Shown piece by piece: positions 1-64,000 of a stretch of 64,000 bases of DNA. Source of the stretch: an uncultured Bacteroidales bacterium (GTDB taxonomy: Bacteria; Bacteroidota; Bacteroidia; Bacteroidales; FEN-979); assembly GCA_903903985.1 (NCBI GenBank), contig CAIVAT010000160.1, positions 1 through 64,000 of the forward strand, written 5' to 3'. The notes below the pieces were generated by a model. It was not told the DNA's origin, did no database searches, and worked only from the letters and a program-made list of their open reading frames with translations. The position numbers were made by a program, and so were the translations under genes. Numbering within the stretch: the stretch's first letter is position 1; each line of letters opens with the position of its first letter.

Positions 1-113
1 TACTTGCATGCTTATTTACCGAAATCCTGCATTCTTATTTACCGAATTTCTGCATCCTTATTTACCGATTTCTTGCATTCTTATTTGCCGAAATCTCGCA
101 TTGTTATTTACCG
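1..113. repeat. 23-bp tandem repeat, about five units
   Basis: The tetramer GCAT recurs at 6, 29, 52, 75 and 98, an exact 23-bp period. The core of each unit on the plus strand is TTATTTACCG followed by an A/T-rich pair of bases and TC. Units differ at a few bases. On the minus strand each unit contains GGTAAATAA, so the last unit supplies the end and TAA stop of the gene at 104-463. The array runs off the left edge, so the total copy number is unknown. There are no unique spacers, so it is not a CRISPR array. It could be a minisatellite or a protein-binding array; function is not known. Confidence 0.85.
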
Positions 114-463
114 TTTACAGTTTGTTCATTATAGGCATATATTTCCTTCCCCTGACTGTTTTTCCTTTTTGAATATGCATAAATATAGCCGGCAATTAAG
201 CCTATGAGGCCACCAAGCAGTGCCGCTACAAAACTTAACGCAATCCATAGTGGATTCCCCTGCTCCCCTAATTCAAATTTTTTATCGCTGCTTTCCTCGG
301 ATTCTGACCTTATTTGTTTCAGCGCATCCAGCGGGATTTTTCTTTTAGATATTTCCTCCTCAACAACTTTCATGAAATTTTCCTGGTAATCTTGTGAATG
401 AAGATAAATGTCCACAAGCTCTGTATCGGTTTTTTGTTCTGCCCGGGTTTGAAATGTTTCCAT
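104..463 (-). CDS. small single-pass membrane protein
   Basis: A 119-residue protein of unknown function. The first 70 residues are charged and probably helical (many Glu, Lys, Asp). One clear hydrophobic segment rich in Gly, Ala and Leu lies at about residues 72-95, followed by a short basic and polar tail (YSKRKNSQGKEIYAY). It looks like a cytoplasmic domain attached to one membrane helix. The stop codon lies inside the last unit of the 23-bp tandem repeat, so the repeat has either supplied or replaced the original 3' end. No family recognised. Coding character (no competing frame, sensible composition) supports a real gene. Confidence 0.6.
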   Translation of the reverse strand: METFQTRAEQKTDTELVDIYLHSQDYQENFMKVVEEEISKRKIPLDALKQIRSESEESSDKKFELGEQGNPLWIALSFVAALLGGLIGLIAGYIYAYSKRKNSQGKEIYAYNEQTVNGK

Positions 464-828
464 TTCTCAGCTTGTTATTTTATGTTCCCATTCATGGGGT
501 GGTTTACTAAAGTCAGTCCCCCGAATTGCCTTTCAAATGTACATGATATTTTCATGATTGGTACTCCTGTAATCTGGCGGGTCTTTTCAATGACCAGGGA
601 AACGATATGATGTTATCAGGCAATAGGGTTGGCCTGGCCAGGGATGGATCCGATTTTCTCTTTTGGCATGCCCTTTTTCATTTGCGCTGTTGCATGAGAA
701 TCCCCGGCCGTTCTCTGTTCGGCCCCGGTGATCTTGACTTGACAGCGATCACAGTCGATTTCCTGGAACAGACAGGTTGGTTTGAAATTAATTTATAATT
801 TTACCTCACTACACAAAAAATTCCGGGA
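464..828. other. intergenic region
   Basis: About 365 bases between a leftward small gene and the rightward rhodanese-methyltransferase gene. Short open frames here have no recognisable protein character. A -7-like TAATTTTA at 796-803 could drive the gene starting at 829. No terminator hairpin or RNA gene was recognised. Confidence 0.4.
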
Positions 829-3132
829 ATGGGTTATTCCTTTAATGAAGTCTCAACCATTGAACTTCTGGCAATGCTGGAGAAGCAGGAAGCCAGGATC
901 ATTGATGTAAGGCCTGTGGATGCATATAATGGCTGGCCGTTGCAAAATGAAGCCCGGGGCGGGCATATTATGAATGCAAAGAACCTTCCTGTAAAATGGA
1001 CAAAATATCTTGACTGGATTGAGATGGTGAGGCATAAACGAATTTACCCCGAACATCATGTAATTGTTTATGGTTATGATGATTCGGACGCGGGTAAAGT
1101 TGCTTCAGGATTTATAAAATCGGGACATGGTCATGTTTCTGTTTATAACCGTTTTATAAGTGAATGGTTGGAGGATCCCGAATTGCCCATGCAGCACCTG
1201 GAACGTTTTCAGGATCTGGTCCCGGCGCAATGGATAAACGTGCTGATTTCCGGGAGAAAGCCCCTTTATTTCAAAAACGATAAATTCATTGTCATTCACG
1301 CCCATTATCGTAACCGCGATGCCTACCTGAGCGGGCATATTCCCGGTGCGATCGATATGGATACTATGGCATTGGAAACGGATGAAACCTGGAACAGAAG
1401 AAGCCCGCCGGAACTCCGGAAAGCCTTGCAGGAACATGGAATTACCGTAGATACAACGGTAATCATGTATGGTAAATTCATGTCGCCAGATAACAGGGAT
1501 CCGTTTCCTGGCAGTGCTGCCGGCGATATAGGAGCGGTCAGATGCGCTTTGATCCTAATGTATGCAGGGGTAAAAGATGTACGGGTGCTGAATGGAGGAT
1601 TTGAATCCTGGCAGCACGAGGGGTATGAAATTTCTTATACGGATGAACCGAAAAAACCGGTTCCTGAATTTGGTGCAGAGATCCCGGTTCATCCTGAACT
1701 TATTGCCGATATGGCTGAAGCAAAACAAATCCTCGCCTCTCCCTTTGGGGAACTGGTATGCGTGCGAAGCTGGCCGGAATATATAGGTGAAGTCAGCGGG
1801 TACAACTATATCAGGGAAAAAGGCAGGATCCCCGGGGCCATCTTTGCCGACTGCGGTTCGGATGCCTATCACATGGAGAATTACAGGAATTTTGATCAGA
1901 CAAGCCGCGAATACCATGAAATTGCTGAAAACTGGGAAAAAAGCGGGATCACACCCGATAAACATCTTGCTTTTTACTGCGGCACCGGATGGCGGGGAAG
2001 CGAAGCCTGGTTCAACGCCTGGCTGATGGGGTGGCCGAAAGTATCGGTTTACGACGGAGGATGGTTCGAATGGAGCAATAACCCCGATAACCCCATCGAA
2101 ACCGGTATTCCTGAGATTGACCATCATGCCAATAAAATAACCCCTCCGGGAAAACCGCATTGCATAACTTTTCCAGTTGCAATCAGTAATTTCCTTGCCA
2201 ATGAAAGCGATATGGAAATTATCTCTGAAATTTTAACCGGTCTTTCATCTCCCCAAAAACACATATCCAGCCGTTTTTTTTATGACGACAGGGGTTCTTT
2301 GCTCTTTGAAGAGATTACCGGGTTGCCGGAATACTATCCGACAAGAACGGAAAAATCGATTTTGAAAGAGGCCGCCCCGGAAATTGTACACGGCCCGGCC
2401 ATTAAAAATATTGTTGAACTGGGCAGCGGGGATTGTTCGAAAATATCCATTCTCCTGGATGCAATACCCGGTGACAGGATTGCAGAAATCACTTACATCC
2501 CAGTTGATATCAGTAAAAACTCCATTGAAAAATCAGCAGGGAAACTGTCAAAAAAATATCCCGGCATCAGGGTTCATGGTATCCTCGCCGATTTCATGAA
2601 GCACAGCCATCAAGTACCCTGTGAGGGAAACAAGCTGATCTGTTTTTTCGGAAGCACATTTGGAAACCTCGACAGAATGCAGGAAAAACCTTTCCTGTCA
2701 GGCTTAAGATCATGGATGAACCCAGGCGATCAACTGCTTGTTGGATTCGACATGGTGAAAGATATTGCATTCCTGGAAAAAGCATATAATGATGAGCAGG
2801 GGAAAACGGCGGCTTTTAATAAAAATATTCTGAATGCAGTAAATCTCTTTGCTGAAACAAATTTTGATCCTGACCAGTTTGACCACTATTCATTTTATAA
2901 CATTGCAGACGCCCGGATTGAAATGCACCTCCGGGCGCGGAGAAATCTCGAAGTCAGCACGCCTCATTTGAAAGGTAAGATCTTCATAAAGAAAGGAGAA
3001 ACAATACATTCCGAGAACTCACACAAATACGATCCCGCATATATTCATCAACTGGCAAACAGTACCGGCCTGCAGATTATAAAAATTTATACCGATATTC
3101 ACCACTGGTTTTCACTGGTGCATTTTCATTAA
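829..3132 (+). CDS. triple rhodanese / EgtD-type methyltransferase fusion (putative anaerobic ergothioneine synthase, EanB-EanA)
   Basis: 767 residues. Residues about 1-118, 140-280 and 300-435 are three rhodanese-like domains. The first two lack a Cys at the active loop (GYDDSDAGK and YGKFMSPDNRD). The third has CGTGWR with Cys384. Residues about 470-767 form a histidine-specific SAM methyltransferase of the EgtD family: FFYDDRGS near 484, PEYYPTRTE, SAM motif VELGSGD near 529, FFGSTFGN (608-613) and C-terminal SENSHKY with Glu729 and Ser731, matching the ligand-binding motifs of EgtD. In Chlorobium, EanA trimethylates histidine to hercynine and EanB, a multi-rhodanese protein with one essential persulfide Cys, inserts sulfur from polysulfide without oxygen. 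Here both halves are in one polypeptide in the order EanB-EanA. The domain calls are strong; the ergothioneine role is inferred. No EgtB-like gene is present in the window. Confidence 0.85.
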   Translation: MGYSFNEVSTIELLAMLEKQEARIIDVRPVDAYNGWPLQNEARGGHIMNAKNLPVKWTKYLDWIEMVRHKRIYPEHHVIVYGYDDSDAGKVASGFIKSGHGHVSVYNRFISEWLEDPELPMQHLERFQDLVPAQWINVLISGRKPLYFKNDKFIVIHAHYRNRDAYLSGHIPGAIDMDTMALETDETWNRRSPPELRKALQEHGITVDTTVIMYGKFMSPDNRDPFPGSAAGDIGAVRCALILMYAGVKDVRVLNGGFESWQHEGYEISYTDEPKKPVPEFGAEIPVHPELIADMAEAKQILASPFGELVCVRSWPEYIGEVSGYNYIREKGRIPGAIFADCGSDAYHMENYRNFDQTSREYHEIAENWEKSGITPDKHLAFYCGTGWRGSEAWFNAWLMGWPKVSVYDGGWFEWSNNPDNPIETGIPEIDHHANKITPPGKPHCITFPVAISNFLANESDMEIISEILTGLSSPQKHISSRFFYDDRGSLLFEEITGLPEYYPTRTEKSILKEAAPEIVHGPAIKNIVELGSGDCSKISILLDAIPGDRIAEITYIPVDISKNSIEKSAGKLSKKYPGIRVHGILADFMKHSHQVPCEGNKLICFFGSTFGNLDRMQEKPFLSGLRSWMNPGDQLLVGFDMVKDIAFLEKAYNDEQGKTAAFNKNILNAVNLFAETNFDPDQFDHYSFYNIADARIEMHLRARRNLEVSTPHLKGKIFIKKGETIHSENSHKYDPAYIHQLANSTGLQIIKIYTDIHHWFSLVHFH

Positions 3133-3215
3133 AAGAACCGGTTTTTACCCTGCGAAACATCTGAAAACACGAGCGTCTGACTCATTTTTAATCAACAATA
3201 CCAACCATTCATTTC

Positions 3216-3458
3216 ATGAATAACCTGGACGAACTAAAGGGCTTAAAGAGGATCAGTGAAGTGAGTTTTGGCATGTTGTTTTCAAGGCAGAGCGGAAAAC
3301 AAAAATTTATTGAGATAGAATTACTTTTTGATCCTGGAATTTCTCTCGAGAAGATCAAACAGATTGAACAAAACATGTCGTCGAGAATAATACAGGACAT
3401 TCCGGATGTTCGCTTCAGACTGATACCCAAAGTCCTGACATCGGGAGCAGGCTGTTGA
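3216..3458 (+). CDS. orphan 80-residue protein resembling a cation-efflux dimerisation domain
   Basis: The sequence has a beta-alpha-beta layout: KFIEIELLFDPGISLEKIK, then a helix, then DIPDVRFRLIPK. This resembles the cytoplasmic C-terminal dimerisation domain of cation diffusion facilitators (CzcD/YiiP type), but no membrane part exists upstream, where only 83 bases separate it from the preceding gene. It may be a small stand-alone protein or a relic of a larger transporter gene. The Cys at the end (SGAGC) is unremarkable. The frame is open and the composition protein-like, but the family link is by eye only. Confidence 0.45.
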   Translation: MNNLDELKGLKRISEVSFGMLFSRQSGKQKFIEIELLFDPGISLEKIKQIEQNMSSRIIQDIPDVRFRLIPKVLTSGAGC

Positions 3459-3594
3459 CAAGCTTTTGCGGAATAAGGTTTCCATAGCAGGCAGAACCGC
3501 TTTCCCGGCCGTCAGCCGGTGAATTCTTCCTTCCAATGTCAGCCAGAATGGATAAAGTTTTTTAAGACCATGGATGATCAAAAAACCTGTTCAC

Positions 3595-4407
3595 TCAGAC
3601 ATATAATTGATTGATCATTTCTGCCGCCGCCGGATCGATCTGCTCTTTTTTACGGATTTCATCAAACAGGAAGAGCAGATCGGCAACTTTTAACCGTTTT
3701 TTCTCCTGGCCTTTGATGTCGTATACGATTCTTCCCTTGTGCATCATGAGGATCCGGGTTCCCATATTGACCGCTTGCTGCATGGAGTGGGTCACCATCA
3801 GCGTTGTAAGACGATCCTTGCTCACCACCTCCTCGGTCATCCGGATGACTTTGTCGGCAGTTTTGGGATCGAGTGCGGCGGTGTGTTCATCGAGCAGCAG
3901 CAATTTTGGTTTGATCCAGGAAGCCATCAATAGGGTAAGGGCCTGCCGTTGCCCGCCCGACAATTTCCCGATCGGGCTGCCGAGCCGGTCTTCAAGTTCC
4001 ATGCTCAGCCGCCTGACACGTTCACGGCACTCCCCGGCGACGGTTGGCGGCAACGCCCATCCCAGGCTCCTGGCTTGTCCCCTTTTTGTGGCGAGCGCGA
4101 GGTTCTCCGCGATGGTCATGTCAGGCGCAGTGCCGGAAAAAGGATTCTGAAACACTCTTCCGATAAATTTTGCACGTTTGTGTTCGGGCATTTTGGTAAG
4201 GTCAATTCCATCGAGCACGATTTTCCCATGGTCGGGAAAAAAATTTCCTGCGATGGCATTCAGCAGGGTGGATTTTCCCGACCCGTTGGTACCTACCAGT
4301 ACGACAAAACTCTCCGCTTCGATCGTGCATGAAACGTCACTGAGCGATTTTACCTCGCTGACCGTATCCACATTGAATGTTTTGCTTATATTTTTGATTT
4401 CTAACAT
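3595..4407 (-). CDS. ABC transporter ATP-binding protein
   Basis: 270 residues with all nucleotide-binding motifs: Walker A GTNGSGKST near residue 40, signature LSGGQRQA near 144, Walker B KLLLLDEHTAALDP and the switch His in VTHSMQQA. It powers the importer formed with the permease immediately upstream, with which it overlaps by 7 bases. Together with the TrpX/DUF534-type binding protein at 6590-7615, the set resembles importers assigned to tryptophan or other small organic ligands in other phyla; the ligand cannot be read from sequence. Its C-terminal 30 residues are typical for this subfamily. It is the last gene of the four-gene operon. Confidence 0.9.
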   Translation of the reverse strand: MLEIKNISKTFNVDTVSEVKSLSDVSCTIEAESFVVLVGTNGSGKSTLLNAIAGNFFPDHGKIVLDGIDLTKMPEHKRAKFIGRVFQNPFSGTAPDMTIAENLALATKRGQARSLGWALPPTVAGECRERVRRLSMELEDRLGSPIGKLSGGQRQALTLLMASWIKPKLLLLDEHTAALDPKTADKVIRMTEEVVSKDRLTTLMVTHSMQQAVNMGTRILMMHKGRIVYDIKGQEKKRLKVADLLFLFDEIRKKEQIDPAAAEMINQLYV

Positions 4408-5336
4408 TGTGAATGCACTCCTCTCTTTTTATATTTCTTCAGCATCATCGGGAGGACAAGTGCGATAAATACAAATACCGCCGTGATCAGTTTTAAATCA
4501 TTGGGATTCATGCCAAGCCTCAAGGCCACTGCAACCAGCAATCTGAATATCAGCGATCCGCAAATGGCGCCGGCAATCAGGTAGCCAAGCGATTTGTCGC
4601 TGATCAACGCTTCTCCAATGATCACACTTGCCAGGCCAAGCACCAGCATCCCGATTCCCATCTGAACATCGGCAAACCCCTGGAACTGCGCGAGTATAGC
4701 CCCCGACAGGGCGATAAGGGCATTGGAAATGGCAAGGCCCAGGATGATCATCACGTTGGTATTTACCCCAAGCGCGCGGATCATCTGTTGGTTGTTCCCT
4801 GTGGCACGCATGGCCGTTCCGAAGTTCGATTTAAGAAACAGGTACAGCAAAAATCCCAGGGCAAGAACGATGAAGAATACAGAAACCATTGTGAAAACAT
4901 CTTTTGCAGGCACAGTGCTGCCGAGAAGGGTTACATTGCCCGACACGCCAAACACCGACATTCCCAGGTTTTCAACACTTGTGATGATGGTCTTGTCCGA
5001 CATGAGGGGTATATTGCTTTTTCCCATCACATGCAGGTTGACAGAGTAGAGGGCGGTCATGACAAGGATTCCCGAGAGCAGTCCGTTGATTGCAAACCTT
5101 GTGTGGATAATCCCGGTGAGGGCGCCCGCCATGAACCCCCCGGCCAGGGCAACCAGGGTGGCAACCCATGGATCATAACCGGCCACGATCATCGAAGCTG
5201 AAATCGATGCACCAAGTGTTATCGACCCCTCGGTGGTGATATCAGCAAAATTGAAAATCCTGAAACTTATAAAAACCCCGAGTGATAAAAGCGCAAGAAT
5301 CAATCCTATTGTAAAAGTTCCGATCAGAAGTGACAT
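4401..5336 (-). CDS. ABC transporter permease (branched-chain amino acid/TrpY-like family)
   Basis: 311 residues with about eight to ten hydrophobic helices and the N-terminal segment FRIFNFADITTEGSITLGA, which is characteristic of BPD_transp_2 permeases associated with ABC_sub_bind binding proteins. It forms the membrane channel of the importer. It starts 12 bases after the STAS-domain gene and overlaps the ATPase gene by 7 bases, so translation is likely coupled. A single permease suggests a homodimeric channel. Confidence 0.88.
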   Translation of the reverse strand: MSLLIGTFTIGLILALLSLGVFISFRIFNFADITTEGSITLGASISASMIVAGYDPWVATLVALAGGFMAGALTGIIHTRFAINGLLSGILVMTALYSVNLHVMGKSNIPLMSDKTIITSVENLGMSVFGVSGNVTLLGSTVPAKDVFTMVSVFFIVLALGFLLYLFLKSNFGTAMRATGNNQQMIRALGVNTNVMIILGLAISNALIALSGAILAQFQGFADVQMGIGMLVLGLASVIIGEALISDKSLGYLIAGAICGSLIFRLLVAVALRLGMNPNDLKLITAVFVFIALVLPMMLKKYKKRGVHSQC

Positions 5337-5348
5337 CCTGGTTGCTTT

Positions 5349-6584
5349 TTATGAATGAATATTGCCGATCCAGCACACCCCGTTTTTAAAATCGCTCTCC
5401 CCTGCCCCGGTTAATTCCCGGGCATCGTTGATCAGGTGCAGAACTCCCATGATTTTTTCCTGTTCAAACAACGTAGCAATGGTTTCATCAAGATCGATGC
5501 GGGTCCTTTTAAATGGATGATACGAGAATACTGCTGTGTGGAAATGTTGCCTGATGTTGCTGCCGGGTGAAAGCGGCCGGGTGAACTCCAATAAATCATC
5601 ACCGGTTCCGGAGGCGATCCCCACCGTGATGGTCATCATTTTTTTATACTCGGGCTGGGTGGTGAAATGGATGCTCTCCCTGGCTTCCGGAAACGTGAAA
5701 GGATTTAACGGACGGTCCTGGCCGGCGGTGACCGCTGTGTTGATTGAAAGGCCCACAAGTCCCGACGTTTCAGCCAGCATGACCATGGCAAACCGTTCAT
5801 ATCCGGTGATCAGGAACAACTCGTTGATCAAGCTGCTGAAACCGACAGATTCATTCTGCTGATTCGATGAAAAACTTACCGTTTTGTCAAAGTCCCCCTC
5901 GAAGAAAATGCCATACAACAACTTGATGGCCGGGATTAGCGTCCCTGTTTTCAACATGTAGTCGGGGCTTTTGGAATTTCCGGCGGGGCCATAGACAACT
6001 GCATCTCCAAGGGCGATGAATTCGCCGAACCTGTTTTTACAATCATCGAAGTCAAGGCCGATCGCCCCCAGCCCCAGGCCAAAGTGTTTTCTCCCGAAAT
6101 TCAGGTTTTTACAGTCGTCGGCCGTAAAGCCTCCCTCCCTTATCTTTGCAGGATCTCCAGCGAACCTGCATTTCATAGGCTGGCTGCCCGGTATAGTGGA
6201 AATGGTGTAATTAAAACCTGCCGACTCAATTGTTTTTGCCACTTCTTCAACCAGGGATGTGGCCGCTGTAACTTTCCATTGAAGAATACTCTTTAATCCG
6301 GCCATCTCCAGGATATCCTCAACGTTCTTCGACGCTGATATGATCCCGAATCCTCCGTTTACCTGGTGGTACAGTTTGGCATATTTTAACAGGATCCTGA
6401 GGCCAAGGGAACTCATGTACTGAACTTTCCTGAGGTCAAGGGCAACGTTGTAACTGCCTGCATTAAGCATGTCGCCCAGGTATTCATCAAGGTGTTTGGA
6501 CCAGTATCCGTCAATTCTGCCTTCGATTTTCATGAGCGAATATTCGTCGGACTCCTCCCGGACAATATCGAGTTTCTCCTCCAT
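5349..6584 (-). CDS. STAS-domain protein inside ABC importer operon
   Basis: 411 residues in two parts. Residues 1-110 are a STAS domain of the anti-sigma-factor-antagonist type, with VALDLRKVQYMSSLGLRI around residues 48-66 and the Ser-Ser-Leu-Gly loop that is phosphorylated in SpoIIAA-like proteins. Residues about 120-411 are a soluble domain I do not recognise, containing FGLGLGAIG, a Cys-rich stretch (DDCKN twice) and no membrane segment. It lies between the binding-protein and permease genes with gaps of 5 and 12 bases, so it is co-expressed with the transporter. It may link transport to a partner-switching signalling route or sense ligand occupancy; this is inference. No partner kinase or phosphatase is encoded nearby. 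Confidence 0.75.
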   Translation of the reverse strand: MEEKLDIVREESDEYSLMKIEGRIDGYWSKHLDEYLGDMLNAGSYNVALDLRKVQYMSSLGLRILLKYAKLYHQVNGGFGIISASKNVEDILEMAGLKSILQWKVTAATSLVEEVAKTIESAGFNYTISTIPGSQPMKCRFAGDPAKIREGGFTADDCKNLNFGRKHFGLGLGAIGLDFDDCKNRFGEFIALGDAVVYGPAGNSKSPDYMLKTGTLIPAIKLLYGIFFEGDFDKTVSFSSNQQNESVGFSSLINELFLITGYERFAMVMLAETSGLVGLSINTAVTAGQDRPLNPFTFPEARESIHFTTQPEYKKMMTITVGIASGTGDDLLEFTRPLSPGSNIRQHFHTAVFSYHPFKRTRIDLDETIATLFEQEKIMGVLHLINDARELTGAGESDFKNGVCWIGNIHS

Positions 6585-6589
6585 GGACC

Positions 6590-7615
6590 TTATTTTGTGA
6601 TGATCATATTTTTTTGAAAGTATATCTCCTTCGGAAGGATGATTTTAAAGAACGCTGCAGCCGACGGGTTTATCAGGATATCGGTTTTGCGCACAAATTC
6701 AAAAGGAATTTCAGCAGGATTTTCGCCGTCCAGAACCCTTTTGGCAAGCCTTGCGGCATCTGCCCCGGCCTGGTAGTAATCCCTTGATACAACAAACACT
6801 GCCCCTGCTTTGGATTGGTCGCTAACAAACCCAAAAACAGGAATTTTCTGATTCCGTGCGATCGAGATGATGCTGGCAGCGGAAGCAGAGGTCAGATTAT
6901 CCACAATCTGGCAAATAAGATCCGGCTTTCGGGCGGCCAGGGACATTGCCGCATCGGTGATCTCCTGGCTGCTGGTAACCGGAACCGCGATCAAGTTCAG
7001 TCCTGCCTGCTCTGCGAAATCTTTCAGTACATTCATGTTTTTTACCGAATTCGATTCTCCCGGGGAGAACAATGTCCCGATCCGTCTTGCACGGGGCAGT
7101 ATGATTTTCACCCATCTGATCATCCCTTCATAATCTCCCAGCGTTGAAATTCCCGTGATGTTGGGAAGATGATCCTGAAAAGATTTACCGGCTCCCGCAA
7201 GCACAGGGTCTGCGACAACGGTAAATATGACGGGCAGGGCCCTGATCTTTTTCACGGCGGCCTGTAGCGTAGGTGTTGAGGAAATGAAAAGTATATCCGG
7301 ACGATCGTTCACTGCTTCGTCCAGCATCATGTTCAGTGCGGCCATATCACCCTGCGCGTTCGTTATGTAAAGATCGTAGTCTCTGCCTTTGACAAGGCCC
7401 AGGGAGGTCAGTCCGTCAATGATGCCATGCCCTGACAAATCCGACAACGGAGAGTCATTGAACTGGATAAGCGAAAACCTCTTCCTGGCAGTATTGTTCC
7501 TGCTTGAAATTTTATCGGTCAGCAGCAGCGCTGCGGAGATGACAACGATGATAACCAGTATCTTAAAAAGTGGCCAGATAGCGGCCCGTATGGAATTAGC
7601 CAGTGAATGTTTCAA
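6590..7615 (-). CDS. ABC transporter substrate-binding protein (TrpX/DUF534 type)
   Basis: 341 residues. An N-terminal hydrophobic segment at about 14-33 acts as signal or anchor. The rest is a type I periplasmic binding fold of the ABC_sub_bind family: SLIQFNDSPLSDLSGHGIID, DILFISSTPTLQAAVKKI, PVIFTVVADPVLAGAG and PVFGFVSDQSKAGAVF. Known members bind tryptophan or similar small ligands. It is the first gene of the importer operon. A -7 element TATCTTTG lies about 40 bases upstream on the minus strand. The absence of a lipobox suggests a membrane-tethered rather than lipid-anchored protein. Confidence 0.88.
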   Translation of the reverse strand: MKHSLANSIRAAIWPLFKILVIIVVISAALLLTDKISSRNNTARKRFSLIQFNDSPLSDLSGHGIIDGLTSLGLVKGRDYDLYITNAQGDMAALNMMLDEAVNDRPDILFISSTPTLQAAVKKIRALPVIFTVVADPVLAGAGKSFQDHLPNITGISTLGDYEGMIRWVKIILPRARRIGTLFSPGESNSVKNMNVLKDFAEQAGLNLIAVPVTSSQEITDAAMSLAARKPDLICQIVDNLTSASAASIISIARNQKIPVFGFVSDQSKAGAVFVVSRDYYQAGADAARLAKRVLDGENPAEIPFEFVRKTDILINPSAAAFFKIILPKEIYFQKNMIITK

Positions 7616-7655
7616 TGTATGACCGTATTAGCATTAACCTGTGGTTCATCCATCG

Positions 7656-7663
7656 CAAAGATA
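7656..7663 (-). promoter_or_regulatory. predicted -7 element of ABC operon promoter
   Basis: On the minus strand the bases read TATCTTTG, a perfect match to the Bacteroidetes consensus TAnnTTTG, 40 bases before the start codon at 7615. A -33 element is not clear. Confidence 0.5.
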
Positions 7664-8110
7664 GGTGATTCGTACGCAAAAAAAAATGTCAGGGGGTTCA
7701 GTGTCATCGGGCAGAACACTTTTCCCCTGATTATCCGGTTTCAATACTTTTCATCAATGAAACCACCCTCATCTCAGAAACGACGGAATTATTAAAACGC
7801 TCATCTAACGCTGACCTTTCGGCTTCACGAGAAATCATAAAATCTACGGCTTTATCGTCAAGGTCCTGTTTCCGGCATATTCCTTTTTTATTTATCCAAC
7901 CCAAATGAAATTAAAAGTCATAAACACGATACGATGTCTTTCTGTAATTTTGCATAGCACTGAAATAACCAAACTGAAGAATTCGCGCCCGGGAGAGGGT
8001 CTTCCTCTCATCCCCGAAATGGAATTTTACAATCAGTGGGATTTATATGCCCGCTGCTGAAAAGTTTGAACATTCATAAACACCGGAGTGCATTAAAAAT
8101 AATTTGTAAA
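7664..8110. other. intergenic region with rightward promoter
   Basis: No gene recognised between the leftward importer operon and the rightward TfoX-like gene. A perfect TAATTTTG at 7945-7952 on the plus strand is the probable -7 element for the TfoX-like gene, giving a leader of about 150 bases. A short sequence near 7986-8010 (cgggagagggtc...ctctcatccccg) resembles a degenerate copy of the GC-rich palindrome seen inside the methylase gene at 35.9 kb. Confidence 0.4.
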
Positions 8111-8452
8111 ATGGCAACAGATAAGAGTTTTGTAGAATTCATTGTTGATCAAATTGAGCATGTTGGTCAGGTTACCTTCAAAAAGATGTTTGGAGAGTAT
8201 GCCGTATACTGTAACGGAAAGGTCGTTGCACTTGTTTGCGACAACCAGTTCTTTATAAAACCAACCGAGGGTGGAAGAGCCTTTATTGGGAATGCTCTTG
8301 AGACTCCGGCTTATCCAGGGGCAAAACCAAGTTTCCTCATTGACGACAGGGTTGAGGATCGGGAATGGATCAGCAATCTGATCAGGATCACCTGTGAAGA
8401 ATTGCCTGAGCAGAAAACCAAAGAGAAGAAGCAGAAAAAGTCAAAATCTTAA
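8111..8452 (+). CDS. TfoX N-terminal domain protein
   Basis: 113 residues from the chosen ATG; the frame is open 25 codons further upstream, but the homology begins at MATDKSFVEFIVDQ. It contains the TfoX N-terminal core: ITF-like VTFKKMFGEYAVYCNGKVVALVCDN, FFIKPTEGGRAF and a Lys-rich end (KEKKQKKSKS). The family name comes from a competence regulator, but stand-alone N-terminal domains in Bacteroidetes have no established role. It is followed after 11 bases by the membrane protein gene, suggesting co-transcription. Confidence 0.8.
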   Translation: MATDKSFVEFIVDQIEHVGQVTFKKMFGEYAVYCNGKVVALVCDNQFFIKPTEGGRAFIGNALETPAYPGAKPSFLIDDRVEDREWISNLIRITCEELPEQKTKEKKQKKSKS

Positions 8453-8463
8453 AATTCCGGCAC

Positions 8464-9141
8464 ATGTTCATCGGACATTATGGGTTTGCATGCATGGTCA
8501 GGGAAAAGGCTTCAGACATCCCACTCTGGCTTTTATTCGCATCGGTACAACTTCTGGATATCATTGCTTTCACACTTGTGCTTCTGGGGATTGAAAAGGC
8601 ATCATACGTGCCCAGTGATAATCCTTTCTTCAGGAACTGCCTGGATTTGCCCTATTCCCATTCTTTGAGCGGGGCATTGATCGTATCTGTTTTAGTATTT
8701 TTCCTCTTTTGGGTGCTTGATAAGAAATCGTGGGCATGGATTTTGGGATTATGTACTCTATCTCATTGGTTTATCGACTTGATTGTTCACACCCCCGACC
8801 TTGGCATTTTCCTCGGCAGTTATAAAGTCGGTCTCGGTCTTTGGAATTATCCGATTCTGGCATATATACTCGAAATAACAATGGTCGTGACGGGATGGCT
8901 GGTTCTTAAGAAAAACAACTACTCATTTATTTTCATATTTCTAATGGTTGGTGCTTTTACAGGGATGGTCTTTGCTGCGGAACCACCATTCTTCAGCGAA
9001 CATGATGCATTAAGAACTTCTATCGTGCTCATTGTTAACTTGTTATTTATTTTCCTGGCCTATCTGTGGGATCTGAAAACAATTTCAAACAGAATTGATA
9101 CGGGGTACCGTGACAGCAGGCACGTATTCAAAACTGATTAA
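8464..9141 (+). CDS. integral membrane protein, possible metal-dependent hydrolase
   Basis: 225 residues with about six membrane helices. Conserved-looking polar residues sit next to the helices: FIGHYGFA at the start, LPYSHSLSGAL near residue 60 and LSHWFIDLIVHTPD near 98. This pattern of paired His and Asp resembles the YdjM/DUF457 family of membrane-bound putative metal hydrolases. No substrate can be named. It lies 11 bases after the TfoX-like gene and 47 bases before a methyltransferase, in the same orientation. Confidence 0.65.
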   Translation: MFIGHYGFACMVREKASDIPLWLLFASVQLLDIIAFTLVLLGIEKASYVPSDNPFFRNCLDLPYSHSLSGALIVSVLVFFLFWVLDKKSWAWILGLCTLSHWFIDLIVHTPDLGIFLGSYKVGLGLWNYPILAYILEITMVVTGWLVLKKNNYSFIFIFLMVGAFTGMVFAAEPPFFSEHDALRTSIVLIVNLLFIFLAYLWDLKTISNRIDTGYRDSRHVFKTD

Positions 9142-9188
9142 CGTTATACTGTTGAATTATTTACAGGACAAAACCATTTAACCGCAAG

Positions 9189-9896
9189 ATGACACAGTTA
9201 TACTCCACATTAGCGAACATCTATCATGAGATGTATCAGCACATTTTCGATTACGATAAAGAATTTGATTTTTATGATGCGGTTTTAAAACGAAACAACT
9301 GCCATAAAATATTGGAGATTGGTTGTGGAACCGGGATGCTTGCCAAGAGGTTCATTAAAACCGGGTATGACTATCTTGGGTTGGATTTGTTCAGGGAAAT
9401 GCTGGATATTGCCCGTTCTGAGGTTAATTCAGACCGATTCATCCAATGCGATATGCGCGAAATTTCATTTAACAAGCAATTTGATGCGGTTTTGATTACC
9501 GGACGATCTCTTGCCTATGTTACAGAAAATCAAGGCATTCTTGATACTTTGAATGGGGTTCACAAATCTTTGAAGGATGGGGGACTGTTCATATTTGATG
9601 TATTCGAGGCAACCGGGATATTTGATAATTTCAACGATTTTGAACAGGCCTTTGAATTCGATGACAGGAAGATAAAAAGGATCAGCAAGTTAAAAATGAA
9701 CCTTTCAACTGGCTGGACTTATAACTGGTATGCAAAATATATCATCGAACAAAACGGGAAAATAACGGAATATGATGACATTACAACTTTGAGAGCTTTT
9801 ACGAAAGACGAAATTTCACTGTTTCTGAAACTGACTGGTTTTAAGATCAGGGAGATCATTGAAGCGCCGAAGACATTCACAATTATTGCAGAATAA
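9189..9896 (+). CDS. class I SAM-dependent methyltransferase
   Basis: 235 residues. The SAM-binding motif I is ILEIGCGTGMLAKRF near residue 39, motif II YLGLDLFREML, followed by FDAVLITGRSLAYV and the post-motif LKDGGLFIFDVFEA. The fold is complete and the length normal for small-molecule methyltransferases. The substrate is unknown. The C-terminal half (EYDDITTLRAFTKDEISLFLKLTGFK) is typical of the Methyltransf_25 group. Confidence 0.85.
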   Translation: MTQLYSTLANIYHEMYQHIFDYDKEFDFYDAVLKRNNCHKILEIGCGTGMLAKRFIKTGYDYLGLDLFREMLDIARSEVNSDRFIQCDMREISFNKQFDAVLITGRSLAYVTENQGILDTLNGVHKSLKDGGLFIFDVFEATGIFDNFNDFEQAFEFDDRKIKRISKLKMNLSTGWTYNWYAKYIIEQNGKITEYDDITTLRAFTKDEISLFLKLTGFKIREIIEAPKTFTIIAE

Positions 9897-9926
9897 TAGC
9901 CTTGAATAGTACAACAGATCCAAAAT

Positions 9927-10412
9927 ATGATTTATAAAAGATTAATTTTTTTAATATTACTGATGAGTTTAGTAATTACTTCCTTCCAAACAAATGTGAC
10001 CAGAACGGGTAGACCTTCAGGACAGATTAATCAGAAAAACAAGGAAAACACTTCAAGGCCTCTTGTATTGTCTTTCAGTAAATCTTCATATGGTAAATCA
10101 GACACCATCAATGCCTCCATCTTTAATAAAACAGATTCCGATATTGTCATAGCTCTGAGGTGCGGATTTTATCTTGAGATGTCTTATCAGAAATCAGTGA
10201 ACGGGCGCTGGTCGGAAAACAAGGAATTATCATATATGATGTTGAAATGTCCAACCCATATATACACTATAAAGCCACACGAAAAATATGAATTTTCAGT
10301 TCCATCCGCCCTTTTCAAGTCCACGGGCAGTTTTCGGCTTTTAGTTTCATTTACTTTTGCCGCAGAAAACAATAATCAAACAATCACTTCTGTTCCGTTT
10401 AAGATACGATAA
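9927..10412 (+). CDS. secreted protein of unknown function
   Basis: 161 residues with an N-terminal signal sequence (MIYKRLIFLILLMSLVITSF). The mature part looks like a single beta-sandwich: RPLVLSFSKSSYGKSDTINASIFNK, a Cys-containing middle (ALRCGFYLE, MLKCPTHIY; possible disulfide) and TGSFRLLVSFTF near the end. It resembles immunoglobulin-like domains in layout only. It lies 30 bases after the methyltransferase gene. Confidence 0.6.
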   Translation: MIYKRLIFLILLMSLVITSFQTNVTRTGRPSGQINQKNKENTSRPLVLSFSKSSYGKSDTINASIFNKTDSDIVIALRCGFYLEMSYQKSVNGRWSENKELSYMMLKCPTHIYTIKPHEKYEFSVPSALFKSTGSFRLLVSFTFAAENNNQTITSVPFKIR

Positions 10413-10514
10413 ATCAATACGGGTTATTCCCGGTGAACAATCATACAACAGGGGATTTGGTGAGTGTGTGTATTTTCCGTTTGAATCTGTGAAATCAAAT
10501 ATGTGACTCTTCAT

Positions 10515-10641
10515 TGGAAAAAACGGTCGCTTTGACCAGCCTTCGCCGGAGCTGCCCGGCCATCTCATTTGACTGATTTTTAATCGCATACGGTGGTCAG
10601 GCCAAACCGGCGGAAGGTGGTCAGATGATCCGTCTTGTCCA
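10515..10641. repeat. 127-bp inverted-repeat element, copy 1
   Basis: The element begins TGGAAAAAACGG and ends in bases whose complement reads TGGACAAGACGG. The ends form imperfect terminal inverted repeats of about 35 bases, both continuing TGACCA then CCTTC..CCGG. A second copy of identical length and orientation lies at 11331-11457, so one gene (10736-11173) is bracketed by direct copies. The repeated TGACCA/TGGTCA motifs resemble the multiple terminal repeats of IS21-family elements; a MITE derived from such ends is a reasonable inference. No transposase is present. Confidence 0.75.
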
Positions 10642-10735
10642 CAATTAGACTATGCCAGTGTCATCCAAAGAAGAAGGCCGTTGCACGGAATGACAATTTC
10701 AAATTCGCAAAGCCTTCCTCAAGAAACTCCAAGCT

Positions 10736-11173
10736 TTATTTATAGATAACCTCCTTTAACAATTTCCCTCCATAAATTGTCCTCATACTTACCCTGCTTT
10801 CGTTCAATTTCTTCGTCGCTTCTTCGCCTCCGATGATTTTTTTACTGATGGCCTCCCATTTATCTTCCGATCCTTCCATGGCGGAAAGATTCTTGAACTC
10901 CGTCATCAGCATGACGTCCCAATCGTCGGGATTAGCTGCAGCGCCATAAAGAATCTTGTAAGAGACGATCATCCCCTGCTTGACTGCTTCATCATGTGTG
11001 GCCTTCCAGTTAGCCTTCAGGTTATTAAGGTATTCAACGGTCATGTTGGCACTAAGCTTAATAAAGCCTACTTGCCAAACCGATCCGTCTTTATAGGATT
11101 TCTCCTGAGCTGATAGCGTTGAACTAAATGTCAAGCTCAAAGCAAGTAATAAAAATGTGATAATTGATTTCAT
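10736..11173 (-). CDS. secreted small protein, possible alpha/beta-barrel (NIPSNAP-like) fold
   Basis: 145 residues with a signal peptide (MKSIITFLLLALSLTFSSTLSAQ). The mature part has VWQVGFIKLSANMTVEYLNNLKANWK, an alternating strand-helix pattern, then DWDVMLMTEFKNLSAMEGSEDKWEAI. This resembles small ferredoxin-like dimeric barrels, but the match is by eye. The gene is flanked by direct copies of a 127-bp inverted-repeat element. A -7 element TATATTTG lies about 90 bases upstream. Confidence 0.65.
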   Translation of the reverse strand: MKSIITFLLLALSLTFSSTLSAQEKSYKDGSVWQVGFIKLSANMTVEYLNNLKANWKATHDEAVKQGMIVSYKILYGAAANPDDWDVMLMTEFKNLSAMEGSEDKWEAISKKIIGGEEATKKLNESRVSMRTIYGGKLLKEVIYK

Positions 11174-11264
11174 ATATTTAATTGTTAATTATTGATTTAT
11201 AGCTATTTATGATTTATTCTTGCAGGTCAACAAGCAATCATCCCTGTATTGACCAACACGCATT

Positions 11265-11272
11265 CAAATATA
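11265..11272 (-). promoter_or_regulatory. predicted -7 element for secreted protein gene
   Basis: Minus-strand TATATTTG matches TAnnTTTG exactly and lies 92 bases before the start codon at 11173. No other such motif was seen closer to the gene. Confidence 0.4.
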
Positions 11273-11330
11273 TAAAACATTATTCATATTTGGTCTAAAT
11301 TATCTTTATTTTTTATGGTCAGCATTTATC

Positions 11331-11457
11331 TGGAAAAAACGCTCGATTTGACCAGCCTTCGCCGGAACAGCCTGACCATCTCATTTAACTGATTTTTAAT
11401 AGTATAAGGTGGCCAGGCCAAACCGGTGGAAGGTGGTCAGATGATCCGTTTTTTCCA
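11331..11457. repeat. 127-bp inverted-repeat element, copy 2
   Basis: Same length and orientation as the copy at 10515. The left end reads TGGAAAAAACGCTCGATTTG and the complement of the right end TGGAAAAAACGGATCATCTG, so 11 terminal bases are perfectly inverted, followed by conserved TGACCA and CCTTC..CCGG. On the minus strand it supplies the last 20 codons of the small lipoprotein frame at 11396-11542. Confidence 0.8.
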
Positions 11458-11542
11458 GTTGAACGATGGGATCGTGTTTGCAAGCAAAGGCAAGAAGGCA
11501 TAAAAAGAGCCAAAGTCCAAATTTGCTTTTGATGATGTTCAT
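11396..11542 (-). CDS. short lipoprotein, probably truncated by repeat element
   Basis: 48 residues. It begins MNIIKSKFGLWLFLCLL followed by AFAC, a signal peptide with lipobox and Cys21, then KHDPIVQ. From LEKTDHLTTF onward the protein is encoded by the 127-bp inverted-repeat element, ending GLATLYY and a TAA. So only the first 28 or so residues are native sequence. It lies 82 bases downstream of the cohesin-bearing protein gene on the same strand. It may be the remnant of a longer lipoprotein cut by the element, or a functional peptide. Confidence 0.5.
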   Translation of the reverse strand: MNIIKSKFGLWLFLCLLAFACKHDPIVQLEKTDHLTTFHRFGLATLYY

Positions 11543-11624
11543 AATAATGGATTAAAAAGACTTCCGGGCCACGATACATATCGCGACCCGGGACAGTCAA
11601 ACCAAATCAAGAAAGGAAGAGAAT

Positions 11625-14456
11625 TTATAATTTCACGACTTTAAGTATTTCAGAGCGTTCATTTGTATAAACATGAATAAAATAGATCCCTGTGGTAAGT
11701 TCAGGCATTGAAAATTCGTGTTTTCTTTGATTATTTAGGTTTTCAGTATGAACTTTTAGACCATTCATACTGTAGATCTCTGCTTTGGTCATCATAGCCT
11801 GGCTGTCGCCCTTCACCTCAACCGTAAATGTTCCGGTAGTAGGATTTGGGTAAACGCGAACTGACTGATTGTTGACGAATTCAGGAACGGAAGAGGTGGT
11901 CTGCTCTTCAGATACAGGTGCGCTCGCAGCAGGACTCTGCACATGTGTGCAATACTGTCCGTTGAGTGTTATGTACCCGTGAAGATAACCACCATAAATA
12001 ACCGAAGTACCGGGCAAAAAGTTGATCAATTGGCCGGCAACAAACGTTGCAGAACCACCATTCTGAACAGTAACTGATGTTCCGCCGCCGGCAACCGTAA
12101 TAGCCTGGCTAGCACTGAAACACGTATCATGGCCGGCGGCCACATTGACACCCTGAACAGTATTGTTTGCCGGTACAAGCGGAGTCACTCCTCCATTGAT
12201 ATGATTCGTCGGAATGAGGTCATACACTGCATTCGTAAATTCATTGACCGTAAATGGCAACGCACCGGTTCCACCTAAATAGGTAAATTTGATCTCAAAC
12301 AGGGTCGTGCTGTCAGGAACTGCAAGTGTATTCAGACTTGGTTCCAGCCAGTTTGCAGCCACCGTATTTAAGTTTCCCGAATAGAACCACTGGGTTGCCG
12401 GCATACTCGAATAGAAGTTTACCAGCGTGTCATAGTGAAGAACTGCAGGATCATAGGTGATTTGAATGTTTGCAGCACTGATTGGCGTCCCTGCACTGGT
12501 CGCACCTTTCAATTTAACCGGGTAGTAAAGGATATCTCCCGGCGTGGCAGTTTTACTAGGAAGTGTAACAAGCAGGGCACCAACCGGGTAATTCACTGTC
12601 ATGGTAACCGTATTTGAGGTATAGATGCTGATCACACAGGGGGCATTGGATGTAAGGAAACAGAAAATGACATCGCCATTTGCCGGGGGATAAGTTAAAG
12701 TCGGACTGTTGGTTCCCGCATTCAAACCATTCACCTTCCATTGGAATGTTGGCGAAGAGCCTCCATTGACAGTAGTTGCAGTAAATGTAACAGGAGTTCC
12801 TGCCATGACGGGGTTCGCAGAGGCCGAAATCGCAATGCTGGCAGTTTGTGGATTGACAGCCTGCAAAACTGTATTTGAGATAGCAGGTGATCCCGTTTTG
12901 CATGCAAGGCTGGAGGTAAGTGTACAGGTAATCACATCGGTGAAAGCCGGTAAGGCATTCGCAGGAGAGTAGGTGTATACCGGGCTGTTGCTGCCAACAT
13001 TGCTGCCATTCTTTTTCCATTGGTACACCGGCGTAGAACCGCCATTTACCGGTGTAGCGGTAAAGGTTACTGGCGAATTGGCACACACAGGATTTAGAGA
13101 GGATACGATGCTAACAGAGACAGGGAGAACCGGGTTGACGGCAACCGGCAGGGTTGCTATAGCGGAACCTGTATAAGAAACGCTGATACTTTGAGCACCT
13201 GCAGTATTCCAGGCAACAGAAGCAGTATTGTCATTGCTGGTACCTCCGGCCGTGATCGTACCGCCAGTCACTGACCAGGAATAATTGGTTTGCCCTGGAT
13301 CTGCTGTGTAACCATTGCTCGTTGAACCCTGACAAACATCAGTCGGTCCTGCTAAAGATGCAGGTGGAGGGCTGATCCCACCATCAAGGTGGTTAGCCGG
13401 AATCAGGTTATAGGAGGCATCTGTAAAATCATAAACTGTAAAAGGAAGCGAAGCAGTTCCTCCAAGGTAGGTAAACCTGATTTCGAAAAAAGTTGTGCTG
13501 TCAGGAACGGCCACGGTAAGTAAGGAGGGTTCCTGCCAGTTTGCAGCCACTTTGTTGTTGTTACCAGAAAAATACCATTGACTTACAGGTGTTCCAGGAT
13601 AGAAATTGAGAATGGTATCATACGAAAGAACAGCAGGATTGTATGCGATCTCGATGCCTGCTGCACTGATTGGCGTACCTGTTACACTGGCACCTTTCAG
13701 TTTCACGGGAAAATAGACTTTCTGGCCTGGAATTGCAGATATCGTGGAAATTGTAACAAGTACCGGAGGAGTTGTCACCGTCATAGTTATAACATTGGAA
13801 GTAAAAGTATTGTTATAACATGGACCATTGGATGTCAGGAGACAATAAACCACATCTCCGTTTGAGGGTGTATAAGAAAATGTGGGACTATTTGTTCCCA
13901 TATTGATGCTATTCACTTTCCACTGGAAAGAAATAACTGGCCCCTGATTTGCTGGAGTGGCAGTGAAAGTAACTGAAGTACCTGGGGCAACATTCGTTGC
14001 AGAAGCACCAATCGATACACTCGTCAACGGATTCACCGTTACTGGCAAAGTCGCCTGAGTAGCACCAGTATAAGAAACCTTTACACTATAAGATCCTGCA
14101 ACAGCACCCCAGGTCACAATAGCCGCATTACTGGTACTTGTATTACCGGAAGTGAATGAGCCCCCGGTTATAACCCATACATAATTTGTCTGGCCCGGAT
14201 CGGTCGTATAAACATTACTGGTAGAGGTTGCACAAACGGATGTTGGCCCTGTCAGGGAAGCCTGGCTAAACATCGCGTCGCCCTCCCTGGCTGTTGTGTT
14301 GATATTGGGAAGGTCATTCCCAGCCCCGTTTTGTTCTGCAGGGGAAGCTATCATGTTAATTGGCGTTGCCGCTATCGGTGGCGTGGTAATATTTACCCTT
14401 CCAAATCCGACATATGATAACAACAGGATAATAAATAAAAGTTGTATCTTTTTCAT
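11625..14456 (-). CDS. T9SS-exported protein with two cohesin-like domains
   Basis: 943 residues: signal peptide; Ig/PKD-like modules at about 60-225; cohesin-like domain at about 229-360; a second set of Ig-like modules at about 365-625; cohesin-like domain at about 627-757; a short beta-rich region with Cys residues; and a T9SS type A sorting domain at about 866-943 (VRVYPNPTTGTFTVEV ... GIYFIHVYT). The cohesin-like domains share VYFPVKLKGA, ISAAGIEIAYNPAVLSYD, TTFFEIRFTYLGGT and LPFTVYDFTDASYNLIP. Cohesins bind dockerins, and the gene two positions upstream in the operon encodes a dockerin-like C-terminus. The Ig-cohesin unit is present twice, indicating internal duplication. Likely exposed on the cell surface. 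Confidence 0.85.
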   Translation of the reverse strand: MKKIQLLFIILLLSYVGFGRVNITTPPIAATPINMIASPAEQNGAGNDLPNINTTAREGDAMFSQASLTGPTSVCATSTSNVYTTDPGQTNYVWVITGGSFTSGNTSTSNAAIVTWGAVAGSYSVKVSYTGATQATLPVTVNPLTSVSIGASATNVAPGTSVTFTATPANQGPVISFQWKVNSINMGTNSPTFSYTPSNGDVVYCLLTSNGPCYNNTFTSNVITMTVTTPPVLVTISTISAIPGQKVYFPVKLKGASVTGTPISAAGIEIAYNPAVLSYDTILNFYPGTPVSQWYFSGNNNKVAANWQEPSLLTVAVPDSTTFFEIRFTYLGGTASLPFTVYDFTDASYNLIPANHLDGGISPPPASLAGPTDVCQGSTSNGYTADPGQTNYSWSVTGGTITAGGTSNDNTASVAWNTAGAQSISVSYTGSAIATLPVAVNPVLPVSVSIVSSLNPVCANSPVTFTATPVNGGSTPVYQWKKNGSNVGSNSPVYTYSPANALPAFTDVITCTLTSSLACKTGSPAISNTVLQAVNPQTASIAISASANPVMAGTPVTFTATTVNGGSSPTFQWKVNGLNAGTNSPTLTYPPANGDVIFCFLTSNAPCVISIYTSNTVTMTVNYPVGALLVTLPSKTATPGDILYYPVKLKGATSAGTPISAANIQITYDPAVLHYDTLVNFYSSMPATQWFYSGNLNTVAANWLEPSLNTLAVPDSTTLFEIKFTYLGGTGALPFTVNEFTNAVYDLIPTNHINGGVTPLVPANNTVQGVNVAAGHDTCFSASQAITVAGGGTSVTVQNGGSATFVAGQLINFLPGTSVIYGGYLHGYITLNGQYCTHVQSPAASAPVSEEQTTSSVPEFVNNQSVRVYPNPTTGTFTVEVKGDSQAMMTKAEIYSMNGLKVHTENLNNQRKHEFSMPELTTGIYFIHVYTNERSEILKVVKL

Positions 14457-14560
14457 TTTGTTTTTTTTAATTAATTATGTATTATCAATACTATGAAGGC
14501 ATTACATTTGCTTTATAAGCTAAGATATGCTATCGCGTTTTTTAACTTGTATCTGCTGGT

Positions 14561-16561
14561 TTATCTGACCAGCAATTTTTGCGTATAGATACCATCCCTT
14601 GTGGTTATCTTCATGATGTGTAAACCATTGGTCAGGTTATCCTGATGAATTGTTGCAGGAAGGACCAGGTTCCCGGTTGAAAATTCCAGTTGACCTGTCA
14701 GGTTATATATTTCCAATTCGTCGGCCTGCCCATTGCCCGTTTTGGCAGTAATGTGGATCACATGGTCGGCACTCCAGGCACAGAAAGCGGTTTCGCTATG
14801 TTCTTCTTCTCCAACTTCCTGAAAATGTAAAACGAATCTGCCTGATTCAGCTGTTCCATCTGATGCAAATACAAAGGCGCCTGTATTCCGGATATTGATC
14901 ACGGTTTTAGTGATTTTATCCTCAAAAAACAGGGGTTGGCCCGTGTTGAACGATTCGATACCACCAAAAGAAATTTTATAGGATCCGGCAGTATTTGTCT
15001 TGAATTCCACAGGAACAGAAACAAACTCAGGCTCCGTGTTGATAGAAAGTACGCTCTGATCCGATGCTTTTGTGTATATCTGCGGATACGCGCTGTTTCC
15101 TGTCAACTTCCAGGCATCATGACTGCTGTCAAAACCAGCTGTTGAACCTGGAAGTATCTGTACAAATGCCTCATCATAATGATTGGTATCATTTGTGTTC
15201 AGCAGCCTCATGGAAATCACATTAGAAACAGTTCCGACATTTTTATAAAATGGTTGTGTGCTGTGCAAACGTGAACCTGCAGGTATGGTAAGGGATGAAC
15301 CGGGTGCGTTGCTTTTTACAAAGAAACCCTGCATGGCCGGAATGATCCCATCATTTAGTGCTCCAATCGATCCATTCCAACTCACAAATTTATAGCCTTC
15401 CCAAACATACACCGCGTAATCGAGGTTGGTCCTCCCCCAGTTTCCCTGCTCCCACTGAATTGCGGAAGGATAAGGATTGCCGAGCAGGTTGAGTCCCCTT
15501 GAAGAAGCCTGGCTGCCTGCCGTGTAAGACAGGTTGCCTTTTGTTACCGCGCCGGAATTGAACAGACCCTGAAAATTGAATGTTGCCTGGGCCGAACCAT
15601 TGATGCGGTAACCGGATCCGGTTTCCAGGTTCGACGCCGACGGTAGAGTCATCCAGGATGAAGCACTTTCAACATATTTTTCAACGGTGTTGCTTCCGAA
15701 GACACTGGCTGTCGCATCAGCAACCGGTGACGAGACCAGGTTTGGCATGCCTGAACTGAAATCAAGGAAACGGGCGAATTTATTAACACCTGTCCCTGAA
15801 ACCATTCCACGTACAATGAGTGATCCGCTGCCGGTTGCGTCTGACTGCAGGTTCATACTGCCATTGTTGGTATAATCCATGTTTGCCGTAAGTGAATAAC
15901 CAGCGGATAGATTGATCGTTGTTCCCTCGTTGATGGTAATGACTTTGCATACTGCATTGGATAATACTGTAACTTCCCCTGTTTCGATGATGGCATTCGT
16001 ACTGTCGCCTGGGATGCCATTGCTCCAGTTGGCAGCAGTAATCCACGGCCCGGTTCCGTTCCATCTTGATTCACCTGAACCCAATGATGGCGTAATCTGT
16101 CCATTGACATAATGAACCCCGGAAATGATATTGAAGGCTGAATCAATCAGCAAACAACGCGCACTGTCGAAGTCAAGCGTGGTTGCACTACCCAGATAAT
16201 GATAAACAATTTCGAAAAGTACTGTATTGTCCGGAATATTCAGTTTATTCCCTGCTGGCTCTATCCAGTTGGTACTGTACTCAGTTCCGTTTGCACCGAA
16301 AAACCATTGGGAAGCAGGTGTCAGTGCATTGAAATTCAAAGTTGTATCATAGGTTAAACTTGTGTTGATATAACCAATATGCAACTCCAGCCCTGTCACA
16401 CCTTTCCCCCCTGTAAGTCCGTTTAACCCTTTGACAGAAACGGGCAAATGCACATCTGTACCGGGGTTTTGCAACAGTGCGCTTCCCACTGTGACCGTAA
16501 TTTGTGCATGGACGGCAATTAAAGCGAATATTGCCAGGAATGTAATTAGCACTTTTTTCAT
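14561..16561 (-). CDS. T9SS-exported protein with N-terminal cohesin-like domain
   Basis: 666 residues. Signal peptide (MKKVLITFLAIFALIAVHAQ), cohesin-like domain at about 21-158 (ITVTVGSALLQNPGTDVHLP ... FEIVYHYLGSATTLDFD), a middle region starting SRWNGTGPWITAANWSNGIP with a beta-helical look as in Bacteroidetes surface proteins, and a T9SS sorting domain at about 597-666 ending GIYTQKLLVR. One cohesin, so one predicted dockerin-binding site. It lies 125 bases after the dockerin-like protein gene; that gap holds an inverted repeat. Confidence 0.82.
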   Translation of the reverse strand: MKKVLITFLAIFALIAVHAQITVTVGSALLQNPGTDVHLPVSVKGLNGLTGGKGVTGLELHIGYINTSLTYDTTLNFNALTPASQWFFGANGTEYSTNWIEPAGNKLNIPDNTVLFEIVYHYLGSATTLDFDSARCLLIDSAFNIISGVHYVNGQITPSLGSGESRWNGTGPWITAANWSNGIPGDSTNAIIETGEVTVLSNAVCKVITINEGTTINLSAGYSLTANMDYTNNGSMNLQSDATGSGSLIVRGMVSGTGVNKFARFLDFSSGMPNLVSSPVADATASVFGSNTVEKYVESASSWMTLPSASNLETGSGYRINGSAQATFNFQGLFNSGAVTKGNLSYTAGSQASSRGLNLLGNPYPSAIQWEQGNWGRTNLDYAVYVWEGYKFVSWNGSIGALNDGIIPAMQGFFVKSNAPGSSLTIPAGSRLHSTQPFYKNVGTVSNVISMRLLNTNDTNHYDEAFVQILPGSTAGFDSSHDAWKLTGNSAYPQIYTKASDQSVLSINTEPEFVSVPVEFKTNTAGSYKISFGGIESFNTGQPLFFEDKITKTVINIRNTGAFVFASDGTAESGRFVLHFQEVGEEEHSETAFCAWSADHVIHITAKTGNGQADELEIYNLTGQLEFSTGNLVLPATIHQDNLTNGLHIMKITTRDGIYTQKLLVR

Positions 16562-16603
16562 ATTGTTTTCATTGAATTTTAGTGGGTTTGATCCATCCTT
16601 AAA

Positions 16604-16674
16604 ATCACCGCCAAGACGCTAAGAAATCATCTGAACTGTTAGCTTTTTTGGGCCTTTGCGTCTTTGCGGTGAAT
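16604..16674. repeat. intercistronic inverted repeat
   Basis: Left arm TCACCGCCAAGACGCTAAG and right arm CTTTGCGTCTTTGCGGTGA are complementary with two mismatches and enclose a loop of about 30 bases. It lies between two genes of the cohesin operon. The same type of sequence (CTTTGCGTCTTTGCGGTGAA) is a familiar dispersed repeat in environmental genomes. It could attenuate transcription or protect mRNA ends. Confidence 0.6.
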
Positions 16675-16686
16675 GAATGACTTTGA

Positions 16687-19600
16687 TTACTTGGCTGCCG
16701 GAACTAAGCTGTTGTTGACGTCACCACCAGCCAGTGATTTGATATTTTGGACAACATCTGCACCATTGACTGTCACTGTAGGTGTTTCAAATACATAGTT
16801 TGCAATCTTCCAGGCAGGCAGCGGCGTAATATCCGCAAGTTTTTGCCTCATCACAATCGGATCCTGTACATTAACCGTATTTGTCTGGTTAACATCGGCA
16901 GCCTTCTTTTGAAGCGGAGTGAAAGTGACCAGGTTGGAGATTTCCTTACGTGTGTTGATTACATCCTGAATACCGAGTCCACCCCATGTTTTAGCGCTGG
17001 TTGCATCAAGGACATAAACACCATCGATCGCGTAGATCGAGAAATTACCACTGACATTTGCTGTGGCTGTTTCAACAACTGTACCACTCTGGGTTTTCAG
17101 TGATACGATGGTTCCGTTCATAGGGGTATTTGCAGCATTATCATAGGTTACAAGACCGGAAACATTTCTCGACCAGCGTGAAGCACCCCACACCGGTGAT
17201 GTTGCCAATGGGAGGAAGTTCGGGCCATTCAGGTTGAAAGGATCAACAAGTTGGATTTCCGTATTATTTACAAAGGTATTGTTGTGACGGGTTGGAGCCT
17301 GGTACCAGGTTTGTTCGGTTGTGGGAGTCCAGTTTTGTCCTGCAGGCACATCAAAGTTTGTTGTCATGCCCGACATGAATGTATTTTCAATCTGTAAAAG
17401 ATTGGCGTCAGCGTTCGCCATGGTATTGTTGCCATCAATGTACAAACCGGTGGGCCAGCCCATGAATACGCAATTGTGAACCTTGAGTTGGGTATTGCGG
17501 CGAAGGTGCATTGCACGTTTGAAATTGGCATCAACGGTGGTCGCAAGTGTAACCATCGGGCCGACGATCGTGAAGTTGCTGAAAGTTCCCTGAGTATTCG
17601 GGGTATTTGCCGAACCGGTGGCATCATTATCAGATTCAAAGCCATTTGAACCGGAAATATCGGCAAAATTTTCACGTAACCCAACGCAGAACTGGTATTT
17701 GCCGGCAAAGCCATTATCCGTGTCAAACTCATCATCCTGACCTCTGAAGGCAATAAGATGCTTGCCATTATTTGTGCCGCCAAACCATTCGTAGGAATCG
17801 TCAGCGCTGTAGGAAACCTGGATATAATCTTCAATAGTTCCGCTACCGACGCCACCATGGGTCAGTCCATTGATTTCATTGTTCGGTGCAAAAGCGTAAC
17901 CCGGGAATTCAATACGGACATATTTCAAAGATCCGGAATTATCCGCATCATTCGGGGTTAACCCACCACCAAATGCAGAACCAACTCCACCTTCGATTAC
18001 TCCGGATCCACCTGGCAGATTTACAGTAGCAAGTCCACAAAGGATTACACCGCCCCAATCACCACGTGCGCGGCTTCCGGCATTTTCATTCGATGTAAAC
18101 ACGATGGGCTCAGTAGCTGTCCCATTCGCAATCAGTTTTGAGCCCTGCTCGATGATCAGGGCACTCTTGTTTGTTTTGTCGCCACGGATAATGGTTCCCG
18201 GGTCAATGGTCAGAGTTGCGCCGTTTCTGACATAAAGCCAGCCATTAAGTTTGTAAATAGTCTTGGCGGGTGTGAAATTAGGGCCTGCCAGGTTGAAAGG
18301 ATCAACCAGGCTGAGATCAGTATTGTTTGGAAGAACACTATTGTGACGGCTCGGTGCCAGGTACCAGTTCTGTTCGTCAGTTGAGCTCCAGGTCTGTCCT
18401 GAAGGAACGGCAAAGTTTGTCGCCATCCCGGTCATGATGCAATTCTCGACCTGTAAAACATTGTTGGTGGCATTTGCCTGAGTGTTGTTGCCGTCAATAT
18501 ACAGACCAACCGGCCAGCCGGCAAAAACCGAGTTGTAAACGCACAGGGTAGAATTCCTACGGATATGCATGGCACGCTTGAAATTGACATTGATCGGGGT
18601 CGAAGGAGTAACCAACGGACCAAAGATACTTACGTTGCAGAAGATGCAATGGGTGAGCGGCAGGTTTGAGCTTCCTGTAGCATCATTGTCAGACTCAAAA
18701 CCATTTGAACCTGAAATATCAGCAATATTCGGATCCCTGAGGGCAACGAGGAACTGGAGTTTCCCGCCGAAACCATTGTCTGTATCAAATTCATCATCGA
18801 GTCCGCGGAAAGCAATAAGATGTTTGCAATTCACTGTTCCGCCAAACCATTCAAAAGAATCGTCATTGCTGTATGAAACCTGGCAGTAATCAACTGTAGT
18901 GCCATTTCCGACACCACCAAAGGTGATCCCATTGATCTCATTATCCGGGGCAAAAGGATAGCCTGCAAATTCGACACGCAGATATTTGAGAATTCCTGAA
19001 TTATCGGCATTGTTGGGGGTTGCACCGCCACCATAGATTGAACCGACGCCACCTTCAATAACGGCCGTGCCACCGGGCTGGTTGATCGTTGAATAACCGC
19101 AAAGGATCAGTCCGCCCCAGTCGCCACGATCGCGTGAACCCGGAGCCTGGTTTGAGGTCATCACAATAGGCTGAGTCGCGGTTCCCTGTGCAATAAGTTT
19201 AGATCCGCGATCCATGATCAGCGCTGCTTTGTTTGATTTATCGCCGCGGATAATGGTCCCCGCCTGAATGGTCAGGGTAACTCCCGCATCCACATAAACC
19301 CATCCGTTCAGAAAGTAAACATTGTTCGAAGTCCAGGTTGTATTTGCAGTAATGTGACCAGCGTTGATCGTAACATTGGTTGGAGGATAAACCGTATTCT
19401 GGGGATCCCAGTTTGCCCATCCCTGTGTCCAGTCATACGTTCCGAAAGCGCCTACAAAATTGACCTGTTCGAAAAAGGGATCCGAAAGGTTTGAATTCGT
19501 AAACGAAGCTGTCCCAACAACCGGTGAATTACTTGACGACCAACGTGTATTCGTGGTAATCACATTCGTTGTTGTTCCGGTAGGATTTGTTGATCCGTCT

Positions 19601-19794
19601 CCAACAGTGATATTGGTGGCAGGATAAACAGTTGTTTGCGGTGTCCAGTTGGCCCATCCCTGGGTCCAGTCGGTTTTCCCAAAGGCACCTACATAAGTGA
19701 CTTTTTCAAAAAACGGGTCGGCGATCTGTGAAAAACCCGTAACAATCAACCCAATAAGCAGGGTAAGCGTAATTAATGTTCTTTTCATAATCAT
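16687..19794 (-). CDS. duplicated surface protein with C-terminal dockerin-like module
   Basis: 1035 residues. Signal peptide, then a short N-terminal duplication (DPFFEKVTYVGAFGKTDWTQ / DPFFEQVNFVGAFGTYDWTQ). Two copies of a large domain follow at about 155-500 and 510-860, period about 354 residues, each with GTIIRGDKxNKxALI, GDWGGxILCG, GGVGS and DDEFDTDNGF; the pattern suggests a right-handed beta-helix. An Ig-like module lies at about 875-945. The last 75 residues contain DVNQTNTVNVQD, a Ca-loop pattern close to DxNxxxxxxxxD followed by a helix, and a second segment NGADVVQNIKSLAGGDVNNS; this looks like a type I dockerin. No T9SS sorting domain is present. An in-frame ATG two codons downstream (19788) is an equally good start. 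Substrate or ligand unknown. Confidence 0.8.
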   Translation of the reverse strand: MIMKRTLITLTLLIGLIVTGFSQIADPFFEKVTYVGAFGKTDWTQGWANWTPQTTVYPATNITVGDGSTNPTGTTTNVITTNTRWSSSNSPVVGTASFTNSNLSDPFFEQVNFVGAFGTYDWTQGWANWDPQNTVYPPTNVTINAGHITANTTWTSNNVYFLNGWVYVDAGVTLTIQAGTIIRGDKSNKAALIMDRGSKLIAQGTATQPIVMTSNQAPGSRDRGDWGGLILCGYSTINQPGGTAVIEGGVGSIYGGGATPNNADNSGILKYLRVEFAGYPFAPDNEINGITFGGVGNGTTVDYCQVSYSNDDSFEWFGGTVNCKHLIAFRGLDDEFDTDNGFGGKLQFLVALRDPNIADISGSNGFESDNDATGSSNLPLTHCIFCNVSIFGPLVTPSTPINVNFKRAMHIRRNSTLCVYNSVFAGWPVGLYIDGNNTQANATNNVLQVENCIMTGMATNFAVPSGQTWSSTDEQNWYLAPSRHNSVLPNNTDLSLVDPFNLAGPNFTPAKTIYKLNGWLYVRNGATLTIDPGTIIRGDKTNKSALIIEQGSKLIANGTATEPIVFTSNENAGSRARGDWGGVILCGLATVNLPGGSGVIEGGVGSAFGGGLTPNDADNSGSLKYVRIEFPGYAFAPNNEINGLTHGGVGSGTIEDYIQVSYSADDSYEWFGGTNNGKHLIAFRGQDDEFDTDNGFAGKYQFCVGLRENFADISGSNGFESDNDATGSANTPNTQGTFSNFTIVGPMVTLATTVDANFKRAMHLRRNTQLKVHNCVFMGWPTGLYIDGNNTMANADANLLQIENTFMSGMTTNFDVPAGQNWTPTTEQTWYQAPTRHNNTFVNNTEIQLVDPFNLNGPNFLPLATSPVWGASRWSRNVSGLVTYDNAANTPMNGTIVSLKTQSGTVVETATANVSGNFSIYAIDGVYVLDATSAKTWGGLGIQDVINTRKEISNLVTFTPLQKKAADVNQTNTVNVQDPIVMRQKLADITPLPAWKIANYVFETPTVTVNGADVVQNIKSLAGGDVNNSLVPAAK

Positions 19795-19828
19795 CTAGGT
19801 TTAAAGGTTTAAAATTGTTTTCACTTGA

Positions 19829-20911
19829 CTATTTAACAATCATCATTTTACTTTGTACTGAGGTCCTGTCCCGACCTGTGAATGTCATCTGATAGTAGTA
19901 AATTCCCGCAGCCAAATCGCTTGTGTTTAATGGCACGCTGAAAGCACCCGGTTTGCTTGGTCCGCAGAACAATACCGAAACCATCTGGCCCATCGATCCA
20001 TATACAGCCAGCTTAACGAATCCTTCCTGGTTAATCCTGTATCCGATCTGTGTTATTCCTGAAAATGGATTGGGGAAGTTCTGGAACAGGGTAAGATCAT
20101 CTCGTTTACGTTCCGTTGATCCGGTTAAAATACAGGTATCGCATTCCGAGAAGCAAACCAATTTTAGAATGGTATCATTGGCTGGTACGAGCAGGGTTCT
20201 GCTTCCATTCGCAGCACAGGCAGGAGGCACTGTTTCATAGTTGGCAGCGGAATTTCCGTTCACAAATTTATACTGAACCAGGGTGCCGGTCGGTAAACTG
20301 TCACTATAGGAAAACACACTGTCCACTGAATTGATCATCGGAGTTGCGGCCGGGTTCCAGCCCTGGAATGTGCCGGAGATATGTACACCGTCGGTGGAGA
20401 TATTCTGCGTTATCATATCCACCCTGAAGGTTACCTGTCGAAAAACAACCGGTGCATTTACTGCTCCGTTCACCGGTGCAGTTGGAATAATATTATATAG
20501 TGCATCCGTAAATTCATTCACCATAAAAGTTAAAGGTGAATTGCCTCCCTTGTAGGTGAATTTGATCTCATAAAACGTGGTATTGTCGGGAATTGCGAGG
20601 GTAAGTAAACTTGGTTCAAGCCAGTTAGCCGAAACCAATCCGTTATGACCGGCAAAGAACCACTGGCTTTGCGGCATTGCAGAATAAAAATTGGTGAGCG
20701 AATCGTAGTGTAAAACTGCAGTGTCGTAAGAAATCTGGATGTTGGCCCCGCTGATGGGAACACCGCTGCTGCTGGCTCCTGCCAATTTCACTGGAATGTA
20801 AACGATCTGTCCGACAGTGGCTGTCACGGTTGGTACAGATACAGTTAATGTCTGAGCCTGGGAACCAAAAAACATCGCCAGAACAAAAAATATCAATACT
20901 TGTCTTTTCAT
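19829..20911 (-). CDS. T9SS-exported cohesin-like protein with CBM48/E-set-like domain
   Basis: 360 residues. Signal peptide (ending GSQAQ), cohesin-like domain at about 21-152 (VGQIVYIPVKLAGASSS ... TTFYEIKFTYKGGN), then a domain at about 154-262 with VTFRVDMITQ, GVHISGTFQGWNPAATPM and LVQYKFVNG, the pattern of the glycogen-binding/E-set domains often found in Bacteroidetes surface proteins, then a T9SS sorting domain at about 288-360 (FQNFPNPFSGITQIGYRI ... GIYYYQMTF). It is the second gene of the operon, starting 9 bases after the TonB-receptor gene, so the two are surely co-transcribed. Confidence 0.85.
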   Translation of the reverse strand: MKRQVLIFFVLAMFFGSQAQTLTVSVPTVTATVGQIVYIPVKLAGASSSGVPISGANIQISYDTAVLHYDSLTNFYSAMPQSQWFFAGHNGLVSANWLEPSLLTLAIPDNTTFYEIKFTYKGGNSPLTFMVNEFTDALYNIIPTAPVNGAVNAPVVFRQVTFRVDMITQNISTDGVHISGTFQGWNPAATPMINSVDSVFSYSDSLPTGTLVQYKFVNGNSAANYETVPPACAANGSRTLLVPANDTILKLVCFSECDTCILTGSTERKRDDLTLFQNFPNPFSGITQIGYRINQEGFVKLAVYGSMGQMVSVLFCGPSKPGAFSVPLNTSDLAAGIYYYQMTFTGRDRTSVQSKMMIVK

Positions 20912-20920
20912 AATATTTAT

Positions 20921-23785
20921 TTAAATTGCATAGCTTATCCCGAAAGAAAATACCCGGCCCGGGGTGTATGCCTTAACCTTGATGATGGCATCAGGCAGGC
21001 CTTCCGTTTTCATGGTTTGCTGGATCAGGGATTCTTGATTAAGGATGTCTTTGATTCCGAATTTTACTGCCAGGTTCCGTCCGATCCTTTTTTGTATGGT
21101 AAAATCGAGGATGTTCCGAGGCATTTCGTATGAGTTGGGAATATCTGGAGTTCCGATACCTACGATCCGTTTGCCGAAAACATTGTAAAGCAGGCTGAGA
21201 GAAAGATCGTTTTTGACATTCTGGAAGTAAAGTCCGGCATTTACGATATATGGTGACTGGCCGTACATGGGCCGGTTATGATCGAGGACGAACAGGTACT
21301 CAGGGTTCGTTTCCACGCGTGATCTGATGTAGGCTGCATTGAGCACGACTGAAAAGTTCCTGAACGTCCGTAAAAAATTATGTTTTGCTGCCCAGTCCTG
21401 AAAGCCGATCCTGATATCAACTTCGGCGCCAATGCTGTTCCCATTGATCGCGTTGAGGTAGTGGAGGTCCCATTCCCCACCTGAGGCAGGCACCCAGGTT
21501 GCTTCAATCGGACTGTCAAATTTTTTGTAAAATGCACCGAGCGTGATCATTTCACCCGGGCTTGGATACCACTCATAACGTAGATCATAGTTATCGATGT
21601 AACATGATCTGATACCCGGGTTGCCGTAAACCGTCACATTCTCCTTAAAATTATAAAATGCAAACGGGGCCACCTCCCTGAATTCGGGCCGGTTGATGGT
21701 TCTTCCGTAAGCCAGCCTGATAAGGTTCTTTTCATTGATGTTGAATGTTACATTCACCGAAGGAAAAAGGTTGACGGTATCCCGCGTTGTTTGTACGACC
21801 ATTTCACGGTTCGCATCCGGTCCTGAGAGAACCAGTTTGTTACTTTCCACCCGCAACCCACCATATATGTTCAGAAAAGTTCCGATCGGGATCCTCAATG
21901 CAAGATAACCTGCCAGCAATGTGTTTTCAATTTTATACTGGTATCCCGGGTCATAAACCTCCCGGTAGATCACCCCGTCCTGGTAATTGAAATTGCTTTC
22001 GGTATATACGCTGTCGATAGGCTGATGCAGGATCTCCTGGTTAATGTAACCCGTTTTTGCCCAGATCACGCCAAACGGACGGACATAGAAATCGCGGTTT
22101 TTCAGTTCGCCGAAGATCCCGGTTTTGATTTCCGGCCTGAAGGTACCAATCGTGAAGGAATGCTGGTAGTTGGCATTCCCGTTGTAAATATTTTCCTTTA
22201 CATCTGCAAACAGCCTCGCATTGCCGTCGGCATTGGCTGTGGCTGTATAGTCAAGCTGGTAGGGGTAATAGGTGGTTTCATTCTTTTTGGGTGCATAATA
22301 ATTGATCAGCCGGTTGTCGGGTTCACTCTGGTTGGCATATGAATATCCAAAGGTCCATTTCAACGAATTGGATTCATTCATGGTATGGGTTCCGCCAACT
22401 GATCCGGAATAAATTGTTCTGCTGGCATACCCGAGCATCGTTTTATATACATGGTTGTCATCCCGGTAATGGTCCACCCCGGTGCGGATGATGGTGGAGG
22501 TGATCCCTGTCTGGTTGAACAGGTTGTTGAATTCAAAAATATTTTTTCCTGCTGCAAGCGACCAGTTTGAGATGGCACCGATGCCGATACCTTCATCGTT
22601 TTCCGAATCCTGGTAAGATTTTGAATAGGTCACACCACTACTGGTGGTTCCGTATGATTCAACCTTTAAACGTTGGATGTCGTCGATGCTGTGGCTTAAC
22701 TTATAGCTCAATGCCGTAATAGTCCCAATTTTTATACGTCCGGCATTGAAAATGTGGCTGAAATCAACATTGAATTTATTATCAAGCGGTGCCGTTCGGC
22801 CGGTGCTTGAGGAGATCGAACTGAATGAATGGGCAATGTCGAGCATCCGCTGCTTGCGGTAGGCGTTCTCTTCAGGTGTACCGCCACTGCTGTAATCCTG
22901 CAGTTGAAGGACTTCGTTTGTTGATGGAACGTTTCCGGGAAGTTTTCGGGTTCCATTGTCAAAACCCAGCCAGTCGGTGCTGCTTCCCTTGTATTTCTGA
23001 AATTCCTTGAAGGATGACCCGTCATTGTATCCTACCGTATAACCAAAGCCGATGCTGTTTTTTTCCGGTATGTTTTTCGTGGAAATCTGGATGAAAGCTC
23101 CGGCGAAATCAGCAGGAATTTCAGGGGCAGGGGTTTTATAGATTACCATATTGTTAATCATATTACTTGGAAGTACATCGAATGAAAAGGCGCGCTGGTC
23201 TGTTTCACTGCTGGGAGTTGATGCGTTGTTAAGCCATACGGTGTTATACCGTTCGATGAGCCCGCGAACCACCACAAACCGGCCACCCATAATGGTAACG
23301 CCCGGGAGTCTTCTGATAACCTCCGAAGCATCCTTGTCCTGCGATTTGGCGATCATTTGCGACGAAACACCAACAATGATCAGGTTACTCTGTTTGCTGG
23401 AATTGATGACCGATATCTCCGTGTCTGTTTTTTTTCTTGCCGTTACCGAAACTTCAGAAAGCTGCGTGGTGGTTTCGGTGATACCGTGATCAAGGGTCGT
23501 TACTTTATCTTTACTGACTTTGACCCCAGGGATGGTATCGACTTTATAAGAGATAAAGGAGACGATGATCTGATAGGTGCCTGGTTTGATATTTTTAATA
23601 TGGTAGTTTCCTTCTAAATCGGTCGATGCCCCAATCGTGGTTCCTTTGATAAATACACTTGCGCCAACAATGCTTTCCTTTGTCTTCAGATCAGTGATAT
23701 TTCCCTGGATGGACCCCTGGCCAAATGATGTCAACGAAAGAAATTCAATAAATAAAACAGAAAAGAGTATGATGCAATGCTTCAT
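20921..23785 (-). CDS. TonB-dependent outer-membrane receptor
   Basis: 954 residues from the chosen start. The frame is open six codons further upstream, but that ATG overlaps a perfect -7 element, so MKHCIILF is preferred. After the signal peptide comes a carboxypeptidase-regulatory-like domain (QGNITDLKTKESIVGASVFI, about 25-110), a plug domain (about 125-235, with VIRRLPGVTIMGGRFVVVRG) and a beta-barrel ending in GRVFSFGISYAI. It moves a ligand across the outer membrane using TonB. No SusD partner is encoded; instead three cohesin-like proteins and one dockerin-like protein follow in the operon. The promoter carries three 11-bp-phased TTAAY units exactly 21 bp upstream of the -7 element, predicting control by a PhoB-type regulator. 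Confidence 0.9.
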   Translation of the reverse strand: MKHCIILFSVLFIEFLSLTSFGQGSIQGNITDLKTKESIVGASVFIKGTTIGASTDLEGNYHIKNIKPGTYQIIVSFISYKVDTIPGVKVSKDKVTTLDHGITETTTQLSEVSVTARKKTDTEISVINSSKQSNLIIVGVSSQMIAKSQDKDASEVIRRLPGVTIMGGRFVVVRGLIERYNTVWLNNASTPSSETDQRAFSFDVLPSNMINNMVIYKTPAPEIPADFAGAFIQISTKNIPEKNSIGFGYTVGYNDGSSFKEFQKYKGSSTDWLGFDNGTRKLPGNVPSTNEVLQLQDYSSGGTPEENAYRKQRMLDIAHSFSSISSSTGRTAPLDNKFNVDFSHIFNAGRIKIGTITALSYKLSHSIDDIQRLKVESYGTTSSGVTYSKSYQDSENDEGIGIGAISNWSLAAGKNIFEFNNLFNQTGITSTIIRTGVDHYRDDNHVYKTMLGYASRTIYSGSVGGTHTMNESNSLKWTFGYSYANQSEPDNRLINYYAPKKNETTYYPYQLDYTATANADGNARLFADVKENIYNGNANYQHSFTIGTFRPEIKTGIFGELKNRDFYVRPFGVIWAKTGYINQEILHQPIDSVYTESNFNYQDGVIYREVYDPGYQYKIENTLLAGYLALRIPIGTFLNIYGGLRVESNKLVLSGPDANREMVVQTTRDTVNLFPSVNVTFNINEKNLIRLAYGRTINRPEFREVAPFAFYNFKENVTVYGNPGIRSCYIDNYDLRYEWYPSPGEMITLGAFYKKFDSPIEATWVPASGGEWDLHYLNAINGNSIGAEVDIRIGFQDWAAKHNFLRTFRNFSVVLNAAYIRSRVETNPEYLFVLDHNRPMYGQSPYIVNAGLYFQNVKNDLSLSLLYNVFGKRIVGIGTPDIPNSYEMPRNILDFTIQKRIGRNLAVKFGIKDILNQESLIQQTMKTEGLPDAIIKVKAYTPGRVFSFGISYAI

Positions 23786-23800
23786 TGGAAATATTTGCGG

Positions 23801-23856
23801 CAAAATTACCGCACGGGCTCCATAGGGATGTTAATTGAACATTAACTCCTTGTTAA
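23801..23856 (-). promoter_or_regulatory. PhoB-type array and promoter for TonB-receptor operon
   Basis: Read on the minus strand, units TTAAC (23852-23856), TTAAT (23841-23845) and TTAAC (23830-23834) are spaced exactly 11 bp apart. After a 21-bp gap comes TAATTTTG (23801-23808), a perfect -7 element. The start codon at 23785 is 16 bases further. The geometry is that of an activator of the PhoB/OmpR family replacing the -33 element. Confidence 0.75.
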
Positions 23857-23958
23857 CAATATGTGAAGTTTTACATACCTGCCTATATGGCTATAACAAT
23901 CAGCTTTTATTGAATGTGTAAGAAAATTGGAGGATTTTATCCGGAAATCGATATAATA

Positions 23959-23976
23959 TTTAATATTCAGTTAACA
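23959..23976. promoter_or_regulatory. extra two-unit PhoB-type site without promoter
   Basis: TTAAT at 23960 and TTAAC at 23971 are 11 bp apart. The 18 bases TTTAATATTCAGTTAACA are identical to those at 25341-25358. No -7 element lies at the expected distance in either direction, so it may be an upstream auxiliary site for the divergent genes. Confidence 0.5.
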
Positions 23977-24064
23977 TTTGGCAACTTGACGGTTATCCTG
24001 AACGATTATTGATAACTTTCCAATAAACTCCCGGCTATTTGTCATGCAAGGTAGTAGGAGTAAT

Positions 24065-24109
24065 TTAATAGATATTTAACATGGGTCTTACTTTGTAATT
24101 GTACTTTTA
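24065..24109 (+). promoter_or_regulatory. PhoB-type array and promoter for the 24138 gene
   Basis: TTAAT at 24065-24069 and TTAAC at 24076-24080 are 11 bp apart. A 21-bp gap leads to TACTTTTA at 24102-24109, a -7 element with one mismatch. The start codon follows 28 bases later. Confidence 0.6.
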
Positions 24110-24137
24110 CGGGATTAACCAACAAAAAGAATAAAAC

Positions 24138-24485
24138 ATGAAAAAACTAATAAAAGGTTTGCCGGAGGTTCATATCCTCGGGGATTTGAAGGAGGTAAAA
24201 AAACTTATCTCAGGAGTGAACAAGAAAAAAACCCTTGTCATATTCCAGGACGGAGATGAGGGATCATTTTACCTGGAGATTGAGAAAAAATTTCAATCGA
24301 TCTTACAGAAAGACATCAATCAGCTTGCAAAAGATTACCGGTTGATATTCTTCTCGTTTTTCCCAAGCCGCAAAAAGGTTGAGCCAATAATTGATGATCA
24401 ACCTGAATTGATGATGCCAGAAAAGAAAGAGAAAAGGGAAAAAGGAAAGAAAGAAGAGAAGAAAGCGAAAAGTAAGAAGAAATAG
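24138..24485 (+). CDS. small protein with Lys-rich tail, predicted PhoB-regulon member
   Basis: 115 residues, no signal peptide. Residues 1-75 have an alpha/beta pattern (PEVHILGDLKEVKKLISGVN, KKTLVIFQDGDEGSFYLEI). Residues 90-115 are almost only Lys and Glu, ending KKAKSKKK. No family recognised. The basic tail might bind polyphosphate, nucleic acid or membrane lipid headgroups, but nothing proves this. The promoter has the 11-bp TTAAY pair at the standard 21-bp distance, linking it to the neighbouring response regulator. Confidence 0.65.
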   Translation: MKKLIKGLPEVHILGDLKEVKKLISGVNKKKTLVIFQDGDEGSFYLEIEKKFQSILQKDINQLAKDYRLIFFSFFPSRKKVEPIIDDQPELMMPEKKEKREKGKKEEKKAKSKKK

Positions 24486-24503
24486 AAATAGGGGTTATTA
24501 TTT

Positions 24504-25190
24504 TTATCCTTCCCAAAATTTATATCCGATACCTTTAACGGTTTTGATACTGCTGATGCCCAATTTTTCACGTATTCTGCGGATATGGACATCTATGGTT
24601 CTGTCACCAACAATAACATCTTCGCCCCATACATTATCAAATATCTTGTCACGGGATACAACTTTGCCATTTTGTGAGACTAGGAATAACAGCAGTTCAA
24701 ACTCCATCCTCACAAGGCTGATCTCCTGATCATCCTTTATGACAATGTAACGGCTTTTATCAATCGTAAAGCCTTTCAGGGTAATGATACTCGTGTTTTT
24801 AGGCACCTCTTTCAGCCTTCTTAACAAAGCCTGGACACGACTCACAAACACTTTTGGTATAATCGGTTTGGTAATATAATCATCGGCACCGGCCTCAAAT
24901 CCGGCAATCTGGGAATAATCTTCCCCACGGGCAGTTAAAAAAATGATCAGCGTATCAGCGATATCAGGATTCTTTCTGATTTCAAGGCAGGTTTCCATGC
25001 CATCCATGACAGGCATCATCACATCAAGAATTACTAAATGCGGCCTGTGCTGCTTGATCAGGTTAAGTGCTTTCTGTCCGTTTTTTGCTTTTAAAACCTT
25101 ATATCCTTCCCGACCTAAATTATATCCCAGGAATTCAAGAATATCCGGTTCATCATCAACCAAAAGAATTGTTATCTCGCTATTTTCCAT
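24504..25190 (-). CDS. PhoB/OmpR-family response regulator
   Basis: 228 residues. Receiver domain 1-122 with acidic pocket DDE (12-14), phosphoacceptor Asp in VILDVMMP, FLTARGED and Lys in ADDYITKPI. Winged-helix DNA-binding domain about 130-228 with LVRMEFELLLFL, VVSRDKIFDNVWG, VGDRTIDVHIRRIREKLG and IKTVKGIGYKF, which is close to PhoB. PhoB-family dimers bind direct repeats with an 11-bp period, and such repeats lie upstream of this gene and of five others nearby. It is likely autoregulated. No sensor kinase (PhoR) is encoded next to it, so the partner must be elsewhere. The name PhoB is inferred from the regulon, hence no symbol. Confidence 0.88.
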   Translation of the reverse strand: MENSEITILLVDDEPDILEFLGYNLGREGYKVLKAKNGQKALNLIKQHRPHLVILDVMMPVMDGMETCLEIRKNPDIADTLIIFLTARGEDYSQIAGFEAGADDYITKPIIPKVFVSRVQALLRRLKEVPKNTSIITLKGFTIDKSRYIVIKDDQEISLVRMEFELLLFLVSQNGKVVSRDKIFDNVWGEDVIVGDRTIDVHIRRIREKLGISSIKTVKGIGYKFWEG

Positions 25191-25234
25191 ACAATATTAA
25201 TCTTCTGCCCAAAATTCAGCGATTTTCATGAATA

Positions 25235-25301
25235 CAAAGATCATCTCTTCAATGCAACAATATGTTAACTTAAAAACAAATAATGGTTAAATAATCGTTA
25301 A
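25235..25301 (-). promoter_or_regulatory. PhoB-type array and promoter for the response regulator gene
   Basis: On the minus strand TTAAC occurs at 25297-25301, 25286-25290 and 25264-25268; spacing is 11 and 22 bp, so one position of a four-unit array is degenerate. A 21-bp gap leads to GATCTTTG at 25235-25242, a -7 element with one mismatch. This predicts autoregulation. Confidence 0.65.
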
Positions 25302-25330
25302 CTTATTAGGACCATTTGGAAGTCAGAGAA

Positions 25331-25386
25331 TTAATGCTAATTTAATATTCAGTTAACACTGGCGGGGGGCGTATACGCTACATTTG
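25331..25386 (+). promoter_or_regulatory. PhoB-type array and promoter for the 25405 gene
   Basis: TTAAT (25331), TTAAT (25342) and TTAAC (25353) are spaced 11 bp apart. After 21 bp comes TACATTTG (25379-25386), a perfect -7 element, 18 bases before the start codon. Confidence 0.75.
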
Positions 25387-25404
25387 CCTCAAAAATTTCT
25401 CCCT

Positions 25405-25761
25405 ATGAAAAATAAAGGAATATTATTGGTCTTGGTTGTTGTTTCCCTGTTGAACCTCCATGTTTCAGCTTCGAAAAAATCACCCGGAACATCAGGCCCA
25501 TCAACGCAGACTTCCTTCTCAGGTGTGATAATAGACAAAAACTCCAATGAAAAACTGGCCGGGGTATCGATCCAGATACCTGAGACCGATCAGAAGATCT
25601 ACTCCAATTCCCAGGGCGAATTTACACTGGACGGAATTGAGCCCGGAACCTACAAAGTAAAAATTAACTGTATTTCTTATAAGGACAAAGAAGTTACGGT
25701 AAAAGTTACCAAATCGCCAAAGGAAAAGGTTAAGGTTCTGCTCGATCCGATACAACCATAA
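25405..25761 (+). CDS. secreted carboxypeptidase-regulatory-like domain protein
   Basis: 118 residues from the second ATG (the upstream one at 25384 lies within the -7 element). Signal peptide (MKNKGILLVLVVVSLLNLHV), a Ser/Thr/Pro linker and one CarboxypepD_reg-like beta-sandwich: TSFSGVIIDKNSNEKLAGVS, GEFTLDGIEPGTYKVKINCI. This is the same domain type as at the N-terminus of TonB receptors, here stand-alone. Location is probably periplasm or outer membrane. Its promoter has the three-unit 11-bp array at the standard distance, so it should respond with the TonB-receptor operon. Confidence 0.75.
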   Translation: MKNKGILLVLVVVSLLNLHVSASKKSPGTSGPSTQTSFSGVIIDKNSNEKLAGVSIQIPETDQKIYSNSQGEFTLDGIEPGTYKVKINCISYKDKEVTVKVTKSPKEKVKVLLDPIQP

Positions 25762-26013
25762 GCGCGGAAATACGCTTCATTCCTTCCGTTTTTACAAAAG
25801 TACTACCCTGCTTATATTCTTTGCTGGTCCTATGCAATTCATCGTACGTCATTGGTTGCATTGTTTATACTTTTTTCAAAAACGGGAGCCTTTGCAAGCA
25901 ACTGTTTAATGCTGGAATTCGCCCAATTGACTTAATCCGGTTGGCCAAAGCGAGGCCGTATATTAAATATTTATTACATAAACATAAACATGCATCTGGC
26001 TGCATCAATTGAT

Positions 26014-26021
26014 TAATTTTG
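26014..26021 (+). promoter_or_regulatory. predicted -7 element for MORN-like protein gene
   Basis: TAATTTTG, a perfect match to TAnnTTTG, 28 to 21 bases before the start codon at 26042. It argues against the upstream in-frame ATG at 26030. Confidence 0.5.
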
Positions 26022-26041
26022 CATTATAAATGCTGCATCTC

Positions 26042-26509
26042 ATGAAAAAAACCGCCATACTTTTTCTTCTTTTTATTATATTTTTAAACACGCTCACTGC
26101 CCAGGATGTGATCCTGAAAAAAGACCATTATATACTCCGTGACAATGGTAAAGCCTATTCCGGTGTTTTCAAAGAATATAATTCAGAAAAAAGACTTATT
26201 TCAGCAACTTGTATAAAAAATGGTTTGCTTGAGGACTCGACCACTATTTATTATCCGTCAGGAACAATCAAGGAAATAAGGTCGTACCGGGATGGGCAAA
26301 AAAATGGCATCTGGACAACCTGGAATGAAACAGGAAAAAAGACGGCAGAAGCCAGTTTTAAAAATGGCAGGAAGGATGGTTTCTGGTATGTATGGGATGA
26401 CAACAGCATAAAACGATACGAAATGTACTATCAGCAGGGCGAGAAAAAGGGGATATGGATTATCAGGGATGAAAACGGCAATGTCACAAGCCGGGAAGAA
26501 TTTAAATAG
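26042..26509 (+). CDS. secreted MORN-variant repeat protein
   Basis: 155 residues. Signal peptide (MKKTAILFLLFIIFLNTLTAQ) followed by five to six MORN-like repeats of the YwqK type, each with G-x-W or similar: KNGLLEDSTTIYYPSGTIKE, DGQKNGIWTTWNETGKK, NGRKDGFWYVWDD, QGEKKGIWIIRDENG. Such proteins are common in Bacteroidetes; the label antitoxin attached to this family in databases is not evidence of that role. Function unknown. No PhoB-type array upstream. Confidence 0.75.
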   Translation: MKKTAILFLLFIIFLNTLTAQDVILKKDHYILRDNGKAYSGVFKEYNSEKRLISATCIKNGLLEDSTTIYYPSGTIKEIRSYRDGQKNGIWTTWNETGKKTAEASFKNGRKDGFWYVWDDNSIKRYEMYYQQGEKKGIWIIRDENGNVTSREEFK

Positions 26510-26539
26510 TCGGAAATTCTCAGCCTGCTCAGTAAATAA

Positions 26540-27391
26540 TCAGGTATGGTCAATAAGGATCGTCTCCACGACCGCGCTCACCTCCGGCATGAAATGTTGA
26601 ACCAGGTTTTGGTTATAATCAGTAAGCGTTTGTTGAAGTATATGTAAGGCCTTCCGTTCTGCTTCAGGCATATTGCTGTTCTCCTTCAGGAACCGATCAA
26701 TAGCTTTTCCCAATACCACCCGGTCATGCCAGTCACCGATCATCATTTCGGTTTTATTCAACGATGTGATCACCTGATCAAGCCATTTTCCGGACTTGAC
26801 CGAATAAACAAGGGTGGAAATGGTCGCCATCGCCTTGAGTGTCTTTCGGATTTTATGTATGTCGTCTTCGTCGGGTTCATTCAATTGTAAATCTTTAACT
26901 TGTTCAGCCTTGACACTGATATATGCATTTGTTTTAGAGCGGAGTTTGAAAAGGGAACTGCGATGACAAATTTTTTCTATCATCTTATCCGTATCCGATA
27001 ATTCTGCCTCCTTGAATGTTTTAACCATTTGAAGAAACTTCTGAATAGCCTGGCGCTCTTCTTCCCTCATCCAAAAAATAAAGGTATCATATTCAATAGC
27101 CTGAGGTTGCAGATTTGCGAGCAAAATGTAATTCACTTGTATCTCCCGGATTTTCCCGGCCTGACGATATAAGGGCCTGAACAATTTATACCCTCCCTGA
27201 TGCTTAAAGATAGTTGGGTCCAGCATCTCAAAAAGACCATATAAAGCAAAAATCCTTTTTACATCAAGTCTTGCCCGGTGGATATCCCTTGAATCACTTG
27301 TAATGCTGGCTTTGTAAACATGTGCAAGGAATGACGTAGTCCTTTTCCGGTAGAAGCGGTACAGAAATTCTCCGATCTCTTTTTTTTTCAT
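26540..27391 (-). CDS. CHAD domain protein
   Basis: 283 residues, soluble and helical. The CHAD signature is visible: HRARLDVKR near residue 39, DIHKIRKTLKAM near 183 and IGDWHDR near 228, with His and basic residues on helix faces. CHAD domains bind inorganic polyphosphate. It is the last gene of a minus-strand set (glycosyltransferase, GH13 glucosidase, small helical protein, CHAD), 15 bases after the preceding gene. Presence close to the putative PhoB regulon fits phosphate physiology, but its own operon shows no 11-bp TTAAY array. Confidence 0.8.
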   Translation of the reverse strand: MKKKEIGEFLYRFYRKRTTSFLAHVYKASITSDSRDIHRARLDVKRIFALYGLFEMLDPTIFKHQGGYKLFRPLYRQAGKIREIQVNYILLANLQPQAIEYDTFIFWMREEERQAIQKFLQMVKTFKEAELSDTDKMIEKICHRSSLFKLRSKTNAYISVKAEQVKDLQLNEPDEDDIHKIRKTLKAMATISTLVYSVKSGKWLDQVITSLNKTEMMIGDWHDRVVLGKAIDRFLKENSNMPEAERKALHILQQTLTDYNQNLVQHFMPEVSAVVETILIDHT

Positions 27392-27406
27392 GAGGGTTGG
27401 TGAGGA

Positions 27407-27898
27407 TTAGCCTTGGTATTCAATGCCATTGTCAGATAAATTATCTGCCCGTTTTAATAATTTTGCCGCTTTATTCAATTCCTTGAATAATCGAATTCCT
27501 TCGTTTGCCAGTCGCTCAAGTCTTGCCTGAGAAACATGTATGCCGGGGATGTCTTTCAGAACATCATTCCGCTGATTTTTCCATGTGCGTATGTCATCGA
27601 TCAACCCGACCTTAATATGCGCTGAAAAATCAGGATGCTTTGCACTGATACTTAAATTCCTGATACGATTGATCAATTGTGTGAAAGTGAGTCCATGCTT
27701 TTTCGTTGGTGGTTGCAATTTTTCAAGAATTTTTTTCAACTTCTGTTCGAAAATTGAAGTTAAAATCCATGAAGCTTCAAGGTAAAACTCATGTTTTATT
27801 GCTAATCCGGCCTTTTCGACTAACCTTTTACCACTATGCCTTTTTTCAGCGATGTGTTTTTTGCCTTTCATTCCTGGGCTTTTGAGTTTATGATCCAT
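27407..27898 (-). CDS. small helical protein, possible HEPN-like fold
   Basis: 163 residues, basic N-terminus (MDHKLKSPGMKGKKHIAEKR), then four or five helices: EFYLEASWILTSIFEQKLKK, LTFTQLINRIRNLSI, IDDIRTWKNQRNDVLKDI. The last segment resembles the RxxxxH-type helix of HEPN proteins but without the His. No family assigned. It precedes the CHAD gene by 15 bases and follows the GH13 gene by 50 bases. Confidence 0.55.
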   Translation of the reverse strand: MDHKLKSPGMKGKKHIAEKRHSGKRLVEKAGLAIKHEFYLEASWILTSIFEQKLKKILEKLQPPTKKHGLTFTQLINRIRNLSISAKHPDFSAHIKVGLIDDIRTWKNQRNDVLKDIPGIHVSQARLERLANEGIRLFKELNKAAKLLKRADNLSDNGIEYQG

Positions 27899-27948
27899 GA
27901 TAATTCAATAAAGGTAGCGCATTATTTACCAACATATGATAAAACCTA

Positions 27949-29574
27949 TCATTCAATTACCAGGCATACTGTCGCTTCAAACGGGCTGATCTGCATTTTC
28001 TGAAAATAACTGAATTCTTCTGTTATGCGGTGTGTCGAAAAAAGAACTTTACCATAGGCATGTTCCGGCAATGAGAGTGTATTCTGGCGACCCATAAAGT
28101 TCAGGAAAACAAGGATACGTTCTTTTTCAGTTAATCTGTAATAAGCAAGAATACCATCTTGTCCATTGCTTACTGGCACCCATGAACCTTTCTGAATCGC
28201 TTCACTGGTTTTTCTGAGCTTTATAAGATTCCTGTAAAGGTTTAACAGCGATGATGGCTCACCTTCCTGCTGTCTGACACTGCGCAACCTGGTGTCCTTG
28301 TTTAGCGGTAGCCAAGGATTGCCGGCCGTAAAACCTCCTTTGGGTTCCGGAACCCACTGCATGGGTGTCCGGGCTTTGTCCCTGCCTGTAAATAACGGCC
28401 AGAATTTTTTGCCCAAAGGATCGCGGATCTTGCTTTTAGCAATGTGGGTATTGTGCATGCCGATCTCCTCACCGTAATAAATGAAAGGAGTTCCCATAAG
28501 CGTCATGAGCAATGTGGCTGCGACCCTGGCTTTTTCTTCCCTGTTTGTGCGCCATGGAAACCGGTCGATGCTTCTGAAAAGATCGTGGTTCGACAAGACG
28601 TTGCATGGCCAACCACCTTCGGGGATACTGTCATACCAGGTTTTAATACTTTTAAAATAGGAATGTGCATTCCAGGTGCTGAAAATCAGGGAAAAATCAA
28701 ATGCCAGATGCAGTCCGTCTTTCCCTTTTGCAAAATATCTTGCTGCGGTCTTAGCATCCCCCGGAGGATGCGCATAAATTTCTCCAATGCTGACCTTATC
28801 CTCCTGCCGGTCCAGTAATTCCCGGATCTGCCTCACAACTGTGATCGACCGTTTTCGGTTGCGGCTATATATATGCTTCTGAATTGCCTGAATCCCGAAT
28901 ACTACCGGGTTACTCCTGAATTTCTTATCCTTGGCGATCATATTGATAACATCCAGCCGGAAACCATCAACCCCTAAGTCGAGCCAGAATTTCATCTCTT
29001 CAAAGAAAACACCTGGCAGTTCCGAATCCCGCCAGTTAAGATCAGGTTGTTCCTCAAAAAAAGAGTGCAGAAAATACTGTCCGGATTGTTCATGGAATTT
29101 CCAGGCACTACCTCCAACTGCCGATTTCCAATTATTTGGCGGACTGCCCATGACCGGATCCTTCCAGATATACCAGTTTCTTTTCGGATTGTACAAGGAG
29201 GAGGAGGATTCAATGAACCAGGGATGTTGGTCGGAGGTGTGGTTGAGGATCATATCAAGAATGATTTTGATACCGGAGCCATGTGCCTTCGTTACAAGTT
29301 CAAGGAAATCTTCCATGGTTCCAAAAACAGGATCGATCTCGCGATAATTGGAAACATCGTACCCAAAATCCACCATGGGCGATTTATACATGGGGGAGAT
29401 CCAGATGCCATCAATTCCAAGGTCCTTCAGATAGCCCAACCGGCGAATAATTCCACGGATATCTCCGATCCCGTCACCATCAGAATCCTGAAAACTCCTG
29501 GGATAAATATGATAGATGACTCCATGTTTCCACCAGATCCAGGGTTCAATGTTGTTCTTGCTCATACGGTACAA
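27949..29574 (-). CDS. GH13 alpha-glucosidase (oligo-1,6-glucosidase type)
   Basis: 541 residues, no signal peptide, so cytoplasmic. GH13 regions are clear: IYPRSFQDSDGDGIGDIRGI, region I ILDMILNHTS, region II GVDGFRLDVI with nucleophile Asp, region III VSIGEIYA with acid/base Glu, region IV NVLSNHDLFR. The DGDGIGDIRG motif and length fit oligo-1,6-glucosidases or trehalose/sucrose-active relatives. The frame overlaps the end of the upstream glycosyltransferase gene by 13 bases; an alternative start three codons in is possible. Co-transcription with a glycosyltransferase suggests turnover of a glucosylated compound. Confidence 0.9.
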   Translation of the reverse strand: MYRMSKNNIEPWIWWKHGVIYHIYPRSFQDSDGDGIGDIRGIIRRLGYLKDLGIDGIWISPMYKSPMVDFGYDVSNYREIDPVFGTMEDFLELVTKAHGSGIKIILDMILNHTSDQHPWFIESSSSLYNPKRNWYIWKDPVMGSPPNNWKSAVGGSAWKFHEQSGQYFLHSFFEEQPDLNWRDSELPGVFFEEMKFWLDLGVDGFRLDVINMIAKDKKFRSNPVVFGIQAIQKHIYSRNRKRSITVVRQIRELLDRQEDKVSIGEIYAHPPGDAKTAARYFAKGKDGLHLAFDFSLIFSTWNAHSYFKSIKTWYDSIPEGGWPCNVLSNHDLFRSIDRFPWRTNREEKARVAATLLMTLMGTPFIYYGEEIGMHNTHIAKSKIRDPLGKKFWPLFTGRDKARTPMQWVPEPKGGFTAGNPWLPLNKDTRLRSVRQQEGEPSSLLNLYRNLIKLRKTSEAIQKGSWVPVSNGQDGILAYYRLTEKERILVFLNFMGRQNTLSLPEHAYGKVLFSTHRITEEFSYFQKMQISPFEATVCLVIE

Positions 29575-30755
29575 GCTTCGGTCATCAATCCCACGTCCTG
29601 CAGCAACCGGTCCATAATCTTATCAGCCTGGTAAGCTTCTGCCCGCTGCAAGGCTGCTTGTTTCATCTTTACCCATGATTCCGGGTCAAGAAAATAACCA
29701 ATTGCTTTCCCGGCCATTTCTTCACCCGAATCAACCAGAAATCCACATACTGAATTCTCCAGAATATCCTTTGGCCCCTTGGCATTATAGGCGATAACAG
29801 GCAACCCGCAACTCAGCGCTTCAAGGACAACGCAACTGAAAGTATCGAAACGTGAAGGCAGCAGCAGGAGATCTGCCGTTTGATACAGTGCAGGCAAAAA
29901 TTTCTGGCCAACCCATCCCAGAAAGAGTGCGTCCGGCATCGCCTTTTTCAGTTCTTCCTCTGCAGGCCCTGTTCCTGCGATGACCATTTGTATTTCCGGG
30001 ATTACCGACCTGATCATCCTCGTAATTCGCGGGAGTTCAAGAACCCCTTTTTCTTTACTGATCCGGCCTGTATATAGAATAACAGGTTTCAGTTTGTTGA
30101 ACTGCAGCCTGTCGAAGAGAATTTCCTGGCTTCTCTTTTCCGAAGGTTCAGAGAAAATCCTGTCAGCCCAGTGAGCGGTCAGAAACACGCGCGACGGATC
30201 AAATCCCATGGCCTTGCTTGTCAGCCATTGCTGATGGTCGGTGTTGAGTACGAATACGTTTCCAAATCTCTTATAGTAAATCCTGAGGATCCGTTGCAGC
30301 CTGTTAAGACCTGTCTGCTCCAGCGATACCACCTCTTTAGCAAAAATCAGCCAATCCGTGTGCAGGTAGAAGAAAACTTCAACCGGGAATACTTTTTTCA
30401 GCCAAAGCGCTGCAAGGCCCATGGGACCTTCGGTGGAACAGATGATCTTGTTATAATTGCCCCGCCTGAAAATGCGTTGCACAGAAAGATAGTTGGGAAT
30501 TCTGAAAGGTTGTTGCCGGTATAACGGGAGCGTGAACTCAGTGACGGGCCTGACAACAATGAGGTGGTCTTCCGATTGCATCGTATTGCTGCAAACAAGA
30601 AGGTCAACGGGTAAATTACGACGCCTGATCTCCAGTAGGATTGCCTTCAATACAGTCGATACCCCATTGTGATCTCCATACGTATCGGTCAGCCAAAGCA
30701 GACGGCCTGCTTTTTCCGATCTATCAGCAGTTATTTCCTTTGTATTTGATTTCAT
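29562..30755 (-). CDS. GT4-family glycosyltransferase
   Basis: 397 residues, two Rossmann-like halves. N-terminal acceptor part with LLWLTDTYGDHNGVSTVLKA; C-terminal GT4 donor part with VILYTGRISKEKGVLELP, MVIAGTGPAEEEL and the E-x7-E motif region SRFDTFSCVVLEALSCGLPVIA. Soluble or peripheral at the inner membrane. The acceptor might be a lipid, as in diacylglycerol glycosyltransferases of the SqdX type, but this cannot be decided. It is the second frame of a tight operon, 3 bases after a 66-codon frame and overlapping the GH13 gene. Confidence 0.85.
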   Translation of the reverse strand: MKSNTKEITADRSEKAGRLLWLTDTYGDHNGVSTVLKAILLEIRRRNLPVDLLVCSNTMQSEDHLIVVRPVTEFTLPLYRQQPFRIPNYLSVQRIFRRGNYNKIICSTEGPMGLAALWLKKVFPVEVFFYLHTDWLIFAKEVVSLEQTGLNRLQRILRIYYKRFGNVFVLNTDHQQWLTSKAMGFDPSRVFLTAHWADRIFSEPSEKRSQEILFDRLQFNKLKPVILYTGRISKEKGVLELPRITRMIRSVIPEIQMVIAGTGPAEEELKKAMPDALFLGWVGQKFLPALYQTADLLLLPSRFDTFSCVVLEALSCGLPVIAYNAKGPKDILENSVCGFLVDSGEEMAGKAIGYFLDPESWVKMKQAALQRAEAYQADKIMDRLLQDVGLMTEACTV

Positions 30756-30758
30756 TCG

Positions 30759-30959
30759 TTATTCTCCCAGATAATATCCCTTATCCGAAGAAAGGAAAAG
30801 CTCTTCCTCTGAAAAAAAAGTGAAATTCCCTGTCCTTTGAATCGGTCTGTACTTCCCATCTGATATTTTGGGACTAACGAACATTCCACGCAGGAGTGGA
30901 AGCTTATCCCGTCTGGATATTCTGTTGATCTCCCTTGATTGACCTGTATTTTTTTTCAT
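30759..30959 (-). CDS. possible small leader protein of the glycosyltransferase operon
   Basis: 66 residues, basic in the first half (REINRISRRDKLPLLRGMF) and ending SDKGYYLGE. The stop codon is 3 bases before the glycosyltransferase start, and the end of this frame contains GGAGAA, which can act as ribosome binding site for it. A -7-like GAAATTTG lies 20 bases upstream of its start. No homologue recognised; tight spacing is the main support. Confidence 0.4.
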   Translation of the reverse strand: MKKNTGQSREINRISRRDKLPLLRGMFVSPKISDGKYRPIQRTGNFTFFSEEELFLSSDKGYYLGE

Positions 30960-31023
30960 AATACTTCTGATTTTTGCGCAAATTTCTGCTTAATATCAGC
31001 AGATTTTCCGATTTCATGATAAC

Positions 31024-31101
31024 TTAATAATTTCTTAACAGTAAATTAATATTTTCGTAATACCCTGTTAACATTGGACTTACATATGCTTGGTAATTTT
31101 G
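31024..31101 (+). promoter_or_regulatory. five-unit PhoB-type array and promoter of plcP-like gene
   Basis: TTAAT, TTAAC, TTAAT, GTAAT and TTAAC start at 31024, 31035, 31046, 31057 and 31068: five units with an exact 11-bp period. A 21-bp gap leads to TAATTTTG (31094-31101), a perfect -7 element, 10 bases before the ATG. The mRNA leader would be only a few bases. This is the longest array in the window. Confidence 0.8.
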
Positions 31102-31111
31102 CATCCAGATA

Positions 31112-31966
31112 ATGAAAGAACGATCCTTGCCCAAACGTGAAGTTGACCTTGTCATCATTTCCGATGTACATCTTGGGGCATTCGGCTGTCATGCCAAAGA
31201 GTTGTTGCAATACCTGAGAAGCATTAAACCCCAAATGTTAATCCTGAATGGGGACATCATCGATATCTGGCAATTTCGCAAACGGTACTTCCCAAAATCA
31301 CATTTGATGGTGATCAGATACCTCACTGGACTGATCGCTAAAAACACCAAAATCGTTTACATCACCGGGAACCATGATGAGCTGATGCGGAAATTCACCA
31401 GATTCAACATTGGCTCATTCAAACTGGTGAACAAGTTACTGATCGATCTTGGCGGGCAGAAAGCCTGGATATTTCACGGCGACGTCTTTGACATCACAAT
31501 GCAACACAGCAAATGGCTGGCGAAATTTGGTTCTTTCGGATACGATCTGCTGATCCTGTTGAACAGTTTCGTGAATTTCATGCTGACCAGCATAGGCAGG
31601 CAAAAAATATCCTTTTCACGCCGGATCAAACACAGCGTAAAACGTGCTGTTTCGTATATCAACAAATTCGAAGAGACCGCCGCCGGGATCGCCATCTCAA
31701 AAGGATATGGATACGTTATCTGCGGCCATATCCACCAACCTGAAATGCGTACAATCAGCAATGCCCAGGGATCAGTGACCTATTTGAATTCCGGCGACTG
31801 GATTGAGAACCTCTCCGCACTCGAATATCATCATGGGGAATGGCAAATCTATAATTACCGTGAAGATTTATATGCCCAGGCTTACGCAGCTACATCAAAA
31901 CAGTCTGTATCGCCAAGCCATAAGGAAACATTCGAAGAGCTCCTGAAGGAGTTTGAACTCGGGTGA
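31112..31966 (+). CDS. plcP: PlcP-type metallophosphoesterase (phospholipase C-like)
   Basis: 284 residues, calcineurin-like phosphoesterase. Metal-binding motifs: ISDVHLGAFGC (Asp, His) near residue 15, NGDIIDIW near 46, TGNHDE near 86, FHGDVFD near 125 and CGHIHQPE near 208. The Gly-Cys after DVHLG, the GDVFD with following MQHSKWLAKFGSFGYDLLI and the end NSGDWIENLSALEYH match the PlcP family, which removes phosphorylated headgroups from phospholipids under phosphate starvation, more closely than classic LpxH. Databases often label such proteins UDP-2,3-diacylglucosamine hydrolase. The product diacylglycerol would feed a glycosyltransferase such as the one at 32474-33676. The five-unit PhoB-type array supports this reading. 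Confidence 0.8.
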   Translation: MKERSLPKREVDLVIISDVHLGAFGCHAKELLQYLRSIKPQMLILNGDIIDIWQFRKRYFPKSHLMVIRYLTGLIAKNTKIVYITGNHDELMRKFTRFNIGSFKLVNKLLIDLGGQKAWIFHGDVFDITMQHSKWLAKFGSFGYDLLILLNSFVNFMLTSIGRQKISFSRRIKHSVKRAVSYINKFEETAAGIAISKGYGYVICGHIHQPEMRTISNAQGSVTYLNSGDWIENLSALEYHHGEWQIYNYREDLYAQAYAATSKQSVSPSHKETFEELLKEFELG

Positions 31967-32010
31967 ACACAGGAAACATGAATATTTCTCACTTTTTCAT
32001 TCAGGACGGT

Positions 32011-32018
32011 TATCTTTG
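32011..32018 (+). promoter_or_regulatory. predicted -7 element for DUF1761 gene
   Basis: TATCTTTG, a perfect TAnnTTTG match, 29 bases before the start codon at 32048. No TTAAY array here. Confidence 0.5.
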
Positions 32019-32047
32019 CAAACAATAATCATTCTAAATAAATAATT

Positions 32048-32464
32048 ATGGAAATTTCAAACATAAATTTTATTGCTTTGGCCATAGCAGCCATGGCAAG
32101 TTTTGGACTTGGGGCAGCCTGGTATAGTCCTTTTCTTTTTGGCAAGGCATGGCAAAAGGAATTGGGATTCACCGACGAATACCTGAAGAAAGGCAATATG
32201 CTGGCAATCTTTGGCTCGAGTCTGTTGCTGATTTTTGTAATGGATCTCGGTCTGGCAGTTATCCTTCAGGGAAATGCGGGCAGGGAAGTTAATGCTCTTT
32301 CCGGATCACTTTATGGATTACTGACCGGGATTTTCTTTGTGGCTACCTCCATCGGGATCAACATACTTTATCAGAGGAAATCATTGAAGCTCTGGGCGAT
32401 CGATGCCGGATACCAGGTGCTATACCTGGCTATGACCGGAGCAATCCTTGGGAATTGGCGTTAA
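32048..32464 (+). CDS. DUF1761 membrane protein
   Basis: 138 residues, four membrane helices. The N-terminal pattern GLGAAWYSPFLFGKAWQKEL with W-Y-S-P-x-L-F-G is the mark of the DUF1761 family, and the end LYLAMTGAILGNWR fits as well. Function unknown. It has its own promoter between plcP and the convergent glycosyltransferase gene. Confidence 0.85.
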   Translation: MEISNINFIALAIAAMASFGLGAAWYSPFLFGKAWQKELGFTDEYLKKGNMLAIFGSSLLLIFVMDLGLAVILQGNAGREVNALSGSLYGLLTGIFFVATSIGINILYQRKSLKLWAIDAGYQVLYLAMTGAILGNWR

Positions 32465-32473
32465 TTAATAAAC

Positions 32474-33676
32474 TCAATCCTCGTCATCTTCCCATTGATG
32501 TGAAACTGTCGGCTGGTATTCCCTGATCAATTCCACATAACGATGATAAACATTGTCAACAATCTCTTCCCATGGATGATAGAGTGATTTTGTGGCACCC
32601 TCACCAGCTCTTTTTATCGCCTCCGGATGACTCATCAGGTCAGTAATGGTAGTCGTCAGGGAAGCGATTTCATTTTCAACCAAAAATCCATTCACCCCGT
32701 CGAGGATCCCCTCTGCAGAGGAACTGTTTCCGACGACTACAGATGGAACACCGAACGCAGCAGCCTCCTGGATGACTAGCGGGGAGTTGTCATAAACCGA
32801 TGGAAACACCAGCAGGTCAGCTGCTGCATATACATTCTGCAATTCCTTCCGGTCAGTGATCACCCCCAGGAACACCACCTGGTCATGCAGTTGATACTGC
32901 CTTACCAATTGAGTCATGTCCCTGGCAGCATATCCTTCACCCACGAAAACCATTCTAAACTGTTTCCCTGATGTTTGCAACATTTTCAATGCGTCAATGA
33001 TGAGCCTGACATTTTTCTCCCAGCGGTGCTGTCCCACGAACAACATCATGAACTCGTCAGGGCCGGCATCGATCATGTCCAACCCTTTTCCCTTGTATTT
33101 CAGCAATTTTGCCTGATCCGGAATTTGCATGTCGGTTCCATTGGGCATCACCTCAAAGGAACCGCTATAACCATACTCCCTGAGCGTTAGCCCGGTGGCA
33201 TTGTTTGGAACCCACACCAGGTCGGCAGCATTGTAAAAATCAAGGGTCAGTTTCATTAGAAAGTCAACAAACAAGTCGTTGTTGATTACCTTTTTGAAGT
33301 CATCCCTGTACTTGGTGTGAAAGGTTGCAACCAGCGGCACATTGAGTTTTAGGGCAAGTTTTGCTGCAACCTGCCCGCTGATGAAAGGGCAATGTGCGTG
33401 AAGCAGGTCAAACTTGATCTTTTTAATCTTCTTTTTGAATTTGACATCGAACAGCGGAAGGCCAACCCGGTATGGATTCATGCCGGGCAGCAGGACTGAC
33501 TTGAACCGGTGAACTTTATAGTCGACGTTGTCTTGGTAATCCTTTACTTTTGGTGCAACGAGCATGCTTTTACCATGTTTGGCATTCAGCCAGTGTGCGT
33601 AGTTATGGGCCGTCATTCCCACGCCATCCATGATCGGGAAATAGGAATCATTGAATTGACAAGTCGTGATCTTCAT
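32474..33676 (-). CDS. GT4-family glycosyltransferase, likely diacylglycerol glycosyltransferase
   Basis: 400 residues from the chosen start MKITTCQFN; 14 codons upstream are also open but they overlap the -7-like region. N-terminal half begins with a YFPIMDGVGMTAHNYAHWL segment similar to alMGS/SqdX-type lipid glycosyltransferases (pattern FP..DGV), then HAHCPFISGQVAAKLA and FHTKYRDDFKK. C-terminal GT4 half has MMLFVGQHRWEKNVRLI, VFVGEGYA and VFPSVYDNSPLVIQEAAAFG. In phosphate-starved bacteria a GT of this kind (Agt) glycosylates the diacylglycerol made by PlcP. Location near plcP and an 11-bp TTAAY array upstream support this, though its array-promoter distance differs. Confidence 0.8.
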   Translation of the reverse strand: MKITTCQFNDSYFPIMDGVGMTAHNYAHWLNAKHGKSMLVAPKVKDYQDNVDYKVHRFKSVLLPGMNPYRVGLPLFDVKFKKKIKKIKFDLLHAHCPFISGQVAAKLALKLNVPLVATFHTKYRDDFKKVINNDLFVDFLMKLTLDFYNAADLVWVPNNATGLTLREYGYSGSFEVMPNGTDMQIPDQAKLLKYKGKGLDMIDAGPDEFMMLFVGQHRWEKNVRLIIDALKMLQTSGKQFRMVFVGEGYAARDMTQLVRQYQLHDQVVFLGVITDRKELQNVYAAADLLVFPSVYDNSPLVIQEAAAFGVPSVVVGNSSSAEGILDGVNGFLVENEIASLTTTITDLMSHPEAIKRAGEGATKSLYHPWEEIVDNVYHRYVELIREYQPTVSHQWEDDED

Positions 33677-33691
33677 AAATGAATTTTTATG

Positions 33692-33752
33692 CAAATATCG
33701 ACATCCGTTATGTGTCAACTTGATCGTTAACGAATTGTTAATGAATATTTAA
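33692..33752 (-). promoter_or_regulatory. PhoB-type array upstream of glycosyltransferase gene
   Basis: On the minus strand TTAAA (33748-33752), TTAAC (33737-33741) and TTAAC (33726-33730) are spaced 11 bp. The nearest -7-like element is GATATTTG at 33692-33699, 26 rather than 21 bp away. The element is 16 bases before the start codon. Confidence 0.6.
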
Positions 33753-33881
33753 TATTCCTATGGAAATAATTTCACTCAGGCACGTTTTCAACGTTGGGTG
33801 TTTTAAATTATGAATGGCCATCAAAAAGCGCTGAGCAGCTGGTTCTTTGTATTTTTTCATGTTTCATTCATTCTCTTTTCC

Positions 33882-33889
33882 TACATTTG
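33882..33889 (+). promoter_or_regulatory. predicted -7 element for restriction-methylase gene
   Basis: TACATTTG, a perfect TAnnTTTG match, 23 bases before the start codon at 33912. Confidence 0.5.
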
Positions 33890-33911
33890 AAAAGAGAATC
33901 ACTCCCAAATT

Positions 33912-36900
33912 ATGCAACTGACCCTGTTATCCCCCCGAAAATCCCTCAACAAAGCCTACCTCAAGGTAAAACCGTCGCGCAGTGAGATTGAGCTTTTCAA
34001 GATAAACCTTATTAAAATGCTTGATGGTTTGGATGAATCCGAATCGGAAGAGCATGTCAAAAACGACTTGAGCGATTTTCTCAAAAATACGTTCTTTCAG
34101 AAATGCTATATCAACACAAAAGGCCGCAATGACCTTGTGATTCATAATGGCCCCGATGCAAAAAGTTTAGCCGGTGTGTTGATCGAAGCCAAGAAGCCTT
34201 CGAATAAAACCGAGATGATCCGGACGGATAACCTGAATGCAAAAGCGTTTCAGGAACTTATCTTGTATTATCTGCGCGAACGGATCACCAATCACAACCT
34301 GGAGATCAAACATCTCGTGGCCACAAACATTTATGAATGGTTCGTTTTCGATGCCGGCCTCTTTGAGAAGTTGTTCGCCCAGAATAAAACCCTGGTAAAA
34401 CAGTTCACCGATTTTGAAGAAGGCCGGTTATCAGGAAACACAACTGAATTTTTTTACAAGCAAATTGCAGAGCCATTCCTTGCAGGCCTGACTTCCGAAA
34501 TTTGCTTCACTGCCTTTGATTTCCGGGAGTATGAAAAACCCCTGCGAAATGACGACAAAAAAGATGATTCCAAACTCATAGCCCTTTATAAACTGTTGTC
34601 ACCGGAACATTTACTGAAACTTCCTTTTACCAATGACAGCAACAGCCTGGACAAAACATTTTATACGGAATTGCTTCATATCATCGGTTTGACCGAAACA
34701 AAGGAAGGCAGTAAAAAACTCATCGGCCGGAAAAAGGATGGACAACGTGATCCCGGTTCACTCATTGAGAATGCCATTATCCAGATCGACAGCCTGGATA
34801 TGATCAGCCGGATTGATAAACCATCCCGCTTTGGAGAAACGCTTCAGGAAAGACTTTTCAATGTGTCGCTGGAACTGGCGATTACCTGGATCAATCGTAT
34901 CTTATTCATGAAGCTGCTCGAAGCCCAGTTGATCAATTACCATAAAAGTGATCCTTCCTATGTGTTCCTTACCACTGAAAAAATCAATGGATATGATTCA
35001 CTGAATAGCTTATTCTTTCGGGTACTTGCCAGGAAGAACATGGAACGTGATCCTGCGGTGGCTAAATTATTTGACAAGGTACCTTATCTGAACAGTTCGC
35101 TCTTTGAACCGACAGAGCTGGAGCGCGACACCATTTTTATCAGCAACCTGCAGGATGACTGCCTCGTTCCGATTCACCCGGGAACGGTATTGAAAAATAA
35201 TACCGGAAAACGGCTATCCGGGAACATGAATGGTTTGGATTACCTCTTTGCCTTCCTGGATGCCTATGATTTTTCAGGCGAAGGCGCAGAAGAGATCCAG
35301 GAAGACAACAAAACGCTGATCAACGCTTCGGTTCTTGGTTTGATTTTTGAAAAGATCAACGGTTATAAAGACGGTTCCTTCTTTACCCCTGGATTCATTA
35401 CCATGTACATGTGCCGCGAAACAATCCGCCGGGCCGTATGTCAGAAGTTCAATGACCTGAAGGGTTGGGATTGCCAGGATATGGAAAGGTTGTATAATAA
35501 AATTGAAGACCGGAAGGAAGCCAATGAGATTATCAACCAGCTTAAAATTTGTGACCCGGCAGTTGGCTCCGGGCACTTCCTGGTTTCTGCGCTCAATGAG
35601 ATCATTGCCATCAAAAGCGAATTGAAAATATTGTCGGACAAGGCTGGAAAAAGACTCAAAGAGTATCACGTCGAGGTTGTGAATGATGAACTAATCGTTA
35701 CCGACGAAGATGGAGATTTGTTTGAATATAATCCCACCAATCCGGAGAGCCAACGGATTCAGGAAACGCTATTCCGTGAGAAACAAACCATTATTGAAAA
35801 TTGTTTGTTTGGTGTTGACATCAATCCCAATTCCGTGAAAATATGCCGTTTGAGGCTTTGGATTGAATTGTTAAAGAATGCCTATTACCTCACCCCCCGG
35901 CCCCCTCTCCCCGGGGGAGAGGGGGAGCAGGAACTCGAGACCCTGCCCAACATCGATATCAACATCAAATGCGGTAATTCACTGATTTCACGCTATGCGC
36001 TTGATGCGGATATCAAACAAGCGTTGAAGAAAAGCAAGTGGAGTATCGATACCTACCGTATTGCCGTCATGTCCTATCGGAATGCCTCCAATAAAGAGGA
36101 AAAGCGAACGATGGAGCGGCTCATCGAATCGATCAAGACCGATTTTGAAACCGAAGTGGCCGCAAATGACAAGCGCCTGGTGCAATTGAAAAAGTTAAAT
36201 GGTGATCTGTTTAATCTTACACAGCAAACATCACTTTTTGAGAGGACTAAGAAAGAATTGGCCGATTGGAACAAGCAAGTTAATGAACAGACCGGCAAGA
36301 TTAAGAAACTTGAAACCGAACTCGAAGAGATCAAAAACAACAAGATCTATGAGAATGCTTTTGAATGGCGGTTTGAATTTCCGGAAGTGCTCAATGATGA
36401 GGGGGATTTTGTGGGGTTTGATGTGGTGATTGGGAATCCACCGTATATACCTGGTAAGGATTTGGACGATAATTTTAAATGGCATCTCAAAGATTATTAT
36501 AAATTCACAATTGGAAAATTTGATGTTTATCTTTCATTTATTGAGAAAGGGTTAGAAATACTGACAATAAAGAAAAACTTGTGCTTTATCATTCCAAACA
36601 CCTTTCTGGTCAATGAAAACGCAATTTTATTGAGAGGTAACTTGATAAATAACCAATTATTGAATTTGATAACCGTATTTGACGACACTGTATTTTCTGA
36701 AGCATTTGTCGAGAGTATTATTTTACAAATTGACAATATTGAAAAACATTCGGTATTGAAACTTCAAGATAGAAATTTCAAGTTTATTAGAAGTATAGGG
36801 TTTGATGATCTTAAAGCTGTCTCAGATTACAGGATACAAGTTTCCTTATGTTTAGCAGATGATTCCATCCTGTTTAGAGCCAAAACGGCTTCAATAAAAC

Positions 36901-37544
36901 TTGGCGAAATTGTTGATTTCTGCATAGGAATACAAGTTGGAGGTGAAGGAAACAGTAAAGATTTTAAAACAAAATATATAAGTGAAGAAAAACTTTCTGA
37001 GGAATATAAAAAATTCTTAGATGGTAAGGATTTTGAGCCATATTTGATTTCTTGGCCTAAAAAGTACATCAACTATGGTGATTGGCTTCACAGAAAAAGA
37101 GATGATAAGTACTTTTTAAATCCTAAGTTAATCATTCGGCAAATTGGAGAGACTCCAGTATCTACAATTGATTTCGAGTGTTTTTACACGCTAAATACAA
37201 TTTATAATGGAATAGTCATCAATAGCGATTTCGACATCCGGTATATATTTGCTTTAATTGACTCAAGGTTCATTAAATTTATTTGGAAGAAATTATTTTT
37301 CGATGGAAAGGCTTTATTCCCAAAAATTAAAAAAAGTCAACTTAATGAAATCCCAATTGCAAAAGCAACAATGGGGAAGCAAGAACCCATAATTAGGATA
37401 GTTGATCAAATATTTTCTTCTAAAAAAATCGACCCTGCTTTTAAAACCTGCTCCTTGAAAAAAGAGATTGACCAATTGGTCTATGAGTTATATGGCTTGA
37501 CGGATGAAGAGATAAAGATCATAGAAGGAGAGGTAACAGTTTAA
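33912..37544 (+). CDS. Eco57I-like type IIG restriction-modification enzyme
   Basis: 1210 residues. The N-terminal part has a PD-(D/E)XK-like nuclease pattern, NDLVIHN ... GVLIEAKK near residues 75-95. A helical linker follows, then an N6-adenine methyltransferase with motif I KICDPAVGSGHFLVSAL near 547 and motif IV VVIGNPPYI near 842, and a C-terminal target-recognition region of about 330 residues whose DNA is visibly A/T-richer than the rest, as is common for exchangeable specificity domains. It would methylate and cut foreign DNA by itself. A 13-residue in-frame insert LTPRPPLPGGEGE encoded by a GC-rich palindrome lies at about residue 660. Followed 32 bases later by the RhuM-like gene. 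Confidence 0.88.
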   Translation: MQLTLLSPRKSLNKAYLKVKPSRSEIELFKINLIKMLDGLDESESEEHVKNDLSDFLKNTFFQKCYINTKGRNDLVIHNGPDAKSLAGVLIEAKKPSNKTEMIRTDNLNAKAFQELILYYLRERITNHNLEIKHLVATNIYEWFVFDAGLFEKLFAQNKTLVKQFTDFEEGRLSGNTTEFFYKQIAEPFLAGLTSEICFTAFDFREYEKPLRNDDKKDDSKLIALYKLLSPEHLLKLPFTNDSNSLDKTFYTELLHIIGLTETKEGSKKLIGRKKDGQRDPGSLIENAIIQIDSLDMISRIDKPSRFGETLQERLFNVSLELAITWINRILFMKLLEAQLINYHKSDPSYVFLTTEKINGYDSLNSLFFRVLARKNMERDPAVAKLFDKVPYLNSSLFEPTELERDTIFISNLQDDCLVPIHPGTVLKNNTGKRLSGNMNGLDYLFAFLDAYDFSGEGAEEIQEDNKTLINASVLGLIFEKINGYKDGSFFTPGFITMYMCRETIRRAVCQKFNDLKGWDCQDMERLYNKIEDRKEANEIINQLKICDPAVGSGHFLVSALNEIIAIKSELKILSDKAGKRLKEYHVEVVNDELIVTDEDGDLFEYNPTNPESQRIQETLFREKQTIIENCLFGVDINPNSVKICRLRLWIELLKNAYYLTPRPPLPGGEGEQELETLPNIDINIKCGNSLISRYALDADIKQALKKSKWSIDTYRIAVMSYRNASNKEEKRTMERLIESIKTDFETEVAANDKRLVQLKKLNGDLFNLTQQTSLFERTKKELADWNKQVNEQTGKIKKLETELEEIKNNKIYENAFEWRFEFPEVLNDEGDFVGFDVVIGNPPYIPGKDLDDNFKWHLKDYYKFTIGKFDVYLSFIEKGLEILTIKKNLCFIIPNTFLVNENAILLRGNLINNQLLNLITVFDDTVFSEAFVESIILQIDNIEKHSVLKLQDRNFKFIRSIGFDDLKAVSDYRIQVSLCLADDSILFRAKTASIKLGEIVDFCIGIQVGGEGNSKDFKTKYISEEKLSEEYKKFLDGKDFEPYLISWPKKYINYGDWLHRKRDDKYFLNPKLIIRQIGETPVSTIDFECFYTLNTIYNGIVINSDFDIRYIFALIDSRFIKFIWKKLFFDGKALFPKIKKSQLNEIPIAKATMGKQEPIIRIVDQIFSSKKIDPAFKTCSLKKEIDQLVYELYGLTDEEIKIIEGEVTV
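35889..35929. repeat. GC-rich palindromic repeat inserted in frame in the methylase gene
   Basis: The stretch pairs CCCCCTCTCCCC with GGGGGAGAGGGGG around a CGG centre. It encodes LTPRPPLPGGEGE between the conserved helix RLRLWIELLKNAYY and LPNIDINIKCGNSLI, where other methylases of this family have no such segment. This palindrome is a known type of dispersed repeat that is often found between genes; inside a coding frame it is unusual. Confidence 0.7.
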
Positions 37545-37576
37545 TTTTCAAATAGACAAAGATCAGAGAACCAAAT

Positions 37577-38449
37577 ATGGACAACGGCGAAATAATCCTC
37601 TATCAGAGCTCCCAGGGCAATATGCAGATTGAGGTCAGGTTACAGGATGAAACGGTCTGGCTTTCCCAAAGGCAGATAGCCGAATTATTCCAAACGACGC
37701 CTCAAAATATTACACTTCACCTGAAGAACATTTATGCCGAAGGTGAATTACAGGAGGATGCAACTTGTAAGGATTTCTTACAAGTTCAAAAAGAGGGTCG
37801 CAGGAATGTTCAGCGGTCTTTAACCTGTTATAATCTCGATGTCGTAATTTCCATCGGGTATCGGGTAAAATCAACGATTGCAACCAGGTTCCGGATTTGG
37901 GCCACCCAACGCCTGAAAGAATACCTCATCAAGGGATTTGTGCTGGATGATGAACGGCTCAAACTTGCCAGAAACAATTATTTCGATGAACTGCTTTCCA
38001 GGATCCGTGACATCCGGAGTTCCGAAAAAGTATTTTACCGGAAGGTGTGCGAGATTTACGCCACCAGCGCCGATTACGAACCTTCGCAGCAAAAGACATT
38101 GGATTTCTTTGCCTCGGTGCAAAACAAATTCCATTGGGCGGTGACCGGAAAAACCGCTGCAGAGATTCTGACCGACAGGGCAGATGCGACAAAACCCAAC
38201 ATGGGTTTGACCAATTGGTCGGGCGAAACGATCAAAAAGCAGGATTACATTAACAACCTTTTTCAATATTATTTATTTTTTAAAGATGTCCCTTACAAAA
38301 CAGTTTTCATTTTGCAGATTATATCAGATATTTCGTGGTTTAAGAGGATTGATCCCGGATTCCATTTCTATTTGGGAAGTGATCCCTATTATTTTCGGTA
38401 TCCCGATGAACAACTTTTGTCGAAGGGGAATGTCTTTTCAAATTTTTAA
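37577..38449 (+). CDS. RhuM-family protein with aberrant C-terminus
   Basis: 290 residues. Residues 1-226 match the RhuM family: VRLQDETVWLSQRQIAELFQ, TPQNITLHLKNIY, EGRRNVQRSLTCYNLDVVIS, GYRVKSTIATRFRIWATQRL and NMGLTNWSGETIKKQDYINN. RhuM proteins usually continue with a helical C-terminal domain (about 330-345 residues in all). Here the last 64 residues are different, hydrophobic and aromatic (FQYYLFFKDVPYKTVFILQI), so the true C-terminal part is missing or replaced. The family is linked to mobile DNA and defence islands, in keeping with the adjacent restriction enzyme. Role unknown. Confidence 0.7.
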   Translation: MDNGEIILYQSSQGNMQIEVRLQDETVWLSQRQIAELFQTTPQNITLHLKNIYAEGELQEDATCKDFLQVQKEGRRNVQRSLTCYNLDVVISIGYRVKSTIATRFRIWATQRLKEYLIKGFVLDDERLKLARNNYFDELLSRIRDIRSSEKVFYRKVCEIYATSADYEPSQQKTLDFFASVQNKFHWAVTGKTAAEILTDRADATKPNMGLTNWSGETIKKQDYINNLFQYYLFFKDVPYKTVFILQIISDISWFKRIDPGFHFYLGSDPYYFRYPDEQLLSKGNVFSNF

Positions 38450-38455
38450 CAGCAC

Positions 38456-39640
38456 ATGCGCCGAAACAGTTTCAGGTTTCCCGTCACCACCCTTGCCGGC
38501 AGTTCGCTTAAGAACATCAATGCCTTACATTACATTCACTATGTTGAGCCGAAGTACCGATGGAAGTTCATTCTGTCCTGTGCTGCCGCAGGGATCCTGG
38601 AACCCTTCACTCAGGCTGAACGAATCCTATGGCACAAGCGCATCCGGGATCACCGGTTAAAAAACCCTCCGGTATTCATCATCGGTTTCTGGCGCAGCGG
38701 TACCACCCTGCTGCACAACCTCTTGTGCCAGGATCCTGAAGCAGCTTATACCACGACATTCCAGACTGTTTTCCCGAACCTGCTCCTTACCCAATCGTGG
38801 TGGCTGAAACCATTGATCAATCACCTTCTTCCTGCCCAAAGGCCTTACGACAACGTAAGCATGGATATGGATTTCCCACAGGAGGAGGATTTCGGATTGA
38901 TGAACATTCAGCCATCCACCATCTATAAATTTTTCTTGTTTCCTGCCGAGTTTGACCAGATCATCGACCGGGAATTATATACCGGGAATCTTTCACCTCA
39001 TTTAATAGCCCAATGGCAAGAAGCCTATCGCGGAATGATTGCGAAAGCTGTTTTCAATACCGGCGGCACCAGGTATATCGGGAAAAACCCATGCCACCTC
39101 ACAAGGATAGGCGTGCTCAAAGAGATGTTTCCCGAATCAAAGTTCATATTCATTCACCGGCATCCATACAAAGTCATCGAATCGCTTTACCACTTCATTT
39201 TCTCGATATTCCCTGGAGTTCAACTGCAGGATGTACCTGTTGACTTTTCGCGCAGAAAAGTGTTAACCCTTTATAAGAAGGCCATGGATGCATACTTTCG
39301 TGATCGTGGCCAGATCCCGTCATCCAATCTTATTGAATTGAAGATGGATGATTTTGTCAGAGATATTCCCGGGAATCTGAAAGAGATCTATGATAAATTC
39401 GGGTTGGGTGACTTTAATAAGGTATCATCAAGGTTCAACCAATATCTGGAAAAAAATCCTGCTCCTGAGCATAAACCCAATCCCCCGGTACCGGAGACGA
39501 TCGGCCTGGTGGATCAATATGCTTCAGGCATCATGCAGAAATTAGGATACACCGGAAATGCAGCTGTGGTTTTAGCATCACCGAACCCTGACAAATTATT
39601 TCAATTTGTTTCAGGTAAAAAACTACAAAAGGTTTTATAA
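38456..39640 (+). CDS. sulfotransferase family protein
   Basis: 394 residues, no signal peptide. The 5'-phosphosulfate loop of PAPS-dependent sulfotransferases is FIIGFWRSGTTLLHNLL near residue 75. Later KFIFIHRHPYKVIESLYHF near 232 fits the 3'-phosphate-binding segment (R-x-P). Length and pattern correspond to the Sulfotransfer_3 group. The acceptor could be a lipid, a surface sugar or a small molecule. It starts 6 bases after the RhuM-like gene, but a functional link is unlikely. Confidence 0.82.
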   Translation: MRRNSFRFPVTTLAGSSLKNINALHYIHYVEPKYRWKFILSCAAAGILEPFTQAERILWHKRIRDHRLKNPPVFIIGFWRSGTTLLHNLLCQDPEAAYTTTFQTVFPNLLLTQSWWLKPLINHLLPAQRPYDNVSMDMDFPQEEDFGLMNIQPSTIYKFFLFPAEFDQIIDRELYTGNLSPHLIAQWQEAYRGMIAKAVFNTGGTRYIGKNPCHLTRIGVLKEMFPESKFIFIHRHPYKVIESLYHFIFSIFPGVQLQDVPVDFSRRKVLTLYKKAMDAYFRDRGQIPSSNLIELKMDDFVRDIPGNLKEIYDKFGLGDFNKVSSRFNQYLEKNPAPEHKPNPPVPETIGLVDQYASGIMQKLGYTGNAAVVLASPNPDKLFQFVSGKKLQKVL

Positions 39641-39683
39641 ACATGATTGCATTAAAACTATTTTGACACTTAAAAATGACAGG

Positions 39684-41165
39684 ATGAGAAACAGGAGGAT
39701 AGTAGTGGCTTTCATTACGATTTGTTTACCGTTAACAATGTGGGCACAGAACAAAGATGGCTCCATCCATGTTCCGGATACACTGGCTGCCGCCTATGTT
39801 AAAATTACCGGTGTTGAAATCACAGGCAATAAACTGACCAAACCGCAAATCCTTGTGCGAGAACTGGATTTCAAAATCGGTGACAGCCTGGCGACTTTTC
39901 AGAAGGGGAATAAGGTCAATTTCAACGACCGGAATTTTTACCCGGGCGATTCAAGCGAGTTGTGCCTGCGGATGAATTACAGTCGCGAAAATCTGATCAA
40001 CGCCAAACTTTTTTTAACGGTCGACCTTTCATTAAAATGCATCAGAAACAACGAATACACGCTGGTGATCGACGTGGTGGAGCGACACTACTGGTGGTTA
40101 TTTCCTATCCCCAAACTCAATGCCCCGAATTTCAACGAATGGATCCGGGACATTGACTGGTCCTACCTGAGCATGGGGCTGTTTTTTAGTCATAACAACC
40201 TGTTCGGGCTCAATCACCAGACCTCGGTCATTGCCCTGGCCGGGAAAACCTGGGCCATCGCAGTGGGGTACAAGATCCCCTGGGTCGGAAAGGGAAAAAA
40301 GGTTGGCCTCACAATGACTGCTGGTTACACCAACATGTATTATGTTGAATATGCCTCGGTCGAAAATAAACGGCAGATGCTTTATGCTCCCAATTGTTCC
40401 CAGGTGGCCAAACTCGGGGCAAAACTCACCCTGCGGCCAGGCTTGTACAATTATGGAACAATAAAACTTACCGGCGAATATATCAAGGTCTCCGATTCCG
40501 TGATTAAACTCGACTCCAATTACCTGGCTGGAAATAAAAAAAAGAACGTATCTCTCAGTCTTTATGCCGATTACTATTACGACTCCCGCAACAGCCATTC
40601 CTACCCTTTGAAAGGGAACATGCTCCGGGTCTTTGTCAATAAGGTCGGACTGGGGCTCGTTTCAAAAGATGTTGACCTGTTCTATTACGGCGTCGATTTC
40701 CACTTTTATCAAACCGTTGGCCGGAAATGGTATGTGGCAGAAATGTTCAAGGCAGAAAATGCATCCGGTGAAAACGCCCCCTACTATTACCAGCTTAACA
40801 TGACCGACGGGAAAGATTTCATCCGTGGGTTTGACCTCTACACACTGAAGGGCGACCAGATGTATTTTACAAGGAACAACATTAAATTCGAATTGATCAA
40901 GCCAAGCATTAAAAAAGTTAAGGAGGGGCAGGAAAAAAACAAGTTCAAGGCGCTTCAATATGCCTTTTACCTGAATGCCTTTGCCGACGCCGGATACGTA
41001 GTTAATAAATTTACCGGGGTCAATCCTTACAACAACAAGTTTCTCTTCAGCTGGGGCCTGGGAATTGACTTTGTTACCTATTACGACCTGGTGGTCCGGT
41101 TTGAATATGCCTTTACTTCGATCCATACGAATGGATTCTTTTTTGGATTCGGCATGCCGATATAA
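39684..41165 (+). CDS. BamA/surface-antigen-like outer-membrane protein
   Basis: 493 residues from MRNRRIVV; the longer frame upstream lacks a signal peptide. Signal peptide (ending TMWAQ), a POTRA-like domain at about 30-110 (VKITGVEITGNKLTKPQILV, DLSLKCIRNNEYTLVIDVVE) and a 16-strand-type beta-barrel to the end (GWGLGIDFVTYYDLVVRFEY analogous, FGMPI end). It resembles small Bac_surface_Ag/Omp85 relatives of Bacteroidetes, shorter than BamA itself with one POTRA. It is followed by a related but interrupted gene. Confidence 0.8.
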   Translation: MRNRRIVVAFITICLPLTMWAQNKDGSIHVPDTLAAAYVKITGVEITGNKLTKPQILVRELDFKIGDSLATFQKGNKVNFNDRNFYPGDSSELCLRMNYSRENLINAKLFLTVDLSLKCIRNNEYTLVIDVVERHYWWLFPIPKLNAPNFNEWIRDIDWSYLSMGLFFSHNNLFGLNHQTSVIALAGKTWAIAVGYKIPWVGKGKKVGLTMTAGYTNMYYVEYASVENKRQMLYAPNCSQVAKLGAKLTLRPGLYNYGTIKLTGEYIKVSDSVIKLDSNYLAGNKKKNVSLSLYADYYYDSRNSHSYPLKGNMLRVFVNKVGLGLVSKDVDLFYYGVDFHFYQTVGRKWYVAEMFKAENASGENAPYYYQLNMTDGKDFIRGFDLYTLKGDQMYFTRNNIKFELIKPSIKKVKEGQEKNKFKALQYAFYLNAFADAGYVVNKFTGVNPYNNKFLFSWGLGIDFVTYYDLVVRFEYAFTSIHTNGFFFGFGMPI

Positions 41166-41215
41166 AAGGATTTGAAGATTAAGTGCATTGTTTAATTTTT
41201 TCTCAAAAACAACAC

Positions 41216-42538
41216 ATGAAAAAAAATTTTCTCGTATTTCTGTCGCTTATATTATTCCTGGTTGCAGCAGGCGGATTGCATGCTCAGAAGGATGATTCTT
41301 TGGACAAGACTGTCGCAGCCAGTTCCGATACCCTAAATGCGAAACCTGACAAGGATTGTCAGCAAAAAGCCATCGGCGACCTGTTCAGGAAGAAAGAGAA
41401 AGCGCCTAAATCGCCAAAAAAATTCATGGCACTGGTGTTGCCGAATATCAGTTCCAATCCCTCCAACGGGTTTTTGCTTGGTGTTGGAGGTACTTTTGGA
41501 TGGTACATGGGCCCGAGAGAAAATACCCGCGTCTCCTCTGCCCCTTTCACCGTGGCCGTTACCTCAAAAAAACAGCTCATCACTTTTGTAAAATCGAATA
41601 TCTAACCAAAGGAGAACAAATTTTTCCTGCAGGGCGAATGGAGATTTTACATTTACAGTCAGCCAACGTATGGATTGGGCACAAATGCCCCTGAGACAGG
41701 CAACGTTCCAAACGAGATTCACTGGTCGGGTGAGGGTGGATCAAAGGATTCATTATCATTCCCGATGAAGTTCAATTATGTGAAATTCAGCGAGATTGTC
41801 AACATGAAAATCAAGGAGAATTTTTACGCCGGTATCGGGTATCATTTTGATGACTATTATTCCGTAAACGATGAAAAACTCAACCTGGATACCATACCAA
41901 GATTGGTAACACCTCATTCTGTTTATTCAGATACCAACAATTATAGCAGAGTGCATTACGTTTTATCGGGATTGAGCGCAAATGTCGTATACGACAGCCG
42001 CGACAACCAGGCCAATCCCTATAAAGGCATTTACGCCAACATCAATTACCGGTATAACTTCAAGTTCCTGGGAAGCGACCAGGATGCATCGGAGCTCTGG
42101 GTGGAATTCAGGACCTACGTTGGACTTTCGAAAAAGAAACCCAGAAACCTGGTCGCTTTCTGGGCATTTGGCGATTTTAACCTCACGGGCGATCTTCCCT
42201 ATATGACGCTGCCTACCATTGGCGGGGATCAACGTGCACGGTCCGGCAGGGGGTATGTCAATGGCCGGTTTCGCGGTAAAGACCTGGTTTATGATGAGGT
42301 CGAATGGCGTTTCCCAATCTGCCCCTGTTCAAACATCATCGGGGGAGTGGTTTTTGTGAATGCAACAACTACGGATAATCCTGCCAGGAACGTTGCCCTG
42401 TTTCAGTATGTTCAGCCAGCCGTCGGCTTCGGTATCCGGGTGATGGTCAATAAATATTTCAGGACGAACATCAACCTCGATTTTGCCATCGGCCACCAAT
42501 CGCAGGGGTTCTATTTTTCGGGGCAGGAGACTTTTTGA
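41216..42538 (+). pseudogene. BamA-like outer-membrane protein split by an in-frame stop
   Basis: Two open segments lie in the same frame and are separated by one TAA at 41603-41605. The first (130 codons) has a signal peptide (MKKNFLVFLSLILFLVAAGG) and LPNISSNPSNGFLLGVGGTF. The second continues directly with PKENKFFLQGEWRFYIYSQP, TYGLGTNAPET and a barrel ending HQSQGFYFSGQETF. The reading frame and protein logic run straight across the stop, so a point change created the interruption. A restart inside the second part would lack a signal peptide, so the intact barrel is probably not made. A sequencing or assembly error is possible. Confidence 0.75.
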
Positions 42539-42988
42539 GCTGTCAAAACCCTTACGAAGGCCAAAGGCAGTGGATGTGGAACACTTAAGACCGGGTTAGA
42601 GAAATGGATTCAATCGATGGCAAGTTTGGACAATCAACGACAGCATACGGGTTAAACCGGATCAAGACATGCGAGGGCGGGACACAACAGATGAAAAGCG
42701 ACCGCAACTGACTGGAATTCTATATCAACTGTTTCTGCAGTCGCTTATGTTACATTATTCTCAAATGATCCAGATGAATCAGGTAAACATTATTCATTAA
42801 CAGCCCAGAGGCAGACAAATGCTACAATTGCATCTCGTTACTTGCTTGAACAGGATCATCAATAATGGGATTTCAAATTCAAAAATAACCACCTGAAAAA
42901 AATAATTCCCGGGCCGTTTGTTATGCAAATTGTTTGCACAAAAAAAGGGTTTCAGATGTTGGACCTTCTGAAACCCTTGCTACTGCTG
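42539..42988. other. intergenic region
   Basis: About 450 bases between the interrupted outer-membrane gene and tRNA-Lys. Short frames only, none with protein character. The segment just before the tRNA (42945-42985) has a possible stem (GGGTTTCAGATG ... CTTCTGAAACCC), which could be the rho-independent terminator of the leftward tRNA transcript. Confidence 0.45.
42945..42976 (-). terminator. possible terminator downstream of tRNA-Lys
   Basis: GGGTTTCAGA (42947-42956) and TCTGAAACCC (42967-42976) are exact complements around a 10-base loop. On the minus strand the stem is followed by TTTTTTTGTGC, the T-run of a rho-independent terminator, just downstream of the tRNA. Confidence 0.75.
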
Positions 42989-43061
42989 TCTCCTCGCCAG
43001 GATTCGAACCTGGGACCCATTGATTAAGAGTCAATTGCTCTACCAACTGAGCTACGAAGAG
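42989..43061 (-). tRNA. tRNA-Lys (CTT)
   Basis: 73 bases on the minus strand. Acceptor stem CTCTTCG/CGAGGAG pairs throughout (one G-T). D arm AGCTCAGTTGGTAGAGCA, anticodon arm TTGA-CTCTTAA-TCAA with anticodon CTT, and T arm with GGTTCGAATCC are canonical. The discriminator base is A. CCA is not encoded. Confidence 0.95.
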
Positions 43062-43073
43062 AATACGAAGGTG

Positions 43074-43103
43074 CAAAGGTACGGATTCCTGGAAAAATAG
43101 CAA
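43074..43103 (-). promoter_or_regulatory. promoter of tRNA-Lys
   Basis: Minus-strand TACCTTTG (43074-43081) is a perfect -7 element, and TTG (43101-43103) lies 19 bp upstream, the usual Bacteroidetes spacing. Transcription would begin a few bases before the mature tRNA. Confidence 0.65.
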
Positions 43104-43186
43104 GATAAAAAAGGAAATATTTAGTACCTTCGCTGCTGGCAGGCAGTTTTCGCGCGTTCGCCGTATCGCTGTTTCACTCATTCACC

Positions 43187-43777
43187 ATGATTCCCTGGAG
43201 CCCGAAATTTCTTTATTACTTCATCCCCCTGATCAAAGCATCCAGATATCTGACATGGAGGTTTGGCCGGAAATTCCAGTGTTCAGGCATGAACCTTGAC
43301 AGGATCAGGGAGGTGCTCAGGCCGGGCATGATCATCCTCTCTCACAGGGAATTCCAGATATCAAATCTTTTCATTGATGGTTACTGGACCCATACAGCCA
43401 TGATCATGCCCAGGGATAAAATCATCGAAGCGACTGCGGAAGGGGTGAATATCCATGAACTTCGTGAATTTTTTATGAGAACCGATGATTTTGTGGTTCT
43501 TAAACCGAAATTCTGCGGCCGGGCAGAGATGGATAAAGCCTGCCGTCACGCCTCTGAAATTGTGGGGACTCCTTACAGTTTCGATTTCAACAATTCCGAC
43601 AACTCATTTTATTGTTCTGAACTGATCCTGAAAGTATATGCCAGGACCTGTTGCTGGGACGATAAAAGCCAGGGTGAACCGAGCGAATTCAAAAAGCTAT
43701 GTGACGGGAAAATTGTCCATCCTGCCAATTTGTATGACAATCACGATGCATGGGAAATCGTTTTTCAGTTAAATTGA
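43187..43777 (+). CDS. YiiX-type permuted papain-like hydrolase
   Basis: 196 residues, no signal peptide. A circularly permuted NlpC/P60-like (papain-like) pattern: LRPGMIILSHREFQ, GYWTHTAMIM with catalytic His near residue 67, KIIEATAEGVNIHEL with Glu, and NSFYCSELILKVYA with catalytic Cys near 145. Family members (YiiX and relatives) are predicted amidases or lipid acyl hydrolases. It ends one base before the MeaB gene, so they are co-transcribed, but no functional link is known. Confidence 0.78.
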   Translation: MIPWSPKFLYYFIPLIKASRYLTWRFGRKFQCSGMNLDRIREVLRPGMIILSHREFQISNLFIDGYWTHTAMIMPRDKIIEATAEGVNIHELREFFMRTDDFVVLKPKFCGRAEMDKACRHASEIVGTPYSFDFNNSDNSFYCSELILKVYARTCCWDDKSQGEPSEFKKLCDGKIVHPANLYDNHDAWEIVFQLN

Positions 43778-43778
43778 G

Positions 43779-44891
43779 ATGCCTGACAACACCAACCATA
43801 AAAGCGCCTTGCATGTAATGAAAGGCATCAGCCAGCCCTCTCAGATCAATGAAGAGGCTGCAAAAAAACCTCATTCACACAAGCCCAGGTCACTGACTAC
43901 CCAAGAGTATCTTGACGGGATATATTCCGGTAACCGAACCATTCTGAGCAAAGCAATTACGCTGATAGAAAGCAATTTAACCTCCCATCAGGAACAGGGG
44001 CAGGAGATCATTGCCGCCTGCCTGCAAAATCCAAAATCCAAAATCCAAAATCTAAACTCCAGAATCCGCATCGGCATTACAGGAGTTCCGGGAGTTGGTA
44101 AAAGTACATTCATAGAAGCCCTGGGAAAACACCTCACAGCAAAGGGGCATCAACTGGCGGTACTTGCCATCGACCCCAGCAGTTCAAGGTCGAAAGGCAG
44201 TATCCTGGGGGATAAAACCCGAATGGAAGCGCTGGCCGTCGACCCCAATGCTTTCATCCGTCCATCCCCTGCTTCCGGTTCGCTTGGAGGCGTGGCACGC
44301 AAAACACGTGAAACAATCATCCTGTGCGAAGCTGCCGGCTTTGATGTGATATTTGTTGAAACGGTGGGTGTTGGGCAATCAGAAACGACAGTACATTCCA
44401 TGGTAGACTTTTTCCTGTTGCTCATGCTGGCCGGTGCAGGTGATGAATTGCAGGGTATCAAACGGGGCATCATCGAAATGGCCGACGCCATTGTAATCAA
44501 CAAAGCCGATGGAGACAACATCAATAAGGCTAAAACAGCCAGGATTGAATATGCGAATGCATTACACCTCTTCCCTCCACCGGAAAGTGGCTGGGTTCCC
44601 AAAACTGATACCTGTTCATCTCTGACCATGGAGGGAATTGACCGTGTATGGGAAATGATCATGGAATATCAAAGAATTACAGAAAGCACCGGCTATTTTC
44701 ATAGGCGACGGATGGAACAGAACAGGCAGGTATTCAGGGAAACCATTGAAACGGGACTCCAGCACCACTTTTTTACCCAGAAGGAGATCAGCCATACCAT
44801 TGCCAGGGTGGAAGACGAAATAATGAATGGACAGGCAAACCCATACCAGGCGGCGACTGAGTTGCTGGAGAGGTATTTTCAGGGGCAGTGA
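43779..44891 (+). CDS. meaB: methylmalonyl-CoA mutase-associated GTPase MeaB
   Basis: 370 residues. Walker A GITGVPGVGKSTFIEALG near residue 105, then VLAIDPSSSRSKGSILGDKT, RMEALAVDPNAFIRPSPASG, FVETVGVGQSE and DAIVINKADGDN, all typical for MeaB/ArgK (G3E family). It protects and reloads B12-dependent methylmalonyl-CoA mutase. The mutase genes are not in this window. An AAAATCC-type tandem run at about 44030-44058 encodes NPKSKIQNLNS just before the GTPase core; it is in frame and probably lies in a loop. The gene ends in the first unit of an 8-bp tandem repeat. Confidence 0.9.
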   Translation: MPDNTNHKSALHVMKGISQPSQINEEAAKKPHSHKPRSLTTQEYLDGIYSGNRTILSKAITLIESNLTSHQEQGQEIIAACLQNPKSKIQNLNSRIRIGITGVPGVGKSTFIEALGKHLTAKGHQLAVLAIDPSSSRSKGSILGDKTRMEALAVDPNAFIRPSPASGSLGGVARKTRETIILCEAAGFDVIFVETVGVGQSETTVHSMVDFFLLLMLAGAGDELQGIKRGIIEMADAIVINKADGDNINKAKTARIEYANALHLFPPPESGWVPKTDTCSSLTMEGIDRVWEMIMEYQRITESTGYFHRRRMEQNRQVFRETIETGLQHHFFTQKEISHTIARVEDEIMNGQANPYQAATELLERYFQGQ

Positions 44892-45036
44892 CAGGGTAAT
44901 AGGGTAACAGGGTGACAGGGTAACAGGGTGACAGGGTAACAGGGTAACAGGGTAATAGGGAAAGAAGGGATAAGTGAACAGTAACCTTGTCACCTTGTCA
45001 CCCTATTACTTTGTTACCTTGTCACTTCATCACCCC
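44889..45036. repeat. 8-bp tandem repeat with inverted counterpart
   Basis: Nine units of AYAGGGTR fill 44891-44960 (ACAGGGTA, ATAGGGTA, ACAGGGTG and so on). After 20 bases, seven units of the complementary type (GTAACCTT, GTCACCTT, GTCACCCT, ATTACTTT) fill 44981-45036. The two halves could pair into a long imperfect hairpin between the convergent meaB and terC genes, where it could serve as bidirectional terminator. Confidence 0.8.
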
Positions 45037-46094
45037 CTCAATCTTCGTTTCAGTATGATATTCCGGATATTTGATGCCAGCACACTGACGACGAGGATAG
45101 AGGCAATGACAATCAGTGAAACATTGGTGGAAATATTAAACACTGAATGGATCAGCATTTTTGTTCCGACAAAAGCAAGCAGTCCGGCAAGGCCCATCTT
45201 CAGGAAGTGGAACCGGTTCATGATGTCCATCACCAGGAAAAAGAGGGAACGTAACCCCAGGATGGCAAAAATATTGGAGAAAAAGACGATAAAGGGATCC
45301 TGGGTTACCGAAAATACTGCCGGCACCGAATCGACTGCGAAAATCACATCGGTGAACTCGATGATCATCAACACGATAAAAAGAGGTGTCACAAAAAGCT
45401 TTCCCTGGTTGCGGACGAAAAATGTTTCTGCATGTTCATCCTGGCTGACATTGAAAAAGCGTGAAACCAACCTGACAACAGGGTGCTTTTCGGTATCAAT
45501 TTGTTCGTCGTTCGTGCCATAAAGAAAATCGTAGGCCATTTTCACCCCGATGATCAGCAGCATCACTCCAAAAACATAGAGAAACCAGGAAAAACGCTGG
45601 ATCAGGGCGCTCGCTGCAAAAATGAACAGAAACCGCATGATGATGGCGCCAATGATTCCCCAGAAAAGCACGCGCTTGAAATACTTCGGCTGGATGTTGA
45701 AGGAGATAAAAATCATCACGATCACGAATACATTATCCACCGATAAAGAATATTCGATCAGGTATCCGGTCAAATATTCCAATGACAGGTTCCTGTTATA
45801 AACGCTGATGGCCTGGTCGACTCCCAAACCTTTCAGGTCGATGGGATGGTGGAACTTTGTGATCCTGCCCTGTATCTCTTCCAGGGTATCACAGCCATGT
45901 ATCAAATTTCCATGGTAACGGATCAGAAAATAAAATACAACCGAAACCCCAACCCAGACGATTGTCCAGGTCAACGCTTCCTTCAAGGATAAGGCATGGT
46001 TTTTCTTCTGGAAAAATCCGAGGTCAATCCCGAGCATCACGGCAATAAAAAGGAGGAAGGAAGTAAAAAAAATAATTTCGTTGTGGTTGGACAT
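45030..46094 (-). CDS. TerC-family membrane protein
   Basis: 354 residues with about nine helices. TerC motifs: LGIDLGFFQKKNHALSLKEAL, EYSLSVDNVFVIVMIF with the acidic SVDN, and EFTDVIFAVDSVPAVFSVTQ. The paired Asp motifs are the putative metal-binding core. TerC relatives export Mn(II) or assist metal loading of exported proteins. The last codons lie in the inverted half of the 8-bp repeat. No tellurite-resistance genes accompany it. Confidence 0.9.
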   Translation of the reverse strand: MSNHNEIIFFTSFLLFIAVMLGIDLGFFQKKNHALSLKEALTWTIVWVGVSVVFYFLIRYHGNLIHGCDTLEEIQGRITKFHHPIDLKGLGVDQAISVYNRNLSLEYLTGYLIEYSLSVDNVFVIVMIFISFNIQPKYFKRVLFWGIIGAIIMRFLFIFAASALIQRFSWFLYVFGVMLLIIGVKMAYDFLYGTNDEQIDTEKHPVVRLVSRFFNVSQDEHAETFFVRNQGKLFVTPLFIVLMIIEFTDVIFAVDSVPAVFSVTQDPFIVFFSNIFAILGLRSLFFLVMDIMNRFHFLKMGLAGLLAFVGTKMLIHSVFNISTNVSLIVIASILVVSVLASNIRNIILKRRLRG

Positions 46095-46203
46095 TTGGGG
46101 TTAGAAATCGGGTTATGGCAATAGATGCGATTTTCGATTTACGATTCTGGAATGACGCGTGACGAGTGTAAAGCAACAGGGTAACAAAATTATAAAAAAT
46201 TCT

Positions 46204-46211
46204 TACTTTTG
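46204..46211 (+). promoter_or_regulatory. predicted -7 element of glutamine synthetase gene
   Basis: TACTTTTG, a perfect TAnnTTTG match, 34 bases before the start codon at 46245. A -33 TTG at normal spacing is not evident. Confidence 0.5.
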
Positions 46212-46244
46212 TGCGTACTTCAATTTACCTGAAATATAAAGCCC

Positions 46245-47750
46245 ATGAACGAACACATCTCTCTGAATCCCAATACACTTGTTAGCTTTCTCGACAAACC
46301 GGCCGATGATTTCACCAAAGCGGACCTGATCCGTTTTATTGAAGCCCAGGGCATCCAGATGCTGAATTTCCGTTATTCTGCCGCCGATAGCCGTTTAAAA
46401 ACACTGAATTTCATCATTAAGGACCGGCAGCATCTCGACAGTATTCTTTCTGCCGGTGAACGGGCTGACGGTTCAAGCCTCTTCCCCAACTATGTGGAAG
46501 CCGGTTCCTCCGATCTGTATGTGATTCCCAGGTACCGATCAGCCTTTGTAAACCCTTTTTCTGCGATTCCTGCGCTGGATATTCTATGTTCCTACTACGA
46601 CAAAGACGGGCAGCCATTTGCCAATTCCCCGGAATACATCCTGCGGAAATCACATGAAGTACTGAAACAAACGACAGGTTTTTCATTTGAAGTAATGGGG
46701 GAACTGGAATATTACATCATCAGCGAGCAGGATCGTTTGTATGAAGCGGTCGATCAGCGCGGGTACCACGAATCATCGCCGTTTTGCAAATGGGAAAAAC
46801 TGCGCATCGAAGCAATGCAAGCCATCGCCAAATGCGGTGGGTTTATCAAATATGGCCATTCTGAAGTTGGCAATTTCACGGAGGCCGGCCTCTCCTTTGA
46901 GCAAAATGAGATTGAATTTACACCGACCCGTCTCGAGGATGCCGCCGACCAGCTGCTGATCGCCAAGTGGATCCTCCGTTCCCTGGCATACAAATATGGC
47001 GTTACTATTACTTTTGCGCCCAAGATCACAACAGGAAAGGCCGGGAGCGGCATGCATGTGCACACCCGCCTGATGAAAAACGGCAGCAGCGTGATGCTTG
47101 ACGATGGGAAACTATCTGATACCGCCAAAAAAGCAATCGCAGGGTACCTTGATCTGTCACAGTCCCTGACAGCTTTCGGGAACATGATCCCCACAAGCTA
47201 TTTCCGCCTCGTACCGCACCAGGAAGCGCCGACCAATATCTGTTGGGGCGATCGCAACCGTTCGGTACTTGTTCGTGTACCGCTTGGCTGGGGGAACAAA
47301 CACAACATGATTGTGGATGCCAACCCGCAGGAGACTGAAACACAGAAGGGTTTCGGAAGCCGGCAGACGGTGGAGTTCCGCTGCCCTGACGGTTCGGCCG
47401 ACATCTATTTGTTATTTGCCGGTTTAACCGTGGCTGCCCGCCATGGCATTGAGATGGAGCATGCACTGGCCTTTGCCGAAAAAACCTATGTGGATGTCAA
47501 TATTTTTGAAGAAAAGCACCATTCACGGGTGAGTCAACTGCAGCAATTGCCGCTCTCATGCTGGCATTCAGCTGAAGCGCTTGAAAAACAACGTAAAATT
47601 TATGAAGCGCATGGAATCTTCCCGCCTAAGATTGTTGACGGACTGATCAGGTATTTGAAAAACTTCAATGACCAGAACCTCAGAGAATCCATAAAAGACA
47701 ATGAGAAGGAGGTCATGAAGCTTGTGAACACCTATTTACACTGCGGTTAA
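46245..47750 (+). CDS. glnA: glutamine synthetase, type I-like
   Basis: 501 residues. Beta-grasp domain 1-115 and catalytic domain after it. Motifs: GELEYYIIS (E-x-E metal site), FEQNEIEFTP, ATP/metal loop PKITTGKAGSGMHVHTRL, NRSVLVRVP (Arg of glutamate flap) and VEFRCPDGSADIYLLFAG. It makes glutamine from glutamate and ammonia in the cytoplasm. The N-terminal 45 residues (DDFTKADLIRFIEAQGIQML) match the bacterial type I-beta/alpha group found in Bacteroidetes next to the better known type III. Adenylylation Tyr motif is not obvious. Confidence 0.9.
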   Translation: MNEHISLNPNTLVSFLDKPADDFTKADLIRFIEAQGIQMLNFRYSAADSRLKTLNFIIKDRQHLDSILSAGERADGSSLFPNYVEAGSSDLYVIPRYRSAFVNPFSAIPALDILCSYYDKDGQPFANSPEYILRKSHEVLKQTTGFSFEVMGELEYYIISEQDRLYEAVDQRGYHESSPFCKWEKLRIEAMQAIAKCGGFIKYGHSEVGNFTEAGLSFEQNEIEFTPTRLEDAADQLLIAKWILRSLAYKYGVTITFAPKITTGKAGSGMHVHTRLMKNGSSVMLDDGKLSDTAKKAIAGYLDLSQSLTAFGNMIPTSYFRLVPHQEAPTNICWGDRNRSVLVRVPLGWGNKHNMIVDANPQETETQKGFGSRQTVEFRCPDGSADIYLLFAGLTVAARHGIEMEHALAFAEKTYVDVNIFEEKHHSRVSQLQQLPLSCWHSAEALEKQRKIYEAHGIFPPKIVDGLIRYLKNFNDQNLRESIKDNEKEVMKLVNTYLHCG

Positions 47751-47833
47751 GAGCCCGAATACCTCTCCCCCAACCCATCCCAGGAAAAGGAAGGGGAGTA
47801 CGTTCACCATATCTGAAAACTCAAACCTGGAAC

Positions 47834-48979
47834 CTAAACCACTGTTTCGCGGTAGACAATGCCCCGATCTTTCAGTCCGTCAAGCAAATAGGCCACACAT
47901 TCGGGCTGCCTTCCGATGAATTCCGGCACCGAGATGCCTTTTCGCGTATAGAGTCCGTCCGCGATCATTCGCAGGGCGACCGTTGCCGAATAGCCTGTGG
48001 TGCGGGCCATCGAATGGATGCGGGTCGCAGCATCATATTTGTCGAAAAGATCCCAGGTATATCGCATCATTTTTCCTTCCTTTTTCCCTTCCACCATCAC
48101 CTGCATTACCGTGATGTCAACTTCACCATCCAGCAGTTTCCATTTAGGGAACAGCAATCTGGCAGTCAGATCCATGGGTTTGATGCGGACGCCCCGAACC
48201 TCGATCTCCTCCTGGCTGAAAAAACCGGTTTCGCGCAATACCCGCATTTTTTCGATGTGCCCCGGATAACGCAGTGTTTTCTCCTTCATGTTGGGGCATT
48301 TCACTGTATGGGCCAGGGAACGAAGTCCGTCGGTATTAAAGGCCTCCAGTGTGCCGATACCCGGAAAGTTGATCAATTCAGGATCGGAAAGGGCAGGTTT
48401 TACGATAAGTTTTCCGTTTTCAATATAGCGGGCGGGCCGGGTGTATTCTTCAATTACATCGACCGGTGAAAAGACCGCCTTGTATTCATATGGCCATTCG
48501 CGGATCTCGGGAAGGCCGCCCACCATGTAAAGGATATTTTCCGTTTCATCCAGGAGGTGATCAGCATAACCGATGAGAACGTTGCACATGCCCGGGGCGA
48601 CTCCCATATCCATGATGGCGGTGACATTGTTTTTACGTGCCAGCTCATCGAGTTCAAAGGGATCTTCGATGAAAAAGGCGATGTCGACCACATTTTTCCC
48701 TGCCCCGATGATGGCTTTCAACGTTTGAAAACCCATGAAACCCGGCACAGCATTGATCACCATATCATAATCCTTAACAAGGTGAGCCACCCTGACAGGG
48801 TCACTTAGATCGGCAACAATTGTTTTCAAGCCGGTTTTGGCAGATGGTTGCTGGTCAGCAACATGTTGAAGTGCTGGTTGGCTGATATCGGCAACAGTCA
48901 CATCGAATTTCGGATCTGCAAGGAGATCGAGTGCCATGGGTCCGCCCACGAGGCCGGCGCCGAGAACGATCACTTTCAT
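47834..48979 (-). CDS. saccharopine dehydrogenase-family oxidoreductase
   Basis: 381 residues. N-terminal Rossmann motif VIVLGAGLVGGPMALDL, then DYDMVINAVPGFMGFQTLKA and MDMGVAPGMCNVLIGYA, typical of the Sacchrp_dh_NADP group. The C-terminal catalytic domain has GGLPEIREWPYEYKAVFSP. Members act in lysine degradation (saccharopine, LYS9-like) or polyamine synthesis (carboxynorspermidine). The exact substrate is not clear; the lack of lysine genes around it leaves this open. Confidence 0.85.
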   Translation of the reverse strand: MKVIVLGAGLVGGPMALDLLADPKFDVTVADISQPALQHVADQQPSAKTGLKTIVADLSDPVRVAHLVKDYDMVINAVPGFMGFQTLKAIIGAGKNVVDIAFFIEDPFELDELARKNNVTAIMDMGVAPGMCNVLIGYADHLLDETENILYMVGGLPEIREWPYEYKAVFSPVDVIEEYTRPARYIENGKLIVKPALSDPELINFPGIGTLEAFNTDGLRSLAHTVKCPNMKEKTLRYPGHIEKMRVLRETGFFSQEEIEVRGVRIKPMDLTARLLFPKWKLLDGEVDITVMQVMVEGKKEGKMMRYTWDLFDKYDAATRIHSMARTTGYSATVALRMIADGLYTRKGISVPEFIGRQPECVAYLLDGLKDRGIVYRETVV

Positions 48980-49052
48980 ATTGTCAGTATTAAATTAAAT
49001 TGTTGAACATAAAATATCACCTGCTCCGCGCAGGCGCGAAGATACAAAAACC

Positions 49053-50975
49053 CTATTCAATGGTCAGCTCCTGTATTTCGCCGACATAGTCCACTTTTGG
49101 AAATGGAATATTGTCTTGTGAATAAGCCGATCCCACCCACCATTTGGTGTTATGAAACTCCTGAGTGATGATGAGCAGCATCTGGTTATTCGGTATGGAG
49201 GTCACTTTGTCATCCATGTAACCAACCACATGCATTTTGTCTTTCGACGGCCCGATACGCCATATGATTTTATCGGGTTGCCAATCGATTTGAAAATAAT
49301 AAAAGGAAGAGCCAAAGAGCTCGTCATCGCGTTCGGGTGTTTTTTGGGTCAGGGCACGGTAACTTTTATCCCAGCGGTGCGCCCAAAATATCTTCTCATC
49401 ATAACGCACCGGGTAACAACCATCATGAAATTCGGAAGGTTGCCAGCAGGCCATATCCCAATTGGTGCATGAAACCATGATCTTGTCATCATCGGCCAGA
49501 ATTTCTTCAGGGAATGGTACATTCCAGTTCAACACATTGTTTTGATCATCGATCCCGTTGCTGTATGCCGGAGGTAAAACCCACGATGGACAGTATGGCA
49601 CTGTTTTCAGGATTTCAAAATCTATCTCGGAATAGCCGACATTCTTCACCCGCGGATCCTGCTGCCCGCCATAATAATTGGCCATATAGCCGTTTTTGTT
49701 GCAATCGCGGCGGAAATTCCAATCCGCCTGGCTCTGTGTGATGAGCCAGATGGCATTGGTGAGCCCGTTCCACATGTTGTTTTTATTCAGCAACTCGCTC
49801 AGTTTGCATTTCACGGTGTATTTGCCAAAGGTCATCCCGTGGCGGGTGATCACTCCGACATTTTGTTTCTGCCATTTACCAAATTCCGATTTCGGGTTGC
49901 GGATGGTGATGGTGTGTTTCACCGGGTCAGAGATGACCGTTTGACATGGATGCGGCGCCACGGATGCGGTAATCGCCACCAGCTCCTCCTTGCGGTAAAA
50001 ACGCTTGTTCCAGTTATAGTCCATGCGCGAGTAATTGTCGTTGAGCACATCGGCAATCACAGGGATGTTGTTCATTTTGGTTGTAGGGTCGATAAAATGG
50101 ACAAACTGTTCAAACGCTGCCTTATTGTAAAGAGCCGGATCCTGTCCACAGCAGTCAGTTTTCGACTTGTCTGCCTCTTCTTTGGAGTAAGCGGATGGGT
50201 TGATGTAGATACCGCTTCCGGGATCGGGACGGGCAACTACGGTCAACACCTCCTGGTATTTCTGAACGATCGTGTTTTTCAGCGATTTGCCAGCTCCGTA
50301 AAGAAAATAAAAATACGGGTTTACAAACCCCTGTTCATTTTTAAGGCTGATGTTTTGAACATTCTCGGGGATCTGTTTCTGCTTCACCATCTCCACCGTG
50401 GCCACCACCAGTAAAAAGCTGTAATTGCCAACCCGGAGGTTGCGTTTCCAGCGATCATTTTTATCCTGGTCAAAGTACTGCCTTTCATTCCTTGGGTTAC
50501 CAACGATGCGGAACTGGCTTTTAACAATATGAAAATCATTGTCGGCCGGGATAGCCCCGGTTTCAGTAAAAGTTTTTGTTACATCTTCCCAGCTTCCGTA
50601 GAAATTTTCCCAGGCACAAGGGTGCTGCCTGGTGCTGTCGGCCCCATCGCGTTCCGGGAATTTATAGGACTCGTTCTGGTAGTATATCTTAAATGCAAAA
50701 TTTTGCGGCACTTTCCCGGTGTTTTTCAACTTGAATTCCAGGTTAAAAAAACCGCCTTCCACCTGCTGAATCCCCGGGATCACAAAGCCCTGTTTCATGG
50801 CTTCAGCATAGTCGAGAAAAAGCGTCAGCCCCTGCTTCCAGTTTGCGATTGGGTTAAAGTCCTTCACAATAAACTGTTCGCTTGCAACCTCCGGCGATCT
50901 GTTCGATTGCCCGCAGGAGATAAACAAACCGGGAAGAAACAGGACGAGCAGCATATATCGGAGTGAACTGGGCAT
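49053..50975 (-). CDS. GH16-like lipoprotein
   Basis: 640 residues. Signal peptide with lipobox ending FISC (LPGLFISCGQSN), so a lipoprotein on the membrane surface. The first half (about 25-310) is not recognised but beta-rich. The second half has a concanavalin-like fold with GH16 catalytic signature SEIDFEIL near residue 446 (nucleophile Glu, Asp, acid/base Glu), preceded by TVKCKLSELLNKNNMWNGLT and followed by FGSSFYYFQIDWQPDKIIWR. GH16 enzymes cut beta-glucans, agar and similar galactans. It is the last gene of a four-gene operon with gaps of 10 bases, so it likely trims or modifies a polymer handled by the operon. Confidence 0.78.
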   Translation of the reverse strand: MPSSLRYMLLVLFLPGLFISCGQSNRSPEVASEQFIVKDFNPIANWKQGLTLFLDYAEAMKQGFVIPGIQQVEGGFFNLEFKLKNTGKVPQNFAFKIYYQNESYKFPERDGADSTRQHPCAWENFYGSWEDVTKTFTETGAIPADNDFHIVKSQFRIVGNPRNERQYFDQDKNDRWKRNLRVGNYSFLLVVATVEMVKQKQIPENVQNISLKNEQGFVNPYFYFLYGAGKSLKNTIVQKYQEVLTVVARPDPGSGIYINPSAYSKEEADKSKTDCCGQDPALYNKAAFEQFVHFIDPTTKMNNIPVIADVLNDNYSRMDYNWNKRFYRKEELVAITASVAPHPCQTVISDPVKHTITIRNPKSEFGKWQKQNVGVITRHGMTFGKYTVKCKLSELLNKNNMWNGLTNAIWLITQSQADWNFRRDCNKNGYMANYYGGQQDPRVKNVGYSEIDFEILKTVPYCPSWVLPPAYSNGIDDQNNVLNWNVPFPEEILADDDKIMVSCTNWDMACWQPSEFHDGCYPVRYDEKIFWAHRWDKSYRALTQKTPERDDELFGSSFYYFQIDWQPDKIIWRIGPSKDKMHVVGYMDDKVTSIPNNQMLLIITQEFHNTKWWVGSAYSQDNIPFPKVDYVGEIQELTIE

Positions 50976-50985
50976 AAATCGTTAA

Positions 50986-52770
50986 TTATTTGTTTGCCGG
51001 AAGCGAATAAAGATGAATAAAATCTGGGAGGATGTCCTGATAATGACGCGTTTTTGACACATGGCCGATGGCCAGGAATGAACCACGTGATGGATTCAGA
51101 AAGTTTCCCGGTATGAGTTTTAAGGATTCGTAGTACCTGGGACTCTGATCGCGGTCATAGCCATGAAAATCAACAGTTGAAACAATATTGAAGGTCGTAT
51201 CGTTAAAGATGATCTCTTTCAGGTCATACCGCCAGTCACGGTTATAGCGGTAAATGATCATTTTCCTGCCATCGCAGGAGGCGGTGAAAAAAGCATCCGC
51301 AGGTTTGAGCGTGTCCAGGCCATAGGTTTTCCCCAGGTAATTTTGCTTTTCGCTGAAAACCGGCTCCCATTTTCCGGCGGAAATATTCAATTTTCTCAGG
51401 GAGTAAGCATATTTCCCATCACTTTTATTTCGGGTGACGGTTAAAACAACATCGTGTGCCAGGACAGGGAAAAAACGGCCGATCGAAATGCCGATGTCCT
51501 TGATATTACGGTTCCACTCATTTATCGGTTGATTGTCATCCCCGGATAAAATTTTCCAGGAACCACCTGTTTTTCCATCCGGCTCGAACATCTTCAACCC
51601 CCATGACCCATTGTCCCCGATTTCAAGGATTTCGGTCCGGCCATCGCCATTGAAATCGCCGGCATGAATTGATCCTGCCGGGGTTCCTGACCTCCAAAGG
51701 ACATTCAAACTTGTTTGCAGGCCATCGGCACTGTTGCAGATGTTTTCAACCGGGTTGAATACGCCCAGAAGACAACCTTTCTCTCCGATCACCATCAACT
51801 GATCGGTCCGGGTTGACAGAAATCTTCCTTTTACAATCTTTTTTACGGGGCCAACAGCCGATAATGCCGCAGCGTTGTTCAGGTTGATTCTTCTGAATTC
51901 ACCTTTATCCCGGCAAAAGGCATAGGTGGCTATCCTGCCATCCTTGCGGATTACAGAAAGCCCATCGTTGCCTGTGTTAAAAAAATCGCCGGCAACAGCA
52001 AAATCATCCGGCCCGATTTCGCCAGGCGTGATGGGTTTATGAACCAATTCCCTTTCCAAAACAGAAACCTGGAAGGGAGGGTAGTTGAACTTCGGGATAA
52101 ATCCTGCCGGCCTGGTCATGTCGACCCTGGCTGAATCACCACGCCGGTCAACTGCACCTCCAAAGGAGATGAAATAATCATCAACGAGGATATCGGTGCT
52201 GCTGTTGTTCCAGAAATAAACCTGGAGTTTGTAACCGGGTTTAAAGGAAACAGAGGCAAGATCAAAGTATGTACTAATTTTAAACCACTTTCCCCTGGGA
52301 ACTTCCGGATCATTCAGAGAGAGCCCCTGCCAGCAAACATTGACTCCCACTTCGTTGGAAGCCGTAAAAACAAGGCGTCCCTTCACTTCATTTTTCGTAG
52401 GAAACACATATACCCAGGCGCTTAATGCCACTGCCTTCAGGTTTTCAATGCCGATCTCCCCGGCGCTTCGTTCCACCACAATGCTGAAGCTGTTCTGCCC
52501 GAATGCTTTTACCGAATATTGGCCCGAATGGGCCACACCTTTGTAAAACCCTCCGGGCATGTCTTTACCTGGCGCAACTTCAAAGTCATAATAAAGTGTA
52601 TGCGGGGAAAGGTTGCTGGTTTTCCCCGGGGTGACAAACTCTTTTTCCGAACCTGCCGGCATTTTAACGACCTTGGTAAACGGAAAATATTTCAGCCCCA
52701 ATGCCAGTACGACAACAGAAAGAAGCAGCAACAGGCCAAAAATGAGGAGTCTCTTATTTTTTTTATTCAT
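50986..52770 (-). CDS. membrane-anchored FG-GAP/beta-propeller-like protein
   Basis: 594 residues. One N-terminal membrane helix (LLIFGLLLLLSVVVLALGL, about 8-27). A jelly-roll-like module follows at about 50-200 (HTLYYDFEVAPGKDMPGGFY, LVFTASNEVGVNVCWQG), comparable to carbohydrate-binding modules. The rest is a beta-propeller with FG-GAP/VCBS-like repeats: DFAVAGDFFNTGNDGLSVI, GSIHAGDFNGDGRTEILEI with an EF-like Ca loop. Extracytoplasmic and possibly a scaffold or binding protein. It lies 10 bases from both neighbours in the operon. Confidence 0.75.
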   Translation of the reverse strand: MNKKNKRLLIFGLLLLLSVVVLALGLKYFPFTKVVKMPAGSEKEFVTPGKTSNLSPHTLYYDFEVAPGKDMPGGFYKGVAHSGQYSVKAFGQNSFSIVVERSAGEIGIENLKAVALSAWVYVFPTKNEVKGRLVFTASNEVGVNVCWQGLSLNDPEVPRGKWFKISTYFDLASVSFKPGYKLQVYFWNNSSTDILVDDYFISFGGAVDRRGDSARVDMTRPAGFIPKFNYPPFQVSVLERELVHKPITPGEIGPDDFAVAGDFFNTGNDGLSVIRKDGRIATYAFCRDKGEFRRINLNNAAALSAVGPVKKIVKGRFLSTRTDQLMVIGEKGCLLGVFNPVENICNSADGLQTSLNVLWRSGTPAGSIHAGDFNGDGRTEILEIGDNGSWGLKMFEPDGKTGGSWKILSGDDNQPINEWNRNIKDIGISIGRFFPVLAHDVVLTVTRNKSDGKYAYSLRKLNISAGKWEPVFSEKQNYLGKTYGLDTLKPADAFFTASCDGRKMIIYRYNRDWRYDLKEIIFNDTTFNIVSTVDFHGYDRDQSPRYYESLKLIPGNFLNPSRGSFLAIGHVSKTRHYQDILPDFIHLYSLPANK

Positions 52771-52780
52771 CCGGAAAAAG

Positions 52781-55700
52781 TTAACGGATCAGCGTAAGTT
52801 TCAGGCTGCCCAGGTAATCCCTGGTTTTCATCCGCAAAGTATAAACACCTGCCGGAAGCTGATTTCCCATCTCATCTTTGCCGTCCCATGCCTGGAAATA
52901 GGATCCGGGCTGCATCGCTGAATGACTCCAGCTGCGCACCTTCACTCCCTGCATCGAGTAAATTTCAAAGGCCACGTCCCTCGTTGCAGAAAGGACATAC
53001 CTGATCTGTGTTTCTCCTGTAAACGGGTTGGGGAAATTTCCGCAAAGCCGGGTTTCATTTGATTTCAGGTCGCCGATATTCACGGGGAATGTGACATGCA
53101 GGGTGACAGGAATGACAACCTTGTTGTTGTAGGCATCCTTTACTACCACATTGCATTGATAGTCACGCGGGGAAAGGCCTGCAGCATCGATCTTCATGAT
53201 GACCATTCCCGACTGGTTGTGCATCAGGCTTCCCGTTGGATTCGTTAGCGAAACCCAGCTGTTTGGCAAGCCAGCGTTCATTATTTTAATGCTGCCGGGT
53301 TGTTCATGCGGCAGTCCTCCCAGGCCGTCGCCTCCAAGCTGGTACACCGCAAAAACGTCATTGAGCATTGGTTCATCAATGGTTCCCGTCACCGTGGCGA
53401 TGGCCGTTTCGCCATGCCTGAGGACTCCTCTTCCACCCGTAGCTTCGCCATGCCAGTTCAGGGATGCCCCGTTGCCTGTTGTTCCAAGGAAAACAAGTTC
53501 TCCCAATGAACCGCCCGAGAAGTTGGTTGCACCGGTGACATTTACTCCCGGCGGGAAATCAAGTTTGATGTGTTTGATGGCTTCATTGTCGCTACCAAGA
53601 TTATGCGCGGTAAACACCCAGTTGAAAGACTCGCCGGGCACAAACCCATTGGTGCTGCAGGAAATATATGAGCCGGTGAGGTTGTCGGGGTAATCATCCT
53701 TTTTATTGGCGGTGGTATCAAAAACCATCACCGAATAATTGAGGATCCCGCCACCCAGGTTGGTCAGATAAACCTGTTCCATTGCATTTTGACCTGTCAC
53801 CAGTGTTTTTTCGACAGAATGCGGTGTTACGGAAAGGACGGGTACAGTCCCTTCAATCAGCGGGAGTTTGATTAAATCGAGTAAACAGCCATCCCAGCCT
53901 GCAGCCACGGAATAATCCTTGTGATAAACCCATGAGAGTGTGTGAAAACCGGCCGGGACAGGAAAGGTTTCTTTGCTCCATGGAATCACTCCGTCCCACT
54001 TGCCCATTTCAAAACTGTCGATATAAAATGCCATGTAATCGTATCCATGATTGCCGCTCGGATCTTTTTCACAAGACACATATTTGTAAAAACTGATCTC
54101 TCCGGCCGCTAAAACCTGGGCGGTGATGTTCAGGATGCTCTCGGCATTGTCGGTCACAACACCTGACCGGGCACTGTAGTTCCCTTCATATCTAACGCCT
54201 TGTTCAATGATCCATGGCCACTGTCCGGTGCTGTACCATGGAAATTTATTCAGGTTGCCTGTTTCAAAATCCTCTGTGATTTCGCCCGAAAACAGGTACA
54301 GCGTATCGGTACTGGTTAAATCATTGTCGGCGGTCATGACCGACTTTATCTGGTACAGGTGTTCAAACGATGCGGAATTGCCAACCGTAGCATGGAAGCT
54401 GACGATTTTAACCGAATCGGGTTTCAGCTGACTGATATTGGCAGCATTGACATTAAAGGTGAGATTTGTGTCAAGGGAAGAGAGCAGCATGTTTATGGAC
54501 GAGGCTTTCGCCGTTCCGGCATTTTCAATGGTAACCAGCAGATCGGCACTTTCCCCGGCATCGGGAGTGCCGTTGTCTCCATCGTTAAATTGTGTACCGG
54601 TGATGCGGAAGATGGGGGCATGAGCAACGAGATCCAGGGGCCGCTGAAAACTCAGTTCAAGCGCCTGGACATGCATGTTAAGGGTAAACGAATGATTATC
54701 AGGCACTGATGATGACACTTTGAACGAAAATGCATCGGGGAGGGTCATCGATTGACCACCGGCAATCACTGCAATGGTTTCGGTGCTGTCGGTCAGGGTG
54801 ATATAAGGATCCGATTCGGTAATGGAGATGGCAACCTGGTGCAGCGTTTGACTACCCAAATCGTTGACCTGGAGCGTAATTTTTGCCGTTTCGCCGAATT
54901 CGATCAGGTTGTCGTCGCCTGAAGTGATGGTTTGATTGATCAGCAGGCCCTGTGCGTTGAACAGCAATACTTTGGTTGAAGAGATGTTGTTGTTGTCAGT
55001 CACCTGGAATTTGACCGGGAGATTCTGATATCCCTGCGTGGGGGTGCCGGAAAAAAGTCCATCTTCCGATATCTGCATTTCCGGGGGAAACCCGCATGCA
55101 GTAAATTTATCAAGGGTATTGGCCGTGATAGCAGGTCCATCATGAAAGGCAGAATACTGGTAGTTTTTATTATCTCCCGAAGACATTCCGCCTGTCCACG
55201 AAGTTCCTGCAGGGTACACCATGTCACCGTAGTAATATTCAATGGTTCCGTTGGGATAGAGCTTTACTGCGAAATTCAGGTTGGAACTGCCCTGCATATT
55301 GTAAATGGAAGCCTTCCAGCGGATAATCGCATAGTTGGCGTTGCCCTCGAACCAGATCCCCTGCCCTGCCGTGGGGTAAATCATGAGGTCGCTCATGAAC
55401 GGGGAAAGGATGCTTGTCTGCCTGAACAATAACGATTCATCAATGATATATGGCCAGGTATAGGGCTGATCGTCGAACAGGATATATCCGTCGGCATAAA
55501 CATATATTTTATTGATGGTTTTCTTGTAAAACGGGAAATCGAAATCGAGGCTTTTGATGGCAAAACCGGAATTGTTGCTGGTAAGTGTCAGCTGCTGGGC
55601 CGTAACTGCAGGGAAAGCAGCAGGGCTGGTTGTTTCGGGATAATTAAGTTTTACATCCCAAAGATAGGGCGGGGTCCCTCCGCTGGCAGCCATCTGGACA

Positions 55701-57202
55701 TTGTAAGGCTGGTATAGTTGCGCCGGTGGCAATGATGCGTTGGTTATTACCGGCTTGGCTACATTCAGGGTATAGTTGAGTCCCAGCCGGGTAACGGTGT
55801 TGTTTTCGATTGGGACATTTGAAACCGGATAATTTGTGATAATCGCCGGTGTAACCGAATAATCGATCAGCGCCCAGTTAACGATCTCTCCGGAAGCATA
55901 CCCTGACGGATCGATTTCCTGCACCTGGAGAAAGAACCTTGCGGGCTGGTTGTTGGTCAATTGCGCGATCAGCGGCGCAAGGTCGAGCCCGAATTCAATG
56001 GTTTTATCCGCCGGGGTGTCTCCTCCCTGCATATAATGGTCTCCTCCCTGGTAGTTGAAGATCGGAAATTCCAGCACAAAGGAGGGCACGTTTGCCGTTA
56101 TGTCGTTATTTATACCCGCAGTGACCTTGATCTTGTTTCGGGAAGTGTGCTTCAGGGTAACCTTCATGGTGAGTTTCGGCGAACAGGTGCTCTTCACATC
56201 GAGTACATAGATGGTATGGTTCCAGATACCGCCATATTCCATGTCGTCGGCCAGGTTTTTATACATGGTGTAACAAAATCCCTGGTCGCACCAGCCGGTC
56301 CCTGAATAGCCATTGGCAAATTTCAATCCGCCTATTTCCCAGTCATGCATGTCGACCACCCCATCGCCATTGATGTCAATGGTATTTGTATACTTGCCAT
56401 CCCCGTTGAAATCGTAACGGATGGAATCATTATATCCGCAGATGGTCCAGCCATGCGACGGGCTTCCTCCCCAGAAAGTCTGCACATATTTTCCCGCTTC
56501 AGGGGTCCCAGCGGGCAGGAAGGCAACCGGCGGGCCGAAGTACTGGCCGTAAATGTTGCCGACTCCTCCAACAGGAGCTCCTTCCAGGTGGTCGAAGAGC
56601 CAGTATTTCAGCGTTTGCAATCCTTCCGGTGTATCGACACGGATTCCTTTCACCGAATTGAGGCGGTTCGCCATTCCATTGTAATATTTATCGTACCCCG
56701 AAATCCAGCGGGTATATCCGCCGGTATTGAGCGCACCGCCATAATCGGCCACATTCATGTTCCCGCATGCCTTTACGATCTCCCAGGAATCAAAAAAACT
56801 GGCTCCTGTATAATTGTCACCCTCATTGAGAAAATCCCAGGTGAAATGGGTCGGGTACTGGTTTTCAATCAGACTGGCAGAAAGGCCGCGAACACGGTCG
56901 ATCTCATAGGTAAAATTGAATGCAATGCCCGAAGACTGTCCGCATTCATATCCCGACTGCTGGGTAATCGACCTGAAATATGGTCGCGTGGAATTATCGA
57001 TGCTTGTTGGTAAAAGCGGGGCATTCGCTCCTTTATATAATTCCGGAACCTCCAGTTCAGGGATATTCGAAAGCACAAAAAGTTCATCCGGGGTAAGGGA
57101 AACAGGTTCAAGGCCTTTCTGGAAGGGAAGATCCTGGGCAAATGACCGGGATCCGGAAAAAACAATCAAAATCAGGAAGAAAAATAATAATAGGTGTTTC
57201 AT
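52781..57202 (-). CDS. large T9SS-exported protein with papain-like peptidase domain
   Basis: 1473 residues. Signal peptide (ending SRSFAQ), a papain-like domain at about 60-320 with QSGYECGQSSGIAFNF (Cys87 as likely nucleophile) and SHGWTICGYND (His near 250). An EF-type loop DINGDGVVDMHDWEIG lies at about 275-290. Several Ig-like and CARDB-like modules follow to about 1390 (QLYQPYNVQMAASGGTPPYL, VLSVTPHSVEKTLVTGQNAM), then a T9SS sorting domain at the end (CGNFPNPFTGETQIRYVL ... GVYTLRMKTR). Surface-located or released. It follows the AlgX-like gene by 29 bases and precedes the FG-GAP gene by 10, so peptidase and polysaccharide-type proteins are expressed together. Confidence 0.82.
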   Translation of the reverse strand: MKHLLLFFFLILIVFSGSRSFAQDLPFQKGLEPVSLTPDELFVLSNIPELEVPELYKGANAPLLPTSIDNSTRPYFRSITQQSGYECGQSSGIAFNFTYEIDRVRGLSASLIENQYPTHFTWDFLNEGDNYTGASFFDSWEIVKACGNMNVADYGGALNTGGYTRWISGYDKYYNGMANRLNSVKGIRVDTPEGLQTLKYWLFDHLEGAPVGGVGNIYGQYFGPPVAFLPAGTPEAGKYVQTFWGGSPSHGWTICGYNDSIRYDFNGDGKYTNTIDINGDGVVDMHDWEIGGLKFANGYSGTGWCDQGFCYTMYKNLADDMEYGGIWNHTIYVLDVKSTCSPKLTMKVTLKHTSRNKIKVTAGINNDITANVPSFVLEFPIFNYQGGDHYMQGGDTPADKTIEFGLDLAPLIAQLTNNQPARFFLQVQEIDPSGYASGEIVNWALIDYSVTPAIITNYPVSNVPIENNTVTRLGLNYTLNVAKPVITNASLPPAQLYQPYNVQMAASGGTPPYLWDVKLNYPETTSPAAFPAVTAQQLTLTSNNSGFAIKSLDFDFPFYKKTINKIYVYADGYILFDDQPYTWPYIIDESLLFRQTSILSPFMSDLMIYPTAGQGIWFEGNANYAIIRWKASIYNMQGSSNLNFAVKLYPNGTIEYYYGDMVYPAGTSWTGGMSSGDNKNYQYSAFHDGPAITANTLDKFTACGFPPEMQISEDGLFSGTPTQGYQNLPVKFQVTDNNNISSTKVLLFNAQGLLINQTITSGDDNLIEFGETAKITLQVNDLGSQTLHQVAISITESDPYITLTDSTETIAVIAGGQSMTLPDAFSFKVSSSVPDNHSFTLNMHVQALELSFQRPLDLVAHAPIFRITGTQFNDGDNGTPDAGESADLLVTIENAGTAKASSINMLLSSLDTNLTFNVNAANISQLKPDSVKIVSFHATVGNSASFEHLYQIKSVMTADNDLTSTDTLYLFSGEITEDFETGNLNKFPWYSTGQWPWIIEQGVRYEGNYSARSGVVTDNAESILNITAQVLAAGEISFYKYVSCEKDPSGNHGYDYMAFYIDSFEMGKWDGVIPWSKETFPVPAGFHTLSWVYHKDYSVAAGWDGCLLDLIKLPLIEGTVPVLSVTPHSVEKTLVTGQNAMEQVYLTNLGGGILNYSVMVFDTTANKKDDYPDNLTGSYISCSTNGFVPGESFNWVFTAHNLGSDNEAIKHIKLDFPPGVNVTGATNFSGGSLGELVFLGTTGNGASLNWHGEATGGRGVLRHGETAIATVTGTIDEPMLNDVFAVYQLGGDGLGGLPHEQPGSIKIMNAGLPNSWVSLTNPTGSLMHNQSGMVIMKIDAAGLSPRDYQCNVVVKDAYNNKVVIPVTLHVTFPVNIGDLKSNETRLCGNFPNPFTGETQIRYVLSATRDVAFEIYSMQGVKVRSWSHSAMQPGSYFQAWDGKDEMGNQLPAGVYTLRMKTRDYLGSLKLTLIR

Positions 57203-57231
57203 GATGATGCCCCCGTTAGGTTAGTACAAAT

Positions 57232-58695
57232 TTAAGGTTTCTTTTTCGATTGATTATAGGTATAAATGGCATTCAGCAATATTGCCGAATCCACCGGCAT
57301 GTTCTGGTCATGCGCGTTTTTTGTGATCTGTTTGATCCATTCCGTGTTGTTTTTGATATTCATCGAGATGTATTGAATGGTATCCCAATAGCCTTTCCCC
57401 GGCAGGTTGTTGTAGTTCGAAAAAAAAACGTACTCGGCATTGATACGAATCGTTTTTTCGAGTGTCATTTGTTCCCGCAAGGCCCTTCCCGAAATAAACT
57501 GAAACCATTGACGGTCATTCCTGATTTCATTTTCAATTCCGTACAGCAGGGGGTCTTTTATTTCGGGATGAAAGGCCAGAAAGGCCTCATCGGCAAAATT
57601 CCAGAAGCCACAATGCAGGTTGATCTCTGAAACCATCAACAGGATCACATCATACTTTTTCAATTTTTCGCGAAGGCTCGATTTATCAACATATTCCGGC
57701 GGATTATTATTCTGGTTCGGATACATTTTCTTGTTGTAATACCAGAAATCCTGTTTCCCGAACATCTTTTTTCCGTACGACTCAACCAATGTGATATAAT
57801 AGCTGTCGGCAACCACGAGTGCTGAAAGGATCCCTGCAGGGATTGAATGAAAGGGAACCATTGGATAAGCCCCCGGAGTGGGTTCAAGCGGACATGCCAG
57901 GTTCAGCATTTCGCCAATGTCATAGTCTGATCCCAATGACCTGCTGGAAAGGTGCATTTTACGGACTTGAAAAAACGGCATTTTGACGTTTGAAACCGTT
58001 GACAGGAACCTGGATATTGTATCAGCAGCGATATGGGCACCATACATACTCCAGTGCATGCCATAGCGCGGGAACAGCGCGTAACGGGAGGTGTCTTTCA
58101 TCTTCAGAAAGTAGCTGTGCAAATCCATGAAAGTCAAACCCAGCTCCTGTGAACGCTGCAACATGTATTCATAGTTGGTCAGTGTTCGTTTTTCCGGATG
58201 GAACCGTCCGGGAATGAACTCGGGGTAAAAACCTGCTTTACCGGGTTCATAGACTAACAAAAGCGGGATGTGGTATGCATTGAGGCTGTCCATTACATTT
58301 TTGAGGCGTGACAATTTCTTGTCAATGGCGGCAGTGCCGATAAAATATTCACCCGTATACTCATGAATATATCCCTCTTCATACAGGTACCTGTTTTTCC
58401 CGCGGATAAAGCCATCAGCATGAATGATCCCGTAAAGGCTGTAGTCGCATTGATTGCTGATGCGAACCAGCGAATTGCGCAGGCCGAGATGGTCGTTGAA
58501 TTGTTTTGTAATTTCATCCTGGAAATTGGAGGAAAACCATCTTCGCCAGGTAAAATATTTCAGCGAAGGAGAAGGATTCTGGCTAAAAAACCCATTCAGC
58601 GGTGATTCTTTAAATACAGGATAACACAATTGCAGCGACGAAATTGCCAACAACAGAAGTACAAGGGAAAAAAGGATCAATTTGGTCGCTCTCAT
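57232..58695 (-). CDS. AlgX/AlgJ-like SGNH-hydrolase-fold protein
   Basis: 487 residues. N-terminal membrane helix (LILFSLVLLLLAISSLQL), then an SGNH-like domain: NDHLGLRNSLVRISNQCDYS near 65, LLLVYEPGKAGFYPEF near 148, MDLHSYFLKMKDTSRY near 192, RYGMHWSMYGAHIAADT near 210 and VVADSYYITLVESYGKKMFG near 295. This pattern is that of the AlgX/AlgJ/DHHW group, which O-acetylates exopolysaccharides in the periplasm. First gene of a minus-strand operon with a papain-like, an FG-GAP and a GH16-like protein. A paralogue lies at 63208-64000. Confidence 0.8.
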   Translation of the reverse strand: MRATKLILFSLVLLLLAISSLQLCYPVFKESPLNGFFSQNPSPSLKYFTWRRWFSSNFQDEITKQFNDHLGLRNSLVRISNQCDYSLYGIIHADGFIRGKNRYLYEEGYIHEYTGEYFIGTAAIDKKLSRLKNVMDSLNAYHIPLLLVYEPGKAGFYPEFIPGRFHPEKRTLTNYEYMLQRSQELGLTFMDLHSYFLKMKDTSRYALFPRYGMHWSMYGAHIAADTISRFLSTVSNVKMPFFQVRKMHLSSRSLGSDYDIGEMLNLACPLEPTPGAYPMVPFHSIPAGILSALVVADSYYITLVESYGKKMFGKQDFWYYNKKMYPNQNNNPPEYVDKSSLREKLKKYDVILLMVSEINLHCGFWNFADEAFLAFHPEIKDPLLYGIENEIRNDRQWFQFISGRALREQMTLEKTIRINAEYVFFSNYNNLPGKGYWDTIQYISMNIKNNTEWIKQITKNAHDQNMPVDSAILLNAIYTYNQSKKKP

Positions 58696-58767
58696 TCGTT
58701 CAATCCGGAACTTGAATTTTTAATCTTTACAATGTGTAAACTCTTGCAATGTTTGGCAGTTCCATTA

Positions 58768-58775
58768 CAAAACTA
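58768..58775 (-). promoter_or_regulatory. predicted -7 element of AlgX-like operon
   Basis: Minus-strand TAGTTTTG matches TAnnTTTG exactly, 73 bases before the start codon at 58695. Confidence 0.45.
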
Positions 58776-58859
58776 AGGAAATTTGAGACCCGGTTGTTAA
58801 TTTTTCATATTTTTACCCGTTTAATGATTCTCCAATATTGAGTAAAAACATATGCCCTG

Positions 58860-60428
58860 ATGAAAAGACAATCCGATTTTTTATTCATCGTATTATTGCT
58901 GGCAGTCTCTCTTCTTTACGGTTATCATGATATTCTTTTTGCACGCCCGAGCTATCATCACATATGGAGGCAGGCAGATTGTTTATCCATCACCATGAAT
59001 TATTATCAGGATAACAATAATTTTTTCAGGCCTTCGATACACTGGGTTGGAGACAAGGGAGGAAGAACGATCAGCGAATTCCCCATCATTTATTTCTCCG
59101 TGGCACAATTGTGGAAAATTTTAGGGTACCATGAGGCCATTTTCAGGCTGCTGGATGTCCTGATCGTATTTGCCGGCCTTTTCTGCCTTTTCCGCCTTGC
59201 CCGTGAATTTTTATCCGATACTTTCTGGGCCATCTTCATACCGCTTTTTCTCTTCAGTTCACCTGTTCTGGGTTATTTTACAAATAATTTCCTGGCCGAT
59301 GCCCCCGCATTTGGCCTGATGCTGGTTGCCTGCTATTTTTATTGGAAAGCTTACGCAGGGCAAAGCAATAAATGGTATTACCTTTCCTTTTTCTTTTTCC
59401 TGCTTGCCGGCTTGCTTAAAATCTCCTCCCTGGTAATATTTATCGCCCTTTTTGTTATCCAGTGCTACAGCATTGTATTCAGCCGGGGTAAAAACACCTG
59501 GTATCACAGGGCATCGCGATTGTGGCCATACCTGGTGGTCCTGATCCTGACATATGCATGGTACAGTTATTCAGGGTATTATAACCGGCATAATTTAAAT
59601 GGGATCTTCCTCCAGGGAATCCTTCCCATTTGGGGAATTGATGCCGCTGCACGAAAGGATATTCTGGGGAAACTGGTAAAAGAACTTCTGCCCGGTTTCT
59701 TCAACATTCCGGCGCTTATACTTATTTTAGCCATGTTTGCCTCACTGGTTGTCTTCTTTAAAAAAACATCCCGCTTTTTTCTCTTTCTATGTTTGCTGGT
59801 ATATGGCGGCTGTGCCGGATTCATTCTTCTTTTTTTCCAGGTTTTCAACGTACACGATTATTACCTGCTCAATTTACTGGTATTCATACCATTGACGTTA
59901 CTCGCTTTTCTGGATTTCCTAAAAAGAAACTGCCCTTCCCTGTTTCAAAACACCATCATGAAAATTATTGCAGCACTGGGGGTGGTGGTTTTGCTATACA
60001 TGGGCGCCGTTTATACACGAATGAAATATTATCCCCGGCAGGATTTTGTTCAGAAAAGCATCCTCGTCAACAAGGATAAAATAGCTCAATGGATCATGTG
60101 GTCAGACTATTGTTCAAAATATTACAAGGCATTTGAGACCATTACGCCTTACCTCAGGGAATTGGGATTAAAGAGAAACGACCTGGTTTACAGCATCCCC
60201 GACGGAACCATCAACGTAACCCTGTACCTGATGGATCAGAAAGGGTTCAGTGATTTTTATATCGGGGGCATTCCCGAAGATCAAAGGATGGAAACAGTAA
60301 AATCGCTTGGGGCCAGATACCTGATCATCAATGATTCAGCTTTGTACCGAAAGCCTTTTCTGGCCCCATACCTTCTGCACAAAATCGGCACCTACAAGAA
60401 TGTGGAAATCTTTGATCTGAAACTTTAA
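58860..60428 (+). CDS. GT39/ArnT-like membrane glycosyltransferase
   Basis: 522 residues with about eleven membrane helices and a C-terminal soluble part of about 110 residues. The first external loop has HHIWRQADCLSITMNYY with an Asp and GGRTISEFPIIYFSVAQLW, a pattern of GT-C fold transferases using polyprenyl-phosphate sugars (PMT_2). The C-terminal part ends IGTYKNVEIFDLKL. It probably adds a sugar to lipid or protein at the outer face of the inner membrane. The GT2 gene downstream could make the lipid-linked donor. Confidence 0.75.
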   Translation: MKRQSDFLFIVLLLAVSLLYGYHDILFARPSYHHIWRQADCLSITMNYYQDNNNFFRPSIHWVGDKGGRTISEFPIIYFSVAQLWKILGYHEAIFRLLDVLIVFAGLFCLFRLAREFLSDTFWAIFIPLFLFSSPVLGYFTNNFLADAPAFGLMLVACYFYWKAYAGQSNKWYYLSFFFFLLAGLLKISSLVIFIALFVIQCYSIVFSRGKNTWYHRASRLWPYLVVLILTYAWYSYSGYYNRHNLNGIFLQGILPIWGIDAAARKDILGKLVKELLPGFFNIPALILILAMFASLVVFFKKTSRFFLFLCLLVYGGCAGFILLFFQVFNVHDYYLLNLLVFIPLTLLAFLDFLKRNCPSLFQNTIMKIIAALGVVVLLYMGAVYTRMKYYPRQDFVQKSILVNKDKIAQWIMWSDYCSKYYKAFETITPYLRELGLKRNDLVYSIPDGTINVTLYLMDQKGFSDFYIGGIPEDQRMETVKSLGARYLIINDSALYRKPFLAPYLLHKIGTYKNVEIFDLKL

Positions 60429-60438
60429 TCCTTTTTAT

Positions 60439-61173
60439 TCAAACTTCCTCCTTGTAATACCCTTTGACGTTGTTGATTTTGATTTTAAACAAATCAAAAA
60501 ACATCGAGATCCCATGCCTGAATACCCTGACGGTCGACTTTTCCTGGTTACTCAGTCGCACCGGGATCCGCTTGATTTCGAAATTCTGTTTCAATGCGAT
60601 GTAGAGCAATTCCACATCAAAGGCAAACCCATTGATCCTGGCATGTCTGAAAATAAAATCCGCAGCTTCTTTTTGAAATCCCTTGAGCCCGCATTGAGTA
60701 TCGAAAAAATTGGTGGTTACGATGGTTCCGACAAACCAGGTAAAAAACATGCTGGTGAACTTCCGAAGCCATGATATTTCTGATAAATAGGAGGATCCCT
60801 TCAAATTGCGGTCGCCGATGACCAGCTGGAATTCTTTAAAATCGAGATACCGCAGCATGGTACCTATTGCATCCAGTTCATAGGGGATATCTGCATCGGT
60901 GAAAATCCGGAACTGTCCCCGGGCTGCTTCCATCCCGGTGCGCACTGCCGCGCCTTTCCCCATGTTCTTTTCATTCTGATAAAACAAACAGCCCAGCTTA
61001 CGGCATACTGCTTCGGTCGCCCCATGATCGTTGCTTCCGTCATCTACGACGATCACCTCCCACTTATAATCCTGTTTTTGCAGGTACGAAAGTAAAACAG
61101 GAAGGTTTTTGTTCAAAATCCCTGCAGCCTTATAGGATGGAATTACAACACTAAGATAGACCGGATCTGCCAT
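60439..61173 (-). CDS. GT2-family glycosyltransferase, polyprenyl-phosphate type
   Basis: 244 residues. YLSVVIPSYKAAGILNKNLP, VIVVDDGSNDHGATEAV, NMGKGAAVRTGMEAARG, the DxD motif FTDADIPYELDA and GLKGFQKEAADFIF with INGFAFDVELLYIA are those of the ALG5/DPM1-like group, which makes polyprenyl-phosphate sugars. One amphipathic region near 135-155 may attach it to the inner membrane. It is convergent with the GT39-like gene, for which it may provide the donor. Confidence 0.85.
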   Translation of the reverse strand: MADPVYLSVVIPSYKAAGILNKNLPVLLSYLQKQDYKWEVIVVDDGSNDHGATEAVCRKLGCLFYQNEKNMGKGAAVRTGMEAARGQFRIFTDADIPYELDAIGTMLRYLDFKEFQLVIGDRNLKGSSYLSEISWLRKFTSMFFTWFVGTIVTTNFFDTQCGLKGFQKEAADFIFRHARINGFAFDVELLYIALKQNFEIKRIPVRLSNQEKSTVRVFRHGISMFFDLFKIKINNVKGYYKEEV

Positions 61174-61270
61174 TTTTTGTTTTTATTTGATTAAGGATGG
61201 TCCTGCAGGAGCCCTGAGAATTTTCATCTTCAAACCATGATTGGAATAAACTCTTTTATCTTTTGGCAGG

Positions 61271-63193
61271 TCACAAATAGAAGTAATGGTTGGCTGGATT
61301 TATCATGTTTGAAATCATGATGGAATTTAAATCAATTCCCGGGAACTGAACTGAAAAGACAGCGGCGGGTTGTGATTTTTTCGTATTGTAAATCGTTACT
61401 TCTATTGTACGGTTCACAGGTTCCTCAATCTCAACAAAATTACTGTTAATTTTTATTGGAATCTTTGTGAGTGCCGGATCCGTTTTAACCCTGAAACTGA
61501 GGGTGAATATTTTATAGGGTGAATAATATAAAACCGTTACACGATCTGCAAAGTGGTTAACAACGGAATCCTGCTGCCGGAGAGGGTCCAGCTTGGCCAA
61601 AACCAGTGAAACATCTTCCGACTTTTCCGCCTGCCGCATGGTGATGGAGTATGGCGCCAGCTGGATTTTCTTTGAATATTGAAGGAACATACTGTAATCA
61701 CGCCCAACGGGATAAATAATGCCGTTTTTTACCTCAAAATATGAATACCAGTTAAATCCCTGTTCCGTTATTCCATGAGCGGAAAAGGAAGGGTTCTCCC
61801 ATAAATCCTTTGCAAAAATTGGTGAACCGGCCGGAATAGCCTTGAATTCATCGGTTTTTAAAAGTTCGTCAATTGCATATAGCCGTATATTGGAACTGCG
61901 GATATCTTTTGCAATGGTATAATTTGAAAAATCGGTCAGGACCGAGCATGTAAAAAAGCCGAGGACAAACGCTGCGGTAACGATGTTTTTTACGATCCTG
62001 CTGAAATTAAGCAGATTCATCAGGAAACTCAGTACCAGGGTTATCAGGAGGGTTGTGCCAAAGAAGGAGAAAAAAGTTGTCACATAACCCGACATCTGGC
62101 TGCCGCTCTGTCCGGCATAAAGGGTATACTTCTCTGTTAAAGCCAATGGAACGTGTGGTAAAAAGATAAGCACAATTGACAGAAAGACACCGGCAAGAAT
62201 CCTCCTGGGAGTCATCGACGGCATGAGCATCAGCAACTTATAGCCAATGAAAGAGACCAGTATTCCTTTCACAATCCACTCCACCCGGGCATTTAAAACA
62301 AGGTTCAAAACAACCGGCGAATACCCTGTGAGCAGGTCGGATTTGTCTGTGAAGAAACTGCGTGATGCATGATAGATATTCAATGGAAATGAAGAGGAAG
62401 AGAGGTTCCACAGCACCCTGAAAAAGGTACCTGCGGTAACATTTTTAAACCCGAAGGTGGTGCCTGCATATGTTGAAGGATAATAGATTCTGAATATAAA
62501 ATAGGCAGCCAGGTATATTACAGCTATTACTAAAAATGGCAGGAACTGACGAAATGAGTTTTTTACAGTTTGCCACAAGGAGTTCTTATCTTTCAGGTTA
62601 TAATAACAGATGGTAATGATGAAAAATAAAAGATATAGGATATAAGATTCATAAAACAACAAGCCCATTGCAAAAAACAAGGAGGCGTAGATGAGAAGAC
62701 TTGTTTTTTGTTGCTGGTAATATCGCAACAGGAGAAGGTACGAAATTAACAGCAGCGAAAAAGAAAATGTAAAGTAAAAGGGGTATGCCACGAAGAGGTT
62801 GTAATGCTGGGATATTTGCATTGTCATCAGAAAAGTCAGCAGGAAAAACCAGGATAATTCCCTTGATTTTGTGGTAACAAAGACAACTTTTGCAAAAAGT
62901 AAAAAGCACAAAATCAGGGGGATGTAGTGGAATAATTTTGTCACAGCCCTGTTATCATAAAAGTAAGGCAAACTGTAAATGGGTTGCACGATATAAAAAT
63001 AAAACCGGCCTGCGGTTTCTGCAAACCAGGAAGCAGATAACATCACGATCCCCCTTCTTGCAACCATATAATAATTAAAATCATCTGCCGTGGCATATCC
63101 CGTGAAAAACAGCGGGTAAAATGTGATGAGCGCTATAATGACGAACGCCAGGTAGAAAAATTCTTTGTTTTTCAAGATAAAGTCATCTTTCAT
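61271..63193 (-). CDS. polytopic membrane protein, possible GT-C-type transferase
   Basis: 640 residues, about ten to twelve membrane helices in residues 10-425, followed by a soluble C-terminal domain of about 210 residues with a beta-sandwich look (KIFTLSFRVKTDPALTKIPI, RTIEVTIYNTKKSQPAAVFS). The first loop has YATADDFNYYMVARRG with paired Asp, which resembles the catalytic loop of GT-C enzymes. Its place between a GT2 and an AlgX-like gene supports a role in surface polysaccharide synthesis. Confidence 0.6.
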   Translation of the reverse strand: MKDDFILKNKEFFYLAFVIIALITFYPLFFTGYATADDFNYYMVARRGIVMLSASWFAETAGRFYFYIVQPIYSLPYFYDNRAVTKLFHYIPLILCFLLFAKVVFVTTKSRELSWFFLLTFLMTMQISQHYNLFVAYPFYFTFSFSLLLISYLLLLRYYQQQKTSLLIYASLFFAMGLLFYESYILYLLFFIITICYYNLKDKNSLWQTVKNSFRQFLPFLVIAVIYLAAYFIFRIYYPSTYAGTTFGFKNVTAGTFFRVLWNLSSSSFPLNIYHASRSFFTDKSDLLTGYSPVVLNLVLNARVEWIVKGILVSFIGYKLLMLMPSMTPRRILAGVFLSIVLIFLPHVPLALTEKYTLYAGQSGSQMSGYVTTFFSFFGTTLLITLVLSFLMNLLNFSRIVKNIVTAAFVLGFFTCSVLTDFSNYTIAKDIRSSNIRLYAIDELLKTDEFKAIPAGSPIFAKDLWENPSFSAHGITEQGFNWYSYFEVKNGIIYPVGRDYSMFLQYSKKIQLAPYSITMRQAEKSEDVSLVLAKLDPLRQQDSVVNHFADRVTVLYYSPYKIFTLSFRVKTDPALTKIPIKINSNFVEIEEPVNRTIEVTIYNTKKSQPAAVFSVQFPGIDLNSIMISNMINPANHYFYL

Positions 63194-63207
63194 AATCTGC
63201 TGAATAA

Positions 63208-64000
63208 TTATTTTTTCTTTCTGAGTTCATCGTTAACAATATTGATCGCGTCGGATCGGATGATCTGCTCCATTGAAAGTTTATTTTCCTCTGCTTTCTT
63301 TTTTTCCCCGGCCATCCACCCGGCATCTGCCATTATTTTTTTCTCAGCAATCCTGAAAATGTTGCTGGCGGAAGTGTCATATTCAGCATAAAGCCTGTCA
63401 ATAACCCCGGAGCCGGGGTTGCCGCTGCCAGCGCCTACCTGGAACAGGACAACGATGTTTTGCCGCTCAATTGCTTCCCTGAGGCTGACCTCCGCAGTAA
63501 GTTTGACTTTTGTATGGCTTTCCGGATAGATCTCTTTATCATAATACCAGATTTCCTGGTTGCTGAAAATATGCTGTATGATCGGCTGGTCCCACCAACC
63601 CCATACAAAGCTGTCGGCAATGAACAGTGCCGCGGGTTTGGGTTTTGCAGAATCGGAAACAAAATGAAAACACGGATAGGCAAGGGGTAAATGAGGGGCA
63701 TCCCAGATAAGGTTCATCGTGCTATTGATATCAGCATCATTGTGCCGCGGTTGCATGCTCGTGACTATTGAATCCAGAACCATTCTTGGAAGAGTAAACC
63801 CTGTTCTGGCTTCAAAATACCTTATGGCCGAATCTGCTGCAAGGTACGATCCGTAATCGCTCCAGTGAACCCCCGTCGTTGGTATCAGCCGGTACCTTGA
63901 AGTGTCCTTCATGGCAAGGAAAAACGGATTAAAATCGAGGACATTCACTCCAACTTTTGATGCTTTTCTGGTAAAATAGTCCCGGCCGGTTTGATGACGT
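63208..64000 (-). CDS. AlgX-like protein, partial (runs off right edge)
   Basis: The frame is open to the window edge; its start is outside. 264 residues are visible. It aligns with the protein at 57232-58695: FLAMKDTSRYRLIPTTGVHW against FLKMKDTSRYALFPRYGMHW, ADSFVWGWWDQPIIQHIFSN against ADSYYITLVESYGKKMFGKQ, and QEIWYYDKEIYPESH against QDFWYYNKKMYPNQN. So it is a paralogous SGNH/AlgX-type putative O-acetyltransferase. It precedes the polytopic membrane protein gene by 14 bases. Confidence 0.8.
   Translation of the reverse strand, partial: RHQTGRDYFTRKASKVGVNVLDFNPFFLAMKDTSRYRLIPTTGVHWSDYGSYLAADSAIRYFEARTGFTLPRMVLDSIVTSMQPRHNDADINSTMNLIWDAPHLPLAYPCFHFVSDSAKPKPAALFIADSFVWGWWDQPIIQHIFSNQEIWYYDKEIYPESHTKVKLTAEVSLREAIERQNIVVLFQVGAGSGNPGSGVIDRLYAEYDTSASNIFRIAEKKIMADAGWMAGEKKKAEENKLSMEQIIRSDAINIVNDELRKKK

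Follow-up and report, generated by a model that had tools for sequence, protein, structure and literature searches.

The PhoP box of Bacillus subtilis consists of TTAACA-like words in 11-bp steps and, unlike the Bacteroidota arrays considered here, belongs to a Gram-positive core promoter; we know of no duplicated kinase-less regulator for that PhoP. The Escherichia coli PHO box keeps a fixed place relative to the core promoter, 10 bp upstream of the −10 element, as given in the available text of PMC1906773, and the Pho-box word varies between species (available part of PMC4415409). The cyanobacterial SphR Pho box (CTTAACCT, 8 bp + 3 bp) resembles the arrays described below in its TTAAC core, 11-bp period and at least three tandem units, but belongs to another phylum and another core promoter, and a 21-bp register to a −7 element was not found described in the available text (PMC1906773). 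Closer in phylogeny, the PhoP of Riemerella anatipestifer, itself a Bacteroidota regulator, gave 583 DAP-seq peaks with TTTAACA as the most conserved motif bases; neither an array nor a spacing to −7 was found described in the available part of that report (PMC9603813). Bacteroidota Pho regulons are already known by expression (PMC8115612, PMC3547664, as far as their available text goes). In Flavobacterium johnsoniae, Pi depletion raises PlcP, PhoB and a TonB receptor encoded in the phoBR operon (PMC8115612), and in Bacteroides fragilis a 512-bp fragment of the pst promoter is shifted by PhoB (PMC3547664). These target kinds, namely PlcP, PhoB and TonB receptors in the former and pst in the latter, are like those found here, and an operator sequence was not found described in the available parts of the two reports. 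In the open-access full-text literature, as far as its text was available, no report of such a box or operator for Bacteroidota was found.

The window analysed here is a 64,000-nt stretch of DNA from an uncultured Bacteroidales bacterium; arrays, spacing, gene neighbours, conservation and paralogy were read from its sequence and those of its relatives. TTAAY units repeat at 11-bp steps upstream of six genes, and at five promoters exactly 21 bp separate the last unit from a −7 element resembling TAnnTTTG. Both features had been claimed in a preliminary description, as TTAAC/TTAAT arrays in exact 11-bp steps and a 21-bp distance at five promoters, and both were confirmed by direct reading of the window and re-measurement of the coordinates. 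Specifically, an array at 23830–23856 (− strand; three TTAAY units starting at 23856, 23845 and 23834) and the −7 element TAATTTTG (23801–23808, −) precede a TonB-dependent receptor gene (20921–23785, −; CarboxypepD_reg and Plug), which opens a row of receptor and secreted-protein genes. Two units (24065–24080, +; starts at 24065 and 24076) and the −7 element TACTTTTA (24102–24109, +) precede the gene of a 115-aa protein with no Pfam or NCBIfam match (24138–24485, +). The array at 25264–25301 (−; units at 25301, 25290 and 25268, with a degenerate TTGTT before 25268), together with the −7-like element GATCTTTG (25235–25242, −), belongs to the gene of a PhoB-like response regulator (24504–25190, −), with no adjoining kinase gene. 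Three units (25331–25357, +; starts at 25331, 25342 and 25353) and the −7 element TACATTTG (25379–25386, +) precede a gene for a 118-aa CarboxypepD_reg-like single-domain protein (25405–25761, +; profile match), the start of which looks like that of a secreted protein. The longest array (31024–31072, +), with five units in exact 11-bp steps (31024, 31035, 31046, GTAAT at 31057, and 31068), and a second copy of TAATTTTG (31094–31101, +) precede the gene of a PlcP-like calcineurin-type metallophosphoesterase (31112–31966, +; profile matches PF12850/PF00149). At the sixth gene, encoding a GT4 glycosyltransferase by profile match and adjoining plcP (32474–33676, −), the array (33726–33752, −; TTAAA at 33752, TTAAC at 33741 and 33730, in 11-bp steps) is situated 26 bp from the conserved −7-like element GATATTTG (33692–33699, −). 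A lone TTAAT-N6-TTAAC pair (23960–23975, +), present also in the related genome G022, has no −7 element at 21 bp.

Same-strand TTAAY units in the window are spaced by 11 bp in 15 cases, 22 bp in nine and 33 bp in five, and every other spacing occurs at most three times. The preliminary description had proposed a shuffle test; we shuffled the window 200 times in 1-kb blocks, counted distinct places, and found the fixed-distance pattern rarer in the shuffles. The 11-bp pair occupies 8 places in the window versus 0.89 in shuffles; followed by 21 bp and a −7 element, it occupies 3 places versus 0.01, and the corresponding 22-bp pair 4 versus 0.00, the latter two classes overlapping in the places counted. 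Within the window, scores above 5 from a position weight matrix (PWM) with 43 training sites are confined to four of the five promoters, all four being among the training sites. Across the whole genome, bare TTAAY-N6-TTAAY is not enriched (98 versus 119 for the reversed pattern), so that the bare pair alone is no usable marker; the excess arises when the TTAAY pair is required to keep a fixed distance to −7 (30 versus 3; 56 versus 3). The ordinary frequency of the bare pair would suit arrays that served no dedicated regulator and were promoter by-products or AT-rich repeats between genes, an explanation which the fixed-distance excess, the conserved spacing and the conserved targets contradict, and to which we attach almost no probability.

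A function-blind search of 19 same-genus genomes, with the spacing to −7 left free (8–38 bp), returned 134 matches, 51 of them at exactly 21 bp, while the same search with the pattern read backwards gave 39 at all spacings together. Forty-five of the 51 sites precede seven gene families, namely the porin-like first gene of the pst operon (17), plcP (11), the 118-aa protein (7), the TonB receptor (6), CBM48 (2), the response regulator (1) and PafA (1); of the remaining six, two lie at contig ends, one at another TonB gene and three elsewhere. The 21-bp box, for which a check upstream of pst had been proposed, thus stands before the pst-opening porin-like gene in 17 of the 19 genomes. That gene is followed by pstS in 9 of the 17, the box lies about 5.4 kb from phoU in three more (G006, G011 and G012), and in 5 the porin-like gene is all that was observed; G007 and G010 have a kinase-linked regulator and no pst box. 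In the window's own genome, the profile scores (bits versus cut-off) are 245.3 versus 206.6 for PstS, 230.5 versus 196.45 for PstC, 252.6 versus 193.45 for PstA, 416.1 versus 343.2 for PstB and 168.3 versus 130.25 for PhoU.

Because 45 of the 51 sites at 21 bp precede seven families that include pst, the arrays are most likely Pho boxes. As in the PHO box of E. coli PhoB, 11-bp repeats stand head to tail upstream of pst and in fixed register to the core promoter. In contrast to E. coli, the CTGTCAT-type word is absent from the units, which are TTAAY or GTAAY in arrays of up to five, and the distance from the last unit to the −7 element, one of Bacteroidota type, is 21 bp in this genus and 10 or 21 bp across the class. 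Across the class, with −7 loosely defined, 23 of 48 pairs from 28 usable loci of 30 fetched have the unit before pstS at 10, 21, 32 or 43 bp from it, versus 1.35 in shuffles; 10 and 21 bp, which differ by a single step, are the favoured distances. The PWM, which left out L124 (G000:C120) with its TTAAT tandem arrays beside another OmpR-type regulator, matches at p ≤ 0.01 in 13 of 26 scored pstS upstream regions. Class-wide, the enrichment of the strict 21-bp pattern is only modest (33 matches, 4 of them in the window's own genome, versus 15 reversed); by eye, from translated starts, the 29 matches outside that genome precede 3 PstS, 4 porin-like, 1 PiT permease, 2 CarboxypepD and 2 TonB receptor genes and 17 other or unclear ones. 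The proposed phosphate regulon of PhoB type, with its constant 21 bp, is strongly supported by an architecture that recurs at pst, and needs widening in its distance: 21 bp is the rule within the genus, and 10 and 21 bp both occur class-wide.

The candidate lipid-remodelling pair carries a 21-bp box on plcP and a conserved 26/37-bp array on the adjoining glycosyltransferase gene. The box precedes 11 plcP-family genes in the genus, the window gene included, while arrays at 26 and/or 37 bp from GATATTTG precede three of three glycosyltransferase orthologs examined (L140, L142 and L145); the best NCBIfam match of the glycosyltransferase is MGlcDAG synthase, at 93.4 bits versus a cut-off of 400. 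The 11-bp array listed earlier for this gene is thus real and conserved in relatives, but its distance is 26 (or 37) bp, the 21 bp having been claimed for the other five only. At two further kinase–regulator pairs, TTAAC pairs are conserved at a distance of 22 or 26 bp, and together with the glycosyltransferase at 26/37 bp these indicate that the TTAAC word is confined neither to the 21-bp distance nor to phosphate. If the arrays belonged to a different OmpR-family system, for example an envelope or redox one, with phosphate genes only a part of it, the TTAAC pairs of those other regulators would fit, as would the numerous peaks and ArcA-like motif of Riemerella PhoP (PMC9603813, available part); since the sites at exactly 21 bp are so concentrated before seven families, pst and plcP being commonest, we regard such a system as very improbable.

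Further genes are marked by the Pho boxes. Orthologous TonB receptors in relatives also have the box, the array of the 115-aa gene recurs in the related genomes G012 and G022, at 2 of the 7 orthologous loci examined, and the box precedes seven genes of the 118-aa family in the genus, the window gene included, as well as, by eye, similar genes of about 102 aa outside the genus. PafA, whose gene is absent from the window's own genome, has an in-register array at 3 of 6 loci (L322, L323 and L324, of which L323 belongs to the PWM training set) and none at L325 (partial) and L327; L326, a fragment with an in-frame stop, is counted neither way, the neighbouring TonB gene having been scored instead. 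The box before these loci differs from F. johnsoniae, in which PafA is reported constitutive (available text of PMC8115612 and PMC8812569). Of the polyphosphate genes, also suggested for an enrichment check, polyphosphate kinase was rejected as a target, the box preceding 0 of 19 genes, among which L333 and L346 are weak negatives because the scored start falls inside or near the end of a different frame.

The window regulator is composed of a receiver domain (PF00072) and a winged-helix output domain (PF00486). It scores below the curated PhoB cut-offs of TIGR02154 (215.8 versus 296.2) and NF053854 (204.8 versus 270), which are still its top two NCBIfam matches. Its recognition helix is closely similar to that of E. 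coli PhoB, with DRT-DVHIRR-R in common with 1gxp, and is identical in aligned kinase-linked and kinase-less copies, except for D/E at the first residue. A paralog lies beside a histidine kinase gene in 19 of 19 genomes; the own-genome copy is on contig C173 of G000, where the kinase scores below the PhoR cut-off (215.6 versus 334.2). Of the 11 kinase-less regulators of the genus, 7 have the box and 4 lack it, and it precedes none of the 19 kinase-linked ones. In the regulator tree, which of the further regulator matches includes G001:C255:10149 and leaves out G003:C99 and G001:C255:22167, well-supported branches force at least two changes of state, and the kinase-less copies look derived. Six genomes (G005, G006, G011, G021, G023 and G024) keep the pst box with the kinase-less copy absent at E ≤ 1e-60, so the kinase-linked paralog on C173 is the likelier phosphate-sensing regulator.

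Alternatively, the window's kinase-less regulator could be the true PhoB and main user of the boxes, phosphorylated by a distant kinase. Its situation among the arrays and the frequent box before its own gene agree with that role, as does the number of 21-bp sites per genome (mean 3.8 with the kinase-less copy versus 1.1 without, p = 0.0009, kinship ignored), a comparison that is partly circular because the copy's island neighbours are among the sites counted. Set against it are the six genomes that retain a full pst box with the kinase-linked paralog only, the derived look of the copies, and a kinase-like frame within 1.7 kb in 69 of the 80 named relatives, as judged by a crude, over-calling motif scan (L275 and L278 show no obvious kinase in the frame list); on balance we find this alternative unlikely. 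The regulator that had been proposed as the regulon's PhoB is PhoB-like, and is probably a duplicated kinase-less copy and itself a target of the system.

Taken together, we are highly confident in the reading of the arrays as phosphate-starvation operators of the genus, of the window regulator as a duplicated kinase-less PhoB and of the C173 paralog as the likelier master. We infer binding, activation, phosphate as the signal and the division of roles between the regulators as follows. At low phosphate, the histidine kinase would phosphorylate the PhoB-type response regulator, dimers of which would bind the 11-bp TTAAY repeats head to tail. The subunit on the last repeat, placed just upstream of the −33 region and 21 bp from −7, would contact RNA polymerase and activate transcription of the pst operon, plcP for lipid remodelling, the TonB receptor and the small secreted proteins, as well as phosphatases in relatives having them. 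The window regulator, a duplicated PhoB that would have lost its kinase partner, would be activated by its own box and reinforce the response.

A broader reading, which we hold tentatively and at slightly less than even confidence, is that of an evolving amplifier. The phosphate regulator would have been copied more than once within the genus, giving a kinase-less gene that lies in a phosphate island, follows a Pho box of its own and takes its signal from the parent kinase, and owners of the copy would have a larger box regulon. The registers of 10 and 21 bp, one repeat apart, would permit activation from either of two helix turns, and the third, half-turn-shifted register (26/37 bp) would reflect another control mode, that of the lipid glycosyltransferase. 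The spacings of 10, 21, 22, 26 and 32 bp form a natural series for testing activator placement on Bacteroidota promoters. Candidate phosphate genes marked by the box are those of CBM48, of the 115-aa and 118-aa proteins, and of the TonB receptor together with the secreted-protein row that it opens. At its fixed distance from −7, the box would make phosphate regulons predictable from genome sequence in uncultured Bacteroidota.

Direct reading of the window, which belongs to contig C160 of a 5.2-Mb Bacteroidota genome in 195 contigs (G000), confirmed six arrays of TTAAY units with exact 11-bp steps, all lying within 23.8–33.8 kb. The 21-bp distance from the last unit to a TAnnTTTG-like −7 element, which the preliminary description also gave for five arrays, holds at five of the six promoters: those of the TonB receptor, the 115-aa gene (24138..24485, +), the response regulator, the 118-aa gene (25405..25761, +) and plcP. 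At plcP, five units follow one another in exact 11-bp steps, at 31024, 31035, 31046, 31057 (GTAAT) and 31068. At the sixth array, upstream of a glycosyltransferase gene, the last unit is positioned 26 bp from GATATTTG; in all three orthologs examined (L140, L142 and L145), GATATTTG has a unit 26 and/or 37 bp away, and a fourth, L132, has the pair at equal distance from the start codon. This 26/37-bp register may mark a gene under another mode of control.

Same-strand TTAAY units in the window are spaced 11 bp apart 15 times, 22 bp nine times and 33 bp five times, and any other spacing occurs at most three times. The 21-bp architecture stands far above 200 dinucleotide shuffles, the 11-bp pair followed by 21 bp and a −7 element occurring at three places (0.01 expected) and the 22-bp pair at four (0.00 expected). 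Across the whole genome the bare pair is not enriched (98 matches versus 119 for the reversed pattern). Requiring a −7 element 21 bp away makes the excess clear: the pair gives 6 versus 1 in this genome, two of the six being TTAAT arrays on contig C120, and 30 versus 3 in 21 genomes, this one among them; across 19 same-genus genomes the 22-bp-spaced form gives 56 versus 3. The C120 arrays (L124, 2656-2711 and 4830-4885) are TTAAT tandems in 11-bp steps that flank, by eye, another OmpR-type regulator and a likely kinase, possibly a parallel system.

The genes downstream strongly support the phosphate reading, and we refer to the arrays as predicted Pho boxes. Among 51 matches in 21-bp register from 19 genomes, 17 precede a porin-like gene and 11 plcP, followed by the 118-aa CarboxypepD_reg gene (7), the TonB receptor (6), a CBM48 gene (2), the regulator (1) and PafA (1); the remaining six comprise a different TonB gene, two contig-end sites and three others. 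The porin-like gene is the first of the pst operon; profile searches of the source genome identified PstS, PstC, PstA, PstB and PhoU. It is followed by pstS in nine fetched loci, the source locus included. In three more genomes (G006, G011 and G012) phoU lies some 5.4 kb away from the box, and in the remaining five the porin-like gene alone was seen downstream of the box. Genes of phosphate type also occur close to boxes, or within the same islands in relatives, among them PiT with DUF47, PafA (658, cut-off 650) and two matches below their cut-offs, an OlsF-like ornithine-lipid synthase (389 versus 620 bits) and a sphingomyelinase-like phosphodiesterase (65 versus 248.2 bits). The array of the 115-aa gene is kept in two of seven orthologous loci of relatives (G012 and G022). 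The suggested extension to polyphosphate genes found no support at polyphosphate kinase, which shows no box in 19 of 19 cases.

The pst-opening protein (L123, 7656-9194) has 512 aa and no Pfam match, and is 35% identical to a 428-aa protein adjoining pstS in G014. Immediately upstream of the operon, on the same strand, lies a TPR-PAS-HisKA_2 kinase gene (L123, 9333-11693, contig C54); genes with similar starts occupy the corresponding place in G012 and G026. In L326 (G026:C32:12399-12851), a PafA fragment with an in-frame stop sits between regulator and TonB receptor.

Assignment of the arrays to the neighbouring regulator (24504..25190, −), as originally proposed, stands only partly. This protein is PhoB-type, albeit below curated PhoB cut-offs, and its recognition helix has DRT-DVHIRR-R in common with E. 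coli PhoB (1gxp structure). Against it, the pst box persists in six genomes that have only the kinase-linked form. That form, represented in the source genome by a 77% identical paralog on C173 with a kinase gene directly downstream, is present in all 19 genomes, with kinases 60–84% identical to the C173 kinase; within the 185–250 bp scanned upstream, none of the 19 has a box, and L161 has a bare pair. Eleven of the 19 also carry a kinase-less regulator, which is boxed in seven of them. The pst box is missing from two genomes, G007 and G010, and neither gave a PhoU match. In the regulator tree the kinase-less copies are derived, and well-supported branches force at least two state changes. Genomes with the kinase-less copy average 3.8 21-bp sites versus 1.1 without it, uncorrected for relatedness and with the copy's island neighbours included in the count. 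A distant relative (L269) repeats the arrangement: its regulator has a 21-bp box, no kinase was found for it, and a CarboxypepD-like 118-aa gene and a MORN-like gene come next, while the gene upstream resembles a TonB receptor (by eye); the module itself may therefore predate the genus. The regulator in L239 carries its own 21-bp array, and the gene after it is kinase-like.

With the distance left free (KTAAY-N6-TTAAC-N8..38-TAnnTTTG, 19 genomes), we obtained 134 matches versus 39 for the reversed pattern: 51 at 21 bp, 30 at 32 bp, 21 at 22 bp, six at 26 bp and at most five at each other distance. Some 32-bp matches are the upstream pair of three-unit arrays in 21-bp register; others precede an ~81-aa lysine/cysteine-rich secreted protein with a signal-like start (L347–L350, 4/4 genomes examined). 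The two 22-bp and two 26-bp promoters examined belong to two other kinase-regulator pairs. The former (L315, 4545-4604, G001:C122; L317, 2046-2112, G000:C143) have TTAAC pairs before an ~260-aa gene divergent from the kinase, the whole pair being visible in L315, and similar strings were noted by eye in the match lists of 16 of 19 genomes. The latter (L316, 1787-1836, G001:C285; L318, 2226-2275, G000:C63) are operon promoters with TTAAT-N6-TTAAC, and 26-bp matches occur in six of 19 genomes.

Beyond the genus, we took the 30 best-scoring pstS loci of a class-wide draw, 28 of them usable. With a loosely defined −7 element, 23 of 48 unit-to-−7 distances are 10, 21, 32 or 43 bp (11 at 21 bp, six at 10 bp), versus 1.35 in shuffles (maximum 5). 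Of 26 pstS upstream regions scored with a PWM from 43 genus sites, 13 contain a match (p<=0.01). In G014, whose PhoB scores above the Bacteroides-type cut-off, the divergent porin-pstS and pst promoters have, by eye, GTAAY/TTAAC units at a distance of 10 bp from either TTACTTTG or TTCCTTTG. The 10-bp and 21-bp registers differ by exactly one repeat shift, and E. coli PhoB boxes reportedly lie 10 bp upstream of −10 (accessible part of PMC1906773).

The accessible part of PMC9723704 places the −7 element of Flavobacterium psychrophilum between roughly −12 and −5. On that basis the last unit is predicted to cover approximately −38 to −34, adjoining the −33 region. Tandem dimers would occupy the array and activate from just upstream of −33, as PhoB does at E. 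coli promoters, and the kinase-less copy may play a feed-forward role. The Riemerella PhoP motif TTTAACA (accessible part of PMC9603813) comes near the TTAAY operator. We found no description of such an operator for Bacteroidota in the open-access literature, subscription journals being outside the scope; the accessible parts of PMC9603813, PMC8115612, PMC3547664, PMC1906773, PMC4415409, PMC9723704 and PMC8812569 describe none.

Downstream of the boxed TonB receptor lies a row of large proteins (11625-20911). Two of them contain cohesin domains, and three end in a T9SS tail or a tail-like sequence, of which one passes the cut-off. Some relatives have similar genes after the receptor, and the row is possibly a phosphate-regulated surface apparatus. 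Directly past the phosphate island lie an Eco57I-type methylase with DUF7149/DUF7814 and, after it, a RhuM-family gene (33912-38449). Within the island, 26540-27391 encodes a protein with a CHAD domain, a polyphosphate-binding domain. Among the loci L138, L132 and L135, the G004 ortholog carries a 21-bp box of its own; in both G002 and G026 the box stands before the 27407-type gene adjoining the CHAD gene. Finally, a GH13 alpha-amylase-type enzyme and a GT4 glycosyltransferase (27949-30755) co-occur in relatives with plcP (31112..31966, +, a metallophosphoesterase) and a CBM48 gene, itself boxed in some, a company that possibly links phosphate starvation to a carbohydrate store.
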